NCBI GenBank assembly: GCA_016715325.1
Contig: JADKAL010000001.1
Coordinates: forward strand, 1 to 64,000
DNA: 64,000 nucleotides
DNA from: Methylococcaceae bacterium
GTDB taxonomy: Bacteria; Pseudomonadota; Gammaproteobacteria; Methylococcales; Methylomonadaceae
Direction: 5' to 3'
Every line of letters starts with the position of its first letter. Within the stretch, counting starts at the first letter, position 1. This document shows, one piece after another, positions 1 through 64,000 of this stretch. The notes under the pieces are model-generated. The model was given only the letters and a program-made list of their open reading frames with translations, did no database searches and was not told where the DNA came from. The position numbers and the translations under genes were made by a program.

Positions 1-576
1 GAGCAATTCACCAACCGCCTCATGTCCTGGAGTGCGGATGATTTGAATAGCATGTTGCGGAAGCCCCGCACTAACAGCCCCTGCAATCATGGCATCAGTC
101 AAAATGCTATTAGTTTGTATCGCGCCCGATCCGCCCCGTAAAATGACGGCATTGCCGCTTTTAATACAGACGCCAGCGGCATCGGTGGTGACATTAGGGC
201 GCGACTCGTAAATAATACCGATCACGCCAAGTGGCACCGATTTCTTGTAAACCCGAAGTCCGGCAGGATTGGTATGGCCTTCCAGGATACGGTTTAGCGG
301 GTCAGGTCGTTGGGCGACTTTTCGTAGCCTAGAGAGCATGTAGTCAAAAACTTTATCGTCAAGGATCAAACGCTTAATCATTGCATCCGATTGCCCGTCT
401 TGCCGGGCTGCCAATACTTCCTGGGCATTAATGTCCAGAATCTTATCCTTAATCGATACCAGAGAGTCGGCCATGTTCGACAGGGCAAGATTCCGAAGTT
501 TTTCGGATGTTGAGGATAGCTGGCGCGCCGCGAAGCGGCTTTGTTTGGCAATGTCTTGAACGGTACTCGTAGTCAT
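1..576 (-). CDS. proA: Gamma-glutamyl phosphate reductase, N-terminal part (partial)
   Basis: Reads minus-strand from an ATG at 574-576 and stays open for 192 codons to the left edge, so the C-terminal half lies outside the window. The translation carries the ProA signature PLGVIGIIYESRPNVTTDA followed by a GNAVILRGG motif, the substrate and NADPH-binding region of glutamate-5-semialdehyde dehydrogenase. The family enzyme reduces glutamyl-5-phosphate to glutamate-5-semialdehyde in cytosolic proline synthesis. The catalytic cysteine would lie beyond the edge. No frameshift is visible in the part present. Confidence 0.93.
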   Translation of the reverse strand, partial: MTTSTVQDIAKQSRFAARQLSSTSEKLRNLALSNMADSLVSIKDKILDINAQEVLAARQDGQSDAMIKRLILDDKVFDYMLSRLRKVAQRPDPLNRILEGHTNPAGLRVYKKSVPLGVIGIIYESRPNVTTDAAGVCIKSGNAVILRGGSGAIQTNSILTDAMIAGAVSAGLPQHAIQIIRTPGHEAVGELL

Positions 577-756
577 ATTTTCGATAGGATGATTTTTATA
601 ACAAAAATTTACAGCGAATTTGATGATGCTTACTATCTAACAATTTGTCGATTCATTATTTTGGGCAAAGGTTACTCCCAAGCGAATATACAACAGAACA
701 TTAATTCACTATGTCCCTTAAAATGATAGATATTAAAGCAACCTGATACCAGATTA

Positions 757-1146
757 CTATTGCGGCAGCTGATTAATCATATGGGTTGCCAGTTGCTGTA
801 ACGCATTCTGAATATTGATTTTCAGTTGCGAATCCATGGCTACATCCGCCAGGGCTTTATCCATGCACAGCATCCATTGGTCGCGTTCAGCTTCGCCGAT
901 TATAAAGGGAAGATGGCGGGCACGCAGCATCGGATGACCAAATTCTTCAATGAATAAGTTGGGACCGCCCAACCAGCCAGACAAAAACTTAAACAGCTTG
1001 TCTTTGGCTGAGGTTAAACCGTTCTGATGCAATGCGCGTATCCCTTGTGATTCAGGTAAGGTATCCATGTAAAAATAAAAACGGTCAACCAAGTGGAGGA
1101 GGGCGTTTTCCCCGCCAATGGCGTCGTAGGGTGTGCTGTTTTGCAT
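757..1146 (-). CDS. Group II truncated haemoglobin (TrHbO-like)
   Basis: 129 residues, the usual length of a 2-over-2 truncated globin. It shows the group II pattern: YDAIGGE near the N-terminus, LVDRFY, a KLFKFLSGWLGGP segment, then GHPMLRARHLPF, whose His is the likely proximal haem ligand, and ERDQWMLCM. Family members bind O2 or NO and are linked to oxygen chemistry or nitrosative stress; the specific role here is not shown. It lies 180 bp upstream of proA on the same strand. Confidence 0.9.
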   Translation of the reverse strand: MQNSTPYDAIGGENALLHLVDRFYFYMDTLPESQGIRALHQNGLTSAKDKLFKFLSGWLGGPNLFIEEFGHPMLRARHLPFIIGEAERDQWMLCMDKALADVAMDSQLKINIQNALQQLATHMINQLPQ

Positions 1147-1304
1147 GGCAAATTATTCTGTAAGGTTAATGTTTGTTCCCTTGATAGGTAGCCAATGATT
1201 TTAGCATTTCTTGCTTGATACAACTTTGGAATGAGACTACGAGCAGGGGAAATGAAAATCATGCTATCATTGATAGCGATTTATGTAAAAAGGTGGAGGT
1301 TAAA

Positions 1305-1541
1305 ATGCCTAGTTTAGTCGTCCGAAATTTGGATGAAACCCTAATCAAAGCACTTAAAACAAGGGCGGTGATGCACCATCGTTCAAGCGAGGCAGAACAT
1401 CGTGCGATTTTGGCTGAAGCATTGTTACAACCAAAACGGAAAAGCTTTGCCGAAGCTATATTGAGTATTCCCAACGTGGGTCTCGATAGTGATTTTCAGC
1501 GCGAGAATGAGTTAGTCACGGCATCTGATGTATTTGATTGA
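1305..1541 (+). CDS. FitA/StbC-type antitoxin of a toxin-antitoxin pair
   Basis: 78 residues starting at ATG 1305, chosen over an in-frame upstream ATG at 1215 because a purine-rich AGGTGGAGG lies at 1291-1299. The N-terminus MPSLVVRNLDETLIKALK with a following RSSEAEHRAIL segment is the ribbon-helix-helix pattern of FitA-like antitoxins (Arc/MetJ fold). The C-terminus should bind the toxin. Its last 14 bases overlap the start of the PIN toxin gene, the usual coupled arrangement. It probably autorepresses the operon; no operator was resolved. Confidence 0.85.
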   Translation: MPSLVVRNLDETLIKALKTRAVMHHRSSEAEHRAILAEALLQPKRKSFAEAILSIPNVGLDSDFQRENELVTASDVFD

Positions 1542-1938
1542 TACCAACGTTATCAGTGAAATTCGAAAGGGGAAAAAAGCCAATCCTGGTGTCCAGAGTT
1601 TTTTCCAAGAGGTTATCCAATCCGGTGAACTCACCTATCTATCGGTGATAACCCTCGGTGAACTGCGTCGTGGAGTTGATCTTATTTTTCATCGTGGCGA
1701 TCTTCATCAAGCCCAGTTGTTAGAAAACTGGCTTAATGTCCTATTGATTCAATATCAGGACCATATTCTGGGAGTCGATGGAGAAATCGCGATGCTGTGG
1801 GGTAATTTGTGCGTACCTGACCCGAATCACATCCTTGATAAATTGATTGCCGCTACTGCATTAATTTACGATCTAACGGTTGTAACCAGAAATTTGGATG
1901 ATTTCAAATACTGGTGCACGACTATTGAATCCATTTAA
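1528..1938 (+). CDS. PIN-domain toxin (FitB/VapC type)
   Basis: 136 residues. MYLIDTNVISEIRKG gives the first acidic residue of the PIN site, SVITLGELRRG the second, and LDKLIAATALIYDLTVVTRNLDDF the C-terminal acidic cluster. PIN toxins are Mg2+-dependent ribonucleases, often cutting tRNA or rRNA. The start overlaps the antitoxin gene by 14 bases. Domain architecture is intact with no truncation. The RNA target is unknown. Confidence 0.9.
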   Translation: MYLIDTNVISEIRKGKKANPGVQSFFQEVIQSGELTYLSVITLGELRRGVDLIFHRGDLHQAQLLENWLNVLLIQYQDHILGVDGEIAMLWGNLCVPDPNHILDKLIAATALIYDLTVVTRNLDDFKYWCTTIESI

Positions 1939-2408
1939 AAGGCGAAAAAAATTAGCCTTGTTTTTCAGCATAGCAGTCCAATATTTAACATAAAATTTGC
2001 TGTTGACGCTGGCTTTTTATCTTGAGTTTTAGGCTTTAGCATTCAAACAACTTTTAAGTGTTGTGGGTAAAAGTTGGGTAAATCGGATGTGCAAACATAT
2101 GCAAAGATATACAACGCAACGTGAAGGTCATAGTAAATAATATATTAAAAACAATTAGATAAAATAAAATACAGCTCTTTTAATGCGATGATCATGCTTT
2201 TCGTTTCCATATGAATCTTACTGAAAAGGAAAAGAGAGGGTAGGGTGGTTTACTCAATCAAAAGAAGCTTGGTTTTTATATTAGCTCTTGTGGAATATTC
2301 TCTTGGCACACTTTTTGGCACATTTTAGATTTATCTTGGTAAATCATAGTTAATTCTGATTACCTAAGTTATTGATTATTTTCATCATGGGTAGTCACTG
2401 TATTTTTT

Positions 2409-2439
2409 GACACGGGTTCAATTCCCCCCGCCTCCACCA
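2409..2439 (+). ncRNA. tmRNA (ssrA) 3'-end fragment, probable attachment site
   Basis: A GGGTTCAATTCC T-loop followed by CGCCTCCACCA matches the 3' end of gammaproteobacterial tmRNA, ending in encoded CCA. No tmRNA body, tag reading frame or 5' acceptor strand is visible in the 470 bases upstream. The T-stem is mismatched (ACGGG against CCCCC), so it is not a working RNA end. A copy of an RNA 3' end beside a P4-type integrase is the usual trace of an integration site. The rest of 1939-2408 is AT-rich and shows no gene. Confidence 0.5.
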
Positions 2440-2449
2440 ATTTAGCATT

Positions 2450-2538
2450 TCAAGAAATATCATAAAGATTATAAACCCGCATGATTAAAGTCATAGCGGG
2501 TTTTTTATTGTCTAATGAAGTGTCAAGAAATACCATAA
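2450..2538 (+). repeat. Pair of 16-bp direct repeats between tmRNA fragment and integrase
   Basis: TCAAGAAATAYCATAA occurs at 2450-2465 and 2523-2538, identical but for one base. Repeats in this position often serve as arm-type integrase sites; that role is inferred. Confidence 0.4.
2473..2506 (+). terminator. Rho-independent terminator after the tmRNA fragment
   Basis: An AAACCCGC stem pairs with GCGGGTTT across a short loop and runs into TTTTTT. Placement about 35 bases after the encoded CCA suggests it came with the ssrA 3' end. Confidence 0.7.
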
Positions 2539-2611
2539 TATTCGACATTTTGTGCAGTAACATTTACAGTAGCCTCTAATTATTACTGTTCCTACAAAGG
2601 GAGTTACTGCA

Positions 2612-3871
2612 ATGGCTAAAGAATTACTGGTAGATGTCACCTTACGTAACGCTAAGCCAGACTCCAAGGATAAGCGACTCAATGATGGAGATGGATTATA
2701 TTTACTAGTCAAGCCAAACGGTTCTAAATGGTGGCGATTTGATTACACCATAGAGAGAAAGCGCAAAACATTATCATTGGGCGTTTACCCAGATACCGGA
2801 TTAAAACAAGCTAGGGAAAAGTTAGGTATTGCTAAGCAGCAGGTAGCAAATGGTGTTGACCCAAGTGATACCAGAAAGCAAATTAAAGTAGCTCAGATAT
2901 TAGCAGCTGAAAATGAAAGTCGTATTGATGCTGGATCAACCGTATTAGGGAGCTTTCAACACATTGCTGAAGAATGGGGGCAAAAGAAAATTGACGGCTG
3001 GGATGATAACAACAACCGCTCAAAACGAATGTTAGAGAGAAATATCTTCCCTTGGTTGGGATGTAAGCCCATAGTGGATATTAAGCCAATGGATATTTTA
3101 TCTTGCCTAAGACGGGTTGAAGCGCGCGGCACGATTGAGACAGCGCATAGAACACTGCAAATAACAGGGCAGGTTTTCAGATATGCGGTAGCTACTGGAC
3201 GGGTTGAACGAGATATAACGACAGATTTACGCGGTGCGTTACCACCCGCAAAAGGCAAAAACTTTGCATCAATGACAGACCCTAAGCAAGTTGCACCACT
3301 ATTGAGAGCAATAGACGACTATAACGGCTCTTTTGTCGTTAAATCAGCTCTTCAGCTTGCCCCGTTGGTTTTCGTTCGTCCCGGCGAACTTAGGGCGGCG
3401 GAATGGGGGCATATCGACCTAGAGGCTAAGGAATGGCGTTATCTGGTTACAAAAACCCAAACTCAACACATAGTGCCGCTATCAAAACAGGCTATTGAGA
3501 TATTAATTAACATAAAACCGTTAACCGGGAATGGGCGCTATATATTTCCGTCTGCTCGAACACCAAACGGCTCACGGGCAATGTCAGATGTGGCTTTATT
3601 GGCGGCACTTAGGCGTATGGGCTTTGATAAAACCGAAATGACTGTTCACGGGTTTAGAGCGGTAGCTCGAACCATCTTGGATGAGGTCTTAAATTTTCGC
3701 CCTGACTTTATCGAACACCAACTGGCACATGCTGTCCGTGATCCAAACGGACGCGCCTACAATCGTACCGCCCACTTACCAGAGCGCCATAAAATGATGC
3801 AGTCTTGGGCAGACTACCTTGATGGCTTGAAAGTTGGGGCCATAGTTATTCCGTTCCGTAAGATTAGTTAA
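2612..3871 (+). CDS. P4-type tyrosine-recombinase integrase
   Basis: 419 residues, full length for the family. The N-terminal ~90 residues are the DUF4102 arm-binding domain (NDGDGLYLLVKPNGSKWWRF), then a SAM-like core-binding domain, then the catalytic domain with RPGELRAAEW (first Arg), HGFRAVART (His-x-x-Arg), HQLAHAV and the tyrosine in GRAYNR. AAAGGGAG lies a few bases before the ATG. It would integrate and excise a genomic island at an RNA gene; the adjacent tmRNA 3' fragment fits. What follows is IS debris rather than a clear island, so the rest of the element may have decayed. Confidence 0.93.
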   Translation: MAKELLVDVTLRNAKPDSKDKRLNDGDGLYLLVKPNGSKWWRFDYTIERKRKTLSLGVYPDTGLKQAREKLGIAKQQVANGVDPSDTRKQIKVAQILAAENESRIDAGSTVLGSFQHIAEEWGQKKIDGWDDNNNRSKRMLERNIFPWLGCKPIVDIKPMDILSCLRRVEARGTIETAHRTLQITGQVFRYAVATGRVERDITTDLRGALPPAKGKNFASMTDPKQVAPLLRAIDDYNGSFVVKSALQLAPLVFVRPGELRAAEWGHIDLEAKEWRYLVTKTQTQHIVPLSKQAIEILINIKPLTGNGRYIFPSARTPNGSRAMSDVALLAALRRMGFDKTEMTVHGFRAVARTILDEVLNFRPDFIEHQLAHAVRDPNGRAYNRTAHLPERHKMMQSWADYLDGLKVGAIVIPFRKIS

Positions 3872-4146
3872 GGTCGTCGAACTAAGGGTTAAGTGACTTT
3901 GGGCAATAAAGATTTCGTTATTTTCCGAGCCTCGCGTACGCGCGCGTAGTGGACTCCAGAAATTAACCGCAACCTTGTTTTCTAATTTAATTATTACAAT
4001 AATAAACAATAAGATATGTTTTTCAGAGTGACAAAATAGAGTAACATTTTGGTTGAGGCAAATAGTGACTCGCAAGAATGAATTTCAAGTTAATTCACCA
4101 TGCGAATAGATAAATAGCTCTGTCAAACAATACTACCGAAAGCCAC

Positions 4147-4401
4147 TTAAAGCTGATATAGAAACTCACTTTCATGTTTTATCCAATAAGCATTTATTGC
4201 GCAACTAGAGTCGTTGTTTCTAATTCCCTTAGAATATTCAGGGTGATAAATGGTTGGCTGAGGATAGTGCATGGCCGAATCAGTTTGAATTGAGTATAAG
4301 CACATTGCTGCTGATGTAGGTTTTGGCCCTAATGGAGCAAAGGCTAACCTCTTAGCCGGAGTGCCAGAAAGCGAACAGATACGATCAAAGGCTGCTGACA
4401 T
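4147..4401 (-). CDS. Hypothetical fragment, possibly the C-terminal end of a broken gene
   Basis: 84 residues from an ATG at 4401, but the frame is open upstream to about 4491 without a better start, which suggests a 5'-truncated gene. The end contains a tidy QTDSAMHYPQPTIYHPEYSKGI stretch (written here as QTDSAMHYPQP then TIYHPEYSKGI) that looks like real protein. I do not recognise the family. It sits between the integrase and IS1380 remnants. Nothing else was seen in 3872-4146 or 4402-4635. Confidence 0.3.
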   Translation of the reverse strand: MSAAFDRICSLSGTPAKRLAFAPLGPKPTSAAMCLYSIQTDSAMHYPQPTIYHPEYSKGIRNNDSSCAINAYWIKHESEFLYQL

Positions 4402-4635
4402 ATCAAGTGTATCAACCCGAAACTTCTCAAAACGATCAGAAGAATTGCTTTGCTCTAGCCTGCATATCTCACGAGTACTGAAAAACTTCTGTTAGAAAGT
4501 TTCCGAAGATAGAATTGAGTATGTATTGTTCCTTAACTGAGGCAATAGGTCTGTAATGAATGGCATTTGCCTTTTTTCAGGCACAGCTTCCCCTTACCCC
4601 ATTATTTAACGTGCCGGGAACAGCACACTTTAGGA

Positions 4636-5944
4636 TTATTCAGGGCATAGTTTTTGGCAGACCGAATGAAACAACGCTTGACAAGGATAACTGCTGCTAA
4701 GCAATAGTTTCACCCGCCGGGTGTTACGGATCACCACCGCTCCGACCTTAAAGAGTTTCAGCCGAATTGTGCAGCAAGTAGCGTGTGCCAGTTCGGTATG
4801 GCGTAGGGCTATCCTGCGAATGGCCGCCATCAACGTATAGGCTAGCGTCGATAGCAACAAGCGAAATTGATTCGGCCACCACAGGCTGCAACTGGTTCGG
4901 TCGGCAAACAAGTCCAACTGTTGTTCTTTGATCCGGTTTTCCATCTCGCCCCGGGCGCAATACACTTTTTCGTAAAGTTGTTGCGGGTCACCCGTTAAAT
5001 TGGTCACCACATAGCGTGGATTGCTGCCTTGGCTCATGTGTTCGGCTTTGAGGATCACCCGGCGTTGGCGCTTCCAGCTCCCCGCCTTATAGTGCAGCTC
5101 GGTGAACAACCGTTGCTTGTGTTGCTGGGCTTCAAATTGGCTTTTGGCCTGATCTGTCCAGGGCTGGCTTAACTGGTTGAGACGCGGGTTTTTGGCTAAT
5201 CCGACAATATAATTGACCTCGTTGCGCTCGCACCAGCCCAGCATTTTATGCCGGCAAAAGCCGCTGTCCCCGCGCAAGGTAATCGAAACTTGAGGCCAAG
5301 CGCGGCGCAAGCGTTTAACCAACAGCGCCAGGATCGCCCAACTGTGTTTGGCACCGTCAATATTGCTGGGGCGTAAATAACTCACCAGGCATTGGTCGCC
5401 ACAAAGACATAGAGCGGCAGAAAACAATAGTGCCGGTAGTAACCATGAAAGAACCGGCCTTCCTGCTGCCCATGCACGGGATCGTCGGTGGCGTCAAAAT
5501 CGAGGATTAAGGATTCCGGGGGCGCGGCAAAAGAGTCGACAAACTGTTCCAGCAATTGCCCGTGGAGTCGCCACATGAGCATTCGATCCGCCTGTTGTTC
5601 AAATCGGCACAAGGTTGAACGACTACCCAAAACCTGATCCTTTTCGACTGCGGTCTGGAAGGCAATGTCGTTGCGCAAGGTATCGTGATCGTTTAGGTCT
5701 TCGTAACCGCACGCCAACCCATAAATCCGTTGCCGCAGCAAATCAACCACCTGATGCCGGATCTTGTCCGGATCCCTGGGGTCGGTGATCTGGGCAGCAA
5801 CCTGCTCGGTTAGTTTTAAACGCTGGTCAATGCTCCTCAACAGCAGCACACCGCCGTCACGATCGCTCCGCCGCCAAAATTGGCTTCAATTTTTCGACGT
5901 TTTAAGGCTGGAAATTCTATTTTGGTTGCGGTACAGTTTGTCAC
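4636..5944 (-). pseudogene. IS1380-family transposase, disrupted by two frameshifts
   Basis: Three consecutive minus-strand pieces join into one ~435-residue IS1380-type DDE transposase: a GTG start at 5944 (FPALKRRKIEANFGGG), a middle piece from DGGVLLLRSIDQRL to YCFLPLYVF with the first catalytic Asp in LILDFDATDDPVHG, and a last piece with LRGDSGFCRHKML (second Asp) and GEMENRIKEQQLDLF (Glu). Frame changes fall near 5868 and 5400. Clear terminal inverted repeats were not resolved. The element looks dead, although most catalytic residues are still encoded. Confidence 0.85.
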
Positions 5945-6041
5945 GGGCAAGTCCTTGTTCAAATTCAATGTAAGCAACTGAATTTTATCGAACTATACAG
6001 GGCTTGTCCGCCTTTTTTATGTGATATTCAGGCTAGTTCCG

Positions 6042-6257
6042 CTACTGATTGCCATCTTCATATAAATGATCGTCAGTACGTGTCGCCTTCGTATTATCAA
6101 CTGCTCGACTGTATTTGCTGATCCAGGTATGCAGCGTATTCTCATTGACACCAATATCCCTCGTAGTTTGGGCGATCGGTTGGGATGATTCATTGGCTAA
6201 TTTTACGGCTGACTCCTTAAATTCAGCCGTATAGACTTTCGGTTTTTCTTGACCCAT
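6042..6257 (-). pseudogene. IS3-family OrfA, 3'-truncated
   Basis: 71 residues beginning MGQEKPKVYTAEFKESAVKLA, a helix-turn-helix transposase OrfA of the IS3 group. Homology-like sequence stops at DDHLYE, and the last residues (DGNQ) are junction sequence near the IS1380 remnant, so a deletion or insertion cut it. OrfB is absent. A GTGTCCGGTTTAGTGTAGCCAC end sequence at 6294-6315 lies upstream, where the element's terminal repeat should be. Confidence 0.7.
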
Positions 6258-6293
6258 TAATAGACACTCCTTCTTGAAGATATTTTAAGGAAT

Positions 6294-6557
6294 GTGTCCG
6301 GTTTAGTGTAGCCACATCAAGACAGTTCGTGACAGAACTCCACAGCGATGGAGTGGAACGACCCGAAATTGGCAAAGAGTACACGCTGTTCACCTTAATC
6401 CTGATAAAGATGACACTGACCATTACCCAAGCACAAAGGTGAGAATACAGAACAAGAAAGCAGCTTAAGATTTAACCGTCGAGGCGACAACTACTCTGAA
6501 ATTTTCCGATAGGAAGGCTGTCCAAATAAGTGTCCGGTTTTAGTTGACCATTACAGT
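6294..6557. mobile_element. IS3-type terminal repeat remnants
   Basis: Two related end sequences: 6294-6315 and 6529-6557. The second is identical over 29 bases to the right end of the IS3 remnant at 47528-47556. The DNA between them has no convincing gene. At 6753-6779 there is a G/C-rich hairpin followed by a short T run (6784-6789), a weak terminator candidate. Confidence 0.55.
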
Positions 6558-6947
6558 GGCACTGCGATTTAGCGACAGGCAATCTAATTTCAATGTTGAA
6601 AAGAGGCTGTCTGGTGTCCACAGTTGGCTTTGAGGAATCACAGATTCGCGCCTAAATCAAAAACCAACAACGGTTGGACAGAAAGGGAAGAGATGATCAG
6701 AGTAGGATTTAAGCGTGACTTTGGCAGATCTTGGGACACCTAACAAACATCAAGCCCCTCGCTTCGGGGGGTGGGGGCTATGACTTTTTTAAACGAAGAA
6801 TTTTATTAACTTGAAAGCATGATCATTTAGGTCTTCATTTTTTATGAAGATCACATTTTGTGTCTATGACCAACATGATTCGGGGTTAATTCAAGTTTCA
6901 ATCGTCATTGCTTTCAAAATAAGGATTCAAAGAAGTCGTTCTACGTC

Positions 6948-7472
6948 TTAATGGATATGCATCTCACGCGATTTAGTCGTATCGCCTCGTCTTAACGTAA
7001 AATCGTCCTGATCTCCGGACATTGCTGAGCCATCCAGATTAAGTTGAATTAACGTGGCTTCGTCTACAATGCGGTATTGTTTGCCGGGAATGTCGTCTTT
7101 CGGATCGAGTACAACGGTACGCGTATTGTCGTTCCAGGTAAATTTGCCTTTCTCATAAAATTCCCGTGAAGACGGTTTTGCCGGTTGCGTCACTAAAAGA
7201 TAATTATTATTCCGCTTTAACGATAATGTCATTTTAATACCACTGCAATCCTCTTCTTTACAAGGGAAATAGCCGTAATAAACACCTTTGAAATCCGGAC
7301 CTTTACTGGCTTCCATTTGATGCCCGGAATGTTCGCCGTGTTGTAACGCTTCACGCTGCCTGAGCAGTTTATCTTGCATATCTTTGTCGGAATTTGCCGA
7401 AGTGGGGTAAACGGTAATGAGTAGTGTGCCGAAAAGAAACGACGACAGAATATATTTAATGGAGAAAGGCAT
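6948..7472 (-). CDS. NlpE-like envelope protein with signal peptide
   Basis: 174 residues from the ATG at 7472, preferred over an upstream in-frame ATG at 7550 because the shorter form begins directly with a signal peptide (MPFSIKYILSSFLFGTLLIT) and has AGGAA before it. The mature part has GVYYGYFPCKEEDCSGIKM, the NlpE N-terminal motif with a CxxxxC variant of the usual CxxC. The tail ends MHIH. NlpE proteins sense envelope or copper stress. No lipobox Cys is obvious, so it may be periplasmic. A paralogue lies at 56134-56604. Confidence 0.75.
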   Translation of the reverse strand: MPFSIKYILSSFLFGTLLITVYPTSANSDKDMQDKLLRQREALQHGEHSGHQMEASKGPDFKGVYYGYFPCKEEDCSGIKMTLSLKRNNNYLLVTQPAKPSSREFYEKGKFTWNDNTRTVVLDPKDDIPGKQYRIVDEATLIQLNLDGSAMSGDQDDFTLRRGDTTKSREMHIH

Positions 7473-7783
7473 AACGTTCCTTGGTTTAACGTGTGTGGTT
7501 TTTATTTTAAAAAATATAGAAAAGAGTATCAGGATTATGTTTAAGGTCAACAGAAATAGCCTAGTAGTTTGAGATGAGCTTTAAAGCCGTAAACGGTCAT
7601 TAATTCACAAAGTAAATATTAGTTCGGAACGATAAATACTCTGCTACAGCACTAAAAGGCTTTACTCGACGAATCGTAGCATTTTGCCTCGTATATTGGT
7701 TTTCATGCGACGCCAAACTTCGCATTTCGGCTAACTGTGAGTGGTGGAGAGACCTATCAATGTCGTTAAGTTAATCCAACTTA

Positions 7784-7848
7784 CCCCTTTGAAAAAAGGG
7801 GATTGAGGGGGTAGAAAATATTCCATAACCCTCTTTTTCAAAGAGAGG
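7784..7848. repeat. Two adjacent short palindromes (MITE-like)
   Basis: Palindromes at 7784-7801 (CCCCTTT/AAAGGGG type) and about 7830-7848 (CCTCTTTTTCAAAGAGAGG) lie in the ~630-bp gap 7473-8106, which has no gene I can support. They resemble small interspersed repeats rather than a terminator, since no T run follows. Confidence 0.4.
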
Positions 7849-8106
7849 AACGTATTTTGATAATACTTAACTTAGCAGCATTGGGTGATTTTAATCGTCA
7901 CGAAGAAGATGAGTTTAATAAGATTTGTATTTATTGATTTTCAAAATTTGTCAAGGTAAAACATCCTATGAAATAAAATTACAAAGGAGTAAAGTATTTA
8001 ATCGATTGAATAGTCTTTGTTACTTCTGTATTTAGCTAAAGTTTCAATTTAAACCGAATAAAAAACAGAATTAATTGGTTTATTAAAATCTATTCCGGAG
8101 AATAAA

Positions 8107-8568
8107 ATGGCAGAAGAAATTTCAGATGTTTTTATTAGCTATGCTCATGCCGACGACGAGCCGCCTTTCGGTTTAACTTTCGGTTGGGTGACTATCTTTG
8201 TTGATGAGCTAAAAAAACGGCTTCGTAGTAAGTTAGGAGGAAATGGAGCGAGAATATGGATGGACTATCAATTAGCCGCGAATGATAAAGTAACTGATGC
8301 ATTATTGAATGCTATCAGTCAAAGCCGCACTATAGTGCTATTCATGTCGAATGGATACGCGAGATCCGAGTGGTGTCAAAAGGAGTTAGGGACTTTTCTC
8401 GATCACAACAGCTCCCACAAACACAAGGAAAGTGTGTTCATCGTTGAGCTTTACCCGACAAACCGCGAAAATTGGCACCCAAGGCTTCAAGAACTTACCC
8501 CGATTCAGTTCTGGCGGAAAGATTTAGATGAAGTACCGCAATTGGTTGGTTGGTATGCCGGTTCCTAA
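8107..8568 (+). CDS. TIR-domain protein, N-terminal part (frameshifted)
   Basis: 153 residues. DVFISYAHADDE is the TIR beta-A strand, IWMDYQLAANDKV and AISQSRTIVLFMSNGYARS follow, and WCQKELG supplies the conserved Glu used for NAD+ cleavage in TIR enzymes. The frame ends in junk (GWYAGS) just after a TTGG x3 tract at 8542-8553. Removing one TTGG restores PQLVG-MPVPKPDQDD and joins it to the next frame, giving a 512-residue protein. ATG at 8107 has CGGAGA upstream. Likely role: NADase effector of the defence locus (inferred). Confidence 0.85.
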   Translation: MAEEISDVFISYAHADDEPPFGLTFGWVTIFVDELKKRLRSKLGGNGARIWMDYQLAANDKVTDALLNAISQSRTIVLFMSNGYARSEWCQKELGTFLDHNSSHKHKESVFIVELYPTNRENWHPRLQELTPIQFWRKDLDEVPQLVGWYAGS

Positions 8569-9649
8569 GCCCGATCAGGACGATCTTTATTGGCGAAACC
8601 TTAATAAATTGTCCCACCTTATTGCTAATCATCTTGAAATTGTTAAGGAAACAGAATCTTCACCCAAAAAAGATCAGGTAACCCTTACTACGCAATCGAT
8701 AATAGTAACATCTATAAAATCTCAAACTTCATTAATTGTCTCATCTGATTCAAACTCTAAACCTACGCTATGGATTGCGGAACCTACTGAGGATTTGATT
8801 GATCAGTGGGAAGCATTGGCGGAAGCCGTAAAACAGGCAGGCTATAATTATCGGCCTTCCGGTCTTGAAACGTATCCGCGATCATCGGAAGCGGATTTTC
8901 TTTCTAAACTTCGATCCGACTTGGGAGGTGCTCACCTTTTTGTTCAACTCTTAGGACAAACTTCCGGTCGACGCTCTAAAGAAAGTAATATTTCTTTTAC
9001 AGCACTACAAAACGCTGCTGCTTTCGAATTTGCAAAGCAACAAATTAATTTTCTTCAATGGCGAAGCCGGGACATAAAGCTTGAAAATGTTGTTGACGAT
9101 ACTTACCGTCAGCTGCTTACCGGGGCTATCGCCTGCGGTTTTGAAGAGTTTCGCCAGCGGGTTTTGACTACGCTACAGAACTTGAATTCAGATTCGACCA
9201 CTAACAAATATCCCAACACTTCCGATGGGTCTCTAGCTATCTGTATCAGCGCAGATGTAGCGGACAGGGATTTAGGCCATCGGATCAGCGATATTTTAGT
9301 TGAATTAGGCGCAGATGCGCTGACTGCCCCGACACCTACTCAGGGTCAAGTATCATCGGTTTTCAATGCACAATTAGATGAGGTTATTTGCGGTAGCGAA
9401 GGAGTCATTATCGTCTACGGACAGTCCCATCCTCTTTGGGTTCAGGCACAGTATAATCAAGCACGAAAAGCGCTGCTGGCGCAAAAACGAAAAGGAATCT
9501 GGGGCGCACTGTTAAATGGGCCTCCTCATGATAAATCGGACGCCGGTGTCGCTAGTAAAAATCTGATGATGTTAGATTGCCGCGATGGACCAGAACGTCG
9601 GCATATCGAGCAATTCGTGAATGCCTTGCGGGAGACGAGCCATGCTTGA
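8528..9649 (+). CDS. Continuation of the TIR protein: two further Rossmann-like domains
   Basis: The frame is open from 8528, but the meaningful sequence starts around 8554 (MPVPKPDQDDLYWRNLNKL), which is how TIR domains in this class usually end. Then a linker and two alpha/beta domains: LWIAEPTEDLIDQWEALA to FEEFRQRVLTTLQ, and LAICISADVADRDLGHRISD to EQFVNALRETS. The last resembles a TIR-like fold lacking the WCxxE motif. The stop at 9647-9649 overlaps the ATG of the NTPase gene by 8 bases, implying coupled translation. Confidence 0.75.
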   Translation: MKYRNWLVGMPVPKPDQDDLYWRNLNKLSHLIANHLEIVKETESSPKKDQVTLTTQSIIVTSIKSQTSLIVSSDSNSKPTLWIAEPTEDLIDQWEALAEAVKQAGYNYRPSGLETYPRSSEADFLSKLRSDLGGAHLFVQLLGQTSGRRSKESNISFTALQNAAAFEFAKQQINFLQWRSRDIKLENVVDDTYRQLLTGAIACGFEEFRQRVLTTLQNLNSDSTTNKYPNTSDGSLAICISADVADRDLGHRISDILVELGADALTAPTPTQGQVSSVFNAQLDEVICGSEGVIIVYGQSHPLWVQAQYNQARKALLAQKRKGIWGALLNGPPHDKSDAGVASKNLMMLDCRDGPERRHIEQFVNALRETSHA

Positions 9650-10988
9650 GTTTCATGAAAATACACGTCCGTATCCAGGCCTTAGACCGTTCGAATCCTG
9701 GGAAGGCGAAATATTTTTTGGTCGTGAAGAACATACCAACCGACTGCTCGATATTCTTCAACAACAACGTTTCCTGTCGGTAATCGGGCCATCGGGTTCC
9801 GGTAAATCCAGCTTGGTTAGGGCCGGACTGCTTCCTGCACTGCCGTTAGGTTGTATGGGTACAGGTTCGGACTGGCGTATAGCCATAATGCGTCCCGGAA
9901 ATCGACCTATACAGCGTTTGGCGCAAACATTGCTTAGACGTTCGGTGTTGGGCATCGAACTCGTGGGGGAGGAGCGGATTCCCGAAGATGAGCTAACGCT
10001 CACATCCGATGTAGCGATGATCGAAGCGGAATTGCGCCGAGGACCACTAGGTCTCATCGACGTTGTGAAAGATGCCCGAAGCCGGCAAATAAAGAATGAT
10101 GCTTTTAATCTATTAGTGCTCGTAGACCAATTCGAGGAAATTTTTACTTATGCCGATGCAGGCGGGCGTCAGTCCGACGAATCGGAGGCTTTTGTCAATT
10201 TGTTGCTGGCATCACGCATACCGTTAGATGCCAAGATATATATTGTATTAACCATGCGTACCGATTTTCTGGGAAACTGCGTGCGCTTCCTGGAGTTACC
10301 TGACGCTATCAACCGTGCGCAATATCTCACCCCACGGCTCACCCGCGAACAAATCGAAAGAGCAATTACCGGTCCGGCACAAATTTTCGACGGCAGTATA
10401 GAGCCGACCTTGGTTGTAGAATTGATAAACGCAGTCAGCGACGATCCCGATCAATTACCAATATTGCAGCATGCTTTGGCGCGCATGTGGGAGATGGCGT
10501 TAGAGCGTAAAGACGAAAACACTGAAATTAACTGGGACGATTTTAGAAATGTAGGTGGAATCGCCAACGCACTTTCCGGACACGCAGATGAAATTCTGGC
10601 ATCGCTGAGTCCTAAGAATACGATTGAAGAACCGCTTTCGCCTATTCAGCAAACTGCGGAAGTATTGTTTCGGGCAATAACCGATCAGCGGAGTGTGGAG
10701 GCTGGCGGTCAATCCGTCCGTAGGCCTCAATCGTTGGAACGTATTGCGTATTGGTCCGGCCGGTCTTGGGAAGAATTCAAGCCGGTCATAGAAGCGTTTA
10801 CGCATGAAGGTGTTAATTTTTGCACATTAATGCCGCATTCGGCAAAGACACCGTCGTCGATATTTCGCATGAAGCACTCATTCGACAATGGAAACGATTA
10901 CAGGATTGGGTTTCTCAAGAAGCCAAGTTTGCTAGCGAATATAAGCGCTTACTTGAGCGTACGCAGGATTGGTACAGCGCCGAATTAG
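9642..10988 (+). CDS. nSTAND1 NTPase, N-terminal part (frameshifted)
   Basis: Start ATG 9642 (GGGAGA upstream) rather than the in-frame 9621. PYPGLRPFESWEGEIFFGR is the hallmark entry of novel STAND NTPase 1, followed by Walker A GPSGSGKSS, Walker B LLVLVDQFEE and winged-helix sequence down to FTHEGVNF near 10817. After that the frame reads unrelated residues to 10988. Adding one T to the T5 run at 10817-10821 continues into VVDISHEALIRQWKRL, the expected next motif. STAND NTPases act as ligand-triggered switches that oligomerise and turn on an effector. Confidence 0.88.
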   Translation: MLEFHENTRPYPGLRPFESWEGEIFFGREEHTNRLLDILQQQRFLSVIGPSGSGKSSLVRAGLLPALPLGCMGTGSDWRIAIMRPGNRPIQRLAQTLLRRSVLGIELVGEERIPEDELTLTSDVAMIEAELRRGPLGLIDVVKDARSRQIKNDAFNLLVLVDQFEEIFTYADAGGRQSDESEAFVNLLLASRIPLDAKIYIVLTMRTDFLGNCVRFLELPDAINRAQYLTPRLTREQIERAITGPAQIFDGSIEPTLVVELINAVSDDPDQLPILQHALARMWEMALERKDENTEINWDDFRNVGGIANALSGHADEILASLSPKNTIEEPLSPIQQTAEVLFRAITDQRSVEAGGQSVRRPQSLERIAYWSGRSWEEFKPVIEAFTHEGVNFCTLMPHSAKTPSSIFRMKHSFDNGNDYRIGFLKKPSLLANISAYLSVRRIGTAPN

Positions 10989-13900
10989 TGCAAAAAGGTT
11001 CCGGTTCACTTCTTACAGGAGCCGACCTTGCACGCGCGCTCGAATGGGAAGGCGGTTACTTAGCCGACAACACGAAAACAGATGCCATTTGGCGACCGAA
11101 TTCGCTTTGGGCCAACCGCTATAAAAAGGTTGGTGAGACTGCATCAGGCGAGCTGTTCGCGAATGTCATTAGATTTATTAATGAGAGTCACGAATTGATA
11201 CTTCGAGAAGAAAAGAGAGCGCGTACTTTCAGAAATATACTGATTGGGATCACATTATTTTCTTTTGCATGTATGGTGACCGCTGGCTGGTTTGCTCGAG
11301 AATCCAGTATTAGCGAAGGTATCGCCGAAGCGGCTCAAGTTAAAGCAGAAGGTGAACTGTTATGGATGCCCCTGGATTTTACAACTTCAATAATCAACAA
11401 CCAACAAGCTAATGGGTTATTAAAGCTTGCTAAGACCGACGATACAAGGAAACACGTTTTTTTCAAAAAACTTTTGACGAATGAATCGTTAGCAGAACAT
11501 TTTAGTCATAAACCCGATGCTATCATTCGCGCGTTAGTAGGCCTTGATTCTTACAAGAGAAACGAGTTACTCCAGATGCTAGAAGCTAAGTCGTCCGGAG
11601 TTGAAGTGAACGATATATTTCGAATTGCAAGGGTGCTTGCCCAATTGGAATTGGGCCGCGAGGTATCCATCAACGATATTCTGGATGCGACTGCAGATAA
11701 GGAAGGACAAAAAACCACAGGTGATGTACGTGAAATCCTCGCTAAAAAACTGTCTGAAAACATTGCAAAAGTGCCGGAGGCAAAGGTTAGTGAAGTATTT
11801 AAAATATTCATCGACGCAGAAATGGATGCCATTGCCTATGACAACTTCTCGACAGCGGAAAACATGTTAATCGAAAAAGCAAAAGGAGCACAGATTGAAT
11901 CGATTATGGATAACTACATAACCGCTATAGTGGAAGCGAAGACGCCGGATACTAAGAAAACCCTTGGATACGATCTGGCAAGGGTCGCTGAGAAAGTGTC
12001 GGATTCACAGTCAGCTAAATTTGTTAACAAGCTGTTAGCCAACATGAAGGATCCTGGTAGCAGTCAATATTTTAACCGCGGGCTGGCAGCACTGGCCGGG
12101 AAAGTGCAAAATGAGCAAGTCGAAGCGATTGTCGGCACGTTATTTACTGCGATTAACGAAACAAAAGATCCCGAACAGCGCTGGTACCTTGGTGGGGTAT
12201 TGGCGAATATTATCGATAAAATACAGAAAGAACAAGCATCTAACTTCATCGATAAGTTTTTAGCCAATATTAAAGATCCTGACAGCAGTCAATATTTTTA
12301 CGACGGGCTGGCAGCGTTGGCTGGTAAAGTGCCGGATACACAAACCGAAGCAATTATAGCCGCGTTTTATAGCGCTATAAGCGATACAAAAGCTCCTGAG
12401 CAACGCCGGAATCTTGGTAGACTGCTTGGGACTGTCGTTGAGAAAGTATCGGATGCGCAGGCATCTAAATTCACCGGCAAGCTGTTAGCCGAAATGAAAG
12501 ACCCCGACCGTGGTCAATTTTTTTACGACGGTCTGGCAGCACTGGCCGGGAAAGTGCCGGACGCACAAACCGATGCAATGATCGGCACGTTTTTCACCGC
12601 AATAAACGACACAAAAGATCCTGATAAACGTCGATACCTTGGGGAACTGTTGGCGGGGATTATCGGTAAAGTAAAGGCTGAACAGGCATCTAAATTCATC
12701 GACAAGTTTTTAGCCAACATTAAAGATCCTGAGCGCAGTCAATATTTTTATGGGGGATTGGAGGCGCTGGCTGGGAATGTGCCAAGTACGCAAACCGAAG
12801 CTATTCTCGGCAAGCTTTTTAGTGCTATAAACAATGATACAAAAGATCCCGAACAGCGTCGGTATCTTGGCGGCGCGTTGGCGAAGTTTTTTGGTAAATT
12901 ACAGGATGAACAGGCATCAAAATTAGTCGACACGTTATTAGCCAACATGAAAGATCCGAAGAACCAAGATAATAAACAATACTTTTATGACGTGCTGGCA
13001 GCACTGGCTGTGAATTCGCAGGATGCGCAGTCCGAAAAAATTATCGGCGAGCTTTTCGACGCCATAAAAAATGTGAAAGAGTATTATCAACGTGAGAATC
13101 TTGGTAAGGCGCTGACGATTGTCGTCGATAAAGTTCCGGTTGAAAAGATACCTAAATTAGTCGACGCGTTATTAGTCAACATAAACGATCCGAAAAACCA
13201 AGATATTAAGCAATACTTTTATGGCGGTCTTGCAGCACTGGCTGAGAAAGTGCAGGATTCGCAGTCAGATATGATTCTCGAGGGGCTTATCGATGCTATG
13301 AAAGATAACAATGATTATAACCAGCGTGAGAGTCTTGGAAAGGCGTTGGCGGCGGTTGTCGATAAAGTGCCGATTGCACAGCTATCTAAATTAGTCGATA
13401 CGTTAATAGCCGACATGAAAGACCCGAAAAACCAAGATAAAAAGCAATTCTTTTACGCGAGTTTGGTAGCGGCGGCTAAATCGTCACCGGAACAAGCTAC
13501 GATCATAGCGGATAACCTTATCGAAACTATCAAAGACGCCAGCGTAAATCAACCATTTGAAGCCTTCGGCGATGGTCTGAAGAAGGTTGTTCAGAAAATT
13601 CCGGAACGTCAAGCAGGAGAAATGGCTAACCACCGACTCATAGATTCAATGAAAAACTTGATAGAACAAAGCTCAGTGTCAGAACTGACAAAGAAATTGA
13701 AGTCGAAAAATTTGTCGGAAGACGAAGAAAAAATGATAAGGAAACAATTATTAGCTATCGCAAATGGTAATTCTCCTTCTAATCAACAGCTTGAAGCCCT
13801 AAGTCAGGGTTTATTGGGACTAGTACCAAAGTTAACTGAATCAGAAGCCGATTCGCTCGCACAAAGTCTGGTTGAAACAATCCAGAAAAACACCGATTCA

Positions 13901-14122
13901 AATCAGTTAGAAATGCTTTCTCGCAGTATTGCCGCTGTATCGGCCCGGTTAAAACCTGACAATGCTGGCAAAATCTTATTCCAATTACTGAAAAATCCGT
14001 TAACGCCACGTGATATTTTGGCAGAAGCGATTCGCGGTAAATTTCCGGGCGATGCTCCTAAGGAAGATCAAGGGTACTGGAGTCTTATAGAATGGGGTAC
14101 TAAAAAACAATTAATTCTCTAG
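10820..14122 (+). CDS. nSTAND1 NTPase, C-terminal part with long repeat sensor
   Basis: Up to 1100 residues if read from TTG 10820, but really the downstream part of the preceding gene (together ~1,490 residues). Begins with the end of the STAND module (DTVVDISHEALIRQW, GADLARALEWE), then one membrane-like helix near residues 135-155 (ILIGITLFSFACMVTAGWF). The rest is alpha-helical and built largely of ~75-residue repeats. The C-terminal array probably recognises the trigger, as in Avs and other STAND proteins (inference). A ~300-residue non-repeat helical region follows the repeats. Confidence 0.82.
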   Translation: MHINAAFGKDTVVDISHEALIRQWKRLQDWVSQEAKFASEYKRLLERTQDWYSAELVQKGSGSLLTGADLARALEWEGGYLADNTKTDAIWRPNSLWANRYKKVGETASGELFANVIRFINESHELILREEKRARTFRNILIGITLFSFACMVTAGWFARESSISEGIAEAAQVKAEGELLWMPLDFTTSIINNQQANGLLKLAKTDDTRKHVFFKKLLTNESLAEHFSHKPDAIIRALVGLDSYKRNELLQMLEAKSSGVEVNDIFRIARVLAQLELGREVSINDILDATADKEGQKTTGDVREILAKKLSENIAKVPEAKVSEVFKIFIDAEMDAIAYDNFSTAENMLIEKAKGAQIESIMDNYITAIVEAKTPDTKKTLGYDLARVAEKVSDSQSAKFVNKLLANMKDPGSSQYFNRGLAALAGKVQNEQVEAIVGTLFTAINETKDPEQRWYLGGVLANIIDKIQKEQASNFIDKFLANIKDPDSSQYFYDGLAALAGKVPDTQTEAIIAAFYSAISDTKAPEQRRNLGRLLGTVVEKVSDAQASKFTGKLLAEMKDPDRGQFFYDGLAALAGKVPDAQTDAMIGTFFTAINDTKDPDKRRYLGELLAGIIGKVKAEQASKFIDKFLANIKDPERSQYFYGGLEALAGNVPSTQTEAILGKLFSAINNDTKDPEQRRYLGGALAKFFGKLQDEQASKLVDTLLANMKDPKNQDNKQYFYDVLAALAVNSQDAQSEKIIGELFDAIKNVKEYYQRENLGKALTIVVDKVPVEKIPKLVDALLVNINDPKNQDIKQYFYGGLAALAEKVQDSQSDMILEGLIDAMKDNNDYNQRESLGKALAAVVDKVPIAQLSKLVDTLIADMKDPKNQDKKQFFYASLVAAAKSSPEQATIIADNLIETIKDASVNQPFEAFGDGLKKVVQKIPERQAGEMANHRLIDSMKNLIEQSSVSELTKKLKSKNLSEDEEKMIRKQLLAIANGNSPSNQQLEALSQGLLGLVPKLTESEADSLAQSLVETIQKNTDSNQLEMLSRSIAAVSARLKPDNAGKILFQLLKNPLTPRDILAEAIRGKFPGDAPKEDQGYWSLIEWGTKKQLIL
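12030..13490 (+). repeat. Tandem ~225-237 bp coding repeats (HEAT-like, ~75-79 residues)
   Basis: The motif LANMKDP..QYFY.GLAALAGKV recurs with starts near 12037, 12262, 12486, 12711, 12939, 13173 and 13410, so the period is 225 bp and grows to 234-237 bp where KNQD is inserted. Each unit holds two helical halves, the second around AI.DTKDPEQRRYLG..LA. Neighbouring units are similar at DNA level, which allows unit gain or loss by recombination. Confidence 0.85.
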
Positions 14123-14424
14123 TAGCGGAAAGTGTTTTTTAGAAAAATTGAGGCAAATATTGAACCTGGAAAAATGGATTTTTATATTTATTACAGTAAT
14201 TTACCCGAGTTGATTCTCATCGATTGAATATGGCCCATTTTTACCGCTTACCTAGAGTTGAAATAAGACGTTTGCCTTGAAAGTGCTCAGGCTAACGGTT
14301 TTGAAAAGAAATAGTTCGATAAGTTGTTACATTAACCATTCGCGGTGATTAGTTTTTATTCAAGAAGATTATTATTTTATACAATACAAATCTTATTGGC
14401 ATTGTAAAAGGGCGTCTTTTTACG

Positions 14425-14720
14425 TTGACTACGGGAATACAGGATGCGACTTTACTCCCTGGCGTGTTTTGGTATGATCCTGATACACAATCCACTAAAC
14501 GGATTATCGTTGTTGAACTGATTGACCGAATCGTCCGGCTTGAGCATTGGATGCCATCGACTTTGATTGGATTGGACAATGCCGCAAGCTATCAACGCTT
14601 CGATCCAGGTTCATTTAGCATCAATAGGTGTTGATGCATCTGACACCGAATAGACCAGAACTAAATCCCATTGAGATTGTCAAAATGCTTTTGGCGGCGC
14701 TTCAGTGACAGGGTCGAAAG
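14425..14720 (+). pseudogene. IS630-like transposase fragment (C-terminal)
   Basis: A 69-codon frame includes LIGLDNAASY, the D-N-A strand of the IS630 DDE domain, and about 50 bases later another frame reads LTPNRPELNPIEIV, the PELNPIE motif that ends this domain. A frameshift separates them and no N-terminal half is visible. Remaining DNA in 14123-14986 shows no gene; the promoter of xfp must lie near its right end. Confidence 0.55.
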
Positions 14721-14986
14721 AATAATCAATTATATAAGTACAAAATTTCATTCATGGCGTGGGAAAGCGCTTAAATTTATTCAGTCGTAACTACTTTGTT
14801 TAAGATGATAATTCGGCTTTAAATATTTGCCGGTAAAATTCTACAAATTCAAAATAGTCACGTAAAACTGTCATCAAAGCAGGCTATGCTAAAGTTTCTA
14901 TAGAACTGATTCGAAAGATTTTGGTTTGAAATCTCCCTATATACCTTTAGTCCTTATCGCTAATAAACTCTCAAAAGGATTTCAAA

Positions 14987-17383
14987 ATGACCGTGACTGA
15001 TAATTTCAATATAACCTCAGATATCAACCCACTCACCGATGATGAGCTAGAAAAACTGAACGCTTATTGGTGCGCCTGTAATTATCTGGCTGCGGGCATG
15101 ATTTACCTCAGAGAAAATCCGTTATTAAAAGAGCCGCTTAAGCCCGAGCATATCAAGAATCGTTTACTGGGACATTGGGGTGCAAGTCCGGGTTTGAGTT
15201 TCGTCTACATCCATATAAATCGACTCATTAATAAATATGGACTAAATGCCATGTTTATGGCGGGTCCCGGACACGGCGCGCCGGGTGTTTTAGCGCCCGT
15301 TTATTTGGAAGGGACCTACTCGGAAATTTATCCGAACAAAGGCGAAGATGAAGATGGCTTGCAAAACTTCTTCAAAGAATTTTCTTTTCCCGGCGGTATT
15401 GGCAGCCATTGCACGCCGGAAACGCCCGGCTCTATCCATGAAGGCGGCGAACTAGGGTACAGTATTTCTCACGCTTACGGTGCAGCCTTCGATAACCCGG
15501 ATTTAATCGTAACGGTTGTTGTGGGAGACGGCGAATCGGAAACCGGGCCGTTAGCGACATCCTGGCATTCTAATAAGTTTCTCAACCCGATACGCGATGG
15601 AGCGGTTTTACCCATATTGCATCTCAACGGTTATAAAATTAACAATCCAACGGTGCTATCGCGAATTTCTCATGAAGAATTGGAACAGTTATTTCATGGT
15701 TACGGGTATACACCGTACTTTGTGGAAGGCAGCGATCCTGCGACGATGCATCAACGCATGGCCGATGTGTTGGAACAATGCGTGCTAAACATCAGAGAAA
15801 TTCAACGAGAAGTCCGAACGAGCGGTATCCCGCTTCGTCCGCGTTGGCCGATGATAATCTTACGCAGTCCCAAAGGCTGGAGCGGTCCCAAAGAAGTCGA
15901 TGGACATAAAGTCGAAGGGTTCTGGCGTTCGCATCAAGTGCCGCTTTCTTCCGTAAAAGAAAACCCGGCTCATCTGGCCATATTGGAAACGTGGTTGCGA
16001 AGTTATAAACCGGAAGAATTGTTCGATGCTACCGGTAAGCTGATACCCGAACTAAAAGCGCTAGCCCCTAAAGGTAATTTTCGGATGAGCGCCAATCAAC
16101 ATGCAAACGGAGGCTTGTTACGCAAAGCCTTACGAATGCCTGATTTTAACGATTATGCTTTAGCGTTAGAAAGTCAGGGAAAAACTGTCGCTGAAAATAC
16201 CCGTCCTTTGGGGAAATTTCTGCGCGATATTATGCGCGAAAACATGAGCAACTTTCGCGTGTTCGGTCCCGATGAAAACAGCTCCAATAAGCTGGACGAT
16301 GTTTACGCAGTCAGCAAGAAAACCTGGTTGGCCGACTATTTACCGGAAGATGCCGATGGCGGAGAATTATCGCCGGATGGACGGGTGATGGAAATCTTGT
16401 CCGAACATACGTTGGAAGGCTGGCTGGAAGGCTATTTGCTGACAGGTCGCCACGGTTTCTTTTCAACCTATGAAGCGTTTGTGCATGTCATCGACTCGAT
16501 GTTCAATCAACATGCGAAATGGTTGGCCATGTCCAGGGCTGTGCCTTGGCGTGCGCCAGTTTCATCGCTTAATTTGTTAATTACTTCAACGGTTTGGCGG
16601 CAAGATCATAATGGATTTACCCATCAAGATCCCGGATTTTTAGACATCGTCCTCAATAAAAGCCCGTTAGTCACCCGAATTTATCTGCCGCCCGATGTCA
16701 ACTGTCTACTTTCGGTTGCCAACCATTGTTTAAACAGCACCGATTATATAAATGTTATTGTCTGCGACAAACAAAAACACTTGCAGTATCTGGATATGGC
16801 AGCGGCCATCAAGCATTGCACAAAGGGTATCGGAATCTGGGAGTGGGCAAGCAATGATCAAGATCATGAACCGGACCTCGTGATGGCGAGCGCAGGCGAC
16901 ATCCCGACAAAAGAGGCGTTAGCCGCAACGGTATTGTTACGAGAACACTTTCCGCAGCTTAGAATCCGTTTTATCAATGTCGTCGATCTCTATAAATTAG
17001 TGCCGAACAGCGAACATCCTCACGGACTAGCCGATCGCGATTTCGATAGTCTATTTACATTGGACAAGCCGATCATTTTCAATTTTCACGGTTATCCTTG
17101 GTTAATTCACAGATTAACCTATCGCCGCCATAATCATTGCAATTTGCATGTGCGCGGCTATAAGGAAAAGGGCAGCATCAATACTCCTTTGGAATTGGCT
17201 ATTCAGAATGAAGTCGATCGCTTCAGTTTAGCGATTGACGCCATCAATCGCATTCCTTCGTTGCTGGTTTCAGGCGCTCATGTGAAGCAGAAACTGCGCG
17301 ATCGCCAGATAGAATGCCGCAATTACGCTTATGAACACGGGATCGATAGGCCGGAAGAAGATCATTGGCAATGGCCTTATTAA
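14987..17383 (+). CDS. xfp: Phosphoketolase (xylulose-5-P / fructose-6-P)
   Basis: 798 residues, typical for the family. [27 protein letters not shown] and [27 protein letters not shown] match the XFP N-domain, and [14 protein letters not shown] is the thiamine diphosphate/Mg site. The enzyme cleaves xylulose-5-phosphate (or fructose-6-phosphate) with phosphate to acetyl-phosphate and an aldose phosphate. AAAGGA precedes the ATG. It heads a three-gene run with a phosphatase and acetate kinase, so acetyl-phosphate can yield acetate and ATP or feed acetyl-CoA, a carbon-saving route known in type I methanotrophs. Confidence 0.97.
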
Positions 17384-17407
17384 CTTTTTAAATAAGGATA
17401 AAATCTT

Positions 17408-18049
17408 GTGAGTTTAAAAATATATTTTTTGCGTCATGGTGAAACAATCTACAGTCAGCGAGGAGCCTATTGCGGAACGACAGATCCGGATTTGACGGCT
17501 GAAGGCCGCCAGATGGGGCAGGCATTTGCCGATGCGTACGCTAAAACGCTGGAGTGGGAAGCCGTCTATGTCAGTCCTATGTCAAGAACCATCCAAACCG
17601 TTCAACCTTTTTGCAAGGCTTCAGGAATTGAGATGCAGATTAAGGAAGGACTGCGCGAAATCGCATACGGGGCATGGGAGAATAGGGAGCAAGACGATAT
17701 CAAAGTGTACCACGAACAGGATTATATTCGTTGGTTGACCGAACCCGCCTGGAATGCCCCTACTGGAGGCGAAACCGCTTTTCAGGTTGCGAGCCGGGCG
17801 CTTCCCGTGATTACTGAAATAGAGAATAAGCATACAAACGGTAATGTGCTGGTAGTATCCCATAAAGCGACAATTCGAATAATTCTTTGCAGTTTGTTAG
17901 GAATCGATCTGGGTCGTTACCGGGATCGCATCGATGCTCCGGCAGGTTCTGTTAGTGTTATAAAATTCGATATTCATGGGCCGATGCTGGAAACTTTAGG
18001 CGACCGTAATTATATGCCGATGGTGTTACGAGAACGGGCAGGCACTTAA
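17408..18049 (+). CDS. Histidine phosphatase / phosphoglycerate-mutase family protein
   Basis: 213 residues, GTG start 25 bp after xfp with AAGGA upstream. FLRHGET gives the catalytic RHG motif, SRTIQT the second Arg, Glu in LREIAYGAWE and VVSHKATIR the second catalytic His. It may be a cofactor-dependent mutase or a sugar-phosphate phosphatase; sequence alone does not decide. Position between xfp and ackA hints at a role in the phosphoketolase pathway or removal of phospho-sugars. Confidence 0.85.
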   Translation: MSLKIYFLRHGETIYSQRGAYCGTTDPDLTAEGRQMGQAFADAYAKTLEWEAVYVSPMSRTIQTVQPFCKASGIEMQIKEGLREIAYGAWENREQDDIKVYHEQDYIRWLTEPAWNAPTGGETAFQVASRALPVITEIENKHTNGNVLVVSHKATIRIILCSLLGIDLGRYRDRIDAPAGSVSVIKFDIHGPMLETLGDRNYMPMVLRERAGT

Positions 18050-18080
18050 CTGATTATTCTTAAATAACTGAAATCGTCTA

Positions 18081-19277
18081 ATGTTTAATTACCTTTTGGT
18101 AATTAATGCCGGATCGTCCAGCATTAAATTCACTCTTTTCCGGATAGAATCCTCAGGTCGGCTCGTTGAGGAATTGAAGGGCCAAGTCGATGGTATAGGC
18201 AATTTCCCACAGTTAAAAGTCATACACTCGGATGGTGGACTGTTAGTCGATAAACGCATAGATACGTCGGTAGCACCCGATCATAAAAACTGCTTAAATG
18301 AAATCTGTTCATGGTTATTGCAGTATATAGGGAAAGGAAAATTACAGGCGATCGGGCATCGCGTCGTTCATGGCGGACTGGATTACATCACTCCAGTTTT
18401 AATTAATCAAAAGATATTAAGCGATTTAGAAAACCTTATTCCCTTAGCGCCACTTCATCAACCGCATAATTTGCTGCCAATTCGCACGTTTGAGGAAATC
18501 ATCCCCGGCGTACCCCAGATCGTGTGTTTCGACACGGCATTTCACCGGACACAATCCGAAACGGCGCAATCTTTCGGACTTCCTAAACGATTTTTTAACG
18601 AAGGCATACGGCGATACGGTTTTCATGGTATATCGTATGAATTTATTGCCTCGGAATTGCCTAGATTAGGATTAGAAATCCACGGTACACGTATTATTGT
18701 CGCTCACCTAGGCAGCGGAGCGAGTCTATGCGCAATCCAAAACGGCGTCAGTATTGCGACTACAATGGGGTTTTCACCGCTCGACGGACTTGTAATGGGA
18801 ACGCGGTGCGGCAGTCTCGATCCGGGCGTTATGCTCTATTTAATGGATCGCTATAAAATGAACGTTAGAGAGTTGGAACATCTTCTCTATTATGAGTCCG
18901 GTTTGCTCGGAATATCGGGTGTTTCCAACGATATGAGGACGTTGCTTGCGAGCGAAAGCCCCTTAGCGGCAGAAGCGATCAAATTATTCGTTTATCGTAT
19001 CGGGCGGGAAATCGGTTCTTTAGCTGCAGCCTTAGGCGGTTTAGATGCTTTGATATTTACCGGTGGAATTGGCGAGAATTCTGCCGAAATACGGGATCTC
19101 GTCTGCAAACAAGTGAGTTGGCTAGGTTTGGAACTGGATCGAGACGCCAATCGAGCAGCCGCTGAACGTCTTTCAACGATTCAGTCTAAAATTTCCGCCT
19201 GGGTCGTTAAAACCGATGAAAATTTAATGATTGCAAAACATACTCAAAACTATTTGGGAATGTCTCATCAGTTGTAA
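18081..19277 (+). CDS. ackA: Acetate kinase
   Basis: 398 residues. VINAGSSSIKFTLF opens the ASKHA fold, GHRVVHGG the substrate site, FDTAFHRT the catalytic Asp region, RRYGFHGISYE and VAHLGSGASLCAI complete the set, and FTGGIGENS is the adenosine motif. Interconverts acetyl-phosphate + ADP with acetate + ATP in the cytosol. 31 bp after the phosphatase gene, so very likely co-transcribed with xfp. Full length and intact. Confidence 0.97.
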   Translation: MFNYLLVINAGSSSIKFTLFRIESSGRLVEELKGQVDGIGNFPQLKVIHSDGGLLVDKRIDTSVAPDHKNCLNEICSWLLQYIGKGKLQAIGHRVVHGGLDYITPVLINQKILSDLENLIPLAPLHQPHNLLPIRTFEEIIPGVPQIVCFDTAFHRTQSETAQSFGLPKRFFNEGIRRYGFHGISYEFIASELPRLGLEIHGTRIIVAHLGSGASLCAIQNGVSIATTMGFSPLDGLVMGTRCGSLDPGVMLYLMDRYKMNVRELEHLLYYESGLLGISGVSNDMRTLLASESPLAAEAIKLFVYRIGREIGSLAAALGGLDALIFTGGIGENSAEIRDLVCKQVSWLGLELDRDANRAAAERLSTIQSKISAWVVKTDENLMIAKHTQNYLGMSHQL

Positions 19278-19297
19278 CTCAACCGCTTTATTGTTAT

Positions 19298-20506
19298 TCA
19301 GCGAGACGATAGTTCTCTGGCTATACGATTTCTGAGGTGATGGGGTACCGTTTCGTTCATCACAACGGCAAAGGGTTGCCACTCGTTATTTTTTACAATA
19401 AAACCAGCCAGGGCGCTGACGCCGGTTAACGTTCCGGATTTCGCGTAGATACCTGGTTCAATTTCCGGTAGCAAATGCTTCCAACTTCGAAGAGCTTGTA
19501 AAAGTTCGGTCAATTGATGCGGCGAAAGCCGATTGTTACGGGACAAACCGGCGCCGTCTTCTAACGAGAAGTTCAGCCAGCCGAAATGGCTAGAAAGGGT
19601 ATCTACCATATAATGTTTGACATCGTCTGCATTGGCCGGGCGTTTGAACGTTTCTGCACTCAACATCAAAATCAACTGGTTAGCGACAAAGTTGGTGGAG
19701 TATTTCAGCATGTTGCGTAAGATTTCACCCAGCGTTTTATTGTTAACATGCGTATAAAAAACGCTCAAATGATCGGGTACTCGACCGAAAATCAATTCCG
19801 AATCGGTTGAAACTCCGTGTTTCTGTAAAAAAGTATGTAACAATTCGCCGAAATAGAGTTCCGCATTATGAGGATTCGGTCCAGTGTTGATGCGGAGTTC
19901 TCCATTACTTGTATTTACTAAACTTTTTGCATACGCAGTTAAAGGCGTGTGCGGTTCTAAAGATACGATTTGACCGCCGATTTTTTTTATGGCGACAGTA
20001 TTGAAATTTGCAGCAACGGCGGTAGGAACTGCGTCGTAAGGATTATTCGTCGTACCGGTTCCCGGCAATATCAAATCCGGTTGAAAAAGAGAGCTATCGA
20101 TACCGACGGCTTTAATTCGATTGACGCCTTTTTGTTTAAGATTCTTGGCTACAACATCCAGCTCTTCAGAGACAAGATAAGGATCGCCGCTACCTTTAAT
20201 CCATAGAGTTTGAGTCGATTCGTCCAGATAAAACTGGGTTCGAAAACGATGCTGTTCTCCCCAATGTGTTAACGCCAGCCAGGCAGTGGCTAATTTGGTG
20301 GTCGATGCGGGCATCAAAGGCATATCCGGATGATTCGCAAAAACCGAATGACCTTTCGAATCCAAAACAATGAGGCCCGCTTTATTTAATTTGGAAAATG
20401 CAACTATCGCATCATCAGCGTAACTTAAAACGGGAATTAAAAATATTAAACAAATCGAGCATATAAATTTTAGATTTGTACCGGCATGATTAGACGGGAT
20501 TAACAT
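19298..20506 (-). CDS. dacB: D-alanyl-D-alanine carboxypeptidase/endopeptidase (PBP4, S13 family)
   Basis: 402 residues with an N-terminal signal segment (FICSICLIFLIPVLSYA). The three active-site motifs are present: SxxK in MPASTTKLAT, SxN in GLSRNNRLS and KSG in YAKSGTLTG. Acts in the periplasm on peptidoglycan cross-links. Shorter than the E. coli enzyme (477 residues), which suggests a reduced inserted domain. Convergent with ackA, with only 20 bp between stops and no clear terminator. Confidence 0.93.
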   Translation of the reverse strand: MLIPSNHAGTNLKFICSICLIFLIPVLSYADDAIVAFSKLNKAGLIVLDSKGHSVFANHPDMPLMPASTTKLATAWLALTHWGEQHRFRTQFYLDESTQTLWIKGSGDPYLVSEELDVVAKNLKQKGVNRIKAVGIDSSLFQPDLILPGTGTTNNPYDAVPTAVAANFNTVAIKKIGGQIVSLEPHTPLTAYAKSLVNTSNGELRINTGPNPHNAELYFGELLHTFLQKHGVSTDSELIFGRVPDHLSVFYTHVNNKTLGEILRNMLKYSTNFVANQLILMLSAETFKRPANADDVKHYMVDTLSSHFGWLNFSLEDGAGLSRNNRLSPHQLTELLQALRSWKHLLPEIEPGIYAKSGTLTGVSALAGFIVKNNEWQPFAVVMNETVPHHLRNRIARELSSR

Positions 20507-20661
20507 ATATTAAGGATCTAAAAAAGCGAATGTGAAAAAATAAAGCCTCCGAATGGTAAACAAGTTGGACAAGTTGATTACGTTCTTACCCTCAAGTACG
20601 GAAGTAGGACGAAAACCTCACCACGAACGAAATCGATATCTTATCGTTAGTCCTGAACTTC

Positions 20662-21786
20662 TTAAATAATTATGAAATCCAGCGAAGTTAAGGCAGGAAT
20701 CCCCGTTAAAGAAACAAACTCTATTTGCTGACCTGAACCATTTGCATCTGCATCGTAATATAAAGTACCGTCTGAGGTGTCGTATATCAGAAAATCATTA
20801 GAATCCAGCGCAGTTGCTCCATTACCAATTACAAAACTATCAGCCGCAAGTCGACCGTTCGTAAATTGAGTAAAAATTTTGTTATCTAGTCTGATTCTGT
20901 CATCAGAATGATTAAAATCAGTCACTGTATCAACGTTGTTCAAACTGTCTAGAGTTGTATTGAATAGAAACTTATCAACACCTTCACCGCCTGTTAAAGT
21001 GTCGTTTCCTTCATGACCGGAAATAACATTGGCGGTGGCATTGCCGGTTAAGGTATCGTCGAATCGGCTTCCACTTACGTTTTCTATATTGATTATGCTG
21101 TCAATTCCTGCCCCGATCGTATTTTGCGGGGTTGTTATAGTTAGATTAACGGTAACGCCTGAAGTGGCTGTGTTATATTCGGCTCTGTCAATTCCAAAAC
21201 CGCCATCCAGATTGTCATCTCCCACACCACCAACGAGAACATCGTTGCCCAAACCACCAGCAATTGAATCGTTACCGCCAAAACCACTAATTAATTCATT
21301 CTTCTCTGTTCCAATTAATGTATTGTGATCCCCTGTACCATTTACGTAACTTAAGATGTTTATCTGATTCATGAAAAGCCTACCAAAGCCGTAACCGATA
21401 TCCTCGATATCTAGAACAATATTGTATAGATTTCCATTCAAATCATTTAATCTCAATAAATGAGTGTCTATTACTGGTGAAAAACCTGAAGAACCATCAT
21501 CGAGTTTGTCTCCTTTATAGCCATAATACTTCACACTCTCGATAACCTCTTGATTAAAGTTATCTGACCACTGTGTTAATTGAGTCTCTTTGCCGTAATA
21601 ATCTAATCTATAAGTCAATGAGGTGTTAAGTAAACGGAAGCCATAAGCTGGAACTGGGCTTCCAAAGCGACTAGCTATTTGAAAAATAATATCCGTTACA
21701 CCGTCATTGTCTATATCGATTTCCTTAGGTTTCATAATGCTCATTGAAAATATCTTATCCCATTTTAATTGATCTGGATTGGACAT
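20662..21786 (-). CDS. RTX-type calcium-binding protein, likely type I secreted
   Basis: 374 residues. An EF-hand-like DIDNDGVTDIIF lies near the N-terminus. Residues ~165-215 hold glycine-rich nonapeptides (GGNDSIAGGLGNDVLVGG, GDDNLDGGFGID) and a second group follows (GHEGNDTLTGGEGVDKF). The C-terminus (DTSDGTLYYDADANGSGQ, then LTSLDFIII) is typical of uncleaved type I secretion signals. No N-terminal signal peptide and no transporter gene nearby. Function beyond Ca2+ binding is not recognisable. Confidence 0.8.
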   Translation of the reverse strand: MSNPDQLKWDKIFSMSIMKPKEIDIDNDGVTDIIFQIASRFGSPVPAYGFRLLNTSLTYRLDYYGKETQLTQWSDNFNQEVIESVKYYGYKGDKLDDGSSGFSPVIDTHLLRLNDLNGNLYNIVLDIEDIGYGFGRLFMNQINILSYVNGTGDHNTLIGTEKNELISGFGGNDSIAGGLGNDVLVGGVGDDNLDGGFGIDRAEYNTATSGVTVNLTITTPQNTIGAGIDSIINIENVSGSRFDDTLTGNATANVISGHEGNDTLTGGEGVDKFLFNTTLDSLNNVDTVTDFNHSDDRIRLDNKIFTQFTNGRLAADSFVIGNGATALDSNDFLIYDTSDGTLYYDADANGSGQQIEFVSLTGIPALTSLDFIII

Positions 21787-21903
21787 GGTTTCACCTTTGA
21801 TTCATTTTGCCGTGAAGGATTAACGCAAAGAAGAATTGGAGTCTCTGAAAACAATGCTTTATCCCGCATGACGCAGGACAAAGCATATAGGTTTTAAAGA
21901 CGA

Positions 21904-22785
21904 TTAACGCGTATTTTGCAAGGCGGCAATACGCTCTTCAAGTGGAGGATGCGTCATGAATAGCTTTTGAACGCCGCCGCCATTGATGCCGAAAGCCGCA
22001 AATTGACCGGGTAATTCTTGCTCGTCATGACTGCGTTGTAAAGCACGCAGGGCGCCAATCATTTTTTGACGTCCGGCTAGATTTGCGCCGCCTGCATCGG
22101 CCCTGAATTCTCTTCGACGAGAAAACCAGCAAACTAAAATGGAAGCCAGGAAACCCAATGCAATCTGGGCAATCATCTGTACGATGTAATAGCCCATGCC
22201 GACGCCGCTGCGCTCATCATTGCCGGATAAGGCGCGATCGACGACATGACCGATGATAGTGGCGAAAAAGTAAACAAAGGTATTGAGTACGCCCTGCATC
22301 AAGGCCATAGTGACCATGTCCCCGTTGGCAACGTGCGAAATTTCATGGCCGACGACGGCTTCTACTTCATCGGGCGTCATACTTTGTAGCAAACCGGTGC
22401 TGACGGCGACCAGTGAGCTGTCTCTACTCATCCCGGTTGCAAAAGCATTGGGCATACCGGCTTGGAAAATACCGACTTCAGGCATATCAATGCCTGCTTG
22501 CTGAGATTGTCTGGCGACGATATCGTACAACCATTTTTCGGTTTGATTTTGGGGTTGTTCGATCACCATTACGCCCATCGATGATTTTGCCATCGTTTTC
22601 GACATTGCCAAGGAAATCACCGAACCGCTCATACCGATGACTGCGGACATCATCAATAATGCTTTCAGATCTATTCCCGTTCCCTGTGCGTTTAGATAAT
22701 TACCTAAACCTAGCAGGTTAAATAGAATGCTAATAACAATCATCACAGCGATGTTAGTAGCGATAAACAGTAATATTCGCATCAT
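21904..22785 (-). CDS. htpX: Membrane zinc metalloprotease HtpX
   Basis: 293 residues with two N-terminal membrane segments (about 4-24 and 38-60) and two later ones flanking the active site. VVGHEISHVANGD contains the HExxH zinc motif, and FRADAGGANLAG provides the third ligand. Matches M48 HtpX, which degrades misfolded inner-membrane proteins under heat or envelope stress. Monocistronic by layout. Confidence 0.96.
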   Translation of the reverse strand: MMRILLFIATNIAVMIVISILFNLLGLGNYLNAQGTGIDLKALLMMSAVIGMSGSVISLAMSKTMAKSSMGVMVIEQPQNQTEKWLYDIVARQSQQAGIDMPEVGIFQAGMPNAFATGMSRDSSLVAVSTGLLQSMTPDEVEAVVGHEISHVANGDMVTMALMQGVLNTFVYFFATIIGHVVDRALSGNDERSGVGMGYYIVQMIAQIALGFLASILVCWFSRRREFRADAGGANLAGRQKMIGALRALQRSHDEQELPGQFAAFGINGGGVQKLFMTHPPLEERIAALQNTR

Positions 22786-22901
22786 GGTGTAGCCTCTTTC
22801 GTTAGTGGTTATGCCGTTGTTATGGGGATTGAAGATAATAAATTCAACGCCCTGTTAGAATGATAAACTGTGCATTAGTTTAACAGTGGGAAGGTTATTT
22901 T

Positions 22902-24020
22902 ATGTATTTTATAAAAACCCTATTCATTTTTTTGTTCGCATTTTATTCGATGCCGGGTCTTGCCCAAGATGCACATCATTCTGATTTACTAGATAAACTT
23001 CATCTTCCTGTCGGATTCAAAATTTCCATTTTTGCCGAAAACCTGCCCAATGCCAGGAGCTTGGCGCTTGGCGATAAAGGCGTTGTGTATGTCGGAACAG
23101 GTGCATCAGGGAATGTCTATGCGGTAGAAGATAGTAATAACGATGGCGCTGCCGATAAAAATTATACGATTACAACCAATTTGTACATGCCGAACGGTGT
23201 GGCGTTTAAAGATGGCTCGCTTTATGTCGCCGAGATCAACCGCATTATCCGATTTGATCGAATTACTGACAAGCTGAACAAGCCGCCTAAACCGGTAGTC
23301 GTTTACGATAAGCTGCCTTCCGATAAGCACCACGGCTGGAAGTATCTGCGGTTTGGGCCGGACGGTAAGCTTTATTCTGCCATCGGTGCACCGTGTAATA
23401 TTTGCAAGCCCGATAAACCTTATGGCTCGTTATTCCGGTTAAATTCAGATGGCAGCCAATTTGAAATCATCGCTGAAGGTATCCGTAATACGGTTGGATT
23501 TGATTGGCAACCCGAAACCAATGTGTTGTTTTTTAACGAGCATGGTCGTGATCATCTAGGTGACGACCTGCCGCCGGACGAGTTGAATCAATGGTCGAAA
23601 ATAGGTGAACATTTCGGATACCCTTATTGCCATGCAGGTGAAATTCTAGATCCCGAGTTTGGCGCTGGTAAAAGCTGCAAGGATTTTACGGCGCCGGTTT
23701 GGAAATATAAGGCTCACAATGCGCCCTTAGGTATGCGGTTTTATCGCGGGAAACAGTTTCCGGCTGAATATAAAAACCAACTCTTTATCGCGCAACACGG
23801 TTCCTGGAACCGCACAAAGCCAGACGGCTACCGCATAGCTTTGGTTCGATTCAGGAATGGTAAACCGGTTTCTGAAGAGGTGTTTATCGACGGATGGTTA
23901 ACTAAACATGACAAAGTGCTGGGTCGTCCGGTCGATATTCTGGAGTTGCCGGATGGCGGTTTGCTGATTTCTGACGATCAGTTAGGGCTGATTTATAAGG
24001 TTGAATATAAAGGCAAGTGA
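22902..24020 (+). CDS. Soluble PQQ-type sugar dehydrogenase (glucose/sorbosone dehydrogenase family)
   Basis: 372 residues with a signal peptide (FIFLFAFYSMPGLAQ). A six-bladed beta-propeller is expected: LPVGFKISIFAENLPNARSL, PSDKHHGWKYLRFGPDGKLY, GIRNTVGFDWQPETN and FIAQHGSWNR are the family landmarks. Periplasmic; relatives oxidise sugars or aldehydes using PQQ, and this window encodes PQQ synthesis. The substrate is unknown. The stop TGA overlaps the ATG of the next gene by one base. Confidence 0.88.
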   Translation: MYFIKTLFIFLFAFYSMPGLAQDAHHSDLLDKLHLPVGFKISIFAENLPNARSLALGDKGVVYVGTGASGNVYAVEDSNNDGAADKNYTITTNLYMPNGVAFKDGSLYVAEINRIIRFDRITDKLNKPPKPVVVYDKLPSDKHHGWKYLRFGPDGKLYSAIGAPCNICKPDKPYGSLFRLNSDGSQFEIIAEGIRNTVGFDWQPETNVLFFNEHGRDHLGDDLPPDELNQWSKIGEHFGYPYCHAGEILDPEFGAGKSCKDFTAPVWKYKAHNAPLGMRFYRGKQFPAEYKNQLFIAQHGSWNRTKPDGYRIALVRFRNGKPVSEEVFIDGWLTKHDKVLGRPVDILELPDGGLLISDDQLGLIYKVEYKGK

Positions 24021-24616
24021 TGGAAAAAAAGTTTGAAATCATCGGTAAAGAAACCGTATATGAAGGTTTTTTTGTGATGGAAAAATACCGCATAAAACAT
24101 ACACTATTTGCTGGCGGTTGGAGCGGAGAGGTCAGCCGTGAATTGTTCCGGCGTAGCAATTGCGTCGCAGTGGTTTTGTACGATCCTGATGCCGATAAAA
24201 TCGTATTGATTGAGCAATTCCGGGTCGGTGCCGCCGCAAATTCGGATCGAGCCTGGCTGGTTGAGATTGTTGCCGGTGCAATCGACGAAGGAGAAACAGC
24301 GGAGCAAGTCGCCATTCGTGAATCGAAAGAAGAAGCGGGTTGTGAGATTTTGGAATTAAAACTTATCAATAAGTTTTACACCACGCCCGGCGGTTCGTCC
24401 GAAATGATCAGCTTATTTTACGGACGGGTTGACAGCAGCGAAATCGGCGGTATTCACGGTCTCGACCACGAAAATGAAGATATTCTGGTATATACAGTTT
24501 CATTCGAGGAAGCTTATCGAATGCTGGAAGAAGGTAAAATCGAATCGGGTATCCCGATTATCGCTATACAGTGGTTAGCGTTAAATAAGTTGAATTTGCG
24601 GGGAAAGGTTTTTTAA
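24020..24616 (+). CDS. nudF: NUDIX hydrolase, ADP-ribose pyrophosphatase type
   Basis: 198 residues from ATG 24020 (TGATG overlap with the preceding stop); a GTG three bases earlier is possible. The NUDIX box runs GAIDEGETAEQVAIRESKEE then AGCEI, preceded by QFRVGA and followed by TTPGGSSE, as in ADP-ribose pyrophosphatases. Hydrolyses ADP-ribose to AMP and ribose-5-phosphate. Coupled to the sugar dehydrogenase gene, though the functional link is unclear. 24617-24863 shows no gene. Confidence 0.88.
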   Translation: MEKKFEIIGKETVYEGFFVMEKYRIKHTLFAGGWSGEVSRELFRRSNCVAVVLYDPDADKIVLIEQFRVGAAANSDRAWLVEIVAGAIDEGETAEQVAIRESKEEAGCEILELKLINKFYTTPGGSSEMISLFYGRVDSSEIGGIHGLDHENEDILVYTVSFEEAYRMLEEGKIESGIPIIAIQWLALNKLNLRGKVF

Positions 24617-24863
24617 TAAAAGACTTGGGTTTGCAGCAGTAAAATTTACATCATTTTCGCTAGAAACTGCGATTTAATGCAGAAAGACAAATAAACAAAA
24701 TATAATCGTATTGAGAAACAGAATATTGGACGAAAGGAAACTTACGATGTCGATTGAGATAGCATCGAGTTCAATTTTGTGAATAGAAAGCCAACCAAAA
24801 ACACCGGTGAAAAAAGCCGAATTAAGTGAAATGGCGTATTATCGGAAGGTATTAACCAATTTA

Positions 24864-24940
24864 TGGTGGTGATAGGTGGAATCGAACCACCGACCTGAGG
24901 GTTATGAATCCTCCGCTCTAACCGTCTGAGCTATATCACC
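24864..24940 (-). tRNA. tRNA-Met (CAT anticodon)
   Basis: Read on the minus strand: acceptor GGTGATA pairs with TATCACC, D-loop AGCTCAGACGGTTAGAGC, anticodon loop TTCATAA within GGAGGA/CCCTC-type stem, T-arm GGTGGTTCGATTCCACC, and an encoded CCA. The form fits an elongator Met; a lysidine-modified Ile2 tRNA shares the CAT anticodon and is not fully excluded. It is not initiator-like, because the first acceptor pair is matched (G-C). Confidence 0.93.
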
Positions 24941-25089
24941 GTTTTGATTTTATGTGATAAATCCGTAGTTTTATTCACATAATGTTAGATTGTTTAAATG
25001 GGAGCATTTAAACCCACGATCAACCTATACGAAAACTCGGCAGGCAGACCAACAAAGAGGGCGCATTATAGATTTCGTCTATGGCTTTG

Positions 25090-26181
25090 TCAAACGTTGA
25101 AACGGAAATGCACAACATCGCCGTCCTTAACAACATACTCTTTGCCTTCAAGCCGCCATTTACCGGCGTCTTTTGCGCCTTGTTCGCCTTTGTAAGTAAT
25201 GAAATCCTGGTAGGAAATGACTTCGGCGCGAATGAATCCCTTTTCAAAATCGGTATGGATGACGCCTGCGGCTTGCGGAGCCGTCGCTCCGACGGGAATC
25301 GTCCATGCTCGTACTTCCTTGACACCGGCAGTAAAGTAAGTCGATAGATTTAATAGAGCATAGCCCGCTCTAACGACGCGATTAAGTCCGGGCTCTTCCA
25401 ATCCGAGATCGTCGAGGAATTCCTTCTTTTCGCTCTCTTCCAGTTGCGCTATCTCTGCCTCAATAGCCGCACAAATAGCAACAACGCTCGAACCTTCTGT
25501 TTCGGCAAAGACTTTTACTTTGTCCAATAAGGGATTGTCGGTAAAGCCGTCATCCTGAACATTAGCGACATACATGGTGGGTTTTAACGTGAGAAGGAAT
25601 AAATCTCTGACTAACAGTTTTTCTTCTGCGGTAAGGTTTAACGTTCTGGCCGGTTGTCCCGCGTCTAATTGCTGGTAAATGCGTTCTAAAACCTGTTTTT
25701 TTGCCAAATCGTCCTTGTTGCCCGATTTGGAGGCTTTGCTAACCCGTAACAATGCCCGTTCAACGGAAGCCATATCGGCCAGCGCCAATTCTGTATTAAT
25801 GACTTCAATATCGGATAGCGGGTCGATTTTTCCCGCAACGTGAATCACATTGTCGTCTTGAAAACAGCGCACGACGTGAGCGATAGCATCGGTTTCACGA
25901 ATATTCGCCAAGAATTGGTTGCCTAACCCTTCGCCTTTTGAAGCACCGGCGACTAGCCCCGCAATATCGACGAATTCAATCGTGGTCGGGATGATACGTT
26001 CAGGTTTGACAATTTCCGCCAGCTTGTCCATTCTAGGATCGGGTACCGGCACAACGCCGACGTTGGGATCGATGGTGCAAAACGGATAATTTTCAGCCGC
26101 GATTTTTGCCTGAGTGAGTGCATTGAATAAGGTTGATTTGCCCACGTTCGGTAAACCGACGATTCCACAATAAAGCGCCAT
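25090..26181 (-). CDS. ychF: Redox-regulated ATPase/GTPase YchF (OLA1 family)
   Basis: 363 residues. [15 protein letters not shown] is the P-loop, [19 protein letters not shown] the G3 region, and the C-terminal TGS domain ends with [18 protein letters not shown] ribosome-associated nucleotidase of the Obg-like group. The usual neighbour pth is not present on the left side; a tRNA lies 150 bp downstream. Confidence 0.97.
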
Positions 26182-26303
26182 AGATGTTCTTAAGAATAGG
26201 TTTTAACGGGTTAAAATCCGGGAATCTTTCACGACTTGATTCCATTTCAGCCGCCCATTATACCGGCTTGATGGTTGTTCCGGCTAATAAATCTGGTTCG
26301 GGA

Positions 26304-26714
26304 TTAAGAGACGGTCATTTTCAGCCATACAATCAATTGTCGAAAATCCCTTTCATCCAAGGCGTCTTAAAAAATTAGAATAGGCGCTTTGTTATTTAAG
26401 TGCAGGAAAATTACGCTTGTAGAAATAAAGGACGAGCGCACAATCTCAACCGCTTCGCGACCGACAGCGGTGCTTATTTCCCATCCGCTTTTTCCAGAAT
26501 ATTTGATTTGTCTGGATTCGGATTTAAGGTTTCGGTTTAATCTTATAAAATTAGCCGTTATAAGCGTAATAACCCCTAACTTGATAGCGGTCGGTAAAGC
26601 ATTCGCTAAACAAGCGCCTGTTGCTAGTAAGTGAATAACCGCAATCAAGTATTGAAAGCGCCGCGACGGTTTAAGTTCGGCAAAAAAGGTTGCACTTTGT
26701 TTGGTAAGTGTCAT
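26304..26714 (-). pseudogene. ygfX: YgfX-like membrane protein with an internal stop
   Basis: 115 residues open to a TAA at 26367-26369; reading through gives 20 more residues (DALDERDFRQLIVWLK...) ending at 26304 that look like the normal YgfX C-terminus. It has paired N-terminal membrane helices (YLIAVIHLLATGACLANAL, GVITLITANFI). In enterobacteria ygfX lies with sdhE and ygfZ; here ygfZ follows divergently, which supports the call. No sdhE is visible. Confidence 0.55.
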
Positions 26715-26825
26715 TAACTTGTATGGAAATGCAATACAGCAAGGACGACAATTCTTTTCATAAACTCCTCAATGATGACTTACCGGCAAGGTATAATTTA
26801 CCGATCATTTTAAGGTTTATTTTAT

Positions 26826-27827
26826 ATGAATGCAGAATGGGAAACATTTTTGTCGAGCAGACAAGATTTGATCGATACCTCAACCGCGCCGCCTTTAACA
26901 GCCGGTCATAGCGTCAATGAGAAAAGCCTATCGCCGTTAACGCATTTGGGTGTGTTAAAGGTGTCGGGTAAGGATGCGGCAAAATTGCTACAGGGTCAAA
27001 TTACCTGTAACGTTAACGACATAAGCGAAACGTCAAGCCGGATTGCCGCCATGTGTAATCCGAAGGGCAGGGCGATTGCTACATTTTTGGTGGTCAAAAA
27101 AGCCGATTTTTTTCTTTTGGTCGTTCCGACGGACTTGTCGGATACTGTCAAAACCAAATTGAAGCTGTATGTGTTACGTTCGGATGTCAAAATCGAAGAG
27201 GCGAGCGACGAATATTGCATCATGGGTTTAAGCGAACATTTGCCGGGCAGTGATAGCTTCGTCACCGAGCATCTGCAAAATGCGATTTTTGTTAATCTTC
27301 CAGAATCTTCGGCGCGTAAGCTTGTGATAACGGATGTTGATAACGCGATCCAACACTGGATTCGGTTTGCCGATTCGGAAGGTTATCGAGCAGCAAGTCC
27401 CGCCGAATGGCGGTATTTAGACATCGTATCAGGATTTCCCTGGGTAACGGCAGCCACCTCGGAAGCGTTCATTCAGCAAATGCTCAACCTCGATAAATTA
27501 GGCGGCATCAGCTTTAACAAGGGCTGCTACACCGGTCAGGAAATTATCGCCCGTACCCATTATCTAGGCAAAATCAAACGCGAACTTTGGCTGGCGGAAT
27601 GTCAATCCGCTCAATCGCCGGAACCGAATACTGCGGTAATTAATCTCGATACCGAGGGGCAGGATGTTGTGGGGACGGTCGTGCAATCCGAGCGCGTTTC
27701 TGGTAAACCTGAATACTTTATGCTGCTGATAGTTCTGCAAATCGCCGAAACTTCTTATAAAACATTGGGCTTGACCGGGGACGATCAAGCTCGGCTGACA
27801 TTACAAAAGATAACTTATGATCGATGA
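26826..27827 (+). CDS. ygfZ: Folate-binding Fe-S/tRNA maintenance protein YgfZ
   Basis: 333 residues with the family signature KGCYTGQEIIARTHYLGK (Cys in the K-G-C-Y-x-G-Q-E motif) and a GcvT-like beginning (LLQGQITCNVNDI). Uses tetrahydrofolate in repairing or assembling Fe-S proteins. AGGTTT is the nearest upstream purine stretch. Its last 11 bases overlap ctaA. Confidence 0.94.
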   Translation: MNAEWETFLSSRQDLIDTSTAPPLTAGHSVNEKSLSPLTHLGVLKVSGKDAAKLLQGQITCNVNDISETSSRIAAMCNPKGRAIATFLVVKKADFFLLVVPTDLSDTVKTKLKLYVLRSDVKIEEASDEYCIMGLSEHLPGSDSFVTEHLQNAIFVNLPESSARKLVITDVDNAIQHWIRFADSEGYRAASPAEWRYLDIVSGFPWVTAATSEAFIQQMLNLDKLGGISFNKGCYTGQEIIARTHYLGKIKRELWLAECQSAQSPEPNTAVINLDTEGQDVVGTVVQSERVSGKPEYFMLLIVLQIAETSYKTLGLTGDDQARLTLQKITYDR

Positions 27828-28794
27828 AAACGCTGTCCGTTCATTCCGGCGATTGGCATTCCTCACGGTTTGCGCCGTTTATTTTTTAATATTGGTCGGC
27901 GGCATCGTCAGAGCGTCCGGCGCCGGAATGGGTTGTCCCGATTGGCCGACGTGTTTCGGACGCTGGATACCGCCTACCGAAGAATCGCAACTACCTGCCG
28001 ATTATCATGAGCGTTATGCCGTCGGCTATGAGAACACGCAATTCAATCCGGTCAAAACTTGGACGGAATATCTTAATCGATTGACGGGAGCCAGCATCGG
28101 GATTCTCATTTTCCTGACGGCGTGGCGCTCGCGGATTTATCTAAAAGGCGATAAGGCCGTATTCTATTTATCAATATCCGTATTTCTTTTGGTCGGATTT
28201 CAAGGCTGGTTAGGATCGACCGTGGTTGCCAGCAATCTCAAGCCGGTGGTCATTACGATGCACATGTTGTTGGCTTTGGTGATTGTGGCTTTGCTGATTT
28301 ATATTCTGGCAAGATCGCAAAAAGTGTATTGGCGGGATTTGGACCTTAACGTACTGCCGGGCAACTACAAAAAAGTGCTGGCGATTGCGATGGCGATGAC
28401 GTTAATACAGGTCATGATGGGGACGCAAGTGAGAGAAACGGTCGACTTTATCTCGCACGGTCATGCCTATATCGACCGGCAATACTGGCGAGATGATTTT
28501 CCGGTGATTTTTTACGTCCACCGCTCGTTCTCATCGATTATTTTGTTGACGAACGCGTGGCTGTGCTGGAAAATTTTCAAAGCCTTTAACAGAGACGCTC
28601 TTATTTACAAAGTATCAATATTATTAATTAGCTTAATAGTCACCGCCATTCTTGCCGGTATCTCGCTCGACCGGCTGGGTATGCCGCCGGTTGCCCAGCC
28701 AATTCATTTATTGATGGCGAATTTAATTTTCGGAACGCAGTTTTTCTTATATTGCTATGTCGGTTATTCGGAAAACAAGGCGGAAATTGAATAA
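27817..28794 (+). CDS. ctaA: Haem A synthase (COX15/CtaA)
   Basis: 325 residues with about eight membrane helices. VGGIVRASGAGMGCPDWPTC is the start of the family, with EYLNRLTG (haem ligand His replaced in this motif by the usual E-x-x-N-R), QGWLGSTVV and ITMHMLLAL, and the second repeat around FYVHRSFSS and QPIHLLMANLIFG. Converts haem O to haem A for cytochrome oxidase. Overlaps ygfZ by 11 bases. Confidence 0.95.
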   Translation: MIDENAVRSFRRLAFLTVCAVYFLILVGGIVRASGAGMGCPDWPTCFGRWIPPTEESQLPADYHERYAVGYENTQFNPVKTWTEYLNRLTGASIGILIFLTAWRSRIYLKGDKAVFYLSISVFLLVGFQGWLGSTVVASNLKPVVITMHMLLALVIVALLIYILARSQKVYWRDLDLNVLPGNYKKVLAIAMAMTLIQVMMGTQVRETVDFISHGHAYIDRQYWRDDFPVIFYVHRSFSSIILLTNAWLCWKIFKAFNRDALIYKVSILLISLIVTAILAGISLDRLGMPPVAQPIHLLMANLIFGTQFFLYCYVGYSENKAEIE

Positions 28795-28803
28795 GTGTCG
28801 TAG

Positions 28804-28833
28804 GACGGTTTCGACGCGAAGCGGCAAACCGTC
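28804..28833. repeat. REP-like hairpin downstream of ctaA
   Basis: GACGGTTT at 28804-28811 pairs with AAACCGTC at 28826-28833, and GTAG-like sequence precedes it. First of a series of palindromes with similar feet around the RAYT gene. Confidence 0.5.
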
Positions 28834-28947
28834 AAAACCACGCCACCACCGTAAAGTCCGTAAGGCAATGGGATGGACACCTCCCACCTATCGGCATCGA
28901 GGTGCCAGATTGATAAAATTAACTTATCAGATAACATAGTGCCGTAG

Positions 28948-29024
28948 CTCCGATTAGCGAAGCGTAATCGGAGGAATGTAATCAACACAATCTCGTGCGT
29001 ACGATTACGCTTCGCTAATCGTAC
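28948..29024. repeat. Two REP palindromes in opposite orientation (BIME-like)
   Basis: 28948-28973 is a perfect palindrome with CTCCGATTA/TAATCGGAG arms and a GTAG foot at 28944-28947. 28999-29024 is a second one with GTACGATTA/TAATCGTAC arms. The two share GATTAGCGAAGCGTAATC in inverted orientation. The second is followed by CTA and then the group II intron. Confidence 0.75.
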
Positions 29025-29027
29025 CTA

Positions 29028-30898
29028 GTGTGCCCAGCATGGGCTAAAACTTGTTATCTGAAAGGAGATAACCGGAAGTAGTAACAACAACCGTAGCGAA
29101 ACGCAAGGGGGAAGCCGTGAGGCGAGCCTGAAAGCAGCGCGTAGCAAAAGCACGACCGCAGGGACACGAACAAGCAGTGAGGCCTGGTGTGGGCGATAAG
29201 TGTGCTAGGGAACACGAAATCCAACCGTTACCGAAAGACGCATCAGGTAGAGCTTGGCGGCACGGGCAGAAAGTTTTAGCGCCTTACCTGGGGAGATCTC
29301 CAGTATGAGAGTATTGGAGAAGTCAGCAGAGGCTATAGTAGCGAGGAAATTCCTGTAATGGGGATGGAGCGAAGGGCTGAAGAACCAAAAGACAGGCCAT
29401 TTTGAACATCTCCGTGGTAGGGCGGACAGTATTCCGAAATGGGCGGACGCTGCAACTGCGGCAGCTATCCGGCCAGCGGCTGTGTGGGGTTGGTGGATTC
29501 CAACCGGAAGCACGGAAGCGGGATGCAAGCCTGACACGGGCGGAGGAGAAAATAGAAGGTGCTGAATGAAAATCTGATGGGAAGCATACTCTCAGGCGAT
29601 AACCTGAGGTCAGCTTACGAGCGAGTAAAAGCCAACAAGGGGGCGCCTGGCGTAGACGGCATGAGCGTAGACGATTTCGCCGGCCATGCCCAACGGCATT
29701 GGTCGACAGTAGCGGAGAAGCTCAAAACCGGCACCTACCAACCTGGGGCTATTCGGGGTGTCAGCATCCCGAAACCGCAGGGCGGTGAGCGGCGCTTAGG
29801 CATACCCAATGTCCAAGACCGAGTGATCCAACAAGCGGTTGCACAAGTATTAAGCCCGATATTCGAGCCGGAATTTAGCGAACACAGCTACGGATACCGG
29901 CCTGGGCGCAGTGCCCATGATGCCGTTGGGGTGGCGCGAGACTATGTGCTATCCGGCAAGACCTGGGTGGTTGACATAGACATCAGCGCCTTCTTCGATG
30001 AAGTCAACCATGACATCCTACTGGCGAAAATCAGCAAGAAGGTGTCGGATAAGCAGGCATTGCGGCTCATTGGGGATTACTTGAGAGCGCCAATACGCAG
30101 TGAAGGCCGACTTGAAAAGCGTCGCCAAGGCACGCCACAAGGCGGGCTTTTGAGTCCGCTGCTGGCCAATATTTATCTGGATGCTCTGGATAAGGAACTG
30201 GAACAGCGGGGGTTAAGCTTCTGTCGCTATGCGGACGACATTGTCATTTTTGTGGGAAGCGAACGTAGCGGTGAACGAATGCTGTCCAGCCTAACGGACT
30301 GGATCACTAAACACCTAAAGCTGCGGGTCAACCTCGCCAAAAGCGGTGTTGGGCGACCCTGGAACGGCAAGTTCCTGGGTTTTCGTATTAATAGCGATGG
30401 ACGTATTGCACCGGCTGAGGCTAGTTTGGACAGGCTCAAGGAGCAAGTGCGAAGCCAATGGAATGCCCAAGAAAGTATACCGTTGGAAGACCGCATCAAG
30501 CGCTGGCAAGACTATATCCGAGGTTGGTGGAATTACTTCAGCGTCTGCCAACAACGGCGAGGCATAAGGCTATTGGAATGCTGGATACGTCGCCACATGC
30601 GCAAATACTTCTGGCAACGCTGGCACAACCGGCAGGGCAGATTGAACGCGCTAATACGCTTGAAAGCCAAACCGTATCACTTAAAGCAAGCGAGCGGCTC
30701 AGTAGGGACATGGCGTTTAGCGCGGAGCCCTATGCTGCAAACCGTGCTGAACAACACACGGCTTCGGCAATGGGGTTTATTTGTACCATCAGATTTTGCG
30801 ACGCTTTGAGTCGCTGGGTTCAACCGCCGGATGCGGAAAACCGCATGTCCGGTGGTGTGGGAGGGGTGACGGGCGCAATCCCGTCTCCTAGACCCGAT
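29028..30898 (+). mobile_element. Group II intron
   Basis: The 5' end GTGTGCCCAGCATGGGC fits a group II 5' splice sequence. The 3' part has a domain V hairpin at about 30824-30856 (CCGCCGGATGCGG ... ATGTCCGGTGGTG) and a domain VI stem ending in CCTAGACCCGAT near 30898. A reverse-transcriptase/maturase gene lies inside. Length about 1.87 kb. Removing it joins CTA (29025-29027) to C (30899), recreating CTAC, the complement of the REP foot GTAG. The exact ends are inferred to within a few bases. Confidence 0.82.
29559..30809 (+). CDS. ltrA: Group II intron reverse transcriptase/maturase
   Basis: 416 residues, GTG start 29559 after GGAGGAG (ATG at 29577 also possible). RT domain: GAPGVDGMSVDDF, RRLGIPNVQDRVIQQAV, GYRPGRSAHDAV, DIDISAFFDEVNHDIL, GTPQGGLLSPLLANI and the catalytic FCRYADDIVIF. 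Maturase (X) domain includes WQDYIRGWWNYF. No HNH endonuclease at the C-terminus. It splices its own intron RNA and drives retrohoming. The gene is intact, so the intron could be active. Confidence 0.95.
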   Translation: MLNENLMGSILSGDNLRSAYERVKANKGAPGVDGMSVDDFAGHAQRHWSTVAEKLKTGTYQPGAIRGVSIPKPQGGERRLGIPNVQDRVIQQAVAQVLSPIFEPEFSEHSYGYRPGRSAHDAVGVARDYVLSGKTWVVDIDISAFFDEVNHDILLAKISKKVSDKQALRLIGDYLRAPIRSEGRLEKRRQGTPQGGLLSPLLANIYLDALDKELEQRGLSFCRYADDIVIFVGSERSGERMLSSLTDWITKHLKLRVNLAKSGVGRPWNGKFLGFRINSDGRIAPAEASLDRLKEQVRSQWNAQESIPLEDRIKRWQDYIRGWWNYFSVCQQRRGIRLLECWIRRHMRKYFWQRWHNRQGRLNALIRLKAKPYHLKQASGSVGTWRLARSPMLQTVLNNTRLRQWGLFVPSDFATL

Positions 30899-30937
30899 CG
30901 TTATTGCACTATACTCCTAATAAATTAATGGCTTGGG

Positions 30938-31531
30938 GTGGTTGGTTTGGCTGATTATCGGCGTTTCTATGTGCCGGGCGGGTCTTATTTTTTCACGGTG
31001 GTGACCGAACGGCGGGCGGCAATCCTGGCGAACGATATGGCGCGGGACTGTTTGCGGGCGGCCATCCGGCATTGTCAACACGGCTTGCCGTTCCATATCG
31101 ATGCCTTGGTGATCTTGCCTGACCATATCCACGCCTTATGGTCTTTGCCGCCCGGCGATTGCGATTATTCCATACGCTGGGGCATCATCAAAAAACATTT
31201 TACCCAACATTGGCTGGCCTTGGGCGGGGTTGAGCAACCGGTATCTGAGGTAAAGCGGCAATACCGCTGGCGCGGCGTATGGCAAAGGCGCTTGCTTCGG
31301 CAAGCTCAGCACAGGCTTGGGAACATACGCTGCGCGACGAACGGGATTATCAAAACCATTTCGATTACCTGCATTTTAATCCGGTTAAACACGGTTTGGT
31401 GGATATGGTGTTCGATTGGCCTTATTCGTCGTTCCATTATTGGGTAAAGCAGTGTGTATATCCTGACGATTGGAGTTGCGGAGTGGAAGTTGACAAGTTA
31501 GCGGGCAATGCCGAATCTTATGGTGAATATC
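30938..31531 (+). pseudogene. REP-associated tyrosine transposase (RAYT), frameshifted
   Basis: GTG start 30938. YRRFYVPGGSYFFTVVTERR opens the Y1/IS200-like fold, ILPDHIHALWSLP is the HUH metal motif. Near 31285 an inserted ~25-base repeat-like stretch (CTTCGGCAAGCTCAGCACAG) breaks the frame; the next frame then resumes with WEHTLRDERDYQNHFDYLHFNPVKHG, containing the catalytic Tyr region, to NAESYGE. The second frame stays open to 31977 only by running through a REP. RAYTs cut and mobilise REP palindromes carrying GTAG feet, which abound here. Confidence 0.85.
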
Positions 31532-31556
31532 GTAGGGTACGCACCGCGTACCCTAC
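31532..31556. repeat. REP palindrome at the RAYT 3' end
   Basis: Near-perfect palindrome: GTAGGGTACGC, a short ACC loop, GCGTACCCTAC. It begins with GTAG and ends with CTAC and directly follows the coding end of the RAYT, as in RAYT/REP pairs. Confidence 0.75.
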
Positions 31557-31639
31557 CAAAAAACCGTGGGGAAATTGTCCTTCTCAAACGTCTTATAGCA
31601 GTAAGACATTTCCCTTTTTCATTCCAAGTTTGATCAGCC

Positions 31640-31798
31640 ATGAAGTTACGTCCTGTTTGGGTATTAATACATCGCTATACCGGTTTGGCGATGACGGTGT
31701 TTTTAATCATTGTGGGCTTGACCGGCAGTTTATTGGCGTTTTATGCGGAGTTGGAACATGGTGTGAATCCGCAGTTTCAGGTTGTTTCAAGCACGTAG
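31640..31798 (+). pseudogene. PepSY-type membrane protein, 5' fragment
   Basis: ATG 31640 starts 52 residues: KLRPVWVLIHRYTGLAMTVF then LIIVGLTGSLLAFYAELEH, the first helix of PepSY-associated TM proteins (iron-uptake reductase-like). Coding sense ends abruptly where the inverted repeat begins (31790) and the TAG belongs to the repeat. The rest of the gene, normally 350-500 residues, is missing. Confidence 0.7.
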
Positions 31799-31924
31799 GG
31801 CGGGTCGAGACCCGCCTTACAGTTACCCACCGTACGAAGTTACATCATAAGGCGGGTTACGCCGCGCGGGGAGGTCTGTGGTTGCTTGGGGTCAGAGGGG
31901 TTGCGCGGCTAACACCGCCCTACG
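31790..31924 (+). repeat. Left arm of a ~135-bp inverted repeat
   Basis: Begins AGCACGTAGGGCGGGTCGAG and ends CACCGCCCTACGTGC. Inverted copy at 32582-32717 with only a handful of mismatches. Internally made of REP-like palindromes (GTAGGGCGGGTCGAGACCCG...). Confidence 0.85.
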
Positions 31925-31942
31925 TGCTACGTCCCTCGGGGG

Positions 31943-32503
31943 CTACACAGGTTGAAAAACAATACCCGTTACGTTGATTTTTTCTAGTAAACTTTTTACC
32001 TGACCATCTACGATTAAGGCTATCTTCCATTCGTTGATTCGAAACATATTGTGACTCCTTGCTTTTTCCTGATCAATAAATAATCTCGTAATCATTCGAA
32101 ACTGTCCTACTTTATCTGACCTGCCATCTCCTAGCGCCCATTTTGTGAACTCCGATTTTTCTTCATTAACACATTCTACTGTATCTAATACATTCAGAAT
32201 CTCGTATAACGTATTGCTCGCTTCTATCTCAATAGAAATACGCTGAATCGAGTCTCCCACCAGTTCTTGAAGTGCTTCATTCAAATGTTTAGGTGTTACA
32301 ATCAAGTCGAAATCACAAAAGTTAAAGTCGACAGGTTTTCCTTCGCGCCGTAACGGTAGCTTCAATGGGAGTTCACCATCATATCTAGTGCCAGAGGTAA
32401 AAATACGTGGATCAACCTCTCTCCCATTAGAATTTACTGGAGCTTTCAAATACAACCTATCTGTCGCATTCGGATCAACTAATACTCTGTAAAATTGAGT
32501 CAT
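31943..32503 (-). CDS. Imm11-like immunity protein
   Basis: 186 residues. The pattern FDLIVTPKHLNEALQELV, YEILNVLDTVECVNEEKSEFT, ARSHNMFRINEWKIALIVDG and the end NVTGIVFQPV fits the Imm11 (DUF1629-like) family, small cytosolic proteins that neutralise polymorphic toxins. No toxin gene is adjacent. The gene is AT-rich and lies wholly between the two arms of an inverted repeat, pointing to transfer as an orphan cassette. Family call is from pattern memory only. Confidence 0.55.
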   Translation of the reverse strand: MTQFYRVLVDPNATDRLYLKAPVNSNGREVDPRIFTSGTRYDGELPLKLPLRREGKPVDFNFCDFDLIVTPKHLNEALQELVGDSIQRISIEIEASNTLYEILNVLDTVECVNEEKSEFTKWALGDGRSDKVGQFRMITRLFIDQEKARSHNMFRINEWKIALIVDGQVKSLLEKINVTGIVFQPV

Positions 32504-32581
32504 TCGAAAATCTCTATTGCTTGGTTAGTAAATTATTGAGTACGGTACCTGGACGACCGTACGGCGGGTAAAAACCGCCAT

Positions 32582-32717
32582 ACGTGGGGCGGTGTTAGCC
32601 GCGCAACCCCTCTGAACCCAAGCAACCACCGACCTCCCCGCGCGGCGTAACCCGCCTTATGATGTAACTTCGTACGATGGGTAACTGTAAGGCGGGTCTC
32701 GACCCGCCCTACGTGCT
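32582..32717 (-). repeat. Right arm of the ~135-bp inverted repeat
   Basis: Reverse complement of 31790-31924 with about five differences. Just left of it (32565-32590) is another REP-like hairpin with GGCGGGT/ACCGCC arms. Confidence 0.85.
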
Positions 32718-33062
32718 TTTGGTAGTAGTAAAAGCGTAGGTAAGAACGTAAAGAATTAAAGTAGATACAGTAACGATGGATACTGAATCTGTTAATTCTA
32801 TTATCTCTCTATCTTCATAAGAGTATTTAATATAAACATTAACCATTTGATTAGTCGCTAGTGCCTGATTATTAACAAAATTATGGACAGCAACTTTTGG
32901 GGCATCCGAAGATGGGTCGGCATTATAAACACGTACAACATCATCCCCAATTGGATGCCCTTCGGCTTTATGAAAACGAATGACTACAAATTTAATATTA
33001 AAAAACAAAACAATTAGCAAGCCTGAGATTAAAATTGGGCTTCGAAATTTATTTACATTCAT
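32709..33062 (-). CDS. Hypothetical two-helix membrane protein, C-terminus altered by repeat
   Basis: 117 residues from ATG 33062 (an in-frame ATG at 33086 would add 8). Membrane segments at about residues 7-25 (PILISGLLIVLFFNIKFVV) and near the end (SIVTVSTLILYVLTYAF), with ~70 extracytoplasmic residues between. The final KST-stop is encoded by the first bases of the inverted repeat, so the natural end is probably lost. Family not recognised. Confidence 0.45.
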   Translation of the reverse strand: MNVNKFRSPILISGLLIVLFFNIKFVVIRFHKAEGHPIGDDVVRVYNADPSSDAPKVAVHNFVNNQALATNQMVNVYIKYSYEDREIIELTDSVSIVTVSTLILYVLTYAFTTTKST

Positions 33063-33142
33063 TAATGACCCCAATTTTGGTTCCAAGCTCCCGGAACATT
33101 TGGAACAGATGCACCAGTAAATTCAATTATATTGTCAGTCAT

Positions 33143-33218
33143 GTAGGGTGCGTTCCACGCACCAATCAAACCAACATCATATCCCAATCCATATTAAGGT
33201 GCATGGAATGCACCCTAC
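33143..33218. repeat. Inverted pair of GTAGGGTGC repeats
   Basis: GTAGGGTGCGTTCCACGCACC at 33143-33163 and GGTGCATGGAATGCACCCTAC at 33198-33218 are inverted copies of one REP type (GTAG foot, CTAC end), separated by 34 bases. Confidence 0.7.
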
Positions 33219-33222
33219 TGGA

Positions 33223-33423
33223 CTATCGGGCTTGTGGCTTTATATTATTCGGTTGTTCAATTGATTGCGTTTTAACCTCGTCCCACAACATGATAGATTC
33301 TTTTCCGGTTGCGATTTCCTGCTGATGGCTTTCTTTGTGTTGAGTGAAAGCGCCGCTCCGGTATTCCCACAGCAATACACACACATTCGCTAAGATGATT
33401 AAGAGGCAAAGTATTTTCATCAT
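33223..33423 (-). CDS. Small single-helix membrane protein after coaX
   Basis: 66 residues with an N-terminal membrane segment (KILCLLIILANVCVLLWEY) and a polar tail. Its ATG overlaps the coaX stop (ATGATGA arrangement), so it is the third gene of the birA-coaX run. It ends next to a REP pair and may be shortened there. Function unknown. Confidence 0.55.
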   Translation of the reverse strand: MMKILCLLIILANVCVLLWEYRSGAFTQHKESHQQEIATGKESIMLWDEVKTQSIEQPNNIKPQAR

Positions 33424-34151
33424 GGATTTTGTATGGACAAGGCTAGCCCGCGTAAAACTAAATTCGGCTCAATCAACGCGGATCTGTCGAGTTGAGCGGC
33501 AATAATGCCGGCATCGCCGCCGGTTAACAGCAATTGTAATTCCTCGGTTTGGTGTTTTAGCGTATGTTCGATTAAGCCGCAAGCAGCCGCTAAGGCGCCG
33601 TTATATATAGCAGCATCGGTGAAGTTGGCTAACTCGAATGGAAAGTTTCGACTAACGGATTTAAGGTTTTCCGTGCCGTCTGCCAGTGCATGTCTCATCA
33701 ATCGCAACCCAGGACAGATGAGTCCGCCAAGGTGTTTGCCCGATGAGTCCAACCTATCTAACGTAATCGCCGTGCCGCAGCCGACGATACACAATGCCGA
33801 CCGGTAGGTATTGAAACCGGCGATCATACTTAGCCAGCGATCGACGCCTAATTTTTCCGGTTCTGGATAAGAATTATAAACACCCAAACAGTGAGCCGCC
33901 GATTTCGCTTGATAAATCGTGATGGCAGGCCAAAGCGTTGTTGCGACCGAGACCACTGTTTCTAATAATCGACCGGAACCGACGCAAGCAATGCCTAAAC
34001 ATTCAGGCGTCGGCGCTAAGTTGCGCCAAGCTGCAAACAGTGTGTCCGGGTTGATCTCAGTGTTATTAATCGGCGGTTGATCGGCTAAATCCAACGTATT
34101 TGCGATAGCCCATTTGAGACGGGTGTTACCCAGGTCGATCAATAACTTCAT
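33420..34151 (-). CDS. coaX: Type III pantothenate kinase
   Basis: 243 residues. LLIDLGNTRLKWAI is the phosphate-1 motif, PEKLGVDRWLSMIAGF and CIVGCGTAITLDRL follow, with GGLICPGLRLM and LLLTGGDAG. Phosphorylates pantothenate in CoA synthesis without the acetyl-CoA feedback seen in CoaA. Lies 2 bp after birA, the usual partner. Confidence 0.94.
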   Translation of the reverse strand: MKLLIDLGNTRLKWAIANTLDLADQPPINNTEINPDTLFAAWRNLAPTPECLGIACVGSGRLLETVVSVATTLWPAITIYQAKSAAHCLGVYNSYPEPEKLGVDRWLSMIAGFNTYRSALCIVGCGTAITLDRLDSSGKHLGGLICPGLRLMRHALADGTENLKSVSRNFPFELANFTDAAIYNGALAAACGLIEHTLKHQTEELQLLLTGGDAGIIAAQLDRSALIEPNLVLRGLALSIQNP

Positions 34152-34153
34152 GC

Positions 34154-35140
34154 TCAGCTGCTAAAACTGACTTCGCCGGAAGCATACGCTTGAATGCTGC
34201 CGTCGTTACGCGCGAGCAGCAGCAAGCCTTGATCGTCGATCCCTTTTACGATGCCTTCGTAACGACGTTCGCCGATGTAAAGCGTTCCCGGTTTATCTTT
34301 AAGGCAATCGTAGGTTCGCCATTCATCCAGATAGGATGGGATTCCGCATTCTTCAAATTCGGCAAGAATCTGTAACAAGTGGCTTAACAATGATCCTACT
34401 AATTGATTCCTGTTGATTTGCCGTCCACCGGCAATGTCGGCTAAATCGGTCCAAGCTTGTGTAATTGTCGCTGCTTCGGTTTGCGATAGCGAAATATTTA
34501 AACCTAAACCGATAACGGCTGCGCACGGCCCGTCGGATTCGCCGGAGACTTCGACCAAGATGCCACCGAGCTTTTTGCCCGCTAAATAAATATCGTTCGG
34601 CCATTTTAATTGAAATGTATTCGGAAAGTGATATTTAAGCGCGCGTATGACCGCCACACCGATGACAAGACTTAAGCCTGAAATTGCCATCGGACCAGCT
34701 TGAAATCGCCACAATATCGAAAGGTAAATATTTTTTCCGAAGGGGGAAACCCAATTTCGACCGCGCCGTCCTCTGCCGTTTGTCTGTTGTTCCGTCAAAC
34801 AGATCGAACCGGAAGGCGCGTTTTGCGTCGCCTGCTGAACTAAATGCGTATTGGTCGAATGAATCCGGTCGAATAGTTCGAACAATTGGATTAAAGTTTT
34901 GGCTTTATCGTCGACGTAACTCAAGATTTCGGCTTCGTCCAACAACTGTAAAGATTTATCCAGCCGGTAACCTTTTCCGCTAACGGCGATATACGCCAGA
35001 CCAAGTTCATCCAAACTTTGTATGTGTTTCCAAATTCCCGAACGGCTGATGTTTATTGCTTTCGCTAATTCGGTGCCGGAGTGGAAGTTACCGTCTGCGA
35101 GTAGGGATAAAATTGTTTTTTGAGAAGGAGAGATATACAA
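34154..35140 (-). CDS. birA: Biotin-protein ligase and biotin operon repressor
   Basis: 328 residues: winged-helix N-domain (SGTELAKAINISRSGIWKHI), catalytic domain with GRGRRGRNWVSPFGKNIYLS (biotinyl-AMP loop) and LKWPNDIYLAGKKLGGILVE, then the SH3-like C-domain. Activates biotin and attaches it to carboxylase carriers; the N-domain implies repression of bio genes. Confidence 0.96.
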   Translation of the reverse strand: MYISPSQKTILSLLADGNFHSGTELAKAINISRSGIWKHIQSLDELGLAYIAVSGKGYRLDKSLQLLDEAEILSYVDDKAKTLIQLFELFDRIHSTNTHLVQQATQNAPSGSICLTEQQTNGRGRRGRNWVSPFGKNIYLSILWRFQAGPMAISGLSLVIGVAVIRALKYHFPNTFQLKWPNDIYLAGKKLGGILVEVSGESDGPCAAVIGLGLNISLSQTEAATITQAWTDLADIAGGRQINRNQLVGSLLSHLLQILAEFEECGIPSYLDEWRTYDCLKDKPGTLYIGERRYEGIVKGIDDQGLLLLARNDGSIQAYASGEVSFSS

Positions 35141-35184
35141 GCCGATGTTCTCGAAAAGCCGATTTCATGACAGCTAATTTATCA

Positions 35185-37725
35185 CTATTGCTTGCTGCAT
35201 AAAGCATTTAATTCGGTTAAAACCCTTAAATATTCTTGTTTCATGGATTCGAGCAATTGCTGAGTATTGCCGAGTTCGTTAGTTTTTCCGGCTTGTTCCA
35301 TCGTCATACAGAGTTCGGTCAGCTTTCCGCTACCGACATTGGAACTTAACGATTTTAATCCGTGCGCCAGTTTACGAATGCTTTCCGCATCTTCGTTTTC
35401 GATACTATGTTGCAGATTACTGAGTGTTTGCGCTGCATTTTGTTGGAAGGCTTGGGTTAATGAAGAGATAAAAGCCATATCCTCCTGGTTATCCATTTTG
35501 AACTGTCGAGTAAAAAACTCCAAGTCGATTGCAGTCGTGTCCTCAATAACATTAATGGCTTTAACCAGCGTGTTAATATCGGTTTTAAGTGCCGGCTGAT
35601 CTGAGATAATTAACGATTCAGGCAGCCATTGCTGCATCACTTTACTGAGATCTTGGCGCGTAAACGGCTTTGTTACCCAGCCGTCCATACCGGCCGCTTT
35701 GCATTTAGCTTCATCTTCGGTTAAAGCATGCGCGGTTAATGCAATGATTGGAATATGTTTGCCTGTGTTTTCGTTTAGCTCATTTTGCCGTATTTCCTCT
35801 GTCGCTTGGTAGCCGTCCATAAAAGGCATTTGACAATCCATAAAAATAAGATCGAACGGCTGGCTTTTCAACGCCTTGACGGCTTCAAAGCCGTTATTCA
35901 CCACATGGACTTGACAGCCTAAATCTTCCAGAAAACGCTGCACCACGAGTTGATTTGCCGGATAGTCTTCGGCAACGAGCAATTTGGCTTTAAATCGGTA
36001 GTTGGCAGCGGTTTTCGGAAACTTTATGGGTTTTTTCGATTTTTCCAATTCGACCCAAAACCAAAAGCTTGAACCGATACCCGGTTGGCTGTTAACGCCG
36101 ATTTGTCCGCCCATCAACTGGACTAACTGTTTAGCGATGGCAAGACCCAGACCGGTGCCGCGATAAATGCGAGTCATGGAATTGTCGGCTTGAGAAAACG
36201 CGTTAAAAATAAGATTCAATTTGTCTTGAGAAATACCGATTCCGGTATCGGTTACTTCGCAATACAAGCGCATTTTTTGAGTTGCCGTGGAACGGCAAGA
36301 TACATTCAGATTAACTTCGCCCTGAGCGGTAAATTTTACGGCATTACTCAACAGATTAACCAGTATCTGGCTGATTCGCACGGGGTCGCCGACTAATATG
36401 TCCGGTAACTCGGTATTGAATTTTAGTCTGTAGCGCAAACCTTTCGATTTCGCTTCGAGCTGTAATAATTCGAAACTATCGTTTAATAAGTCGCGGCAAT
36501 TGAAAGGTTGTGTCGAAAGCGGTAACTTTCCGGATTCTATCTTGGAGAAATCCAGAATGTCGTTAATGACGCTAAGTAACAATTTCGACGATTGTTTCAT
36601 AACTTCGACCGAACGGCGTTGATCGTCTTTTAAACCGCTTTGGTATAAGAAATCGGCCATTCCCAAGACGGCATTCATCGGCGTTCTGATTTCATGGCTC
36701 ATATTCGCCAAAAATTGCGATTTAGCGAAGTTTGCGGCTTCCGCTTCTTCTTTAGCAGCAAGCGCTTCGGCGGCAACTTTTTCCAGTTCCAGGTTTTTTG
36801 TCGACAGTTCCAATGTGCGATCATCGACTTGGGTTACTAATGTCTTTCGCTGCCACTCAAGTAGTTCGTCGCGGTTGTGGATTTCATCCAGCATTTCGTT
36901 ATAAACATCGACTAATTGCCCGAATTCGTCGTTGGTGGTTTTAGCAACGCGGGTCGTGAATTTTTTCTCTTGCGCGACAGAGCGCATCGCTTGCATTAAA
37001 TGCATCATCGGATCTAAAAATATCCGTTGTAATCGATGGGAAACATAGACGACAAAGGGTAAGGTAAAAAATACCAGCGTACCGGTTATCAGAAAAAAGC
37101 CCGAAATGAAGGCGTTGATACGGCTGATGTCATCGATAAGATGCAATGTGCCGATAAGGTCATGGTCAATAAAAATAGGTCTGTACAAATGTAAACGGCC
37201 TTGATTGTCGTAAAGGGTGACCTCTGAAAAGCCGTTATTTAAAGTCCGCCGTGACGAATTGCCAAGCAAAGCCTTTATTTTGTTTTGAATCGTCTCCCAA
37301 AACGGTTTATCTACCGGTTCCGTTTTCGCGGTAATACCATTGTCTCGTACGATATTCTTTAATTGCTTGACTTCGTTAGGTATAGATATCTGTAATTTAG
37401 TTATATAAGCTGCTGCGAGTTTATTTTCATCGTCGAACAAGAAAGCGGAGATACTGCCTTGTTGATTTTTGAGTGTTTTTAAGGATTCATTTGCGGAATC
37501 GAAATCTTTAAATGCCAAGGCTGCCCGGCTGTGCCATGCAACAATACCGGCAATCGACGATAAATATTGTTCGTTTTCGGTTCTTTGATTGATGTATTCC
37601 CGAAGAGAAAGAACGGACGATACGAGCATTAAACCCATTATCGCAAATAAACCGATCGCCCAAGTTAATTTGACTCGGATTGAGGCGTTTCTAAAGTAAC
37701 TTTTGATTCGGGATAGGCGGAGCAT
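35185..37725 (-). CDS. BarA-like hybrid sensor histidine kinase
   Basis: 846 residues. Membrane helices at ~20-41 and ~206-229 flank a periplasmic CHASE8-type sensor region. HAMP ~232-285, a coiled coil ~290-335, HisKA with phospho-His H344 ([11 protein letters not shown]), HATPase with NLLSNAVKF and DTGIGIS, a receiver with phospho-Asp D630 ([14 protein letters not shown]), and an HPt domain with H788 ([11 protein letters not shown]). Such four-step phosphorelay kinases usually act through a separate response regulator. Nine bases after the upstream c-di-GMP gene, hence one operon. Confidence 0.92.
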
Positions 37726-37734
37726 CGTCTAAAC

Positions 37735-39867
37735 CTATGAGGTAACCATACTGTGCTTTTCCCAGTATGTTCTAAATTCTGCTTGCGGTATCGGTTTTGA
37801 ATATAAGTAGCCTTGAACCGAATTGCACGTTGTGTTTTGCAAAAACATCTTTTGCTGCGCCGTTTCCACACCTTCGGCAACGGTGCTTAAATTTAGCGCT
37901 TTTGCTAAGGCTAATATGGCGTTCACGATAGCGGCAGCATCCGAACTAACCGGAAGTTCTTTAACGAACGAGCGGTCGATTTTTAATATATCGAGCGGAA
38001 AGCGGTTTAGATAACGAAGCGACGAATAGCCGGTCCCGAAATCGTCAAGCGCTAATTTTATACCCAGATTTTTTAGATTTTGTAATTTTTTCAACATGTT
38101 ATCCGTGTCCGCCATAATCATGCTTTCAGTCAGTTCAAAGGTTAAAAACGCCGGATTAATATCGAACTCTTCAAAAATGCCGCTCACTGTGTCGATGAAC
38201 GACGATTGATTGAATTGAAGACTGCTTAAGTTCACGGCAATACTCAACCGTCCTAAACCCAAAAGCTGCCACTCTTTGTATTGTCTGCAAACTTCCCGGA
38301 TAGCCCATTCGCCGAATTGATTTATCATGCCGTTTTCTTCGGCCAGCGGAATGAAGTCGTTCGGCGGTAAAAACCCCAAATGGGGACTTTCCCACCTTAA
38401 TAATGCTTCTGCGCCGGTTAATTCACCCGTCGTTATATCGATAACAGGTTGATAATGTAAGCGTAACTCGTTATTAGAGACGGCCCGGTACATAAAAGTT
38501 TCCATCTCGAGCCGTTTTTTGGCTTTTAACGCCATGCCTTCGTGAAAGAACTGGTAATGGCCTTTACCGATTTTTTTTGCGTGATACATCGCGATATCCG
38601 CATTTTTCAGCAAAGTCTCGGAATCTTCGCCATCCAAAGGAAAAATGGCAACGCCCATGCTAACGCCGATATGCGCTTGCCGGTCTCCAAGTTGTATCGG
38701 TTGGGTAATCCAGCACTGAATTCGTTCCGCCACAGTTGCCGCATCTTCGGGACGCGCTAACTCGTTTAGCAAAATAATGAATTCATCGCCGCCTAATCTC
38801 GCCACATCGACTTTTTGGTCGATATGATCGTAAAATCGGGATGTTAAGTCGGAGCAGCGCAATCCATTCGTCAATCGGGTTGAGATTTCTTTTAAAAGCA
38901 GATCACCCGCTTGATGACCGTAGGTATCGTTAATCCCTTTAAACCCATCCAGATCCAAAAAAAGAATAGCGAAAGTTTTATTGTTTCGTTTCGCTAGTTC
39001 TATCGTTTTTGATAAAAACTTAAGAAAAAATATGCGGTTGGGTAATTGAGTGACTTCATCGTAATACGCTAAGTGGCGAATTTTATTTTCTTGGTTTTTT
39101 CGCTCCGTAATATCTTGTATCGTGCCGATTAGTCCGATGAAGTTGGATCTATCGTTTGCAACCGGTTCGATCTGTTGCGAAACAAAGCGTTCGTGGCGGT
39201 TCGCACTGATAATGCGAAACTCGATCGTTTCGGGTTTTTTTGAAAAGAACGATTTCTTTAACGACCGCATGACATAAGGAATGTCGTCTTTGTGAATGTA
39301 TTCTTTAAAGTTTTCTAAGGTGGGCGTAAAGTCGTCGGTTGTGCGTTCAATCAAGCTATAAATTTCATCCGACCAAAATACGGAATTGCACGATTGCTGC
39401 CATTCCCAGTTGCCGAGGCGAGCCATTTTATTGGCTTTGGATAACCTGATTTCGCTTTGCGCCAATTTAAGCAAGTTATTGTTTGCTTTTGTCATATACT
39501 GTAAGCGATGGGTCAATACCTTCCAATTAATCGGTTTAATAACGAAATCGGTCGCGCCAGCGGCATAGGATTGAGCAATTTTTTGATGATCTTCCGTAAT
39601 TGTCATCATGACGATGGGAATATTGTCACTCATTGGCAATTTGCGGATTTCGGCGCACGTTTCAATTCCGTTCATAATGGGCATTTCAATATCGATCATG
39701 ACAATGTTCGGACGATTTTTTTTGAAAGCTTCGATGCCTTCTTTTCCGTTATAGCAAGAGATCAATCTAAAATTGTCTTCGGATAGATTTCTAACGGCCC
39801 ATAAATGCAGCGTTTGGTCGTCGTCAATGAGTAAAATAACCGGAAGACGGGTATCAAGGTAATCCAT
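37735..39867 (-). CDS. Response regulator with PAS, GGDEF and EAL domains
   Basis: 710 residues. Receiver 1-125 with phospho-Asp D59 (IVMIDIEMPIMNG), PAS ~145-255, diguanylate cyclase domain with an intact ARLGGDEFIILL (359-363), phosphodiesterase domain from TGAEALLRWESP (EAL at 487) through ALDDFGTGYSSLRYL to VAEGVETAQQ. Both c-di-GMP synthesis and breakdown sites look complete. First gene of the operon with the hybrid kinase, which may phosphorylate it. Confidence 0.93.
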   Translation of the reverse strand: MDYLDTRLPVILLIDDDQTLHLWAVRNLSEDNFRLISCYNGKEGIEAFKKNRPNIVMIDIEMPIMNGIETCAEIRKLPMSDNIPIVMMTITEDHQKIAQSYAAGATDFVIKPINWKVLTHRLQYMTKANNNLLKLAQSEIRLSKANKMARLGNWEWQQSCNSVFWSDEIYSLIERTTDDFTPTLENFKEYIHKDDIPYVMRSLKKSFFSKKPETIEFRIISANRHERFVSQQIEPVANDRSNFIGLIGTIQDITERKNQENKIRHLAYYDEVTQLPNRIFFLKFLSKTIELAKRNNKTFAILFLDLDGFKGINDTYGHQAGDLLLKEISTRLTNGLRCSDLTSRFYDHIDQKVDVARLGGDEFIILLNELARPEDAATVAERIQCWITQPIQLGDRQAHIGVSMGVAIFPLDGEDSETLLKNADIAMYHAKKIGKGHYQFFHEGMALKAKKRLEMETFMYRAVSNNELRLHYQPVIDITTGELTGAEALLRWESPHLGFLPPNDFIPLAEENGMINQFGEWAIREVCRQYKEWQLLGLGRLSIAVNLSSLQFNQSSFIDTVSGIFEEFDINPAFLTFELTESMIMADTDNMLKKLQNLKNLGIKLALDDFGTGYSSLRYLNRFPLDILKIDRSFVKELPVSSDAAAIVNAILALAKALNLSTVAEGVETAQQKMFLQNTTCNSVQGYLYSKPIPQAEFRTYWEKHSMVTS

Positions 39868-39998
39868 TTACTTCGGAAGCTGAGTGTTATTGAAATAAGG
39901 TATCGAAATTAAGATTAGCACAAATGTAAAGAGCGTGTGGTTGGCGGGCGGAATTCGTATAATTCGATTGACAAAATGAAACAAGATATTTTTTTTCT

Positions 39999-41471
39999 AT
40001 GATGGATGGACGCGTACGGATAATTTTCGAAGGGGTAATCATTAAGCCGATTCTTCAAAATAATCGGCGAGGGAATAGATCGAGAAGCATTAAACTGAGT
40101 TTTTTCTGCTTTATTTTCTGCTTATCGGCAGGTTGCTCGGTTTCAATAGAAAAAGTGCAGCCGCCTGTTAAATTAAATCCAACATTTTCCGATTCCGGTT
40201 GGCTTAAACCAGCGGATAAATGGTGGTTGGCTTTTAACGACCAAGTTCTGAACCGGTTATGCGAAAAAGCGCTGGGGGGCAATTTTTCATTATTGGCGGC
40301 TTATAACCGCTTGGACCAAGCGAAGGCGATCGCAAAAAAAAGCGGCGCCGATTTAATTCCTCAAGTTAACGGTAGTCTGTTAACGACCGGCAGTACCGGC
40401 CAATCATCTTCCTTGAACGATTTTGCCGTAGGCTTGGCGGCAAGTTACGAATTGGATCTCTGGGGACGGATTCGGACAGCATTAAATGCCGCCAAACTCG
40501 ACGTGATGGGGGCGGAAGAAGATATTGACGCCGCCGCTATTTCGCTGACTGCGGAAATAGCGACTGCTTGGTATCGGCTTGTCGAGCAGCGTCAACAGCT
40601 AAAACTGCTGGAGCGGCAAATAGAAGTCAACAGAAATAATGTCGCGTTGATAACTGTTCGATTTCGAGGTGCGCAAGCCTCGGCGGCAGACGTATTCCAG
40701 CAGCAACAGTTACTGGAGTCCGTCATCGGTAGTCGATATACCGTGCTGGCTACGATAGCGGTATTGGAAAATCAATTAGCCGTTTTAACGGGGAGTTCTC
40801 CCGGAACTTACTTCTTACCGGTAGTTGAAGAATTTCCTTCGTTGTCGTCGTTGCCGTCAACCGGTTTGAGCGTGGATGTAATGCAACGCCGTCCCGATAT
40901 TCGAAAAGCGTATTACGCAGTGCAAGCCGCCGATCAGCGCATCGCTTCGGCCATTGCCGACCGTTATCCTAAGTTCAGTTTATCCGCAACTGTTGAAGCG
41001 AGTTCGCCAAACTTTCAATCCGTGCTTAATAATTGGCTGGCTACAATAGCGGGTAATATCGTTCTGCCCATCATCGACGGCAGAAGACGAGTGGCGGAAG
41101 TGGAACGAACTCAAGCGGTTTCTGCGGAAGCCTTAAATAATTACGCCACGCTTTTACTTAATGCGGTAAACGAAGTGGAAAATGCGTTGGTGCAAGAACA
41201 GCAACAGCGTTTGTTCGTCGACAACCTCGAACTACAAGTCAAATTGGCAAGAGAAGCGAGCAGTTTAATCCGTTTACGTTATATCAACGGTGCTATGGAT
41301 TTCTTAAGGGTGTTATCCGCCATATTAAGTCAACAAAGTCTCGAACGGAGTTTATTGCAAAACCGTCAGCAACTTATAGCCTATCGGATTAGTCTATACC
41401 GGGCTTTAGCAGGTAAATTCCCATTGCCAGATTTAGCAGGAAAAAGCATTAACGTGCAGGAAACCCATTAG
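39999..41471 (+). CDS. Outer-membrane efflux lipoprotein (NodT/OprM family)
   Basis: 490 residues as drawn; the true start may be a few codons in. A lipobox LSAGC follows FFCFIFC, so the mature protein starts as a lipidated Cys. WWLAFNDQVLNRL, AASYELDLWGRIRTALNAA and VMQRRPDIRKAYYAVQAADQ are typical of the trimeric TolC-like channel. First gene of a three-gene RND operon; its TAG overlaps the next GTG start. Confidence 0.93.
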   Translation: MMDGRVRIIFEGVIIKPILQNNRRGNRSRSIKLSFFCFIFCLSAGCSVSIEKVQPPVKLNPTFSDSGWLKPADKWWLAFNDQVLNRLCEKALGGNFSLLAAYNRLDQAKAIAKKSGADLIPQVNGSLLTTGSTGQSSSLNDFAVGLAASYELDLWGRIRTALNAAKLDVMGAEEDIDAAAISLTAEIATAWYRLVEQRQQLKLLERQIEVNRNNVALITVRFRGAQASAADVFQQQQLLESVIGSRYTVLATIAVLENQLAVLTGSSPGTYFLPVVEEFPSLSSLPSTGLSVDVMQRRPDIRKAYYAVQAADQRIASAIADRYPKFSLSATVEASSPNFQSVLNNWLATIAGNIVLPIIDGRRRVAEVERTQAVSAEALNNYATLLLNAVNEVENALVQEQQQRLFVDNLELQVKLAREASSLIRLRYINGAMDFLRVLSAILSQQSLERSLLQNRQQLIAYRISLYRALAGKFPLPDLAGKSINVQETH

Positions 41472-42679
41472 TGATAAACGAGTTGATAAAAAAAGTGGCA
41501 AAAATTCTGCCGTCGCTGATATTAGTTGTCCTAAGTATCGGACTTTCATCGTATTGGCTAACCCATCAACCGAGAGCCGAACGCGCTACGTCCAAAAAAT
41601 TAGCACCGCTCGTCGATGTTATCGGCGCTGAAACGACCGACCATCCCACCACAGTCAACGCAATGGGTAATGTGATTGCTGCACAAAGTGTCAATTTGAC
41701 ACCCCGAATCAGCGGTATGGTGCAATGGATAAGTCCTGATTTTATCGAAGGCGGCTTATTAAAAGAAGGGGAAGTACTGGTCGAACTCGATCCGACCGAT
41801 TACAAACTGGCTATCGTCCAAAGCGAAAATGATTTAGCCAAAGCCCGGTTTAACTTAAAGCTCGAACAAGGCCAGCAAGTGATAGTTCGCCGTGAGTACG
41901 AATTGTTAGGTTCGGAACTCAATGGGCAAGAACGCGAACTTGTTTTGAGAAAGCCGCATCTCAACGCGGCGCAAGCAGCGTTAGCAGCCGCTGAAGCGAA
42001 TCTCAAGCAAGCACATCTGAATTTGGAACGAACTCGTCCGGTTGCGCCGTTCAATTCCATTATCGTAAGCCGTAACGCCAATATCGGTGCATGGATGTCG
42101 GCATTTTCCACCGGCACGCCGTTAGCTACATTAGTTGGTATCGATAATTTCTGGATTAATGTTTCCGTTCCGGTCGATAAGCTAAGCTGGATAAATATTC
42201 CCGGCATTAATAGCCGGAACGGATCGCTAGCTAAAATAAGCTACGACGCTGCGTGGGGCGAAGGCGTTTACCGGTACGGCACAGTTAAGCGATTACAAGC
42301 CGAACTTGAGCCTGAAGGACGTATGGCGAAATTGATAGTCGAGGTTGACGACCCGCTTTGTCAAAAAACAGAAAACAAAGCCTTGCCGCCGTTGATGTTG
42401 GGTACCTATGTACGCGTTGAAATCGAAGGGCTAACACTGAAAGACGTTATCAAACTGCCGGAAACCGTCCTGCATGACGACCGCCAACTCTGGTTGTTAA
42501 ACGACAACCAAACGCTGACGATACAATCCGTGGCACCGAGATGGACGGAACAAGGCTTCGTTTATCTGGATAAGGATCAGTTGCCGGAGCACAGCCGAAT
42601 CGTTACCAGCGAACTGTCGGCGCCATTTACGGGAATGTCCGTCAGAACCGAACCGGCAAAAAAACCTCGTACACATTAA
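41471..42679 (+). CDS. RND periplasmic adaptor (membrane fusion) protein
   Basis: 402 residues, GTG start overlapping the preceding stop by one base. N-terminal membrane anchor (LPSLILVVLSIGLSSYWL), lipoyl-type half (LLKEGEVLVELDPTDYKLA), a coiled-coil hairpin rich in Ala/Gln/Glu (residues ~115-185), and the second lipoyl half (APFNSIIVSRNANIGAWMS). Bridges pump and outer channel. Confidence 0.94.
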   Translation: MINELIKKVAKILPSLILVVLSIGLSSYWLTHQPRAERATSKKLAPLVDVIGAETTDHPTTVNAMGNVIAAQSVNLTPRISGMVQWISPDFIEGGLLKEGEVLVELDPTDYKLAIVQSENDLAKARFNLKLEQGQQVIVRREYELLGSELNGQERELVLRKPHLNAAQAALAAAEANLKQAHLNLERTRPVAPFNSIIVSRNANIGAWMSAFSTGTPLATLVGIDNFWINVSVPVDKLSWINIPGINSRNGSLAKISYDAAWGEGVYRYGTVKRLQAELEPEGRMAKLIVEVDDPLCQKTENKALPPLMLGTYVRVEIEGLTLKDVIKLPETVLHDDRQLWLLNDNQTLTIQSVAPRWTEQGFVYLDKDQLPEHSRIVTSELSAPFTGMSVRTEPAKKPRTH

Positions 42680-42683
42680 TAAT

Positions 42684-43847
42684 ATGCAATCGCCGGGACA
42701 ATTCGATAATAAGGGCGCTATCGGCTGGATGGCCGCACATCCGATTGCCGCAACTTTAATGATGATTATTTTCCTTGTCGGCGGGCTATTATTCATCGGC
42801 GTTATCAAGCAAGAAGTTTTTCCCGAATTCGAAACCGATGCGGTCAGTATTACGGTTGTTTATCCCGGCGCAAGTCCTGAAGAAATCGAGAATGGGGTTT
42901 TACTGGCAGTTGAAGACGCAATTAGCGGGGTTGACGGTATTGATGAAGTGAATGCCACCGCAAAAGAAGGTCAAGGAAAAGTCCTAGTTGAAGCCATGCG
43001 CGGCACGGATATTCAGCAACTGACGCAAGATATACAAAGGGAAGTTAGTCGTATTACCACCTTTCCCGTCGATGCGGAAGAACCCAAAATCGCCCCCGTG
43101 AGTATGCACCGGCAAGTGCTTTCACTCGTGTTGTACGGGCAAACTAAACATCATGACTTACACGAATTAGCCGAACAATTCCGCGAACAGCTTTTGCAAG
43201 ACGCTGCGATAACGCAAGTCGAACTCGAAGGTATCAATCCGCTCGAAATCAGTATCGAAGTCAGTCAAGATCATTTACGGCGTTATCAATTATCGCTGTC
43301 GGATATTGCGCAACGGATACAAAACGCCAGTATCGATCTTCCGGGCGGCAGCATCAAAACCGATGGCGGCGAAATCTTGGTCCGTATGAAAGAACGGAAG
43401 GATTATGGGCGGGAGTTTGCCGACATTCCGGTTATCACGACCGCTAATGGCAGTGTTTTACGGTTGGGCGACATCGCCAGCATTAAAGACGGTTATGAAG
43501 ACAGCGATTATTCCGCTAACTTTAACGGACAACCGGCGGTCATGATGCAAGTCTACAGCGTAGGGGAGCAAACGCCGATAGAAGTTTCCGATGCCGTCAA
43601 AAAGCATCTGGACCGAATTAAGGCTGTATTACCTGAAGGGATTAACGCCGAAATCCGTTACGACTCGTCGGATCAATATGCGCAACGAATCGATTTACTG
43701 GTCGACGACAGTATTACCGGCTTAATCCTGGTCTTTATTTCCTTGGCCGTTTTTTTAGAATTACGCCTCGCCTTTTGGGTCATGATGGGTATTCCGACAG
43801 CTTTTTGGGAACCTTTCTGCTACTGCCCGCGCTGGATGTGTCGTTGA
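42684..43847 (+). CDS. RND efflux pump, N-terminal part (frameshifted)
   Basis: 387 residues: first membrane helix (AATLMMIIFLVGGLLFIGVI), porter domain (FPEFETDAVSITVVYPGASP) and helix 2 (GLILVFISLAVFLELRLAF). The frame goes off at 43802-43806, where a T5 run reads GCTTTTTGGG. One extra T gives IPTAFLGTFLLLPALDVSLN and joins the next frame into a ~1,043-residue pump, the usual length. HAE1-like family; substrate unknown. Confidence 0.9.
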   Translation: MQSPGQFDNKGAIGWMAAHPIAATLMMIIFLVGGLLFIGVIKQEVFPEFETDAVSITVVYPGASPEEIENGVLLAVEDAISGVDGIDEVNATAKEGQGKVLVEAMRGTDIQQLTQDIQREVSRITTFPVDAEEPKIAPVSMHRQVLSLVLYGQTKHHDLHELAEQFREQLLQDAAITQVELEGINPLEISIEVSQDHLRRYQLSLSDIAQRIQNASIDLPGGSIKTDGGEILVRMKERKDYGREFADIPVITTANGSVLRLGDIASIKDGYEDSDYSANFNGQPAVMMQVYSVGEQTPIEVSDAVKKHLDRIKAVLPEGINAEIRYDSSDQYAQRIDLLVDDSITGLILVFISLAVFLELRLAFWVMMGIPTAFWEPFCYCPRWMCR

Positions 43848-45814
43848 ATATGATTTCGCTGTTCGCGTTTCTGATAGCGGGCGGAATCGTGGTCGACGAT
43901 GCTATTATCATCGGCGAGAACATCTATCACCATCGCCAGCAAGGTATGCCGCCGTTGCAGGCCGCAATACAAGGTACGCGGGAAATGGCGGTGCCGGTGA
44001 GTTTCAGTATTTTGGTTAATATGGCGGCCTTCGTGCCGATTTTTTTTATTCCCGGTCAAACCGGAAAAATTTTCTACATGCTTCCGTTGGTAATAATCAC
44101 CGTTTTTCTGGTGTCGCTTGTGGAAAGCTTATACATATTGCCGCATCATTTAAGTCGATTAAAAGAGGTACAACGCACTGGCTTAGAAGAATGGGTGCAT
44201 GTAAAACAACAGGCTTTCAGCGACGGGTTTAAACATTGGATTCATGCATTTTACGAGCCCTTAATCGAGGTCTTGCTGAAGCATCGTTATCTTACGCTTG
44301 TTGCGGCGCTGGCGTTGCTGATGACAACGTTGTCCTACGCTATCAGCGGACGTATGGGCATGTCTATGTTCCCGAAAGTCGACTCCGATTTCGCCCGTGC
44401 AACACTGACACTTCCTTACGGAACATCGGAAGAAAAAACCAAGGCTGCTGCCGATTCCGTCATCAAGGCTGCGCGTGAAGCAGCGAAAAATATAAAGGGC
44501 GGCGACCAACTCATTCGCGGAATATTTACCGAAATTGGAATAGGCGGAAGCCATAAAGCTATCGTTCGGGCTTATCTTGCGCCGCCCGATATTCGTGAAA
44601 AAATCGTCAGCACCGAACAATTCAGCCAGCGCTGGCGTGAAGCGACCGGTGATATCGTCGGGGTCGATTCGCTGAATTTCGAATCGGACGCAGGCGGGCC
44701 TGGCGCGGGTTCGTCGATTACCATCGAATTAAACCATCCGGATAGCAAAACGTTGGAAAAAGCCGGTGAACAACTCGCCGATGCCTTGCGCGGGTTTTCG
44801 ATAGTTAAAGATGTCGATGACGGATTCAGCCCCGGTAAGCAACAAATGGATTTTACGGTTCTTCCGGAAGGTAAAAGTCTAGGGTTAACGCCGCAAGAAG
44901 TCGGTCGCCAAGTCAGAAATGCGTTCTACGGTGCGGAAGTTTTGCGCCAGCAACGCGGACGTAACGAAATCAAAATCATGGTCAGACTGGCGGAAGACGA
45001 ACGTTTATCGCAGAGCAATATCGAAGACTTGCTGATCTGGACCAAAACGGGGAAATACGTTCCGTTAAAAGAAGTTGTTCATGTCGAACGGGGTAGGGCG
45101 TATACCGAAATCAACCGGCACAACGGTAGACGGAATATTCAGGTAAAAGCCAATGTTATTCCCAAAAGCAAAGCCGGTGAAATCCTGAACGATCTCGAAG
45201 CCAGCGAATTAAAAGAGTTAATGACGAAATATCCCGGCCTACAATACAGCTTCCAGGGGCAGGCGGCGGATATGTCGGAAAGCATGGATAGTTTATCGTT
45301 GAGCTTTATTATCGCGTTGCTGGCAATTTACATCCTTCTAGCAATACCCTTACAGAGTTACAGCTTGCCGCTGGTGGTGGTTTCCAGTATTCCGTTTGGC
45401 GTCATCGGCGCGATATTCGGTCACTTTATCATGGGCTACGATCTCAGCCTGATCAGCGTACTCGGCATGGTGTCGCTGGCCGGTATTGTTGCAAACGACT
45501 CGCTGATCTTGATCGACCAAGCGGTCTATCTAAAAACGAAAGCTGCGAATGCTGGGAAATCGGCGATCGACATCATCAAAATCGCCGCCACCCAGCGGTT
45601 CAGGCCGATCTTACTGACGACTTTTACCACCTTTTTCGGCCTGATTCCGATGATCTTCGAAACCTCGCGGCAAGCGCGTATGTTGATCCCGATGGCGATA
45701 TCTATCGGTTTCGGTATCGTATTTGCGACGTTGATTTCATTGATTTTGATACCCTCCTTGTATGTGATTGTAGAGGATGTCAAACATTTATTTAGAAGGC
45801 GGCATGACCGATGA
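43775..45814 (+). CDS. RND efflux pump, C-terminal part (frameshifted)
   Basis: Meaningful from about 43807. SLFAFLIAGGIVVDDAIIIGENIYHH is the helix 4 region with the paired Asp used for proton transfer (VVDDAI), then the second porter half and the last helices (SVLGMVSLAGIVANDSLILID). No mutation other than the junction is seen. With the missing T it would complete a working pump. Confidence 0.9.
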   Translation: MGHDGYSDSFLGTFLLLPALDVSLNMISLFAFLIAGGIVVDDAIIIGENIYHHRQQGMPPLQAAIQGTREMAVPVSFSILVNMAAFVPIFFIPGQTGKIFYMLPLVIITVFLVSLVESLYILPHHLSRLKEVQRTGLEEWVHVKQQAFSDGFKHWIHAFYEPLIEVLLKHRYLTLVAALALLMTTLSYAISGRMGMSMFPKVDSDFARATLTLPYGTSEEKTKAAADSVIKAAREAAKNIKGGDQLIRGIFTEIGIGGSHKAIVRAYLAPPDIREKIVSTEQFSQRWREATGDIVGVDSLNFESDAGGPGAGSSITIELNHPDSKTLEKAGEQLADALRGFSIVKDVDDGFSPGKQQMDFTVLPEGKSLGLTPQEVGRQVRNAFYGAEVLRQQRGRNEIKIMVRLAEDERLSQSNIEDLLIWTKTGKYVPLKEVVHVERGRAYTEINRHNGRRNIQVKANVIPKSKAGEILNDLEASELKELMTKYPGLQYSFQGQAADMSESMDSLSLSFIIALLAIYILLAIPLQSYSLPLVVVSSIPFGVIGAIFGHFIMGYDLSLISVLGMVSLAGIVANDSLILIDQAVYLKTKAANAGKSAIDIIKIAATQRFRPILLTTFTTFFGLIPMIFETSRQARMLIPMAISIGFGIVFATLISLILIPSLYVIVEDVKHLFRRRHDR

Positions 45815-46241
45815 TGTAATTATATACAAACTAAAACGGGTAATGAGTTAAACCCTGTGAATTGTTAGAGGTTGGTGTGAGAAACCTTACCCTTTGAGGC
45901 ATAAAAGTTTTGTCGCTCCGAAATATATGTGCCTGACCAGTATAAACCCAAGAATAATGGGGAGCAGAGTAAAATAAAACGAAATAATTGGGAGCGCGAG
46001 ACGAGAAAAAATATTTTACTCTGCTACATTATTCGCACCGGTGGCCACTGTCCAGACTCTCTGCTTGGATCAAAAACCCCGCGCTGACCTATCGGCGAGG
46101 GAGCCAATAGCATGAGGAAATATTCAGCATGTAGTCGCCACGTAAGAGAAAAAGTTAATAACAGCCACAGCCGCCGCCTTGTGCTGCATTGCCGCCTGAA
46201 ATGGTTTAATTAAACCGGGCACTTCTAGAGGCAGATTTATA

Positions 46242-46613
46242 ATGTCATTAGAGGTTACCATGAACAATCAAATAAAACGCCCCAATCCTAAATTCACATT
46301 AGAATTTAAACAAGATGCTGCGAAGTTAGTGAACGAAAAGGGTTATACCCACCAGCAAGCAGCCGATAACTTAGGTATTTCATTAAGTGCTATTGGCCGT
46401 TGGTCGAGGGCAGAACGAGGCTCCACAACCCCATCAATCACCCATACGGCAACTTTGAACTTAACAAGTCAAGCTGAATTGTTGCGGTTACGCAAAGAGA
46501 ACGAACAATTGGGCATGGAGCGCGAAATATTAAAAAAGGACTCTGTCTTCCCTTCGGCTTCGCCAAGGAAGGCTTCGCCAAGGAAGTCGAATAAAATACG
46601 GGTTTATTCGTGA
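46242..46613 (+). CDS. IS3-family transposase OrfA
   Basis: 123 residues; the real start is probably ATG 46260 (MNNQIKRPNPKFTLEFKQDA). Helix-turn-helix HQQAADNLGISLSAIGRWSR, a leucine-zipper-like stretch (AELLRLRKENEQLGMEREIL) and an A6G run that is the usual place for the -1 programmed frameshift. The end is distorted by a short direct duplication of CTTCGCCAAGGAAG near 46557-46585. Confidence 0.75.
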   Translation: MSLEVTMNNQIKRPNPKFTLEFKQDAAKLVNEKGYTHQQAADNLGISLSAIGRWSRAERGSTTPSITHTATLNLTSQAELLRLRKENEQLGMEREILKKDSVFPSASPRKASPRKSNKIRVYS

Positions 46614-47524
46614 GCAACAGAAGACTTATCCAGTTACCGTATTATGCCGCGTGATGGAGGTGTGAGTCCCAGTGTCATTTATGCATGGGCAAAAAAGCCA
46701 GAAGATATTGATAAAACTCGGTAAAGAGAAGCGCTTGAGGCCAAGGCTAGGCAGCTTTTCAATGACCAAAGCAAACCTATGTTTACCGGCGACTATCCAA
46801 TGAATTGCACCCAAAGGGCATAAAGGTAAGGCAGGCATGAAATCAGGGCACTACCAAGTGCGCTATTTAATGGTCAGGCTGGGCTTGAAAGCACGCTATC
46901 CCAAGCGTTTTAAAGTGACCACTGACAGCAACCATAACGAGGCAATATCGCCCGCCCAACAGCCTGGATCGGCAATTTGATGTGGTGGCGCCTAACCAAG
47001 TCTGGGCAACGGATATCACCTACATCTGGACGCTCGAAGGTTGGTTGCCCCTAAAGGGATTTCCTTTGGTCGTATTTAGCCGTTGTTATTGATTTGTTTT
47101 CACGGCAATTGGTAGGTTGGGCGGTCGCTGATCAAATGCGGACTTCGATATTTGTCAGTGCGTTACAAATGGCCTTTTGGCGCAGCTTACCGAAACCTGG
47201 TTTGCTACATCATTCAGATCGCGGAAGCCAATATGCAAGCCATGAATACCGTAAGCATTTGTCTATCATGAAAATGGAACACAGCATGAGTCGTAAAGGT
47301 AATTGCTGGAGAGTCTGCCCCTTGGGCACAATAGCCCGAAGGAACGGTTTTTCAGAAGCCTTAAACACGAACAGCTGAATTATGAGAAATTTAGGACTAA
47401 AGCATCTGCCAAACTGAGTATTTTCGATTATTTGGCTTTTTACAATGGCAAACGATCACATTCAAAATTAGGTTATCAATCCCCGTTGCAATTTGAACGG
47501 GATTTTTATAGAAAGTCTGTCTAA
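46614..47524 (+). pseudogene. IS3-family transposase OrfB, multiply frameshifted
   Basis: Pieces in several frames match an rve integrase: VVAPNQVWATDITYIWT (first Asp), LAVVIDLFSRQLVGWAV, LLHHSDRGSQYAS (second Asp) and NSPKERFFRSLKHEQL (Glu), ending SHSKLGYQSPLQFERDFY. At least three frame breaks and stops occur, so it is not functional. Confidence 0.85.
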
Positions 47525-47718
47525 AAAAGTGTCCGGTTTTAGTTGACCATTACAGTAGGTGCGGTTTAATTGACACTTACGTTCAAACATTTAAGGGCCG
47601 GATCAATAAAGCGTGTGGTTAGCATTTTAGAAAGTTGCTTTAATCTTCGAGTCTTCTATTGAAACTACCCAGACTTTATTTGCTCCTATAGAATGGCGGT
47701 TTATTTTAAGGTTGTCCT

Positions 47719-49527
47719 ATGCGCGTTCAGGTTCTTCCCATACAACTCATCAATCAAATTGCTGCGGGCGAAGTGGTCGAGAGACCGTCTTCCGTCGTTA
47801 AAGAACTGGTTGAAAACAGCTTCGATGCAGGGGCTTCATCGATAAGTATCGAGATTGAGCAGGGCGGTACGCGGCGCATTCGGATTAGAGATAACGGCTG
47901 CGGCATAGTTAAAGAAGATTTGCCGTTAGCTTTGTCGCGTCATGCCACCAGTAAAATAGCTTCTTTCGACGACCTTGAACAGGTGGCGACGATGGGTTTT
48001 CGCGGCGAGGCTTTACCGAGTATCAGTTCCGTTTCAAGATTAACCTTGGTCTCACGTATCGCCGATGCCGATTGTGCTTGGCGTGTCGATGCAGACGGCA
48101 CTGAGAAAGATTTCGATCCCAAACCCGATCCGCATCCCCCCGGGACCACCGTCGATATTAGAGATTTATTCTATAACACGCCAGCGCGGCGTAAATTCCT
48201 GAAATCTGAAAAAACGGAATTCGACCATATTCACACTTTGATTCAACGTATGGCGTTAAGTCGGTTCGATATTGAATTTTCGTTGAGTCATAACCAGAAG
48301 GAAATCTTCCGGCTTCGACAGGCCGAGAGAGAATCCGAACAAGAAGAAAGGCTTGCCGGTATTTTGGGTTCGGCATTTTTAGGCAATGCAATTACCGTTG
48401 ATGTGGCATCGTCCGGCCTGCAATTAACCGGTTGGGTCGGGTTGCCGACATTTTCCAGAAGCCAGCAGGATATGCAGTTTTTCTACGTAAACGGCCGATT
48501 GGTGCGGGATAAATTGATTGTTCATGCCGTTAGGCAGGCGTTTCAAGATGTTCTTTTTCATGGACGACATCCGGTTTTTGTTTTGTATTTGACGTTGGAT
48601 CCTGCTTTAGTCGATGTCAATGCGCATCCGGCGAAATTGGAAGTTCGGTTTCGAGAAGGGCGGTTGGTTCATGATTTTTTATTTTCAGCGTTGCACCGCG
48701 CTATCGCACAAGTAAGACCGAGTCATCAGATTATTAATCCGGTTGCTGAAATTCCGCAATCTGAAGAAATGCTTGTTATGAACGATTCCACTGCAAGTAA
48801 AAAAACAGTTTATCCGTCTTATAAAGTGTCTCAATCATCGATTCCATATCAGGTTGAAGAAACGCTCAAAGCCTTTGGTAAACTGTACAGCACTTCGACG
48901 CCCGAGACGGAAACTCCCGTGCAACAAGAGCAGGACCAGGACTTTCCGACGTTGGGATACGCTATCGCGCATTTGCATAATATCTATATTCTGTCCGAAA
49001 CCCGCAACGGCATTATTTTGGTCGATGCACACGCCGCGCATGAAAGAATCATTTATGAGCGCTTAAAGCAGCAATCCCAGCATGGCAAGGTTGCAAGCCA
49101 GCCTTTACTGTTACCGATAAAAATCAACGTTAGTCCGGCGGAAGCGGATCTTTGCGAACAACTCGGCGAAACGATGAGCGAAATGGGCTTCGATCTATCC
49201 CGCTCCGGACCTGAAACAATCATTCTGCGTTCAGTCCCTGTGCTAATCGGAACTAAGGATGTCGAAACATTAATTAGAGACATGATTGCCGATCTCAACC
49301 AAAACGGAATGAGTCACCGCTTAGAAGAACAAGGAAACCGGCTTTTGGCGACTGTCGCTTGCCATAGTGCGGTAAGAGCGCATCGAAGACTCAGTATCGA
49401 TGAAATGAATGCACTGCTTAGGGATATGGAAAAAACCGATCGAAGCGGTCAATGTAATCACGGCAGACCTACCTGGGTGGAGTTGTCGACCCGCGATCTA
49501 GATAAATTCTTTCTGCGGGGAAAATAG
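47719..49527 (+). CDS. mutL: DNA mismatch repair protein MutL with endonuclease motif
   Basis: 602 residues. GHKL ATPase: NQIAAGEVVERPSSVVKELV, ENSFDAGA, DNGCGI and GFRGEAL. The C-terminal domain has DAHAAHERIIYE, matching the DxHA(x)2E(x)4E metal motif of nicking MutL proteins, plus ACHSAVRAH and CNHGRPTWVEL. E. coli MutL lacks this motif and relies on MutH, so mismatch repair here is probably MutH-independent. Intact. Confidence 0.96.
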   Translation: MRVQVLPIQLINQIAAGEVVERPSSVVKELVENSFDAGASSISIEIEQGGTRRIRIRDNGCGIVKEDLPLALSRHATSKIASFDDLEQVATMGFRGEALPSISSVSRLTLVSRIADADCAWRVDADGTEKDFDPKPDPHPPGTTVDIRDLFYNTPARRKFLKSEKTEFDHIHTLIQRMALSRFDIEFSLSHNQKEIFRLRQAERESEQEERLAGILGSAFLGNAITVDVASSGLQLTGWVGLPTFSRSQQDMQFFYVNGRLVRDKLIVHAVRQAFQDVLFHGRHPVFVLYLTLDPALVDVNAHPAKLEVRFREGRLVHDFLFSALHRAIAQVRPSHQIINPVAEIPQSEEMLVMNDSTASKKTVYPSYKVSQSSIPYQVEETLKAFGKLYSTSTPETETPVQQEQDQDFPTLGYAIAHLHNIYILSETRNGIILVDAHAAHERIIYERLKQQSQHGKVASQPLLLPIKINVSPAEADLCEQLGETMSEMGFDLSRSGPETIILRSVPVLIGTKDVETLIRDMIADLNQNGMSHRLEEQGNRLLATVACHSAVRAHRRLSIDEMNALLRDMEKTDRSGQCNHGRPTWVELSTRDLDKFFLRGK

Positions 49528-49554
49528 AAAGAATTATCAGGGATAGCTAAGTTA

Positions 49555-50184
49555 TTACGCAGTCATTGCCAACGTAAAATCCGGTATTCCTTTAAGGGAC
49601 GATTTTTCCATGTGAAGGTATTGTAAGCCCATTAATGTATCTCCGTTAAAGAGCTGCTCTAGCCATTTCACTTCGGCTTCGCCATCCAAATCGAGACGCT
49701 CGAAGTTAAAATGAGTTACTAAACCCGGCTGGATGCTCACAGGTTCGTTTAAACGGATCATAATGCCGTCGACAGATACGTTGACGGCATTAAATTCAAG
49801 GTAACGACCATCGATTAAAATTTGTCCGGGTCCCGGTAGATTTTTTCGATAAGCCTTTCTTTTGTAAAGCGCATCATTAACCTCGTAGGTTACGTTTTTA
49901 TATTCTAATGCGATTTGAATGCGATCATCTTGTAAATCGGCGCGAATGATGTGCGCTTCACCGGCTATCTTCATTTCCGGTATATACAAGTCGATTACGG
50001 ACGAGTCTGATAAGCTATCGAAAATAGCTTTTATATCCTCACTGCCTTTTTGTCCGTCCAGTTGGGCAAGAATTCCGGAAATCGATATGTTTTTAATCGA
50101 AATGATTTGTTCTTTTCCAGCCAAATAAATCAAGCCGTACATAGAAATATTTTTTCTATAGGGTCTTAGCAACATAATATTCAT
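49555..50184 (-). CDS. Tandem PilZ-domain protein
   Basis: 209 residues. Two PilZ-like halves: RPYRKN with NISISGILAQL, and KRKAYRKN with NVSVDGIMIRL. RxxxR plus N/DxSxxG is the c-di-GMP-binding signature; the second copy is closer to it. Soluble, no other domain. It could read c-di-GMP made by the GGDEF-EAL protein 10 kb away (inference). 50185-50558 is an AT-rich divergent promoter gap without a gene. Confidence 0.7.
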   Translation of the reverse strand: MNIMLLRPYRKNISMYGLIYLAGKEQIISIKNISISGILAQLDGQKGSEDIKAIFDSLSDSSVIDLYIPEMKIAGEAHIIRADLQDDRIQIALEYKNVTYEVNDALYKRKAYRKNLPGPGQILIDGRYLEFNAVNVSVDGIMIRLNEPVSIQPGLVTHFNFERLDLDGEAEVKWLEQLFNGDTLMGLQYLHMEKSSLKGIPDFTLAMTA

Positions 50185-50558
50185 GGAAAACGCCTCGATT
50201 TTATTGTTATTCTGGAAGACCTTTGTTTAATATTTTCAATCATTTAAATTAAAGTTGGCTTAATTTACCGATTTATTATTCTCTATGCCTAAGCTTTAAT
50301 TCCAATAGTCGTTCAAAAGGTTCAAAGGAAATAAAAAATATTTATTTAAACATTGATTTTGTGAATTAAGAAATGATTTCAGGATCGTGCTACAAGCTGA
50401 ATGATTGAGATCTAGTATTAAAACTCATTTGCTGTCATTAAATCTTCAAAAATCCGTCATTTATTTGTCACATGCGCCACGTATTCTCTCCTCTGTAATA
50501 GCTAAATCATCAATAAACCTTTACTGCCTGCGGTAAGGCAGTTCCTAGGAGAGAGACT

Positions 50559-51080
50559 ATGAAATTGCTTTATGCTATCCATCGCTACGATGTTTTTATG
50601 TTTTTTTGGCTTAACAACGCCAATTTTCATAGGCGATTAATAAGGTTTTGCCGGTTTATATCGAAATCCGGCGACGGCGGTTTATACGTTTTAATCATGG
50701 CTTTGCTTTATTGGCAAGAAGGTATGAAGAGCTTCGCGTTGCACGCCATCTTACTGGGATTCATCATTGAAAGGCCGGTTTATTTCATATTGAAAAACGG
50801 CTTTAAACGAAACCGCCCGACTGCAGCGTTAGAGAATTTTCGTAGTGTAATCATCCCGTCGGATAAATTCAGTTTCCCGTCAGGCCATACGTCGGCTGCA
50901 TTCATGATGGCGACATTGTTAGGACATTTTTACCCGTCACTATTTCTTCCGCTTTACTTCTGGGCCGGATTGGTCGGATTTTCTCGCGTGGCCTTGGGTG
51001 TGCATTTTCCGACCGATACCATGGTCGGCAGTGCAATGGGTATTTCGATTGGCATTTTCAGTATAGGACAAATCATTTAA
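50559..51080 (+). CDS. PAP2-family membrane phosphatase
   Basis: 173 residues with about five membrane segments. The three phosphatase motifs are complete: KNGFKRNRP, PSGHTSA and SRVALGVHFPTD. Likely removes phosphate from undecaprenyl or phosphatidyl lipids. Its TAA shares one base with the ATG of the glycosyltransferase-like gene. Confidence 0.9.
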   Translation: MKLLYAIHRYDVFMFFWLNNANFHRRLIRFCRFISKSGDGGLYVLIMALLYWQEGMKSFALHAILLGFIIERPVYFILKNGFKRNRPTAALENFRSVIIPSDKFSFPSGHTSAAFMMATLLGHFYPSLFLPLYFWAGLVGFSRVALGVHFPTDTMVGSAMGISIGIFSIGQII

Positions 51081-52117
51081 TGCGAATTTTTTACGGAGTT
51101 CAAGGAACCGGTAACGGACATATCACTCGCGCCAGAGTCATGGCGAAAGAGCTTTTTCAAGCTGGGATCGAAGTTGATTTTCAATTTACCGGTCGCGAAT
51201 TCGATAAATACTTCGATATGCAAGTCTTTAACGGCTACCAGCTTCGCCACGGATTGACATTTTCGGTTGAAAAAGGCGAAGTCAGCTATTTTAAAACCTT
51301 GTTAACAGCAAAACCTATTTCGTTTGTTAAAGATGTCAACAAGCTGAATTTGAAAGACTATGACATTGTTATCAGCGATTTCGAACCGGTGACGGCTTGG
51401 GCGGCAAAAACCCACGGCGTACCGGTTTTGGGTATCGGTCATCAATATGCATTTCGCCATGACATTCCCAGAAAAGGCGGTGATCCGATAGCCGAGATGG
51501 TAATGAAATATTTTGCCCCGGTAACAAAAGGGGTAGGTTTACATTGGCATCATTTCGGGCAGCCGATATTGCCGCCGATTATCGAGCTTCACGACAAGCC
51601 GAAAACCGTTAACGACAAGAAAATCATCGTCTATCTGCCCTTCGAAGATACCCATACGGTTATTACGCATCTTATGCCGTTCACAAACTTCGAGTTTCAT
51701 ATCTATACGCCGGATGTCGTTGAAACCCGTTGCGAACATATTTTTTGCAATCCCCTATCCCGAAAAGGTTTCCAGGACGATCTTCTAGATGCGGCGGGTG
51801 TTATTAGTAATGCCGGTTTCGAACTACTCAGCGAAGCGTTGCAAATGGGCAAAAAAATACTGGTAAAACCGCTACATGCCCAAATGGAGCAAATCTCAAA
51901 TGCCGCGGCATTGCATCAGCTCGGTTACGGTCACACGATGAACGATTTGGAAACGAAGGCAATCGACCATTGGCTTCATACGGCACACGCCGTGCAGATT
52001 AATTATCCTAATACGGCTAAATTATTAGTTGAATGGATGCAAAAGGGGATGCCGGATATGGATGTCGACGCCATTCAAAATATCTGGAGTCAGGTCGATG
52101 TCGTCCATGTTCGTTAA
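51080..52117 (+). CDS. Glycosyltransferase-like protein of the MJ1255/VC2487 family
   Basis: 345 residues. MRIFYGVQGTGNGHITRARV is a GT-B N-domain start with a glycine-rich loop, VISDFEPVTAWAA follows, and DAAGVISNAGFELLSEALQM plus LVKPLHAQMEQISNA form the donor-binding C-domain. Probably transfers a sugar to a lipid or envelope acceptor; coupling with PAP2 fits lipid glycosylation. Confidence 0.85.
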   Translation: MRIFYGVQGTGNGHITRARVMAKELFQAGIEVDFQFTGREFDKYFDMQVFNGYQLRHGLTFSVEKGEVSYFKTLLTAKPISFVKDVNKLNLKDYDIVISDFEPVTAWAAKTHGVPVLGIGHQYAFRHDIPRKGGDPIAEMVMKYFAPVTKGVGLHWHHFGQPILPPIIELHDKPKTVNDKKIIVYLPFEDTHTVITHLMPFTNFEFHIYTPDVVETRCEHIFCNPLSRKGFQDDLLDAAGVISNAGFELLSEALQMGKKILVKPLHAQMEQISNAAALHQLGYGHTMNDLETKAIDHWLHTAHAVQINYPNTAKLLVEWMQKGMPDMDVDAIQNIWSQVDVVHVR

Positions 52118-52210
52118 TCTGACTAGCTCAACCTAAATTGAAGTTCGCCGGCTTTCTTAAAAGTCGGCACTTTGTATTTTTGCTCGTAAACGATTATCAG
52201 ACTCTGTTTC

Positions 52211-52802
52211 TTACAAACCGGCATGACCGGCAGCTTCCATTCTATCAAGCCATAGTTTTCTTTCGCTTTCATCGATGGATTCTACCTTGCCGATTAACGA
52301 TTCTTCAATCGTGTTGATACCGGCATAGGCTAGGATATTTCCTTCCAGGCTTTTTTACTCCGTGACCCAAGTAATAAGAACGATAAATTACCTCAGACAT
52401 GCCCATCGTAATCACAATATGCGCTGTTTTTTCGCTGATTAATCGTTCCCAAGATTTTTCACCATCGGATTTAATCGCCGTGAAACCGGGTCTGAAAACT
52501 TGCTCAAAGAACGCTTTCAAATAGGCCGGCATCGTTCCTAACCATAATGGATAGACGATGAGGAAGTGCTCCGCCGATTGGATGGAAGCTTGCGCCTGCT
52601 TAATCGCTTCAACGGCATTGCCCTTGGCAAAATCAGCTTGAGTGCGCATGATGGGAAACTCAATTTGAGCGATATCCAGAATCTTAATATGATGACCTGC
52701 CGACTGCGCGCCTTTTAAATAGGCATTCGCCAAAGCATGACAAAAACGATTGCCTTCAGGGTCCGGGTGTCCTTGTATAATAACAATTTTTTTAGCGCTC
52801 AT
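52211..52802 (-). pseudogene. NAD(P)H quinone-oxidoreductase-like flavoprotein, frameshifted
   Basis: From ATG 52802 (MSAKKIVIIQGHPDPEGNRF) with FLIVYPLWLGTMPAYLKAFFEQVF and ITMGMS, a flavodoxin-like NAD(P)H oxidoreductase. At the A6 run (about 52354-52359 on the plus strand as T6) the frame slips and ends at 52305. Dropping one A gives GVKSLEGNILAYAGINTIEE and a natural end at TAA 52211 (AAGHAGL). Otherwise intact; ~197 residues when repaired. Confidence 0.8.
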
Positions 52803-53105
52803 AATTTTAAAATTATACGATTGGATGGTGATTAACGTTAATAAAACTTTTTTGAAGCCCTTCAACCATTTCTTGATCCGTTGTTATTTTTCCCAAAAAC
52901 TGTAGTTTCTGCGTATTATTATGACGCAAAAATAAGGCGAGCTGACTTAGCCCGTGATGACCAAAAAGGCGATACAGTAACACTTGATCGCGCTCGACAA
53001 TGGTACGACGATGGATTATTTGCCGGTAAAGGACGTCCACCGGTTGCAAAACTAGTTGACGACTACTGTCACGCGAAGGTATTACCTGTTTGACCATTTC
53101 AAGCG

Positions 53106-53628
53106 ATGGCAGTGACGTGTATTGGGGGTGAACACCGGGGCGGTAAACGGGGTCGGGGCTCCCCCAACAAAACACCCTTTGCGGTCGCTGTGTCAGTCAA
53201 CGAAAAGGAGCGTCCTATTGCCATAAACATTAATGTAGTCAACGGTTTCAGCTCCAAAGAAATCGCGAAGTGGGCCGTGCGCCATCTTGATGCCGATAGA
53301 CTCGTGGTTTCGGATGGGCTGACCTGCTTTGCTGCGGTTTCTGATGCAGGATGTCAGCACATCGGTATCGTAACCAACGGTGGCCCTGGATCTGTTTCAT
53401 TGGAAACCACTTGGGTCAATACGATTATAAGCCATGTTAATAAGGTCTATTAAAGGCGCTTATCACGCTATTAATCACACGTATTTCCCCCGTTATTTGG
53501 CAGAGTTCTGTAATTGTTTCAACCGACGGATTGTTCTTGAGGATATGTTGCCCCGTTTATGCTTTGTTGCAGCCAGAACGCCGCCCATACCCATGCGGTT
53601 GTTGAAGATGGCTCAGTTTCATGGGTAA
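53106..53628 (+). pseudogene. IS1595-family (ISXO2-like) transposase remnant
   Basis: GGEHRGGKRGRGSPNKTPFA, LVVSDGLTCFAAVSDAGC and WVNTIISHVNK match the ISXO2 DDE core; a frame change near 53440 leads to IKGAYHAINHTYFPRYLAEF and MLPRLCFVAARTPPIPMRLL. The N-terminal zinc finger is not recognisable in 52870-53105. Not functional. 53629-53781 has no gene. Confidence 0.8.
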
Positions 53629-53781
53629 TCAGCAAGTTTATTATTAGTATTTTTGAATAATAACAGTAATTTTCTGAGTAGAGACAAACGGATTTGGATT
53701 GATGTTATCTTTTTGTTAAAACTGAAATCAGCTTAAAAAAATTAGTAAAATCAGCGTTGTAACCTGAATTTACTATAAAAG

Positions 53782-54952
53782 CTAATCGTCAGTATCGATC
53801 ACCGAAGTCATCAATTTAGAGTTCTTGCTATTCCGAAAAACCAACGGCTTTTCATCACTCTTCGAAATGGCAGCAACTTTTGCCGAATCAATCGCTTGCT
53901 GAATAACTCCGTGCTCCGGCGATTTGCTGCACACCGGATCGGCCATGTACATATCGCCCGTTAATAGATACGCCTGACAGCGACAGCCACCGTAATCTTT
54001 TTCCTTTTCATCACAGCTACGGCAAGGCTCTTTCATCCAGTCGAAGCCGCGGAAGAAATTAAAGGCTTTAGATTCGTGCCAAATTTCCTGAATGCTATAG
54101 TCATTGACATTCGGGCATTCCAAACCGGGCAGGTCGCGGGCGGAGTGGCAGGGTAGTGCGACGCCGTCCGGGGCAATGGTTAAAAAAGTCGTACCCCAGC
54201 CGTTCATGCAGGCTTTGGGGCGGTCTTCATAAAAATCCGGCACGACATAATAGATTTTCATTTTACCGGCGACTTTTTCTTTAAACGCCTGGGCTATTTC
54301 TTCCGCTTGCTTGAATTGCTCTTTGGTAGGCAGCAATAAATCGCGGTTAACATGCGCCCAGCCGTAATATTGCGTGTTGGCAAGTTCAAGATAATCCGCG
54401 CCGAGTTCTTCCGCCATTTCCAGGATTTGCGGCATTTGGTGAATGTTCTCGCGGTGGATGACGACGCACAACACCATCGGATAACCGTGCTTTTTAACCA
54501 GATGGGCGACTTCTTTTTTGTGATTAAACGACGTTGTACCGGCAATATGGTCGTTGAGTTCCTGCGTGCTGGCCTGGATGCTAACTTGGATATGGTCGAG
54601 TCCGGCTTCCTTTAAGCTGGACGATCTTGTCTTCGGTCAGTCCATAGCCTGAGGTGATCAAGTTGGAGTAATACCCCAATTCCCTAGCATGTTTGACCAG
54701 TTCAACCAAATCTTTGCGCGTTAACGGTTCGCCGCCGGAAAAGCCCAATTGGACTGCGCCCATTTTACGGGCTTCGCTCAATACCCGTTTCCAGTCGTCA
54801 GTGCTGAGTTCATTAGGATATTTGACGTAATCGACAGGATTAGAGCAATACGGACACTGCAACGGACAGGCGTAGGTAAGTTCGGCAAGAAGCCAGCGCG
54901 GTGGAGTGATAGGCATGTTTTTAACTTCAGTGTTACTGTTGAATCCAGCCAT
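53782..54952 (-). pseudogene. pqqE: PQQ synthesis radical SAM enzyme PqqE, one-base frameshift
   Basis: ATG 54952 overlaps pqqD by 20 bases. [19 protein letters not shown] holds the CxxxCxxC iron-sulfur motif, LGFSGGEPL the SAM site. The frame breaks near 54610, where CTTAAAGGAAGCC has one A too many; with two As it reads [17 protein letters not shown] and runs to 53782, through PCRSCDEKEKDYGGCRCQAYL (SPASM cluster). Repaired length ~389 residues. PqqE forms the Glu-Tyr cross-link in PqqA. As PQQ should be needed, a sequence error is plausible. Confidence 0.92.
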
Positions 54953-55202
54953 TGTTTAATGCGATTTCCAGAAAATGGGTAATATCGTTGCTTAAACCTT
55001 TTGTGGCGAATTTTTCTTCCAAATCATCGATGATTTTCGGTAGTGTTCGAGAGCCGTCGCAGCAAAGAAGTATTTCGGCTGAGCTTTGATTAAGCTCCAC
55101 CATGCCTTCGGGGTAAAGAATGACATATTTTTGCTGGGCTTCTTCCCACTGGAGACGGTGTAAAGGTGAGAAACGGATGGGTTGAACTGCGTTGAGGGTC
55201 AT
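54933..55202 (-). CDS. pqqD: PqqA-binding chaperone PqqD
   Basis: 89 residues: [35 protein letters not shown] and [13 protein letters not shown] match PqqD. It holds the PqqA peptide for PqqE. Upstream of and overlapping pqqE. 55203-55606 holds no gene I can support. Confidence 0.94.
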
Positions 55203-55606
55203 TTTTATGTTTTCAGATGTTTAGAAAATAATACCGTAGCGGTTTAGGTCATTTTTCAACACCAACAGCCTGAAAATAAACCCAAGAAGTTCGATAATCG
55301 ATAACCTTTAAAATTATCCGCGTCGGTTTAAAGGCACTAAATTTAACAAAACCGACGTTAACTCTACTGAATTAGCAATGGTTAATATTTTAATTTAAAA
55401 ACCATGAAATTGTATTAGTATTAATTGTGTTAATGACATCCATAGCCGAATATTTACGGCGCGATTTTTACGTTTAATTTGGGTGTTGTTAACGAGATCA
55501 ACGCATTTTATAAATAACCGAAATCAACAAAGAAAGCCCAGGGTTGTCATTTCGAGATCGGTGGCCTTGGATATATTATTCATGATCAACTTTAGAGGTA
55601 ACGTAC

Positions 55607-56020
55607 ATGAACAAAATGTCAACATTAACCGTTTTTATTGTCCTAATGGAAATATTATTTGCCGGAAATGCGTCGGCCGTAGTTCCTACTGTTGAAGATA
55701 AGGGTGTAGCCGCCATTACCACCTGTCCTACTTCACCGACCGGCGCTCTCATTCCCGCAACGGCTTATCATTCGGATAAAATTGTTTTTACCATTCTAGG
55801 TACTTTGCAAGCCGCGCTTGCTGCAGATCAAGGGGCGCTTAGTAAGTTGCTGCAAAACACGGAAATGGATATTAAAGTCAGAGACAATCCAAGACAAGTT
55901 GCGGATATAAAAAGCAAAGTGCTTAGTTTTCTCGGTGCGGCTGTAAATCCTAACAATGCAGGCTTAATAAAAATCATCAGCGTTGAATACGCCGCTGTTG
56001 TTTGTCCAAAATCACCCTAA
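55607..56020 (+). CDS. Small secreted protein of unknown function
   Basis: 137 residues with a signal peptide (STLTVFIVLMEILFAGNASA). Mature part has two cysteines (ITTCPTSP and VVCPKSP), possibly a disulfide. GAGGTAACGT lies before the ATG. It is on the opposite strand to the pqq genes around it. Family not recognised. Confidence 0.6.
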   Translation: MNKMSTLTVFIVLMEILFAGNASAVVPTVEDKGVAAITTCPTSPTGALIPATAYHSDKIVFTILGTLQAALAADQGALSKLLQNTEMDIKVRDNPRQVADIKSKVLSFLGAAVNPNNAGLIKIISVEYAAVVCPKSP

Positions 56021-56038
56021 TCAATTTGTCCCTTAAAT

Positions 56039-56076
56039 GAACCGAAACACATCGGGCGATTGACGTGTTTCGGTTC
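56039..56076 (+). terminator. Hairpin after the secreted-protein gene
   Basis: GAACCGAAACAC pairs perfectly with GTGTTTCGGTTC across a 14-base loop. Only a weak T run follows, so termination or an mRNA 3' end is likely but not certain. Confidence 0.6.
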
Positions 56077-56133
56077 TTCGAAATAACTCAATTTATTTAT
56101 ATAGTATGCCCCCTTTAATGAGAGGCTATTGGA

Positions 56134-56604
56134 TTAATGTCCGGTATGTTTTTCTTGCGCTTTAACTACGTCTTTTCTCTTCAATATAAAGCGGTCGGCG
56201 CCATCTTTGGTAATGCGGTTGCCGTCTTCGTCCAATTTGATCAGCATATCGTCGTCTATTAAGTACTGATGTGCAACAGTACCCCCTTTTTTGGGCGTCA
56301 ACACAACAGTATCGCCGTTTTCGCCGATGGCGAACTTACCTTTCTCGATGAATTCACGATCGGACTTACCGACGTAGATGGTGATCATGACATAGGTATT
56401 ATTTTTATTTAAAGCAAGCGTTGTTCGAATACCGTGGCAGTCGTCGCAGGGATAAAAGCCGAGATAAAGCCCCGATAGATTGAGGTTTTTTGCAGTATGA
56501 GGGCTATCAGCCGTTTCAGCAAACGCCGGATTAAAGCCGAGTTGAATCGATAAAATCAGTAAGAAAGCAGGAAAGAATTTAATTATTTTTTTGAATGTTT
56601 TCAT
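56134..56604 (-). CDS. NlpE-like envelope protein, paralogue of 6948-7472
   Basis: 156 residues with a signal peptide (FFPAFLLILSIQLGFNPAFA). SGLYLGFYPCDDCHGIRTTL has the classical NlpE CxxC-type motif, then EKGKFAIGENGDTVVLTPKK and a His-rich end (EKHTGH). Same layout as the gene at 6948-7472. The CxxC and His tail suggest metal, perhaps copper, binding (inference), which fits a methanotroph using copper. Confidence 0.75.
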   Translation of the reverse strand: MKTFKKIIKFFPAFLLILSIQLGFNPAFAETADSPHTAKNLNLSGLYLGFYPCDDCHGIRTTLALNKNNTYVMITIYVGKSDREFIEKGKFAIGENGDTVVLTPKKGGTVAHQYLIDDDMLIKLDEDGNRITKDGADRFILKRKDVVKAQEKHTGH

Positions 56605-56734
56605 GGTCTCTGCCCATATAAAGAAGTTGATAGGGATGAACTAAGTACGTTTACCTCAAGTTCGAGATTGTAGCATTGTTGTTGATTTAAGTACCTCAAA
56701 CTAAAATATCGAACAACAAATGGTAGAAAAAATG

Positions 56735-57361
56735 TTAATGCATGACGCCTAACACTTGATAAGTTCCAGTTGTTTTTAAATCTATAGTAACCGGGCGGCT
56801 CGTTTCATTTTCCCAATACCAGCCGTGTATGCCTTCGAAGGGGGCGGTTAATGCGCCGCTGGATTCGCTTTCCATTTTTTCCAGGTAGCTTTTGAAATAA
56901 CCGTTCGTTGCGCCTTTAGGTTCGCCGTGAAAATCGAAATAAATTAATCCGCCGTCCGTATGCCATGAAAATTCGAGCACAGCGCCTTTATTCATGCCGA
57001 ATTTGTATTCCAAGCCTTTTTTAGGAGGAATAACGATTTTGACGCTATCTTTCCATTGGATTTGTTTAGCGGCATCCAGCGGTTGAAGTTCATTTACAGG
57101 GATAATACTTTTGATTTCAGGCGAAGATTGCGTTTGGCTTTGCTGGGTGGGGGCACAGTTTTCAGTGCTTGACGGCGTTGTATTCCGTCCAGCGTGAGAA
57201 AGCGCCGTCAGACCCATTTTAGCGCCCAGGCCGGTCGGGTCGATGCCGTATTCGGCAGGTAACACCGCCACAAACAAGACAGCCATAGCCAACAAAATAG
57301 CCGTTAAGCTTGTATTGATTAGCGATTTAACCGACTGAACCGGTAAGTTTTCCTGAGTCAT
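56735..57361 (-). CDS. Membrane-anchored partner of HupE/UreJ permease
   Basis: 208 residues with one N-terminal membrane helix (SLTAILLAMAVLFVAVLPAEYGI) and a soluble C-domain (KKGLEYKFGMNKGAVLEFSW, FEGIHGWYWENETSRPVTI). Four bases after hupE. Proteins of this type repeatedly follow HupE/UreJ-like permeases and are called transmembrane anchor proteins; no function is established. Confidence 0.65.
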   Translation of the reverse strand: MTQENLPVQSVKSLINTSLTAILLAMAVLFVAVLPAEYGIDPTGLGAKMGLTALSHAGRNTTPSSTENCAPTQQSQTQSSPEIKSIIPVNELQPLDAAKQIQWKDSVKIVIPPKKGLEYKFGMNKGAVLEFSWHTDGGLIYFDFHGEPKGATNGYFKSYLEKMESESSGALTAPFEGIHGWYWENETSRPVTIDLKTTGTYQVLGVMH

Positions 57362-57364
57362 ACT

Positions 57365-58069
57365 TTATCCATTAACGTAATAACCGGTTAGTTGATAGCC
57401 TGTGAGTACCCATCCGGCTGACATAAGAACAATATTCGCTGCTTTAGAAAAAGCATAAAAACCGACGACCTTCGCCAAAAAGCCTAACGCAATCAAAATT
57501 ATAAAAAGCGCGAAGAATTGACCGATTTCCACGCCAACATTAAACGCCAGCAGATTTTTCCATAAGCCGTCTTGCGGAATTGCAAATTCCTGTAGCTTTG
57601 TTGCCAAGCCGAAGCCGTGAAACAGCCCGAATACCGCCACAGCGATTTTAGTATTCGGTTGAAAACCCAGAAGTTGCTTGAAACCGCCTATATTATCGAA
57701 GGCTTTATAGACAATCGATAACCCGATAACCGCGTCGATTAAAAAAGAATTGACATGAAAACCGAGCAATACGCCCAGCAATAAGGTCAAGCTGTGCCCA
57801 AGGGTAAACAAACTGACATAAATCAAAATGTCCCGCAGGCGAAAAAGAAAGAAAATAACGCCAAACAAAAAGAGTAAATGATCGTAACCGGTGACCATGT
57901 GTTTGGCGCCGATATACAAAAACGGGCCGATGGCGACGCCTTGATTGAGGCTTAAGAAATTTTTCGTCGTCGAATCGACGCCGTGCGCAAATAAGTTTCC
58001 CGGTAGCGAGGCTAACAAAACCGGAATGAGAAAGCCGAAGAGTATTCGTTTGTTGGCGGTCATGTTCAA
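57365..58069 (-). CDS. HupE/UreJ-family permease
   Basis: 234 residues, signal peptide or first helix then about six membrane segments. His motifs GYDHLLFLFG, LFTLGHSLTLL and LFHGFGLATKL are the hallmark. Family members are linked to nickel (hydrogenase/urease loci) or other metals; no such enzymes are nearby here. It lies inside the pqq region with its anchor partner. Confidence 0.85.
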   Translation of the reverse strand: MNMTANKRILFGFLIPVLLASLPGNLFAHGVDSTTKNFLSLNQGVAIGPFLYIGAKHMVTGYDHLLFLFGVIFFLFRLRDILIYVSLFTLGHSLTLLLGVLLGFHVNSFLIDAVIGLSIVYKAFDNIGGFKQLLGFQPNTKIAVAVFGLFHGFGLATKLQEFAIPQDGLWKNLLAFNVGVEIGQFFALFIILIALGFLAKVVGFYAFSKAANIVLMSAGWVLTGYQLTGYYVNG

Positions 58070-58123
58070 CCCAACCCGTTATATACGCCCACCTGTTCTT
58101 CCCAGATTAGTGGAGCGAAAAGA

Positions 58124-58840
58124 CTAATATTCAAAATAATTATGCAAATCATGAGGACTAATTATTATTACCTTGTCCCACATTGATTTAATTTTAGGCA
58201 GTGATCGAAGTTGATTTAAATCATCAGAGTCCGTATGTCCCCAATTAATGAGGTCAACTAAAATTAACCACCATTCAAGGTATTTATAATGATAATTAGA
58301 AATTTTAAGTTCTTTCTTTGAAATAAGGATTTCTAAATTACGATAAATTTCATCGACTACAAAACAACCTATTTCATCTTCAGCTCCGCCGCCAAGAACA
58401 TAATAATCTTCACTTTTTGAAATACGTTGAATGAAGCCAATCGATAAACACTCTAGAATTCTATAGTTTCGATTGATTTTTTCATCAGAGTTTTTAAAGG
58501 CAATTAGTAATTCCTCAACTTCATTCTTTACGTTTGACCAACCCTTAAATGGATGAATCAAAGAAAAATCAACATACCATGATTCGCCATCGATAGCTGG
58601 GCCGAATTTTTTTAATAATTTCTCTAATCCTTGCCATACCTTAGGAAAATATTCTTGATGAGCGTATGTTTCATGGAAATCTGATGTATCTTGATAATGC
58701 GAATTGAGCCTAGTGACTTCAATTGCGATTGAATTGTTGATAACAAAATCTGGAGGAACCTTTCCTTCTGGTTCGTAAACTATATCGGTAAAGCCGTTAG
58801 CTAATAGATATTTACGAACATAAGCTTCTGTTATATCCAT
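58124..58840 (-). CDS. Restriction-endonuclease-like (PD-D/ExK) protein of unknown function
   Basis: 238 residues. PPDFVINNSIAIEVTRLN gives the D...ExT core of a PD-(D/E)xK fold. The rest is not recognised. The gene is visibly AT-rich compared with its neighbours pqqC and hupE and stands alone, which suggests recent gain, perhaps a solitary defence or homing nuclease. Catalytic Lys is replaced by Thr, so activity is uncertain. Confidence 0.5.
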   Translation of the reverse strand: MDITEAYVRKYLLANGFTDIVYEPEGKVPPDFVINNSIAIEVTRLNSHYQDTSDFHETYAHQEYFPKVWQGLEKLLKKFGPAIDGESWYVDFSLIHPFKGWSNVKNEVEELLIAFKNSDEKINRNYRILECLSIGFIQRISKSEDYYVLGGGAEDEIGCFVVDEIYRNLEILISKKELKISNYHYKYLEWWLILVDLINWGHTDSDDLNQLRSLPKIKSMWDKVIIISPHDLHNYFEY

Positions 58841-58861
58841 CAGATTTCTGAAAATATTTAA

Positions 58862-59590
58862 TTATTTTACATTAAAATAAGGCGGCATGTTATTGATATA
58901 CGCCATATACATTGCATCCGCCATTGTCCACAACACATCCAGTTTAAACTGCAATATTTTGATCATGCGGTCTTGCTGTTCGCGGGTCTTGTACCAGTCC
59001 AGGGTTATAGCCAAACCGTGTTCGACATCGCGGCGGGCTTCGGTTAAACGCTTCCGGAAGTAGGCGTAGCCGTCCTTGTCGATCCAAGGATAGTGATCGG
59101 GCCAGTTGTCCAGGCGTTGCTGGTGGATTTTCGGCGCGAACAGTTCGGTCAATGACGAACTTGCCGCCTCGTGCCATTCGGCTTGCCGTGCGAAGTTGAC
59201 GTAGGCATCGACGGCAAAACGCACGCCGGGTAAAACATGCTGTTCTGACGTGATTTCTTCACGGGTTAAGCCTACCGCCATGCCCAATTGTATCCAAGCT
59301 TCGATGCCTCCGGGGTCGCCGGGATGTCCGTCGTGATCCATGATGCGTTGAATCCATTTGGCGCGGGTTTCGCGGTCGGGGCAATTGGCGAGAATATTGG
59401 CATCCTTGCGCGGAATGCTGACTTGGTAATAATAACGGTTAGCCACCCAACCCTGGATTTGCTGTTTAGTCAGTTTTCCATCATTCATTAGCGTGTGGTA
59501 AGGATGATGGATGTGGTAATACTTTTCCATGCCGCGCAATTGCGCTTCGAATTCGGTGCGGGTCCAGGGGTGTTGTTCGTTATTATTCAT
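58862..59590 (-). CDS. pqqC: Pyrroloquinoline-quinone synthase PqqC
   Basis: 242 residues from ATG 59590 (in-frame ATG 59626 has no family-like sequence before it). [45 protein letters not shown] and [10 protein letters not shown] match. Catalyses the final oxygen-dependent ring closure to PQQ. Separated from pqqB by a Uma2 gene and a repeat, and from pqqD by several unrelated genes. Confidence 0.95.
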
Positions 59591-59828
59591 CAGCTTATAT
59601 ATAGAAAGTTTGCAATCATAAGTCAAATTTAAGGATTACTGACTCGGTGACATTTAAGGAATGTTCATATCGCACTGTGTCTCGGCAGTTAGGTGTGAAA
59701 AATTACCTTTATTTCGCATTCTTTGACAGTACAATTTTTATTAAGGCGTACAGAATTTTTTCAAATTTTTTATGCGCAAATTAGATTCTGGTGTAAATAA
59801 ATTTTATATTTTAATGTGGAGTACCATT

Positions 59829-60350
59829 ATGCGTAAATTTTCAAAATCCATATTGGCGGGTATTTTAGCCTTAGTGAGTTTAGTTGTCTCTAATAGCCAT
59901 GCAGCAATAGTAGATTGTCAAAAGCTAACGCCTACGGCCTACAACAATGCAATTAGGGAGATAAATTCAAGCCTGACCCAAGCTACACTGGATTTCAACA
60001 AGCACGGAACCACCGGAGCCTATGCTGTGGCGGCTAAATATAACCGGGATAATATCCAAACCGCTCTCGGTACGATGCAGCAATTAATTAATTGGTTACA
60101 GTTAAATAACTTTTTTGCGCCATATGTTTCCATCGCATCGGCTTCATACAACACCTATGGACAAGCAAATGTTGCGATTGGACATTTACACGCAGCTAAA
60201 CATTGGGCGTCAATTAGCGCCGTTTATCACGGAAGTTTAGCGGCTAGAAAGTCGATTGATTATTCAACTCGTGCGATTAGCGCACTGGAATTTCTTAATA
60301 TAAACGGTACAAAATGTTATGTTGACCAGTACGGACCTTTTGTGAATTAA
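59829..60350 (+). CDS. Small secreted helical protein of unknown function
   Basis: 173 residues from ATG 59829 (GGAG upstream; the earlier in-frame ATG 59772 lacks one). Signal peptide FSKSILAGILALVSLVVSNS ending at HAA. The mature part is Ala/Asn-rich and helical, with two Cys (VDCQKL and KCYVDQ) that could close a ring. Family not recognised. Confidence 0.6.
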   Translation: MRKFSKSILAGILALVSLVVSNSHAAIVDCQKLTPTAYNNAIREINSSLTQATLDFNKHGTTGAYAVAAKYNRDNIQTALGTMQQLINWLQLNNFFAPYVSIASASYNTYGQANVAIGHLHAAKHWASISAVYHGSLAARKSIDYSTRAISALEFLNINGTKCYVDQYGPFVN

Positions 60351-60589
60351 GAGTTGTGGAGCTGATTAACTCGCGTCCAAACTAAAGTGGCAATCATACC
60401 TAACCATGATGCTTGGGCTTTTATGTCCTTCGGAAAAATCGGCCTACGGAACTTTAGATAATCAATAATAACAAAAACTTTCAAATACATGTTTTCAGGA
60501 ATGGCTTGTGTTCCTTTATAGTTTAAGTTTATTGTATTAATGGACTTTAACGTTTTGAATTTATAAGGGCTATTGCTTAACTTACTCAC
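60347..60589 (-). CDS. Hypothetical short protein
   Basis: 80 residues, overlapping the previous stop by 4 bases on the other strand. Basic; ends WLGMIATLVWTRVNQLHNS. No good ribosome site and no family recognised; may be a fragment. Confidence 0.25.
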   Translation of the reverse strand: MSKLSNSPYKFKTLKSINTINLNYKGTQAIPENMYLKVFVIIDYLKFRRPIFPKDIKAQASWLGMIATLVWTRVNQLHNS

Positions 60590-60597
60590 CTTAGGAC

Positions 60598-60767
60598 CGT
60601 AGGGCGGATTAGCCGTGCAACGTGGATGGGTTTTGATTTACCACTTTTTTTTGGGCGCGGTGTAATCCACCGAATGTGTTTTGACCTCGCCATGTGGCGG
60701 ATTACGGCGCACGGAAACTCCTTACAAATCTTAATGTTAAACTTATTGTGCGCCTAATCCGCCCTAC
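60598..60767. repeat. REP-like inverted repeat block
   Basis: GTAGGGCGGATTAGCCG at 60598-60614 and its inverted form GCCTAATCCGCCCTAC at 60752-60767 frame a third copy of the GGCGGATTA motif (about 60712). Same GTAG foot as the repeats near the RAYT, 30 kb away. Confidence 0.65.
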
Positions 60768-60774
60768 ATTTAAC

Positions 60775-61349
60775 TTATTCAAACACCACATCCTCGTAAA
60801 TATAATCCAAGGTTAAGGCGGCTTGGTAAACGCCACAGGCAATTTGTAAAGTTTCCCCGGCTGTGAGTGAGCCTAATTGCCAAACGCCATTAGCGTCGCG
60901 TTGGTAAAATTCGACTTTTTTTCGTTGCGAGTCGGCCAGCAAGTAATAACGAAGACTGGGGATTTCGGAATAAGTTTGCCGTTTTTCGTGACGGTCAACA
61001 CGTTCTGTGCTGGGTGATTGCACTTCGGCGATGAAACAGGGGTGTTCCTTATAGAATTGAGCGTTGTCGTTCTTGTCGCATACCAGCATGACATCAGGGT
61101 AGTAGTAAATTTTGCCGTGTTCGGCGCGGCATTTCATGTCGCTTGAATAAACCGCACATGGATTGGGTTTGCCTTGCATTGCCAAACGAAGCCGGAAAAA
61201 AATGTTGCCGGTAATGCGGATATGTTGGTCGCTCGCGCCGGACATGGCGTAGCAATCGCCATCCACGAATTCGTTCTTGATTTCGCTGGTGGCTTCCAAT
61301 GTTAAATAATCTTGCTCGGTTTGCGTTTTTTTTGCAGGACGGCAGGCAT
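60775..61349 (-). pseudogene. Uma2-family putative endonuclease, frameshifted at the start
   Basis: TEQDYLTLEATSEIKNEFVD, GDCYAMSGASDQHIRI, KIYYYPDVMLVCD and HPCFIAEVQSPSTERVDRHE match Uma2 (DUF820, PD-(D/E)xK fold). A natural start ATG at 61349 (MPAVLQKK) is out of frame by one base across the A8 run (plus-strand T8 about 61326-61333). With one more A it reads MPAVLQKKTQTEQDY. Function of Uma2 proteins is unproven. Confidence 0.75.
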
Positions 61350-61412
61350 AGTTGAACCTCGAAAAGTACCATAGGATGCGCCTCGTGCCTCGGCACATCC
61401 TATCAATTATCT

Positions 61413-62324
61413 TTAAATATCAATCTCCAACCCATCATGCGCCAATTCAATCCCGGCTTGAAGGAGTTGCCGATGCGGATCTGAATCTTCATCCAGAATT
61501 GGATTGCTGTTGTTGATGTGGATCAAGATTTTGCGCGCTTTCGGTACGCCATTCAAAATTTCTATCATGCCGCCTTTGCTCGATTGCGGCAGATGCCCCA
61601 TTTCCGCTGCCGGTTTCTTGCTTAAGCCCAAATCGATCATTTCGTTTTCCGACCAGAACGTACCGTCTACCAGCACACAATCTGCATTCAGCATATTCGC
61701 CATAACGTGATTTTCGATTTCGCCCAATCCCGGCGCGTAATAGACCTGTTTTCCGGTTGAAATCTGCTCGATAACCAGTCCGATGTTGTCGCCGTCATGC
61801 GGATCGTGGCGGTGCGGCGAGTAGGGCGGGGCTTTGCTTTTTAGGGATTGGGTGTAAAACCGTAGGTCGGCAATGGCCGGGATGGTAAAGCTGCCGCCGT
61901 CAATCGGAACCGGATGATGATTCACCGTGCAGTAATGCGAAAGCATGTTGAAAATCGGGAATCCGGTGGTTAAATCCTGCTTGACCATTTCTGTGCAATA
62001 AATATCTAAAGGCTTGCCTTCACGCAACATCAACAAGCCGGTGGTGTGGTCGATCTGGCTGTCAATGAGCAAGACGGTCTTGATGCCAGTATCGCGTAGG
62101 CCGTGCTTAGGCTGGATGGCTGGAAAAGCTTCCAATTGGGTGCGGATGTCGGGCGAGGCATTGATCAATAGCCAATTTTCATTGTCGCTACTGACTGCGA
62201 TGGACGATTGGGTGCGTTTTTTGCCGTTCATCTCGCCGGCACGGATGCGTTTGCAGTTGTTGCAGTTGCAGTTCCACTGCGGAAAACCGCCGCCCGCGCC
62301 GGAGCCGAGGACTCTTATTTTCAT
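61413..62324 (-). CDS. pqqB: PQQ synthesis hydroxylase PqqB
   Basis: 303 residues. VLGSGAGGGFPQWNCNC begins the metallo-beta-lactamase fold; LLIDSQIDHTTGLLML, SPHRHDPHDGDNIGL and HINNSNPILDEDS give the metal-site region and family signature. Hydroxylates the cross-linked peptide-derived Tyr. 108 bases after pqqA with a hairpin between. Confidence 0.95.
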   Translation of the reverse strand: MKIRVLGSGAGGGFPQWNCNCNNCKRIRAGEMNGKKRTQSSIAVSSDNENWLLINASPDIRTQLEAFPAIQPKHGLRDTGIKTVLLIDSQIDHTTGLLMLREGKPLDIYCTEMVKQDLTTGFPIFNMLSHYCTVNHHPVPIDGGSFTIPAIADLRFYTQSLKSKAPPYSPHRHDPHDGDNIGLVIEQISTGKQVYYAPGLGEIENHVMANMLNADCVLVDGTFWSENEMIDLGLSKKPAAEMGHLPQSSKGGMIEILNGVPKARKILIHINNSNPILDEDSDPHRQLLQAGIELAHDGLEIDI

Positions 62325-62382
62325 GTGATTGTTCGTAATTAGGTTAAATGAGCAAATGATAGAGGATTTGCCGTAAATTAGG

Positions 62383-62414
62383 CAAAAAAAAGGGGCTATG
62401 TAAGCCCCTTTTTG
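62383..62414 (-). terminator. Terminator/attenuator between pqqA and pqqB
   Basis: AAGGGGCT at 62390-62397 pairs with AGCCCCTT at 62403-62410, with T-run sequence on both sides so it can act on either strand. It should give far more pqqA than pqqB message, fitting PqqA as substrate peptide. Confidence 0.8.
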
Positions 62415-62432
62415 TTTACAACCGATAAACGC

Positions 62433-62507
62433 TTAACGGTTGTAGATGTACATGGTTACTTCAAAACCGAAACGCAGGTCTGTGTAACTTGGTGTTTCCC
62501 ATTTCAT
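62433..62507 (-). CDS. pqqA: PQQ precursor peptide PqqA
   Basis: 24 residues: MKWETPSYTDLRFGFEVTMY then IYNR. The Glu and Tyr of EVTMY are the two residues that become PQQ. A strong GGAGGTTGAC precedes the ATG. Too short for routine gene calling but unmistakable. Head of the pqq cluster. Confidence 0.97.
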   Translation of the reverse strand: MKWETPSYTDLRFGFEVTMYIYNR

Positions 62508-62566
62508 TGTCAACCTCCAGAAGTTTTAATTTGTTATACGCTAGCTTGATCAAGAAAGCTAACCGA

Positions 62567-62595
62567 AGTATACGACGATCTTTTTAATTTCGCAA
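62567..62595 (-). promoter_or_regulatory. Candidate sigma-70 promoter of pqqA
   Basis: Minus strand: TTGCGA (-35), 17 bases, TATACT (-10), about 60 bases before pqqA. Confidence 0.55.
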
Positions 62596-62742
62596 CACTT
62601 GCAAAGGCTCGTTGCGTTCATAATTTTCTGCATGTATCGGGAGAGATCGGGCTTCTTTATTTTTTAGTAGAAAAGAGTATCATCAAGGATCATCTATCCT
62701 TTAAATATAACAATTCAAGCAATAAGGCTATGAGGAGGAAAT

Positions 62743-62961
62743 ATGGGTACCGTAATTGAAATTTTTGTAGTGATGTTAGTTGTCGGCGCCGGTGCTTTTG
62801 CGCCGTTAGGCTATTTTATTTATAAGTTCGGTCAAAAAAACAGCCAACCCTTTGGTGAAACAGAACCGCACGGCGACAGTCCGTCCTTTGTTAACGAGCT
62901 GGTCGAAAAAGTGATTGCTTTGGTTAAAAGCAAAACAAGCGGCAGTAAATCGAAGTCTTAA
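62743..62961 (+). CDS. Small single-pass membrane protein
   Basis: 72 residues; AGGAGGAA six bases before the ATG is a strong ribosome site. Membrane helix at ~5-28 (IEIFVVMLVVGAGAFAPLGY), then a short acidic stretch and a basic SKS tail. Family not recognised. Convergent with moeB. Confidence 0.6.
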   Translation: MGTVIEIFVVMLVVGAGAFAPLGYFIYKFGQKNSQPFGETEPHGDSPSFVNELVEKVIALVKSKTSGSKSKS

Positions 62962-62971
62962 AAGTATGCCA

Positions 62972-63724
62972 TTAATCCTCCAGGTTGCCGCAGGTCGGGC
63001 AACCTGGATTTTTTTTGAAGCGCATTGTCCTTATATTCATCGTTAAACCGTCGATCAACAGCAATCTGCCTGTTAAAGTTTCGCCCGTGTCGATAATCAA
63101 CTTCATGGTTTCTAAAGCTTGAATGCTGCCGATGATGCCCGTAATCGGGGCGATTACACCATTGGTGGCGCAGTTCAGATTTTCATCGTCCGTATTTTTG
63201 TATAAACAGTTGTAGCAGGGGCTATCGTTTCGGCCCGGCGTATAAACCGACACTTGTCCTTCAAACCGGATTGCCGCACCCGATACCAAAGGCTTTTTTG
63301 CGTTTACACACGCCTTATTGACGGCGAATCGCGTCGTAAAATTATCGCTGCAATCCAATACGACATCTGCATTTTCGACTTCTTTATCCAACGTATCGTC
63401 TGTTAATCGCTGTTTATTCGCTTTTACTGCTACTTCGGGATTCAATTGAAAAAGGGTGTTACGGGTTGAAATTACTTTATCCGTCCCCACATCTGCCGTG
63501 TGGTGGGCAATCTGCCTTTGTAAATTGGATAAATCTACGTCGTCGTTATCGTAAATCGTAATATGGCCGACGCCCCCGGCAGCTAGATACATCGCCGCTG
63601 GCGAGCCCAAGCCGCCCGCTCCGACAATTAAAATACGTGCGGAAAGCAGCTTATTCTGCCCGGCAATATCGCAGGCGGGCAACATGATTTGGCGGCTATA
63701 TCGGAGAAGTTGATTGTCATTCAT
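62972..63724 (-). CDS. moeB: MoeB/ThiF-type adenylyltransferase
   Basis: 250 residues. ILIVGAGGLGSPAAMYLAAG is the ATP site, RQIAHHTADVG and LDCSDNFTTR follow, and zinc is held by the CYNC and CPTC pairs. Adenylates the C-terminus of MoaD (molybdopterin) or ThiS. MoeB is favoured by overall pattern, but ThiF cannot be ruled out. Confidence 0.88.
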   Translation of the reverse strand: MNDNQLLRYSRQIMLPACDIAGQNKLLSARILIVGAGGLGSPAAMYLAAGGVGHITIYDNDDVDLSNLQRQIAHHTADVGTDKVISTRNTLFQLNPEVAVKANKQRLTDDTLDKEVENADVVLDCSDNFTTRFAVNKACVNAKKPLVSGAAIRFEGQVSVYTPGRNDSPCYNCLYKNTDDENLNCATNGVIAPITGIIGSIQALETMKLIIDTGETLTGRLLLIDGLTMNIRTMRFKKNPGCPTCGNLED

Positions 63725-63770
63725 GAGTATACGGAATAAGTAAGATTACGCGGGGATGATGCCAAAGAAC

Positions 63771-63798
63771 TTGACAGACTGCAAAAGCTCATTATCAT
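63771..63798 (+). promoter_or_regulatory. groES promoter
   Basis: TTGACA at 63771-63776, 16 bases, TATCAT at 63793-63798. The -10 box abuts the CIRCE operator, so HrcA binding would block it. Confidence 0.7.
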
Positions 63799-63824
63799 TA
63801 GCACTCATTACTAGCGAGTGCTAA
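63798..63824 (+). promoter_or_regulatory. CIRCE operator (HrcA site)
   Basis: TTAGCACTC, nine bases, GAGTGCTAA: a perfect CIRCE inverted repeat, 44 bases before groES. It implies an HrcA repressor, relieved by heat. Confidence 0.96.
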
Positions 63825-63868
63825 TAACAAATTTACAACCTTAATTTTGATCCATAGGAGATATTTTA

Positions 63869-64000
63869 ATGAACATACGTCCGTTACACGACAGAGTGGT
63901 AGTCAAACGTTCTGAAGAAGAAACTACAACCCCAGGCGGTATCGTATTGCCAGGTTCCGCAGCTGAAAAACCAAGCGAAGGCTTGGTATTGGCGGTAGGT
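63869..64000 (+). CDS. groES: Co-chaperonin GroES, N-terminal part (partial)
   Basis: ATG 63869 after AGGAG. 44 residues to the right edge: [18 protein letters not shown], then the mobile loop [19 protein letters not shown]. GroES caps GroEL. The rest, and presumably groEL, lie outside. Confidence 0.97.

Follow-up and report, generated by a model that had tools for sequence, protein, structure and literature searches.

A conserved gene pair encoding a TIR protein with two predicted pseudo-TIR domains and a nSTAND1 NTPase with a predicted membrane helix in a Methylococcaceae bacterium

In a window of 64,000 nucleotides from a Methylococcaceae bacterium, two overlapping genes encode a TIR protein that carries two additional TIR-like domains and an nSTAND1 NTPase that ends in a repeat array (Table 1). 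On comparison of their relatives at the sequence level, TIR and nSTAND1 genes of this type are found to form a conserved and recurrent pair, which is apparently unnamed. We lean towards the reading that they constitute a two-gene unit in which a STAND protein triggers a membrane-anchored TIR NADase effector. The comparisons themselves show that the genes are paired, which domains they encode, where the glutamate is kept or lost, that the sensor diverges and is swapped, and that the helix is conserved; from this we infer a physical complex, an NADase activity, a topology, a trigger and an outcome.

Results

The two genes recur together. The search with the second TIR piece returned 53 proteins apart from the window's own, and the search with the second STAND piece returned 21, 12 of which (P0056-P0067) are solenoid-type relatives, five of them on a contig of the same length as that of a TIR homologue; a genome scan gave four loci. 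Whole-genome matches in three groups were obtained in 16 of 311 genomes (E 1e-20), 10 of 148 and 4 of 369 (both E 1e-30), counts that include genomes already known. The loci read gave 45 matching ORF rows, 39 of them with the middle or third domain of the TIR protein, and nSTAND1 is encoded downstream on the same strand in 37 of these 39. Counted by locus, nSTAND1 lies directly downstream in 36 of the 37 loci in which a middle or third domain is encoded, which supports a conserved pair. The only unpaired locus (L003, 1472-2723) is a decayed fragment, interrupted by in-frame stops, of a TIR relative from Candidatus Burkholderia pumila. Pairing was judged by domain coordinates, and six TIR-only rows were left out (two of L003, and L039, L042, L046 and L063), of which L039 and L063 run to the contig end and L046 has nSTAND1 at 551 nt; one short match, G073, was also left out of the loci count. 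In a small control, none of the seven other TIR genes of genome G001 has nSTAND1 in the adjoining region, the fair figure being none of five, as two of them (L068 and L072) reach the end of their contig. Phage and plasmid records and viral contigs yielded no relative; 17 viral stretches matched a pattern, and none encoded one.

A separate observation concerns L042, in which positions 986-3703 encode a 906-residue protein with a TIR match; the adjoining frame reads like a MoxR-type ATPase, perhaps as part of another conflict system.

Positions 8107-14122 of the window are filled by four plus-strand ORFs, two per gene. The gene overlap seen in the initial annotation is real and 8 nt long (9642-9649, plus strand), between the ATG of the STAND gene at 9642 and the stop codon of the TIR gene at 9647-9649. 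This ATG is likely the start of the STAND gene, as it matches the start of the homologues; the ORF that holds the first STAND piece begins at 9621. One correction is needed, in that both genes, as sequenced, are broken. Intact homologues exist for both, and on these the pieces abut (residues 8-153 then 151-504 of P0002; 1-396 then 394-1425 of P0056), so that each gene contains one frame break; the end of the first TIR ORF falls beyond the break.

Table 1. Features of the gene pair, in window coordinates.
Feature	Position	Strand	Evidence
TIR gene piece 1: TIR domain, WCQKE	8107..8568	+	PF13676 E 3.6e-16; 75% identity to P0002 residues 8-153
TIR gene frame-break zone	8528..8568	+	overlap of two ORFs; short TTGG tandem tract inside
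TIR gene piece 2, other frame: middle and third domains	8528..9649	+	64% identity to P0002 residues 151-504
Middle domain, DUF4062-like, Gln for catalytic Glu	8765..9190	+	own profile 211 bits
Third domain: TIR-like fold with W retained and Glu replaced in almost every member	9230..9646	+	own profile 206 bits
STAND gene piece 1: nSTAND1 NTPase	9642..10988	+	PF20703 261.6 bits; 78% identity to P0056 residues 1-396
STAND gene frame-break zone	10820..10988	+	overlap of two ORFs; starts next to T run
STAND gene piece 2, other frame: NTPase-module end, helix, HEAT-like solenoid	10820..14122	+	36% identity to P0056 residues 394-1425
Predicted transmembrane helix, Lys/Arg-rich before	11237..11293	+	mean KD19 hydropathy at least 1.8; one such helix
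Sensor repeat array, period 225-234 nt (75-78 residues)	11984..13455	+	

The frame breaks could be base errors of the assembly or true decay or loss, and we lean slightly to base errors. A serious possibility nevertheless, if somewhat short of an even chance, is that this copy is decaying, as a pair of pseudogenes left behind by a mobile element: each gene carries a frame break, the gene of a tyrosine integrase that has an Arm DNA-binding domain is found 4 kb upstream (2612-3871), and a transposase gene (DDE_Tnp_1_4; 4636-5849, minus strand) is in two frames. Against decay, no further stop is found over 6 kb, and the GC content of the pair matches that of the window (0.450 and 0.447). Moreover, an RND-type (ACR_tran) transporter gene (42684-45814) is likewise split across two frames, 42684-43844 covering positions 7-368 and 43775-45811 positions 368-1020 of a 1021-position profile, with short base runs at the junction; a gene split in the same way near such runs suggests base errors of the assembly.

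The first domain of the TIR protein is recognised by PF13676 (60.2 bits, cut-off 28; E 3.6e-16) and PF01582 (37.7 bits, cut-off 21.3; E 2.3e-9). The WCxxE motif reported for it reads WCQKE in the window, and its catalytic glutamate is kept in 81 of 83 aligned rows, it being absent from L033 and L004; in this and the other per-domain counts of catalytic residues, some genes are represented by both a P row and an L row. The two added Rossmann-like domains of the initial annotation are both present and can be redefined as a DUF4062-like domain and a TIR fold, from which the glutamate has been lost in nearly all members. On the window's middle domain, PF13271 (DUF4062) scores 18.6 bits, below its cut-off of 24.7, and comparison of the profile of the middle-domain family with DUF4062 gives an E of 1.9e-9. 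At the position of the DUF4062 NADase glutamate, this domain has Gln in 80 of 82 rows and Glu in none. The third domain has Gln, Lys, Arg or Asn there, with Lys or Arg in 11 of 82 and Glu in one of 82. Across the predicted pseudo-domains, the Gln (80/82) and a Trp (81/82) are nearly invariant. In the predicted model of a homologue, the third domain (residues 366-501) matches TIR folds; this model barely tests the middle domain, and its domain arrangement is uncertain (pTM 0.48). Homology between the middle and third domains is detected by hhalign (score 29.5, against 14.5 for the best of 20 shuffles), and none is detected between the first TIR and the other two (15.8 and 10.7, against 16.1 and 17.8 for the best of 20 shuffles). 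As the glutamate is kept in the first TIR and replaced in the other two domains, the protein is predicted to contain one live TIR and two pseudo-TIRs. No NCBIfam or PADLOC model covers it.

The architecture varies among homologues. The middle domain is absent from L034, and the TIR protein encoded at this locus, as at L032, L035, L036 and L037, is shorter (345-368 residues) and has the third domain only; an nSTAND1 gene adjoins each of them.

The nSTAND1 assignment of the second protein was confirmed by PF20703 (261.6 bits, cut-off 27.1; E 2.4e-77, within 9621-10988), the end of which matches in the second piece (E 1.2e-7). The translation contains GPSGSGKSS and LLVLVDQFEE, which we take to be the Walker A and Walker B-like stretches already noticed in the initial annotation. 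The at least seven repeats of about 75 residues were also recovered, as a DP..Q[YF]F motif that occurs seven times, at intervals of 75, 75, 75, 76, 78 and 78 residues; at the DNA level, six units form the longest-running family over the array. The predicted model of the second STAND piece is all helix (mean pLDDT 70.9, pTM 0.45), and the top Foldseek rows are karyopherins, SF3B1-type chains and CAND1, with whole-chain TM-scores of 0.2-0.35, suggesting that the repeats form a HEAT-like solenoid. Methyltransf_33 and other weak Pfam matches on the solenoid were taken as chance matches on repeats. The STAND protein is not covered by any PADLOC match.

Nine solenoid-type homologues (36 pairs) share on average 72.6% of residues pairwise in the NTPase, 53.7% in the next helical part and 27.3% in the solenoid, which supports the repeat region as the fast-diverging part, as would be expected of a sensor. 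The type of domain at this place also changes, since WD40 is found in 12 of the 18 STAND partners scanned (of 36). The other six are partners with FGE-sulfatase (L038) or RDD (L043) matches, one with both peptidoglycan-binding-like and carrier-protein-like matches after the helix (L058), two with no further match (L044, scanned only after the helix, and L061), and L048 (4031-7117), in which the nSTAND1 protein itself carries an added, second TIR domain before the predicted helix. L004 looks TPR-like, by eye only.

The single membrane-like helix of the initial annotation is retrieved between the NTPase and the repeats. A 19-residue stretch with a mean hydropathy of at least 1.6 is present within 320 residues after the NTPase in 40 of 45 testable partners and missing from five, and in 30 of the 40 it lies 91-129 residues from the NTPase end, which was set by hand at 430 for P proteins. 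As such a stretch also occurs in 21 of 54 control genes, its presence alone is not rare, and it is its place and charge bias that carry the argument: Lys and Arg number 6.2 on average before it and 2.6 after it, and are more numerous before it in 37 of the 40 partners. Cysteine is rarer after the helix than in the NTPase in 29 of 35 partners (0.34% vs 0.80%; the rows are related), and it is absent from all 920 residues of the sensor in the window. The conserved helix, its charge bias and the fewer cysteines after it lead us to predict that the sensor lies in the periplasm, with the NTPase and the TIR protein inside. The topology of L058 is ambiguous, as the carrier-protein-like match after its helix, beside the peptidoglycan-binding-like one, suits the cytoplasm.

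Around the pair, the window contains an NlpE-like gene just upstream (6948-7550) and, downstream, a histidine phosphatase gene, a gene (14987-17383) whose product we read, without a Pfam run, as a phosphoketolase, and an acetate kinase gene at 18081. The product of 14987-17383 reaches 88% identity with proteins from the order to which the genome of L002 belongs, in which 149 of 201 genomes gave a match; the host is probably a methanotroph of this order or close to it. A group II intron-type reverse transcriptase gene is located in the 29559-31977 region, followed by a weak IS200-like match just below cut-off. No MoxR ATPase or vWA gene is present among the scanned window neighbours. PADLOC matches (E 1e-15) were found in three of the 83 genes next to ten pairs (one on DpdF and helicase models, one mad3, one HEAT-ARM). 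The 121 control genes gave matches to 15 families, each seen in a single gene, 15 being a number of families and not of genes. The sample represents 83 of 155 called genes, called by a longest-ORF rule, at ten of twenty loci, and the control consists of nine 18-kb stretches from three genomes. Defence models are thus no commoner beside the ten pairs than in control regions, contrary to what a neighbourhood of known defence genes, as envisaged in the initial annotation, would have given. With neighbours showing no such enrichment, a role in phage defence is one that we can only infer.

Discussion

According to the reading that we favour, the nSTAND1 protein would be a membrane-anchored switch, made of an NTPase on the inner side, a single transmembrane helix and a repeat sensor that faces the periplasm and can be replaced (HEAT-like here, often WD40 elsewhere). 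When a ligand binds to the repeats, the NTPases would assemble at the membrane and thereby bring together the TIR protein made from the other gene; the only intact TIR of that protein would then cleave NAD+, causing cell death or stall. Oligomerisation is required for TIR activation, according to the accessible text of a preprint (PMC13174449). The DUF4062-like and third TIR-fold domains could serve as a built-in scaffold, complete the active site of the TIR as its other half, or bind a nucleotide. Several results sit less easily with such a unit: the neighbours lacking defence enrichment, the small TIR control, the commonness of hydrophobic stretches in control genes and their lack in some partners, the L058 match that would suit the cytoplasm, the two first TIRs devoid of glutamate and the uncertain arrangement of the domains in the model. 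A more specific proposal is tentative and, in our opinion, rather doubtful, namely that nSTAND1 is an envelope-facing, NLR-like receptor whose replaceable periplasmic sensor signals attack from beyond the cytoplasm to a dedicated TIR protein, that the two Glu-less TIR-fold domains supply a half-assembly, and that an outside trigger results in NAD+ destruction inside. As for the phage-triggered suicide model of the initial annotation, the conserved pair and the kept glutamate agree with it, but the neighbourhoods do not add to it.

The pair could alternatively be a cytoplasmic, Avs-like unit, in which the repeats sense an intracellular phage protein, the helix is a buried linker, or a membrane tether that keeps the repeats in the cytoplasm, and the effector has been detached as the TIR protein. 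Sensing of the Avs type had been suggested in the initial annotation, and it has in its favour a STAND NTPase whose C-terminal repeats diverge fastest, the carrier-protein-like match of L058, and STAND proteins described, in the accessible text of PMC10907252, as sensing phage proteins through such repeats. We nevertheless regard it as unlikely, given that the conserved helix with its positive-inside bias predicts a periplasmic sensor, a poor fit with cytoplasmic sensing, that cysteines are fewer after the helix in most of the (related) partners, and that in the loci read the STAND protein carries no fused effector. Less probable still, the TIR could make a nucleotide signal instead of draining NAD+, with Glu-less domains that bind the signal or its products and a second effector located elsewhere or formed by a domain of the pair. 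Signal-making TIR enzymes are known (PMC13174449, accessible text), and the near-invariant Gln and Trp of the pseudo-domains are as expected of a retained pocket, yet Lys or Arg takes the place of Glu in some third domains and no recurring third gene was seen among neighbours, which were not clustered systematically. A non-immune pair, acting in envelope-stress or programmed-death signalling in complex bacteria, would account for neighbours that are not enriched for defence models, for the NlpE-like gene just upstream in the window and for the absence from phage and plasmid collections. It would account poorly for the patchy presence across the three groups of genomes and the fast-diverging sensor, a combination more usual for conflict systems, and we hold it to be fairly improbable.

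The pair can be compared with several known systems. In Thoeris, a ThsA-type effector (SIR2, macro or TM) stands beside the TIR gene. The pair resembles it by a TIR protein in a short operon and by weak ThsB matches, but its partner is the downstream nSTAND1, the gene upstream in the window is the NlpE-like one, and no ThsA-like gene was seen beside the pair in the window. The best named relative of the TIR domain is FxsC (NCBIfam NF040588), which gives 35.4 to 49.3 bits over about 100 residues on four TIR homologues, far under its cut-off of 130, and from which the pair differs by having nSTAND1 as partner. The repeats of Avs proteins bind terminase or portal. With Avs/AVAST the pair shares a STAND NTPase core and variable C-terminal repeats as the likely sensor, but it has its effector on a separate gene and a predicted transmembrane helix between the NTPase and the repeats. 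The Avs effector is fused N-terminally to the STAND protein (PMC10907252, accessible text), and the antiviral STAND proteins described in the accessible texts have the effector on the same chain, whereas the nSTAND1 match begins at residue 10 in P0056, P0064 and P0067 and the effector is on the neighbouring gene.

Relatives of single features have been reported. The DUF4062 family has newly been reported as NADases in a preprint (PMC13174449), the accessible text of which deals with Swarozyc and also places DUF4062 next to a STAND-type ATPase and WD40 in human NWD1, NWD2 and TEP1. The pair has in common with these proteins a DUF4062-like domain and, as a prediction, TIR-type NAD+ chemistry, but its domain has Gln instead of the catalytic Glu of DUF4062/Swarozyc, follows a live TIR and is served by a sensor on another protein. 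TIR genes adjoining STAND-FGS genes, with a common adaptor (bDLD3) and a predicted counter-invader role, appear in the accessible text of PMC8195603, where nSTAND1 is named; these also have TIR and STAND on neighbouring genes, whereas here nSTAND1 is preceded by no adaptor, in place of which the TIR protein contains two predicted pseudo-TIR domains. Lastly, the accessible text of PMC10907252 describes STAND antigen sensors, nSTAND1 or NACHT, diversified by DGRs, one target being predicted to have a periplasmic sensor domain; they are similar to the pair as nSTAND1 proteins with a diversifying sensor, but the pair's sensors are mostly HEAT or WD40. Predicted relatives are thus present in PMC8195603, PMC7159879 and PMC10907252, as far as their accessible text goes, and in mainly open-licence papers we found no description of a TIR, DUF4062-like and TIR-fold protein paired with an nSTAND1 that has a predicted transmembrane helix. 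This agrees with the initial annotation, to which no named system of this arrangement was known.

What had already been predicted, in the accessible parts of these papers, is a TIR beside a STAND with a common adaptor (PMC8195603) and one STAND target with a periplasmic sensor (PMC10907252). What is new is the composition of the TIR protein, whose first TIR keeps its glutamate, whose middle domain is DUF4062-like with Gln and whose third domain has a TIR fold with Glu replaced; judged from its residues, the DUF4062-like domain is thereby placed in a probably non-catalytic role. If our reading is true, NLR-like immunity would reach as far as the envelope, by way of a detached effector, two Glu-less copies of the TIR fold and a sensor located beyond the inner membrane, and the pair would be a natural test of the purpose of pseudo-TIR domains.
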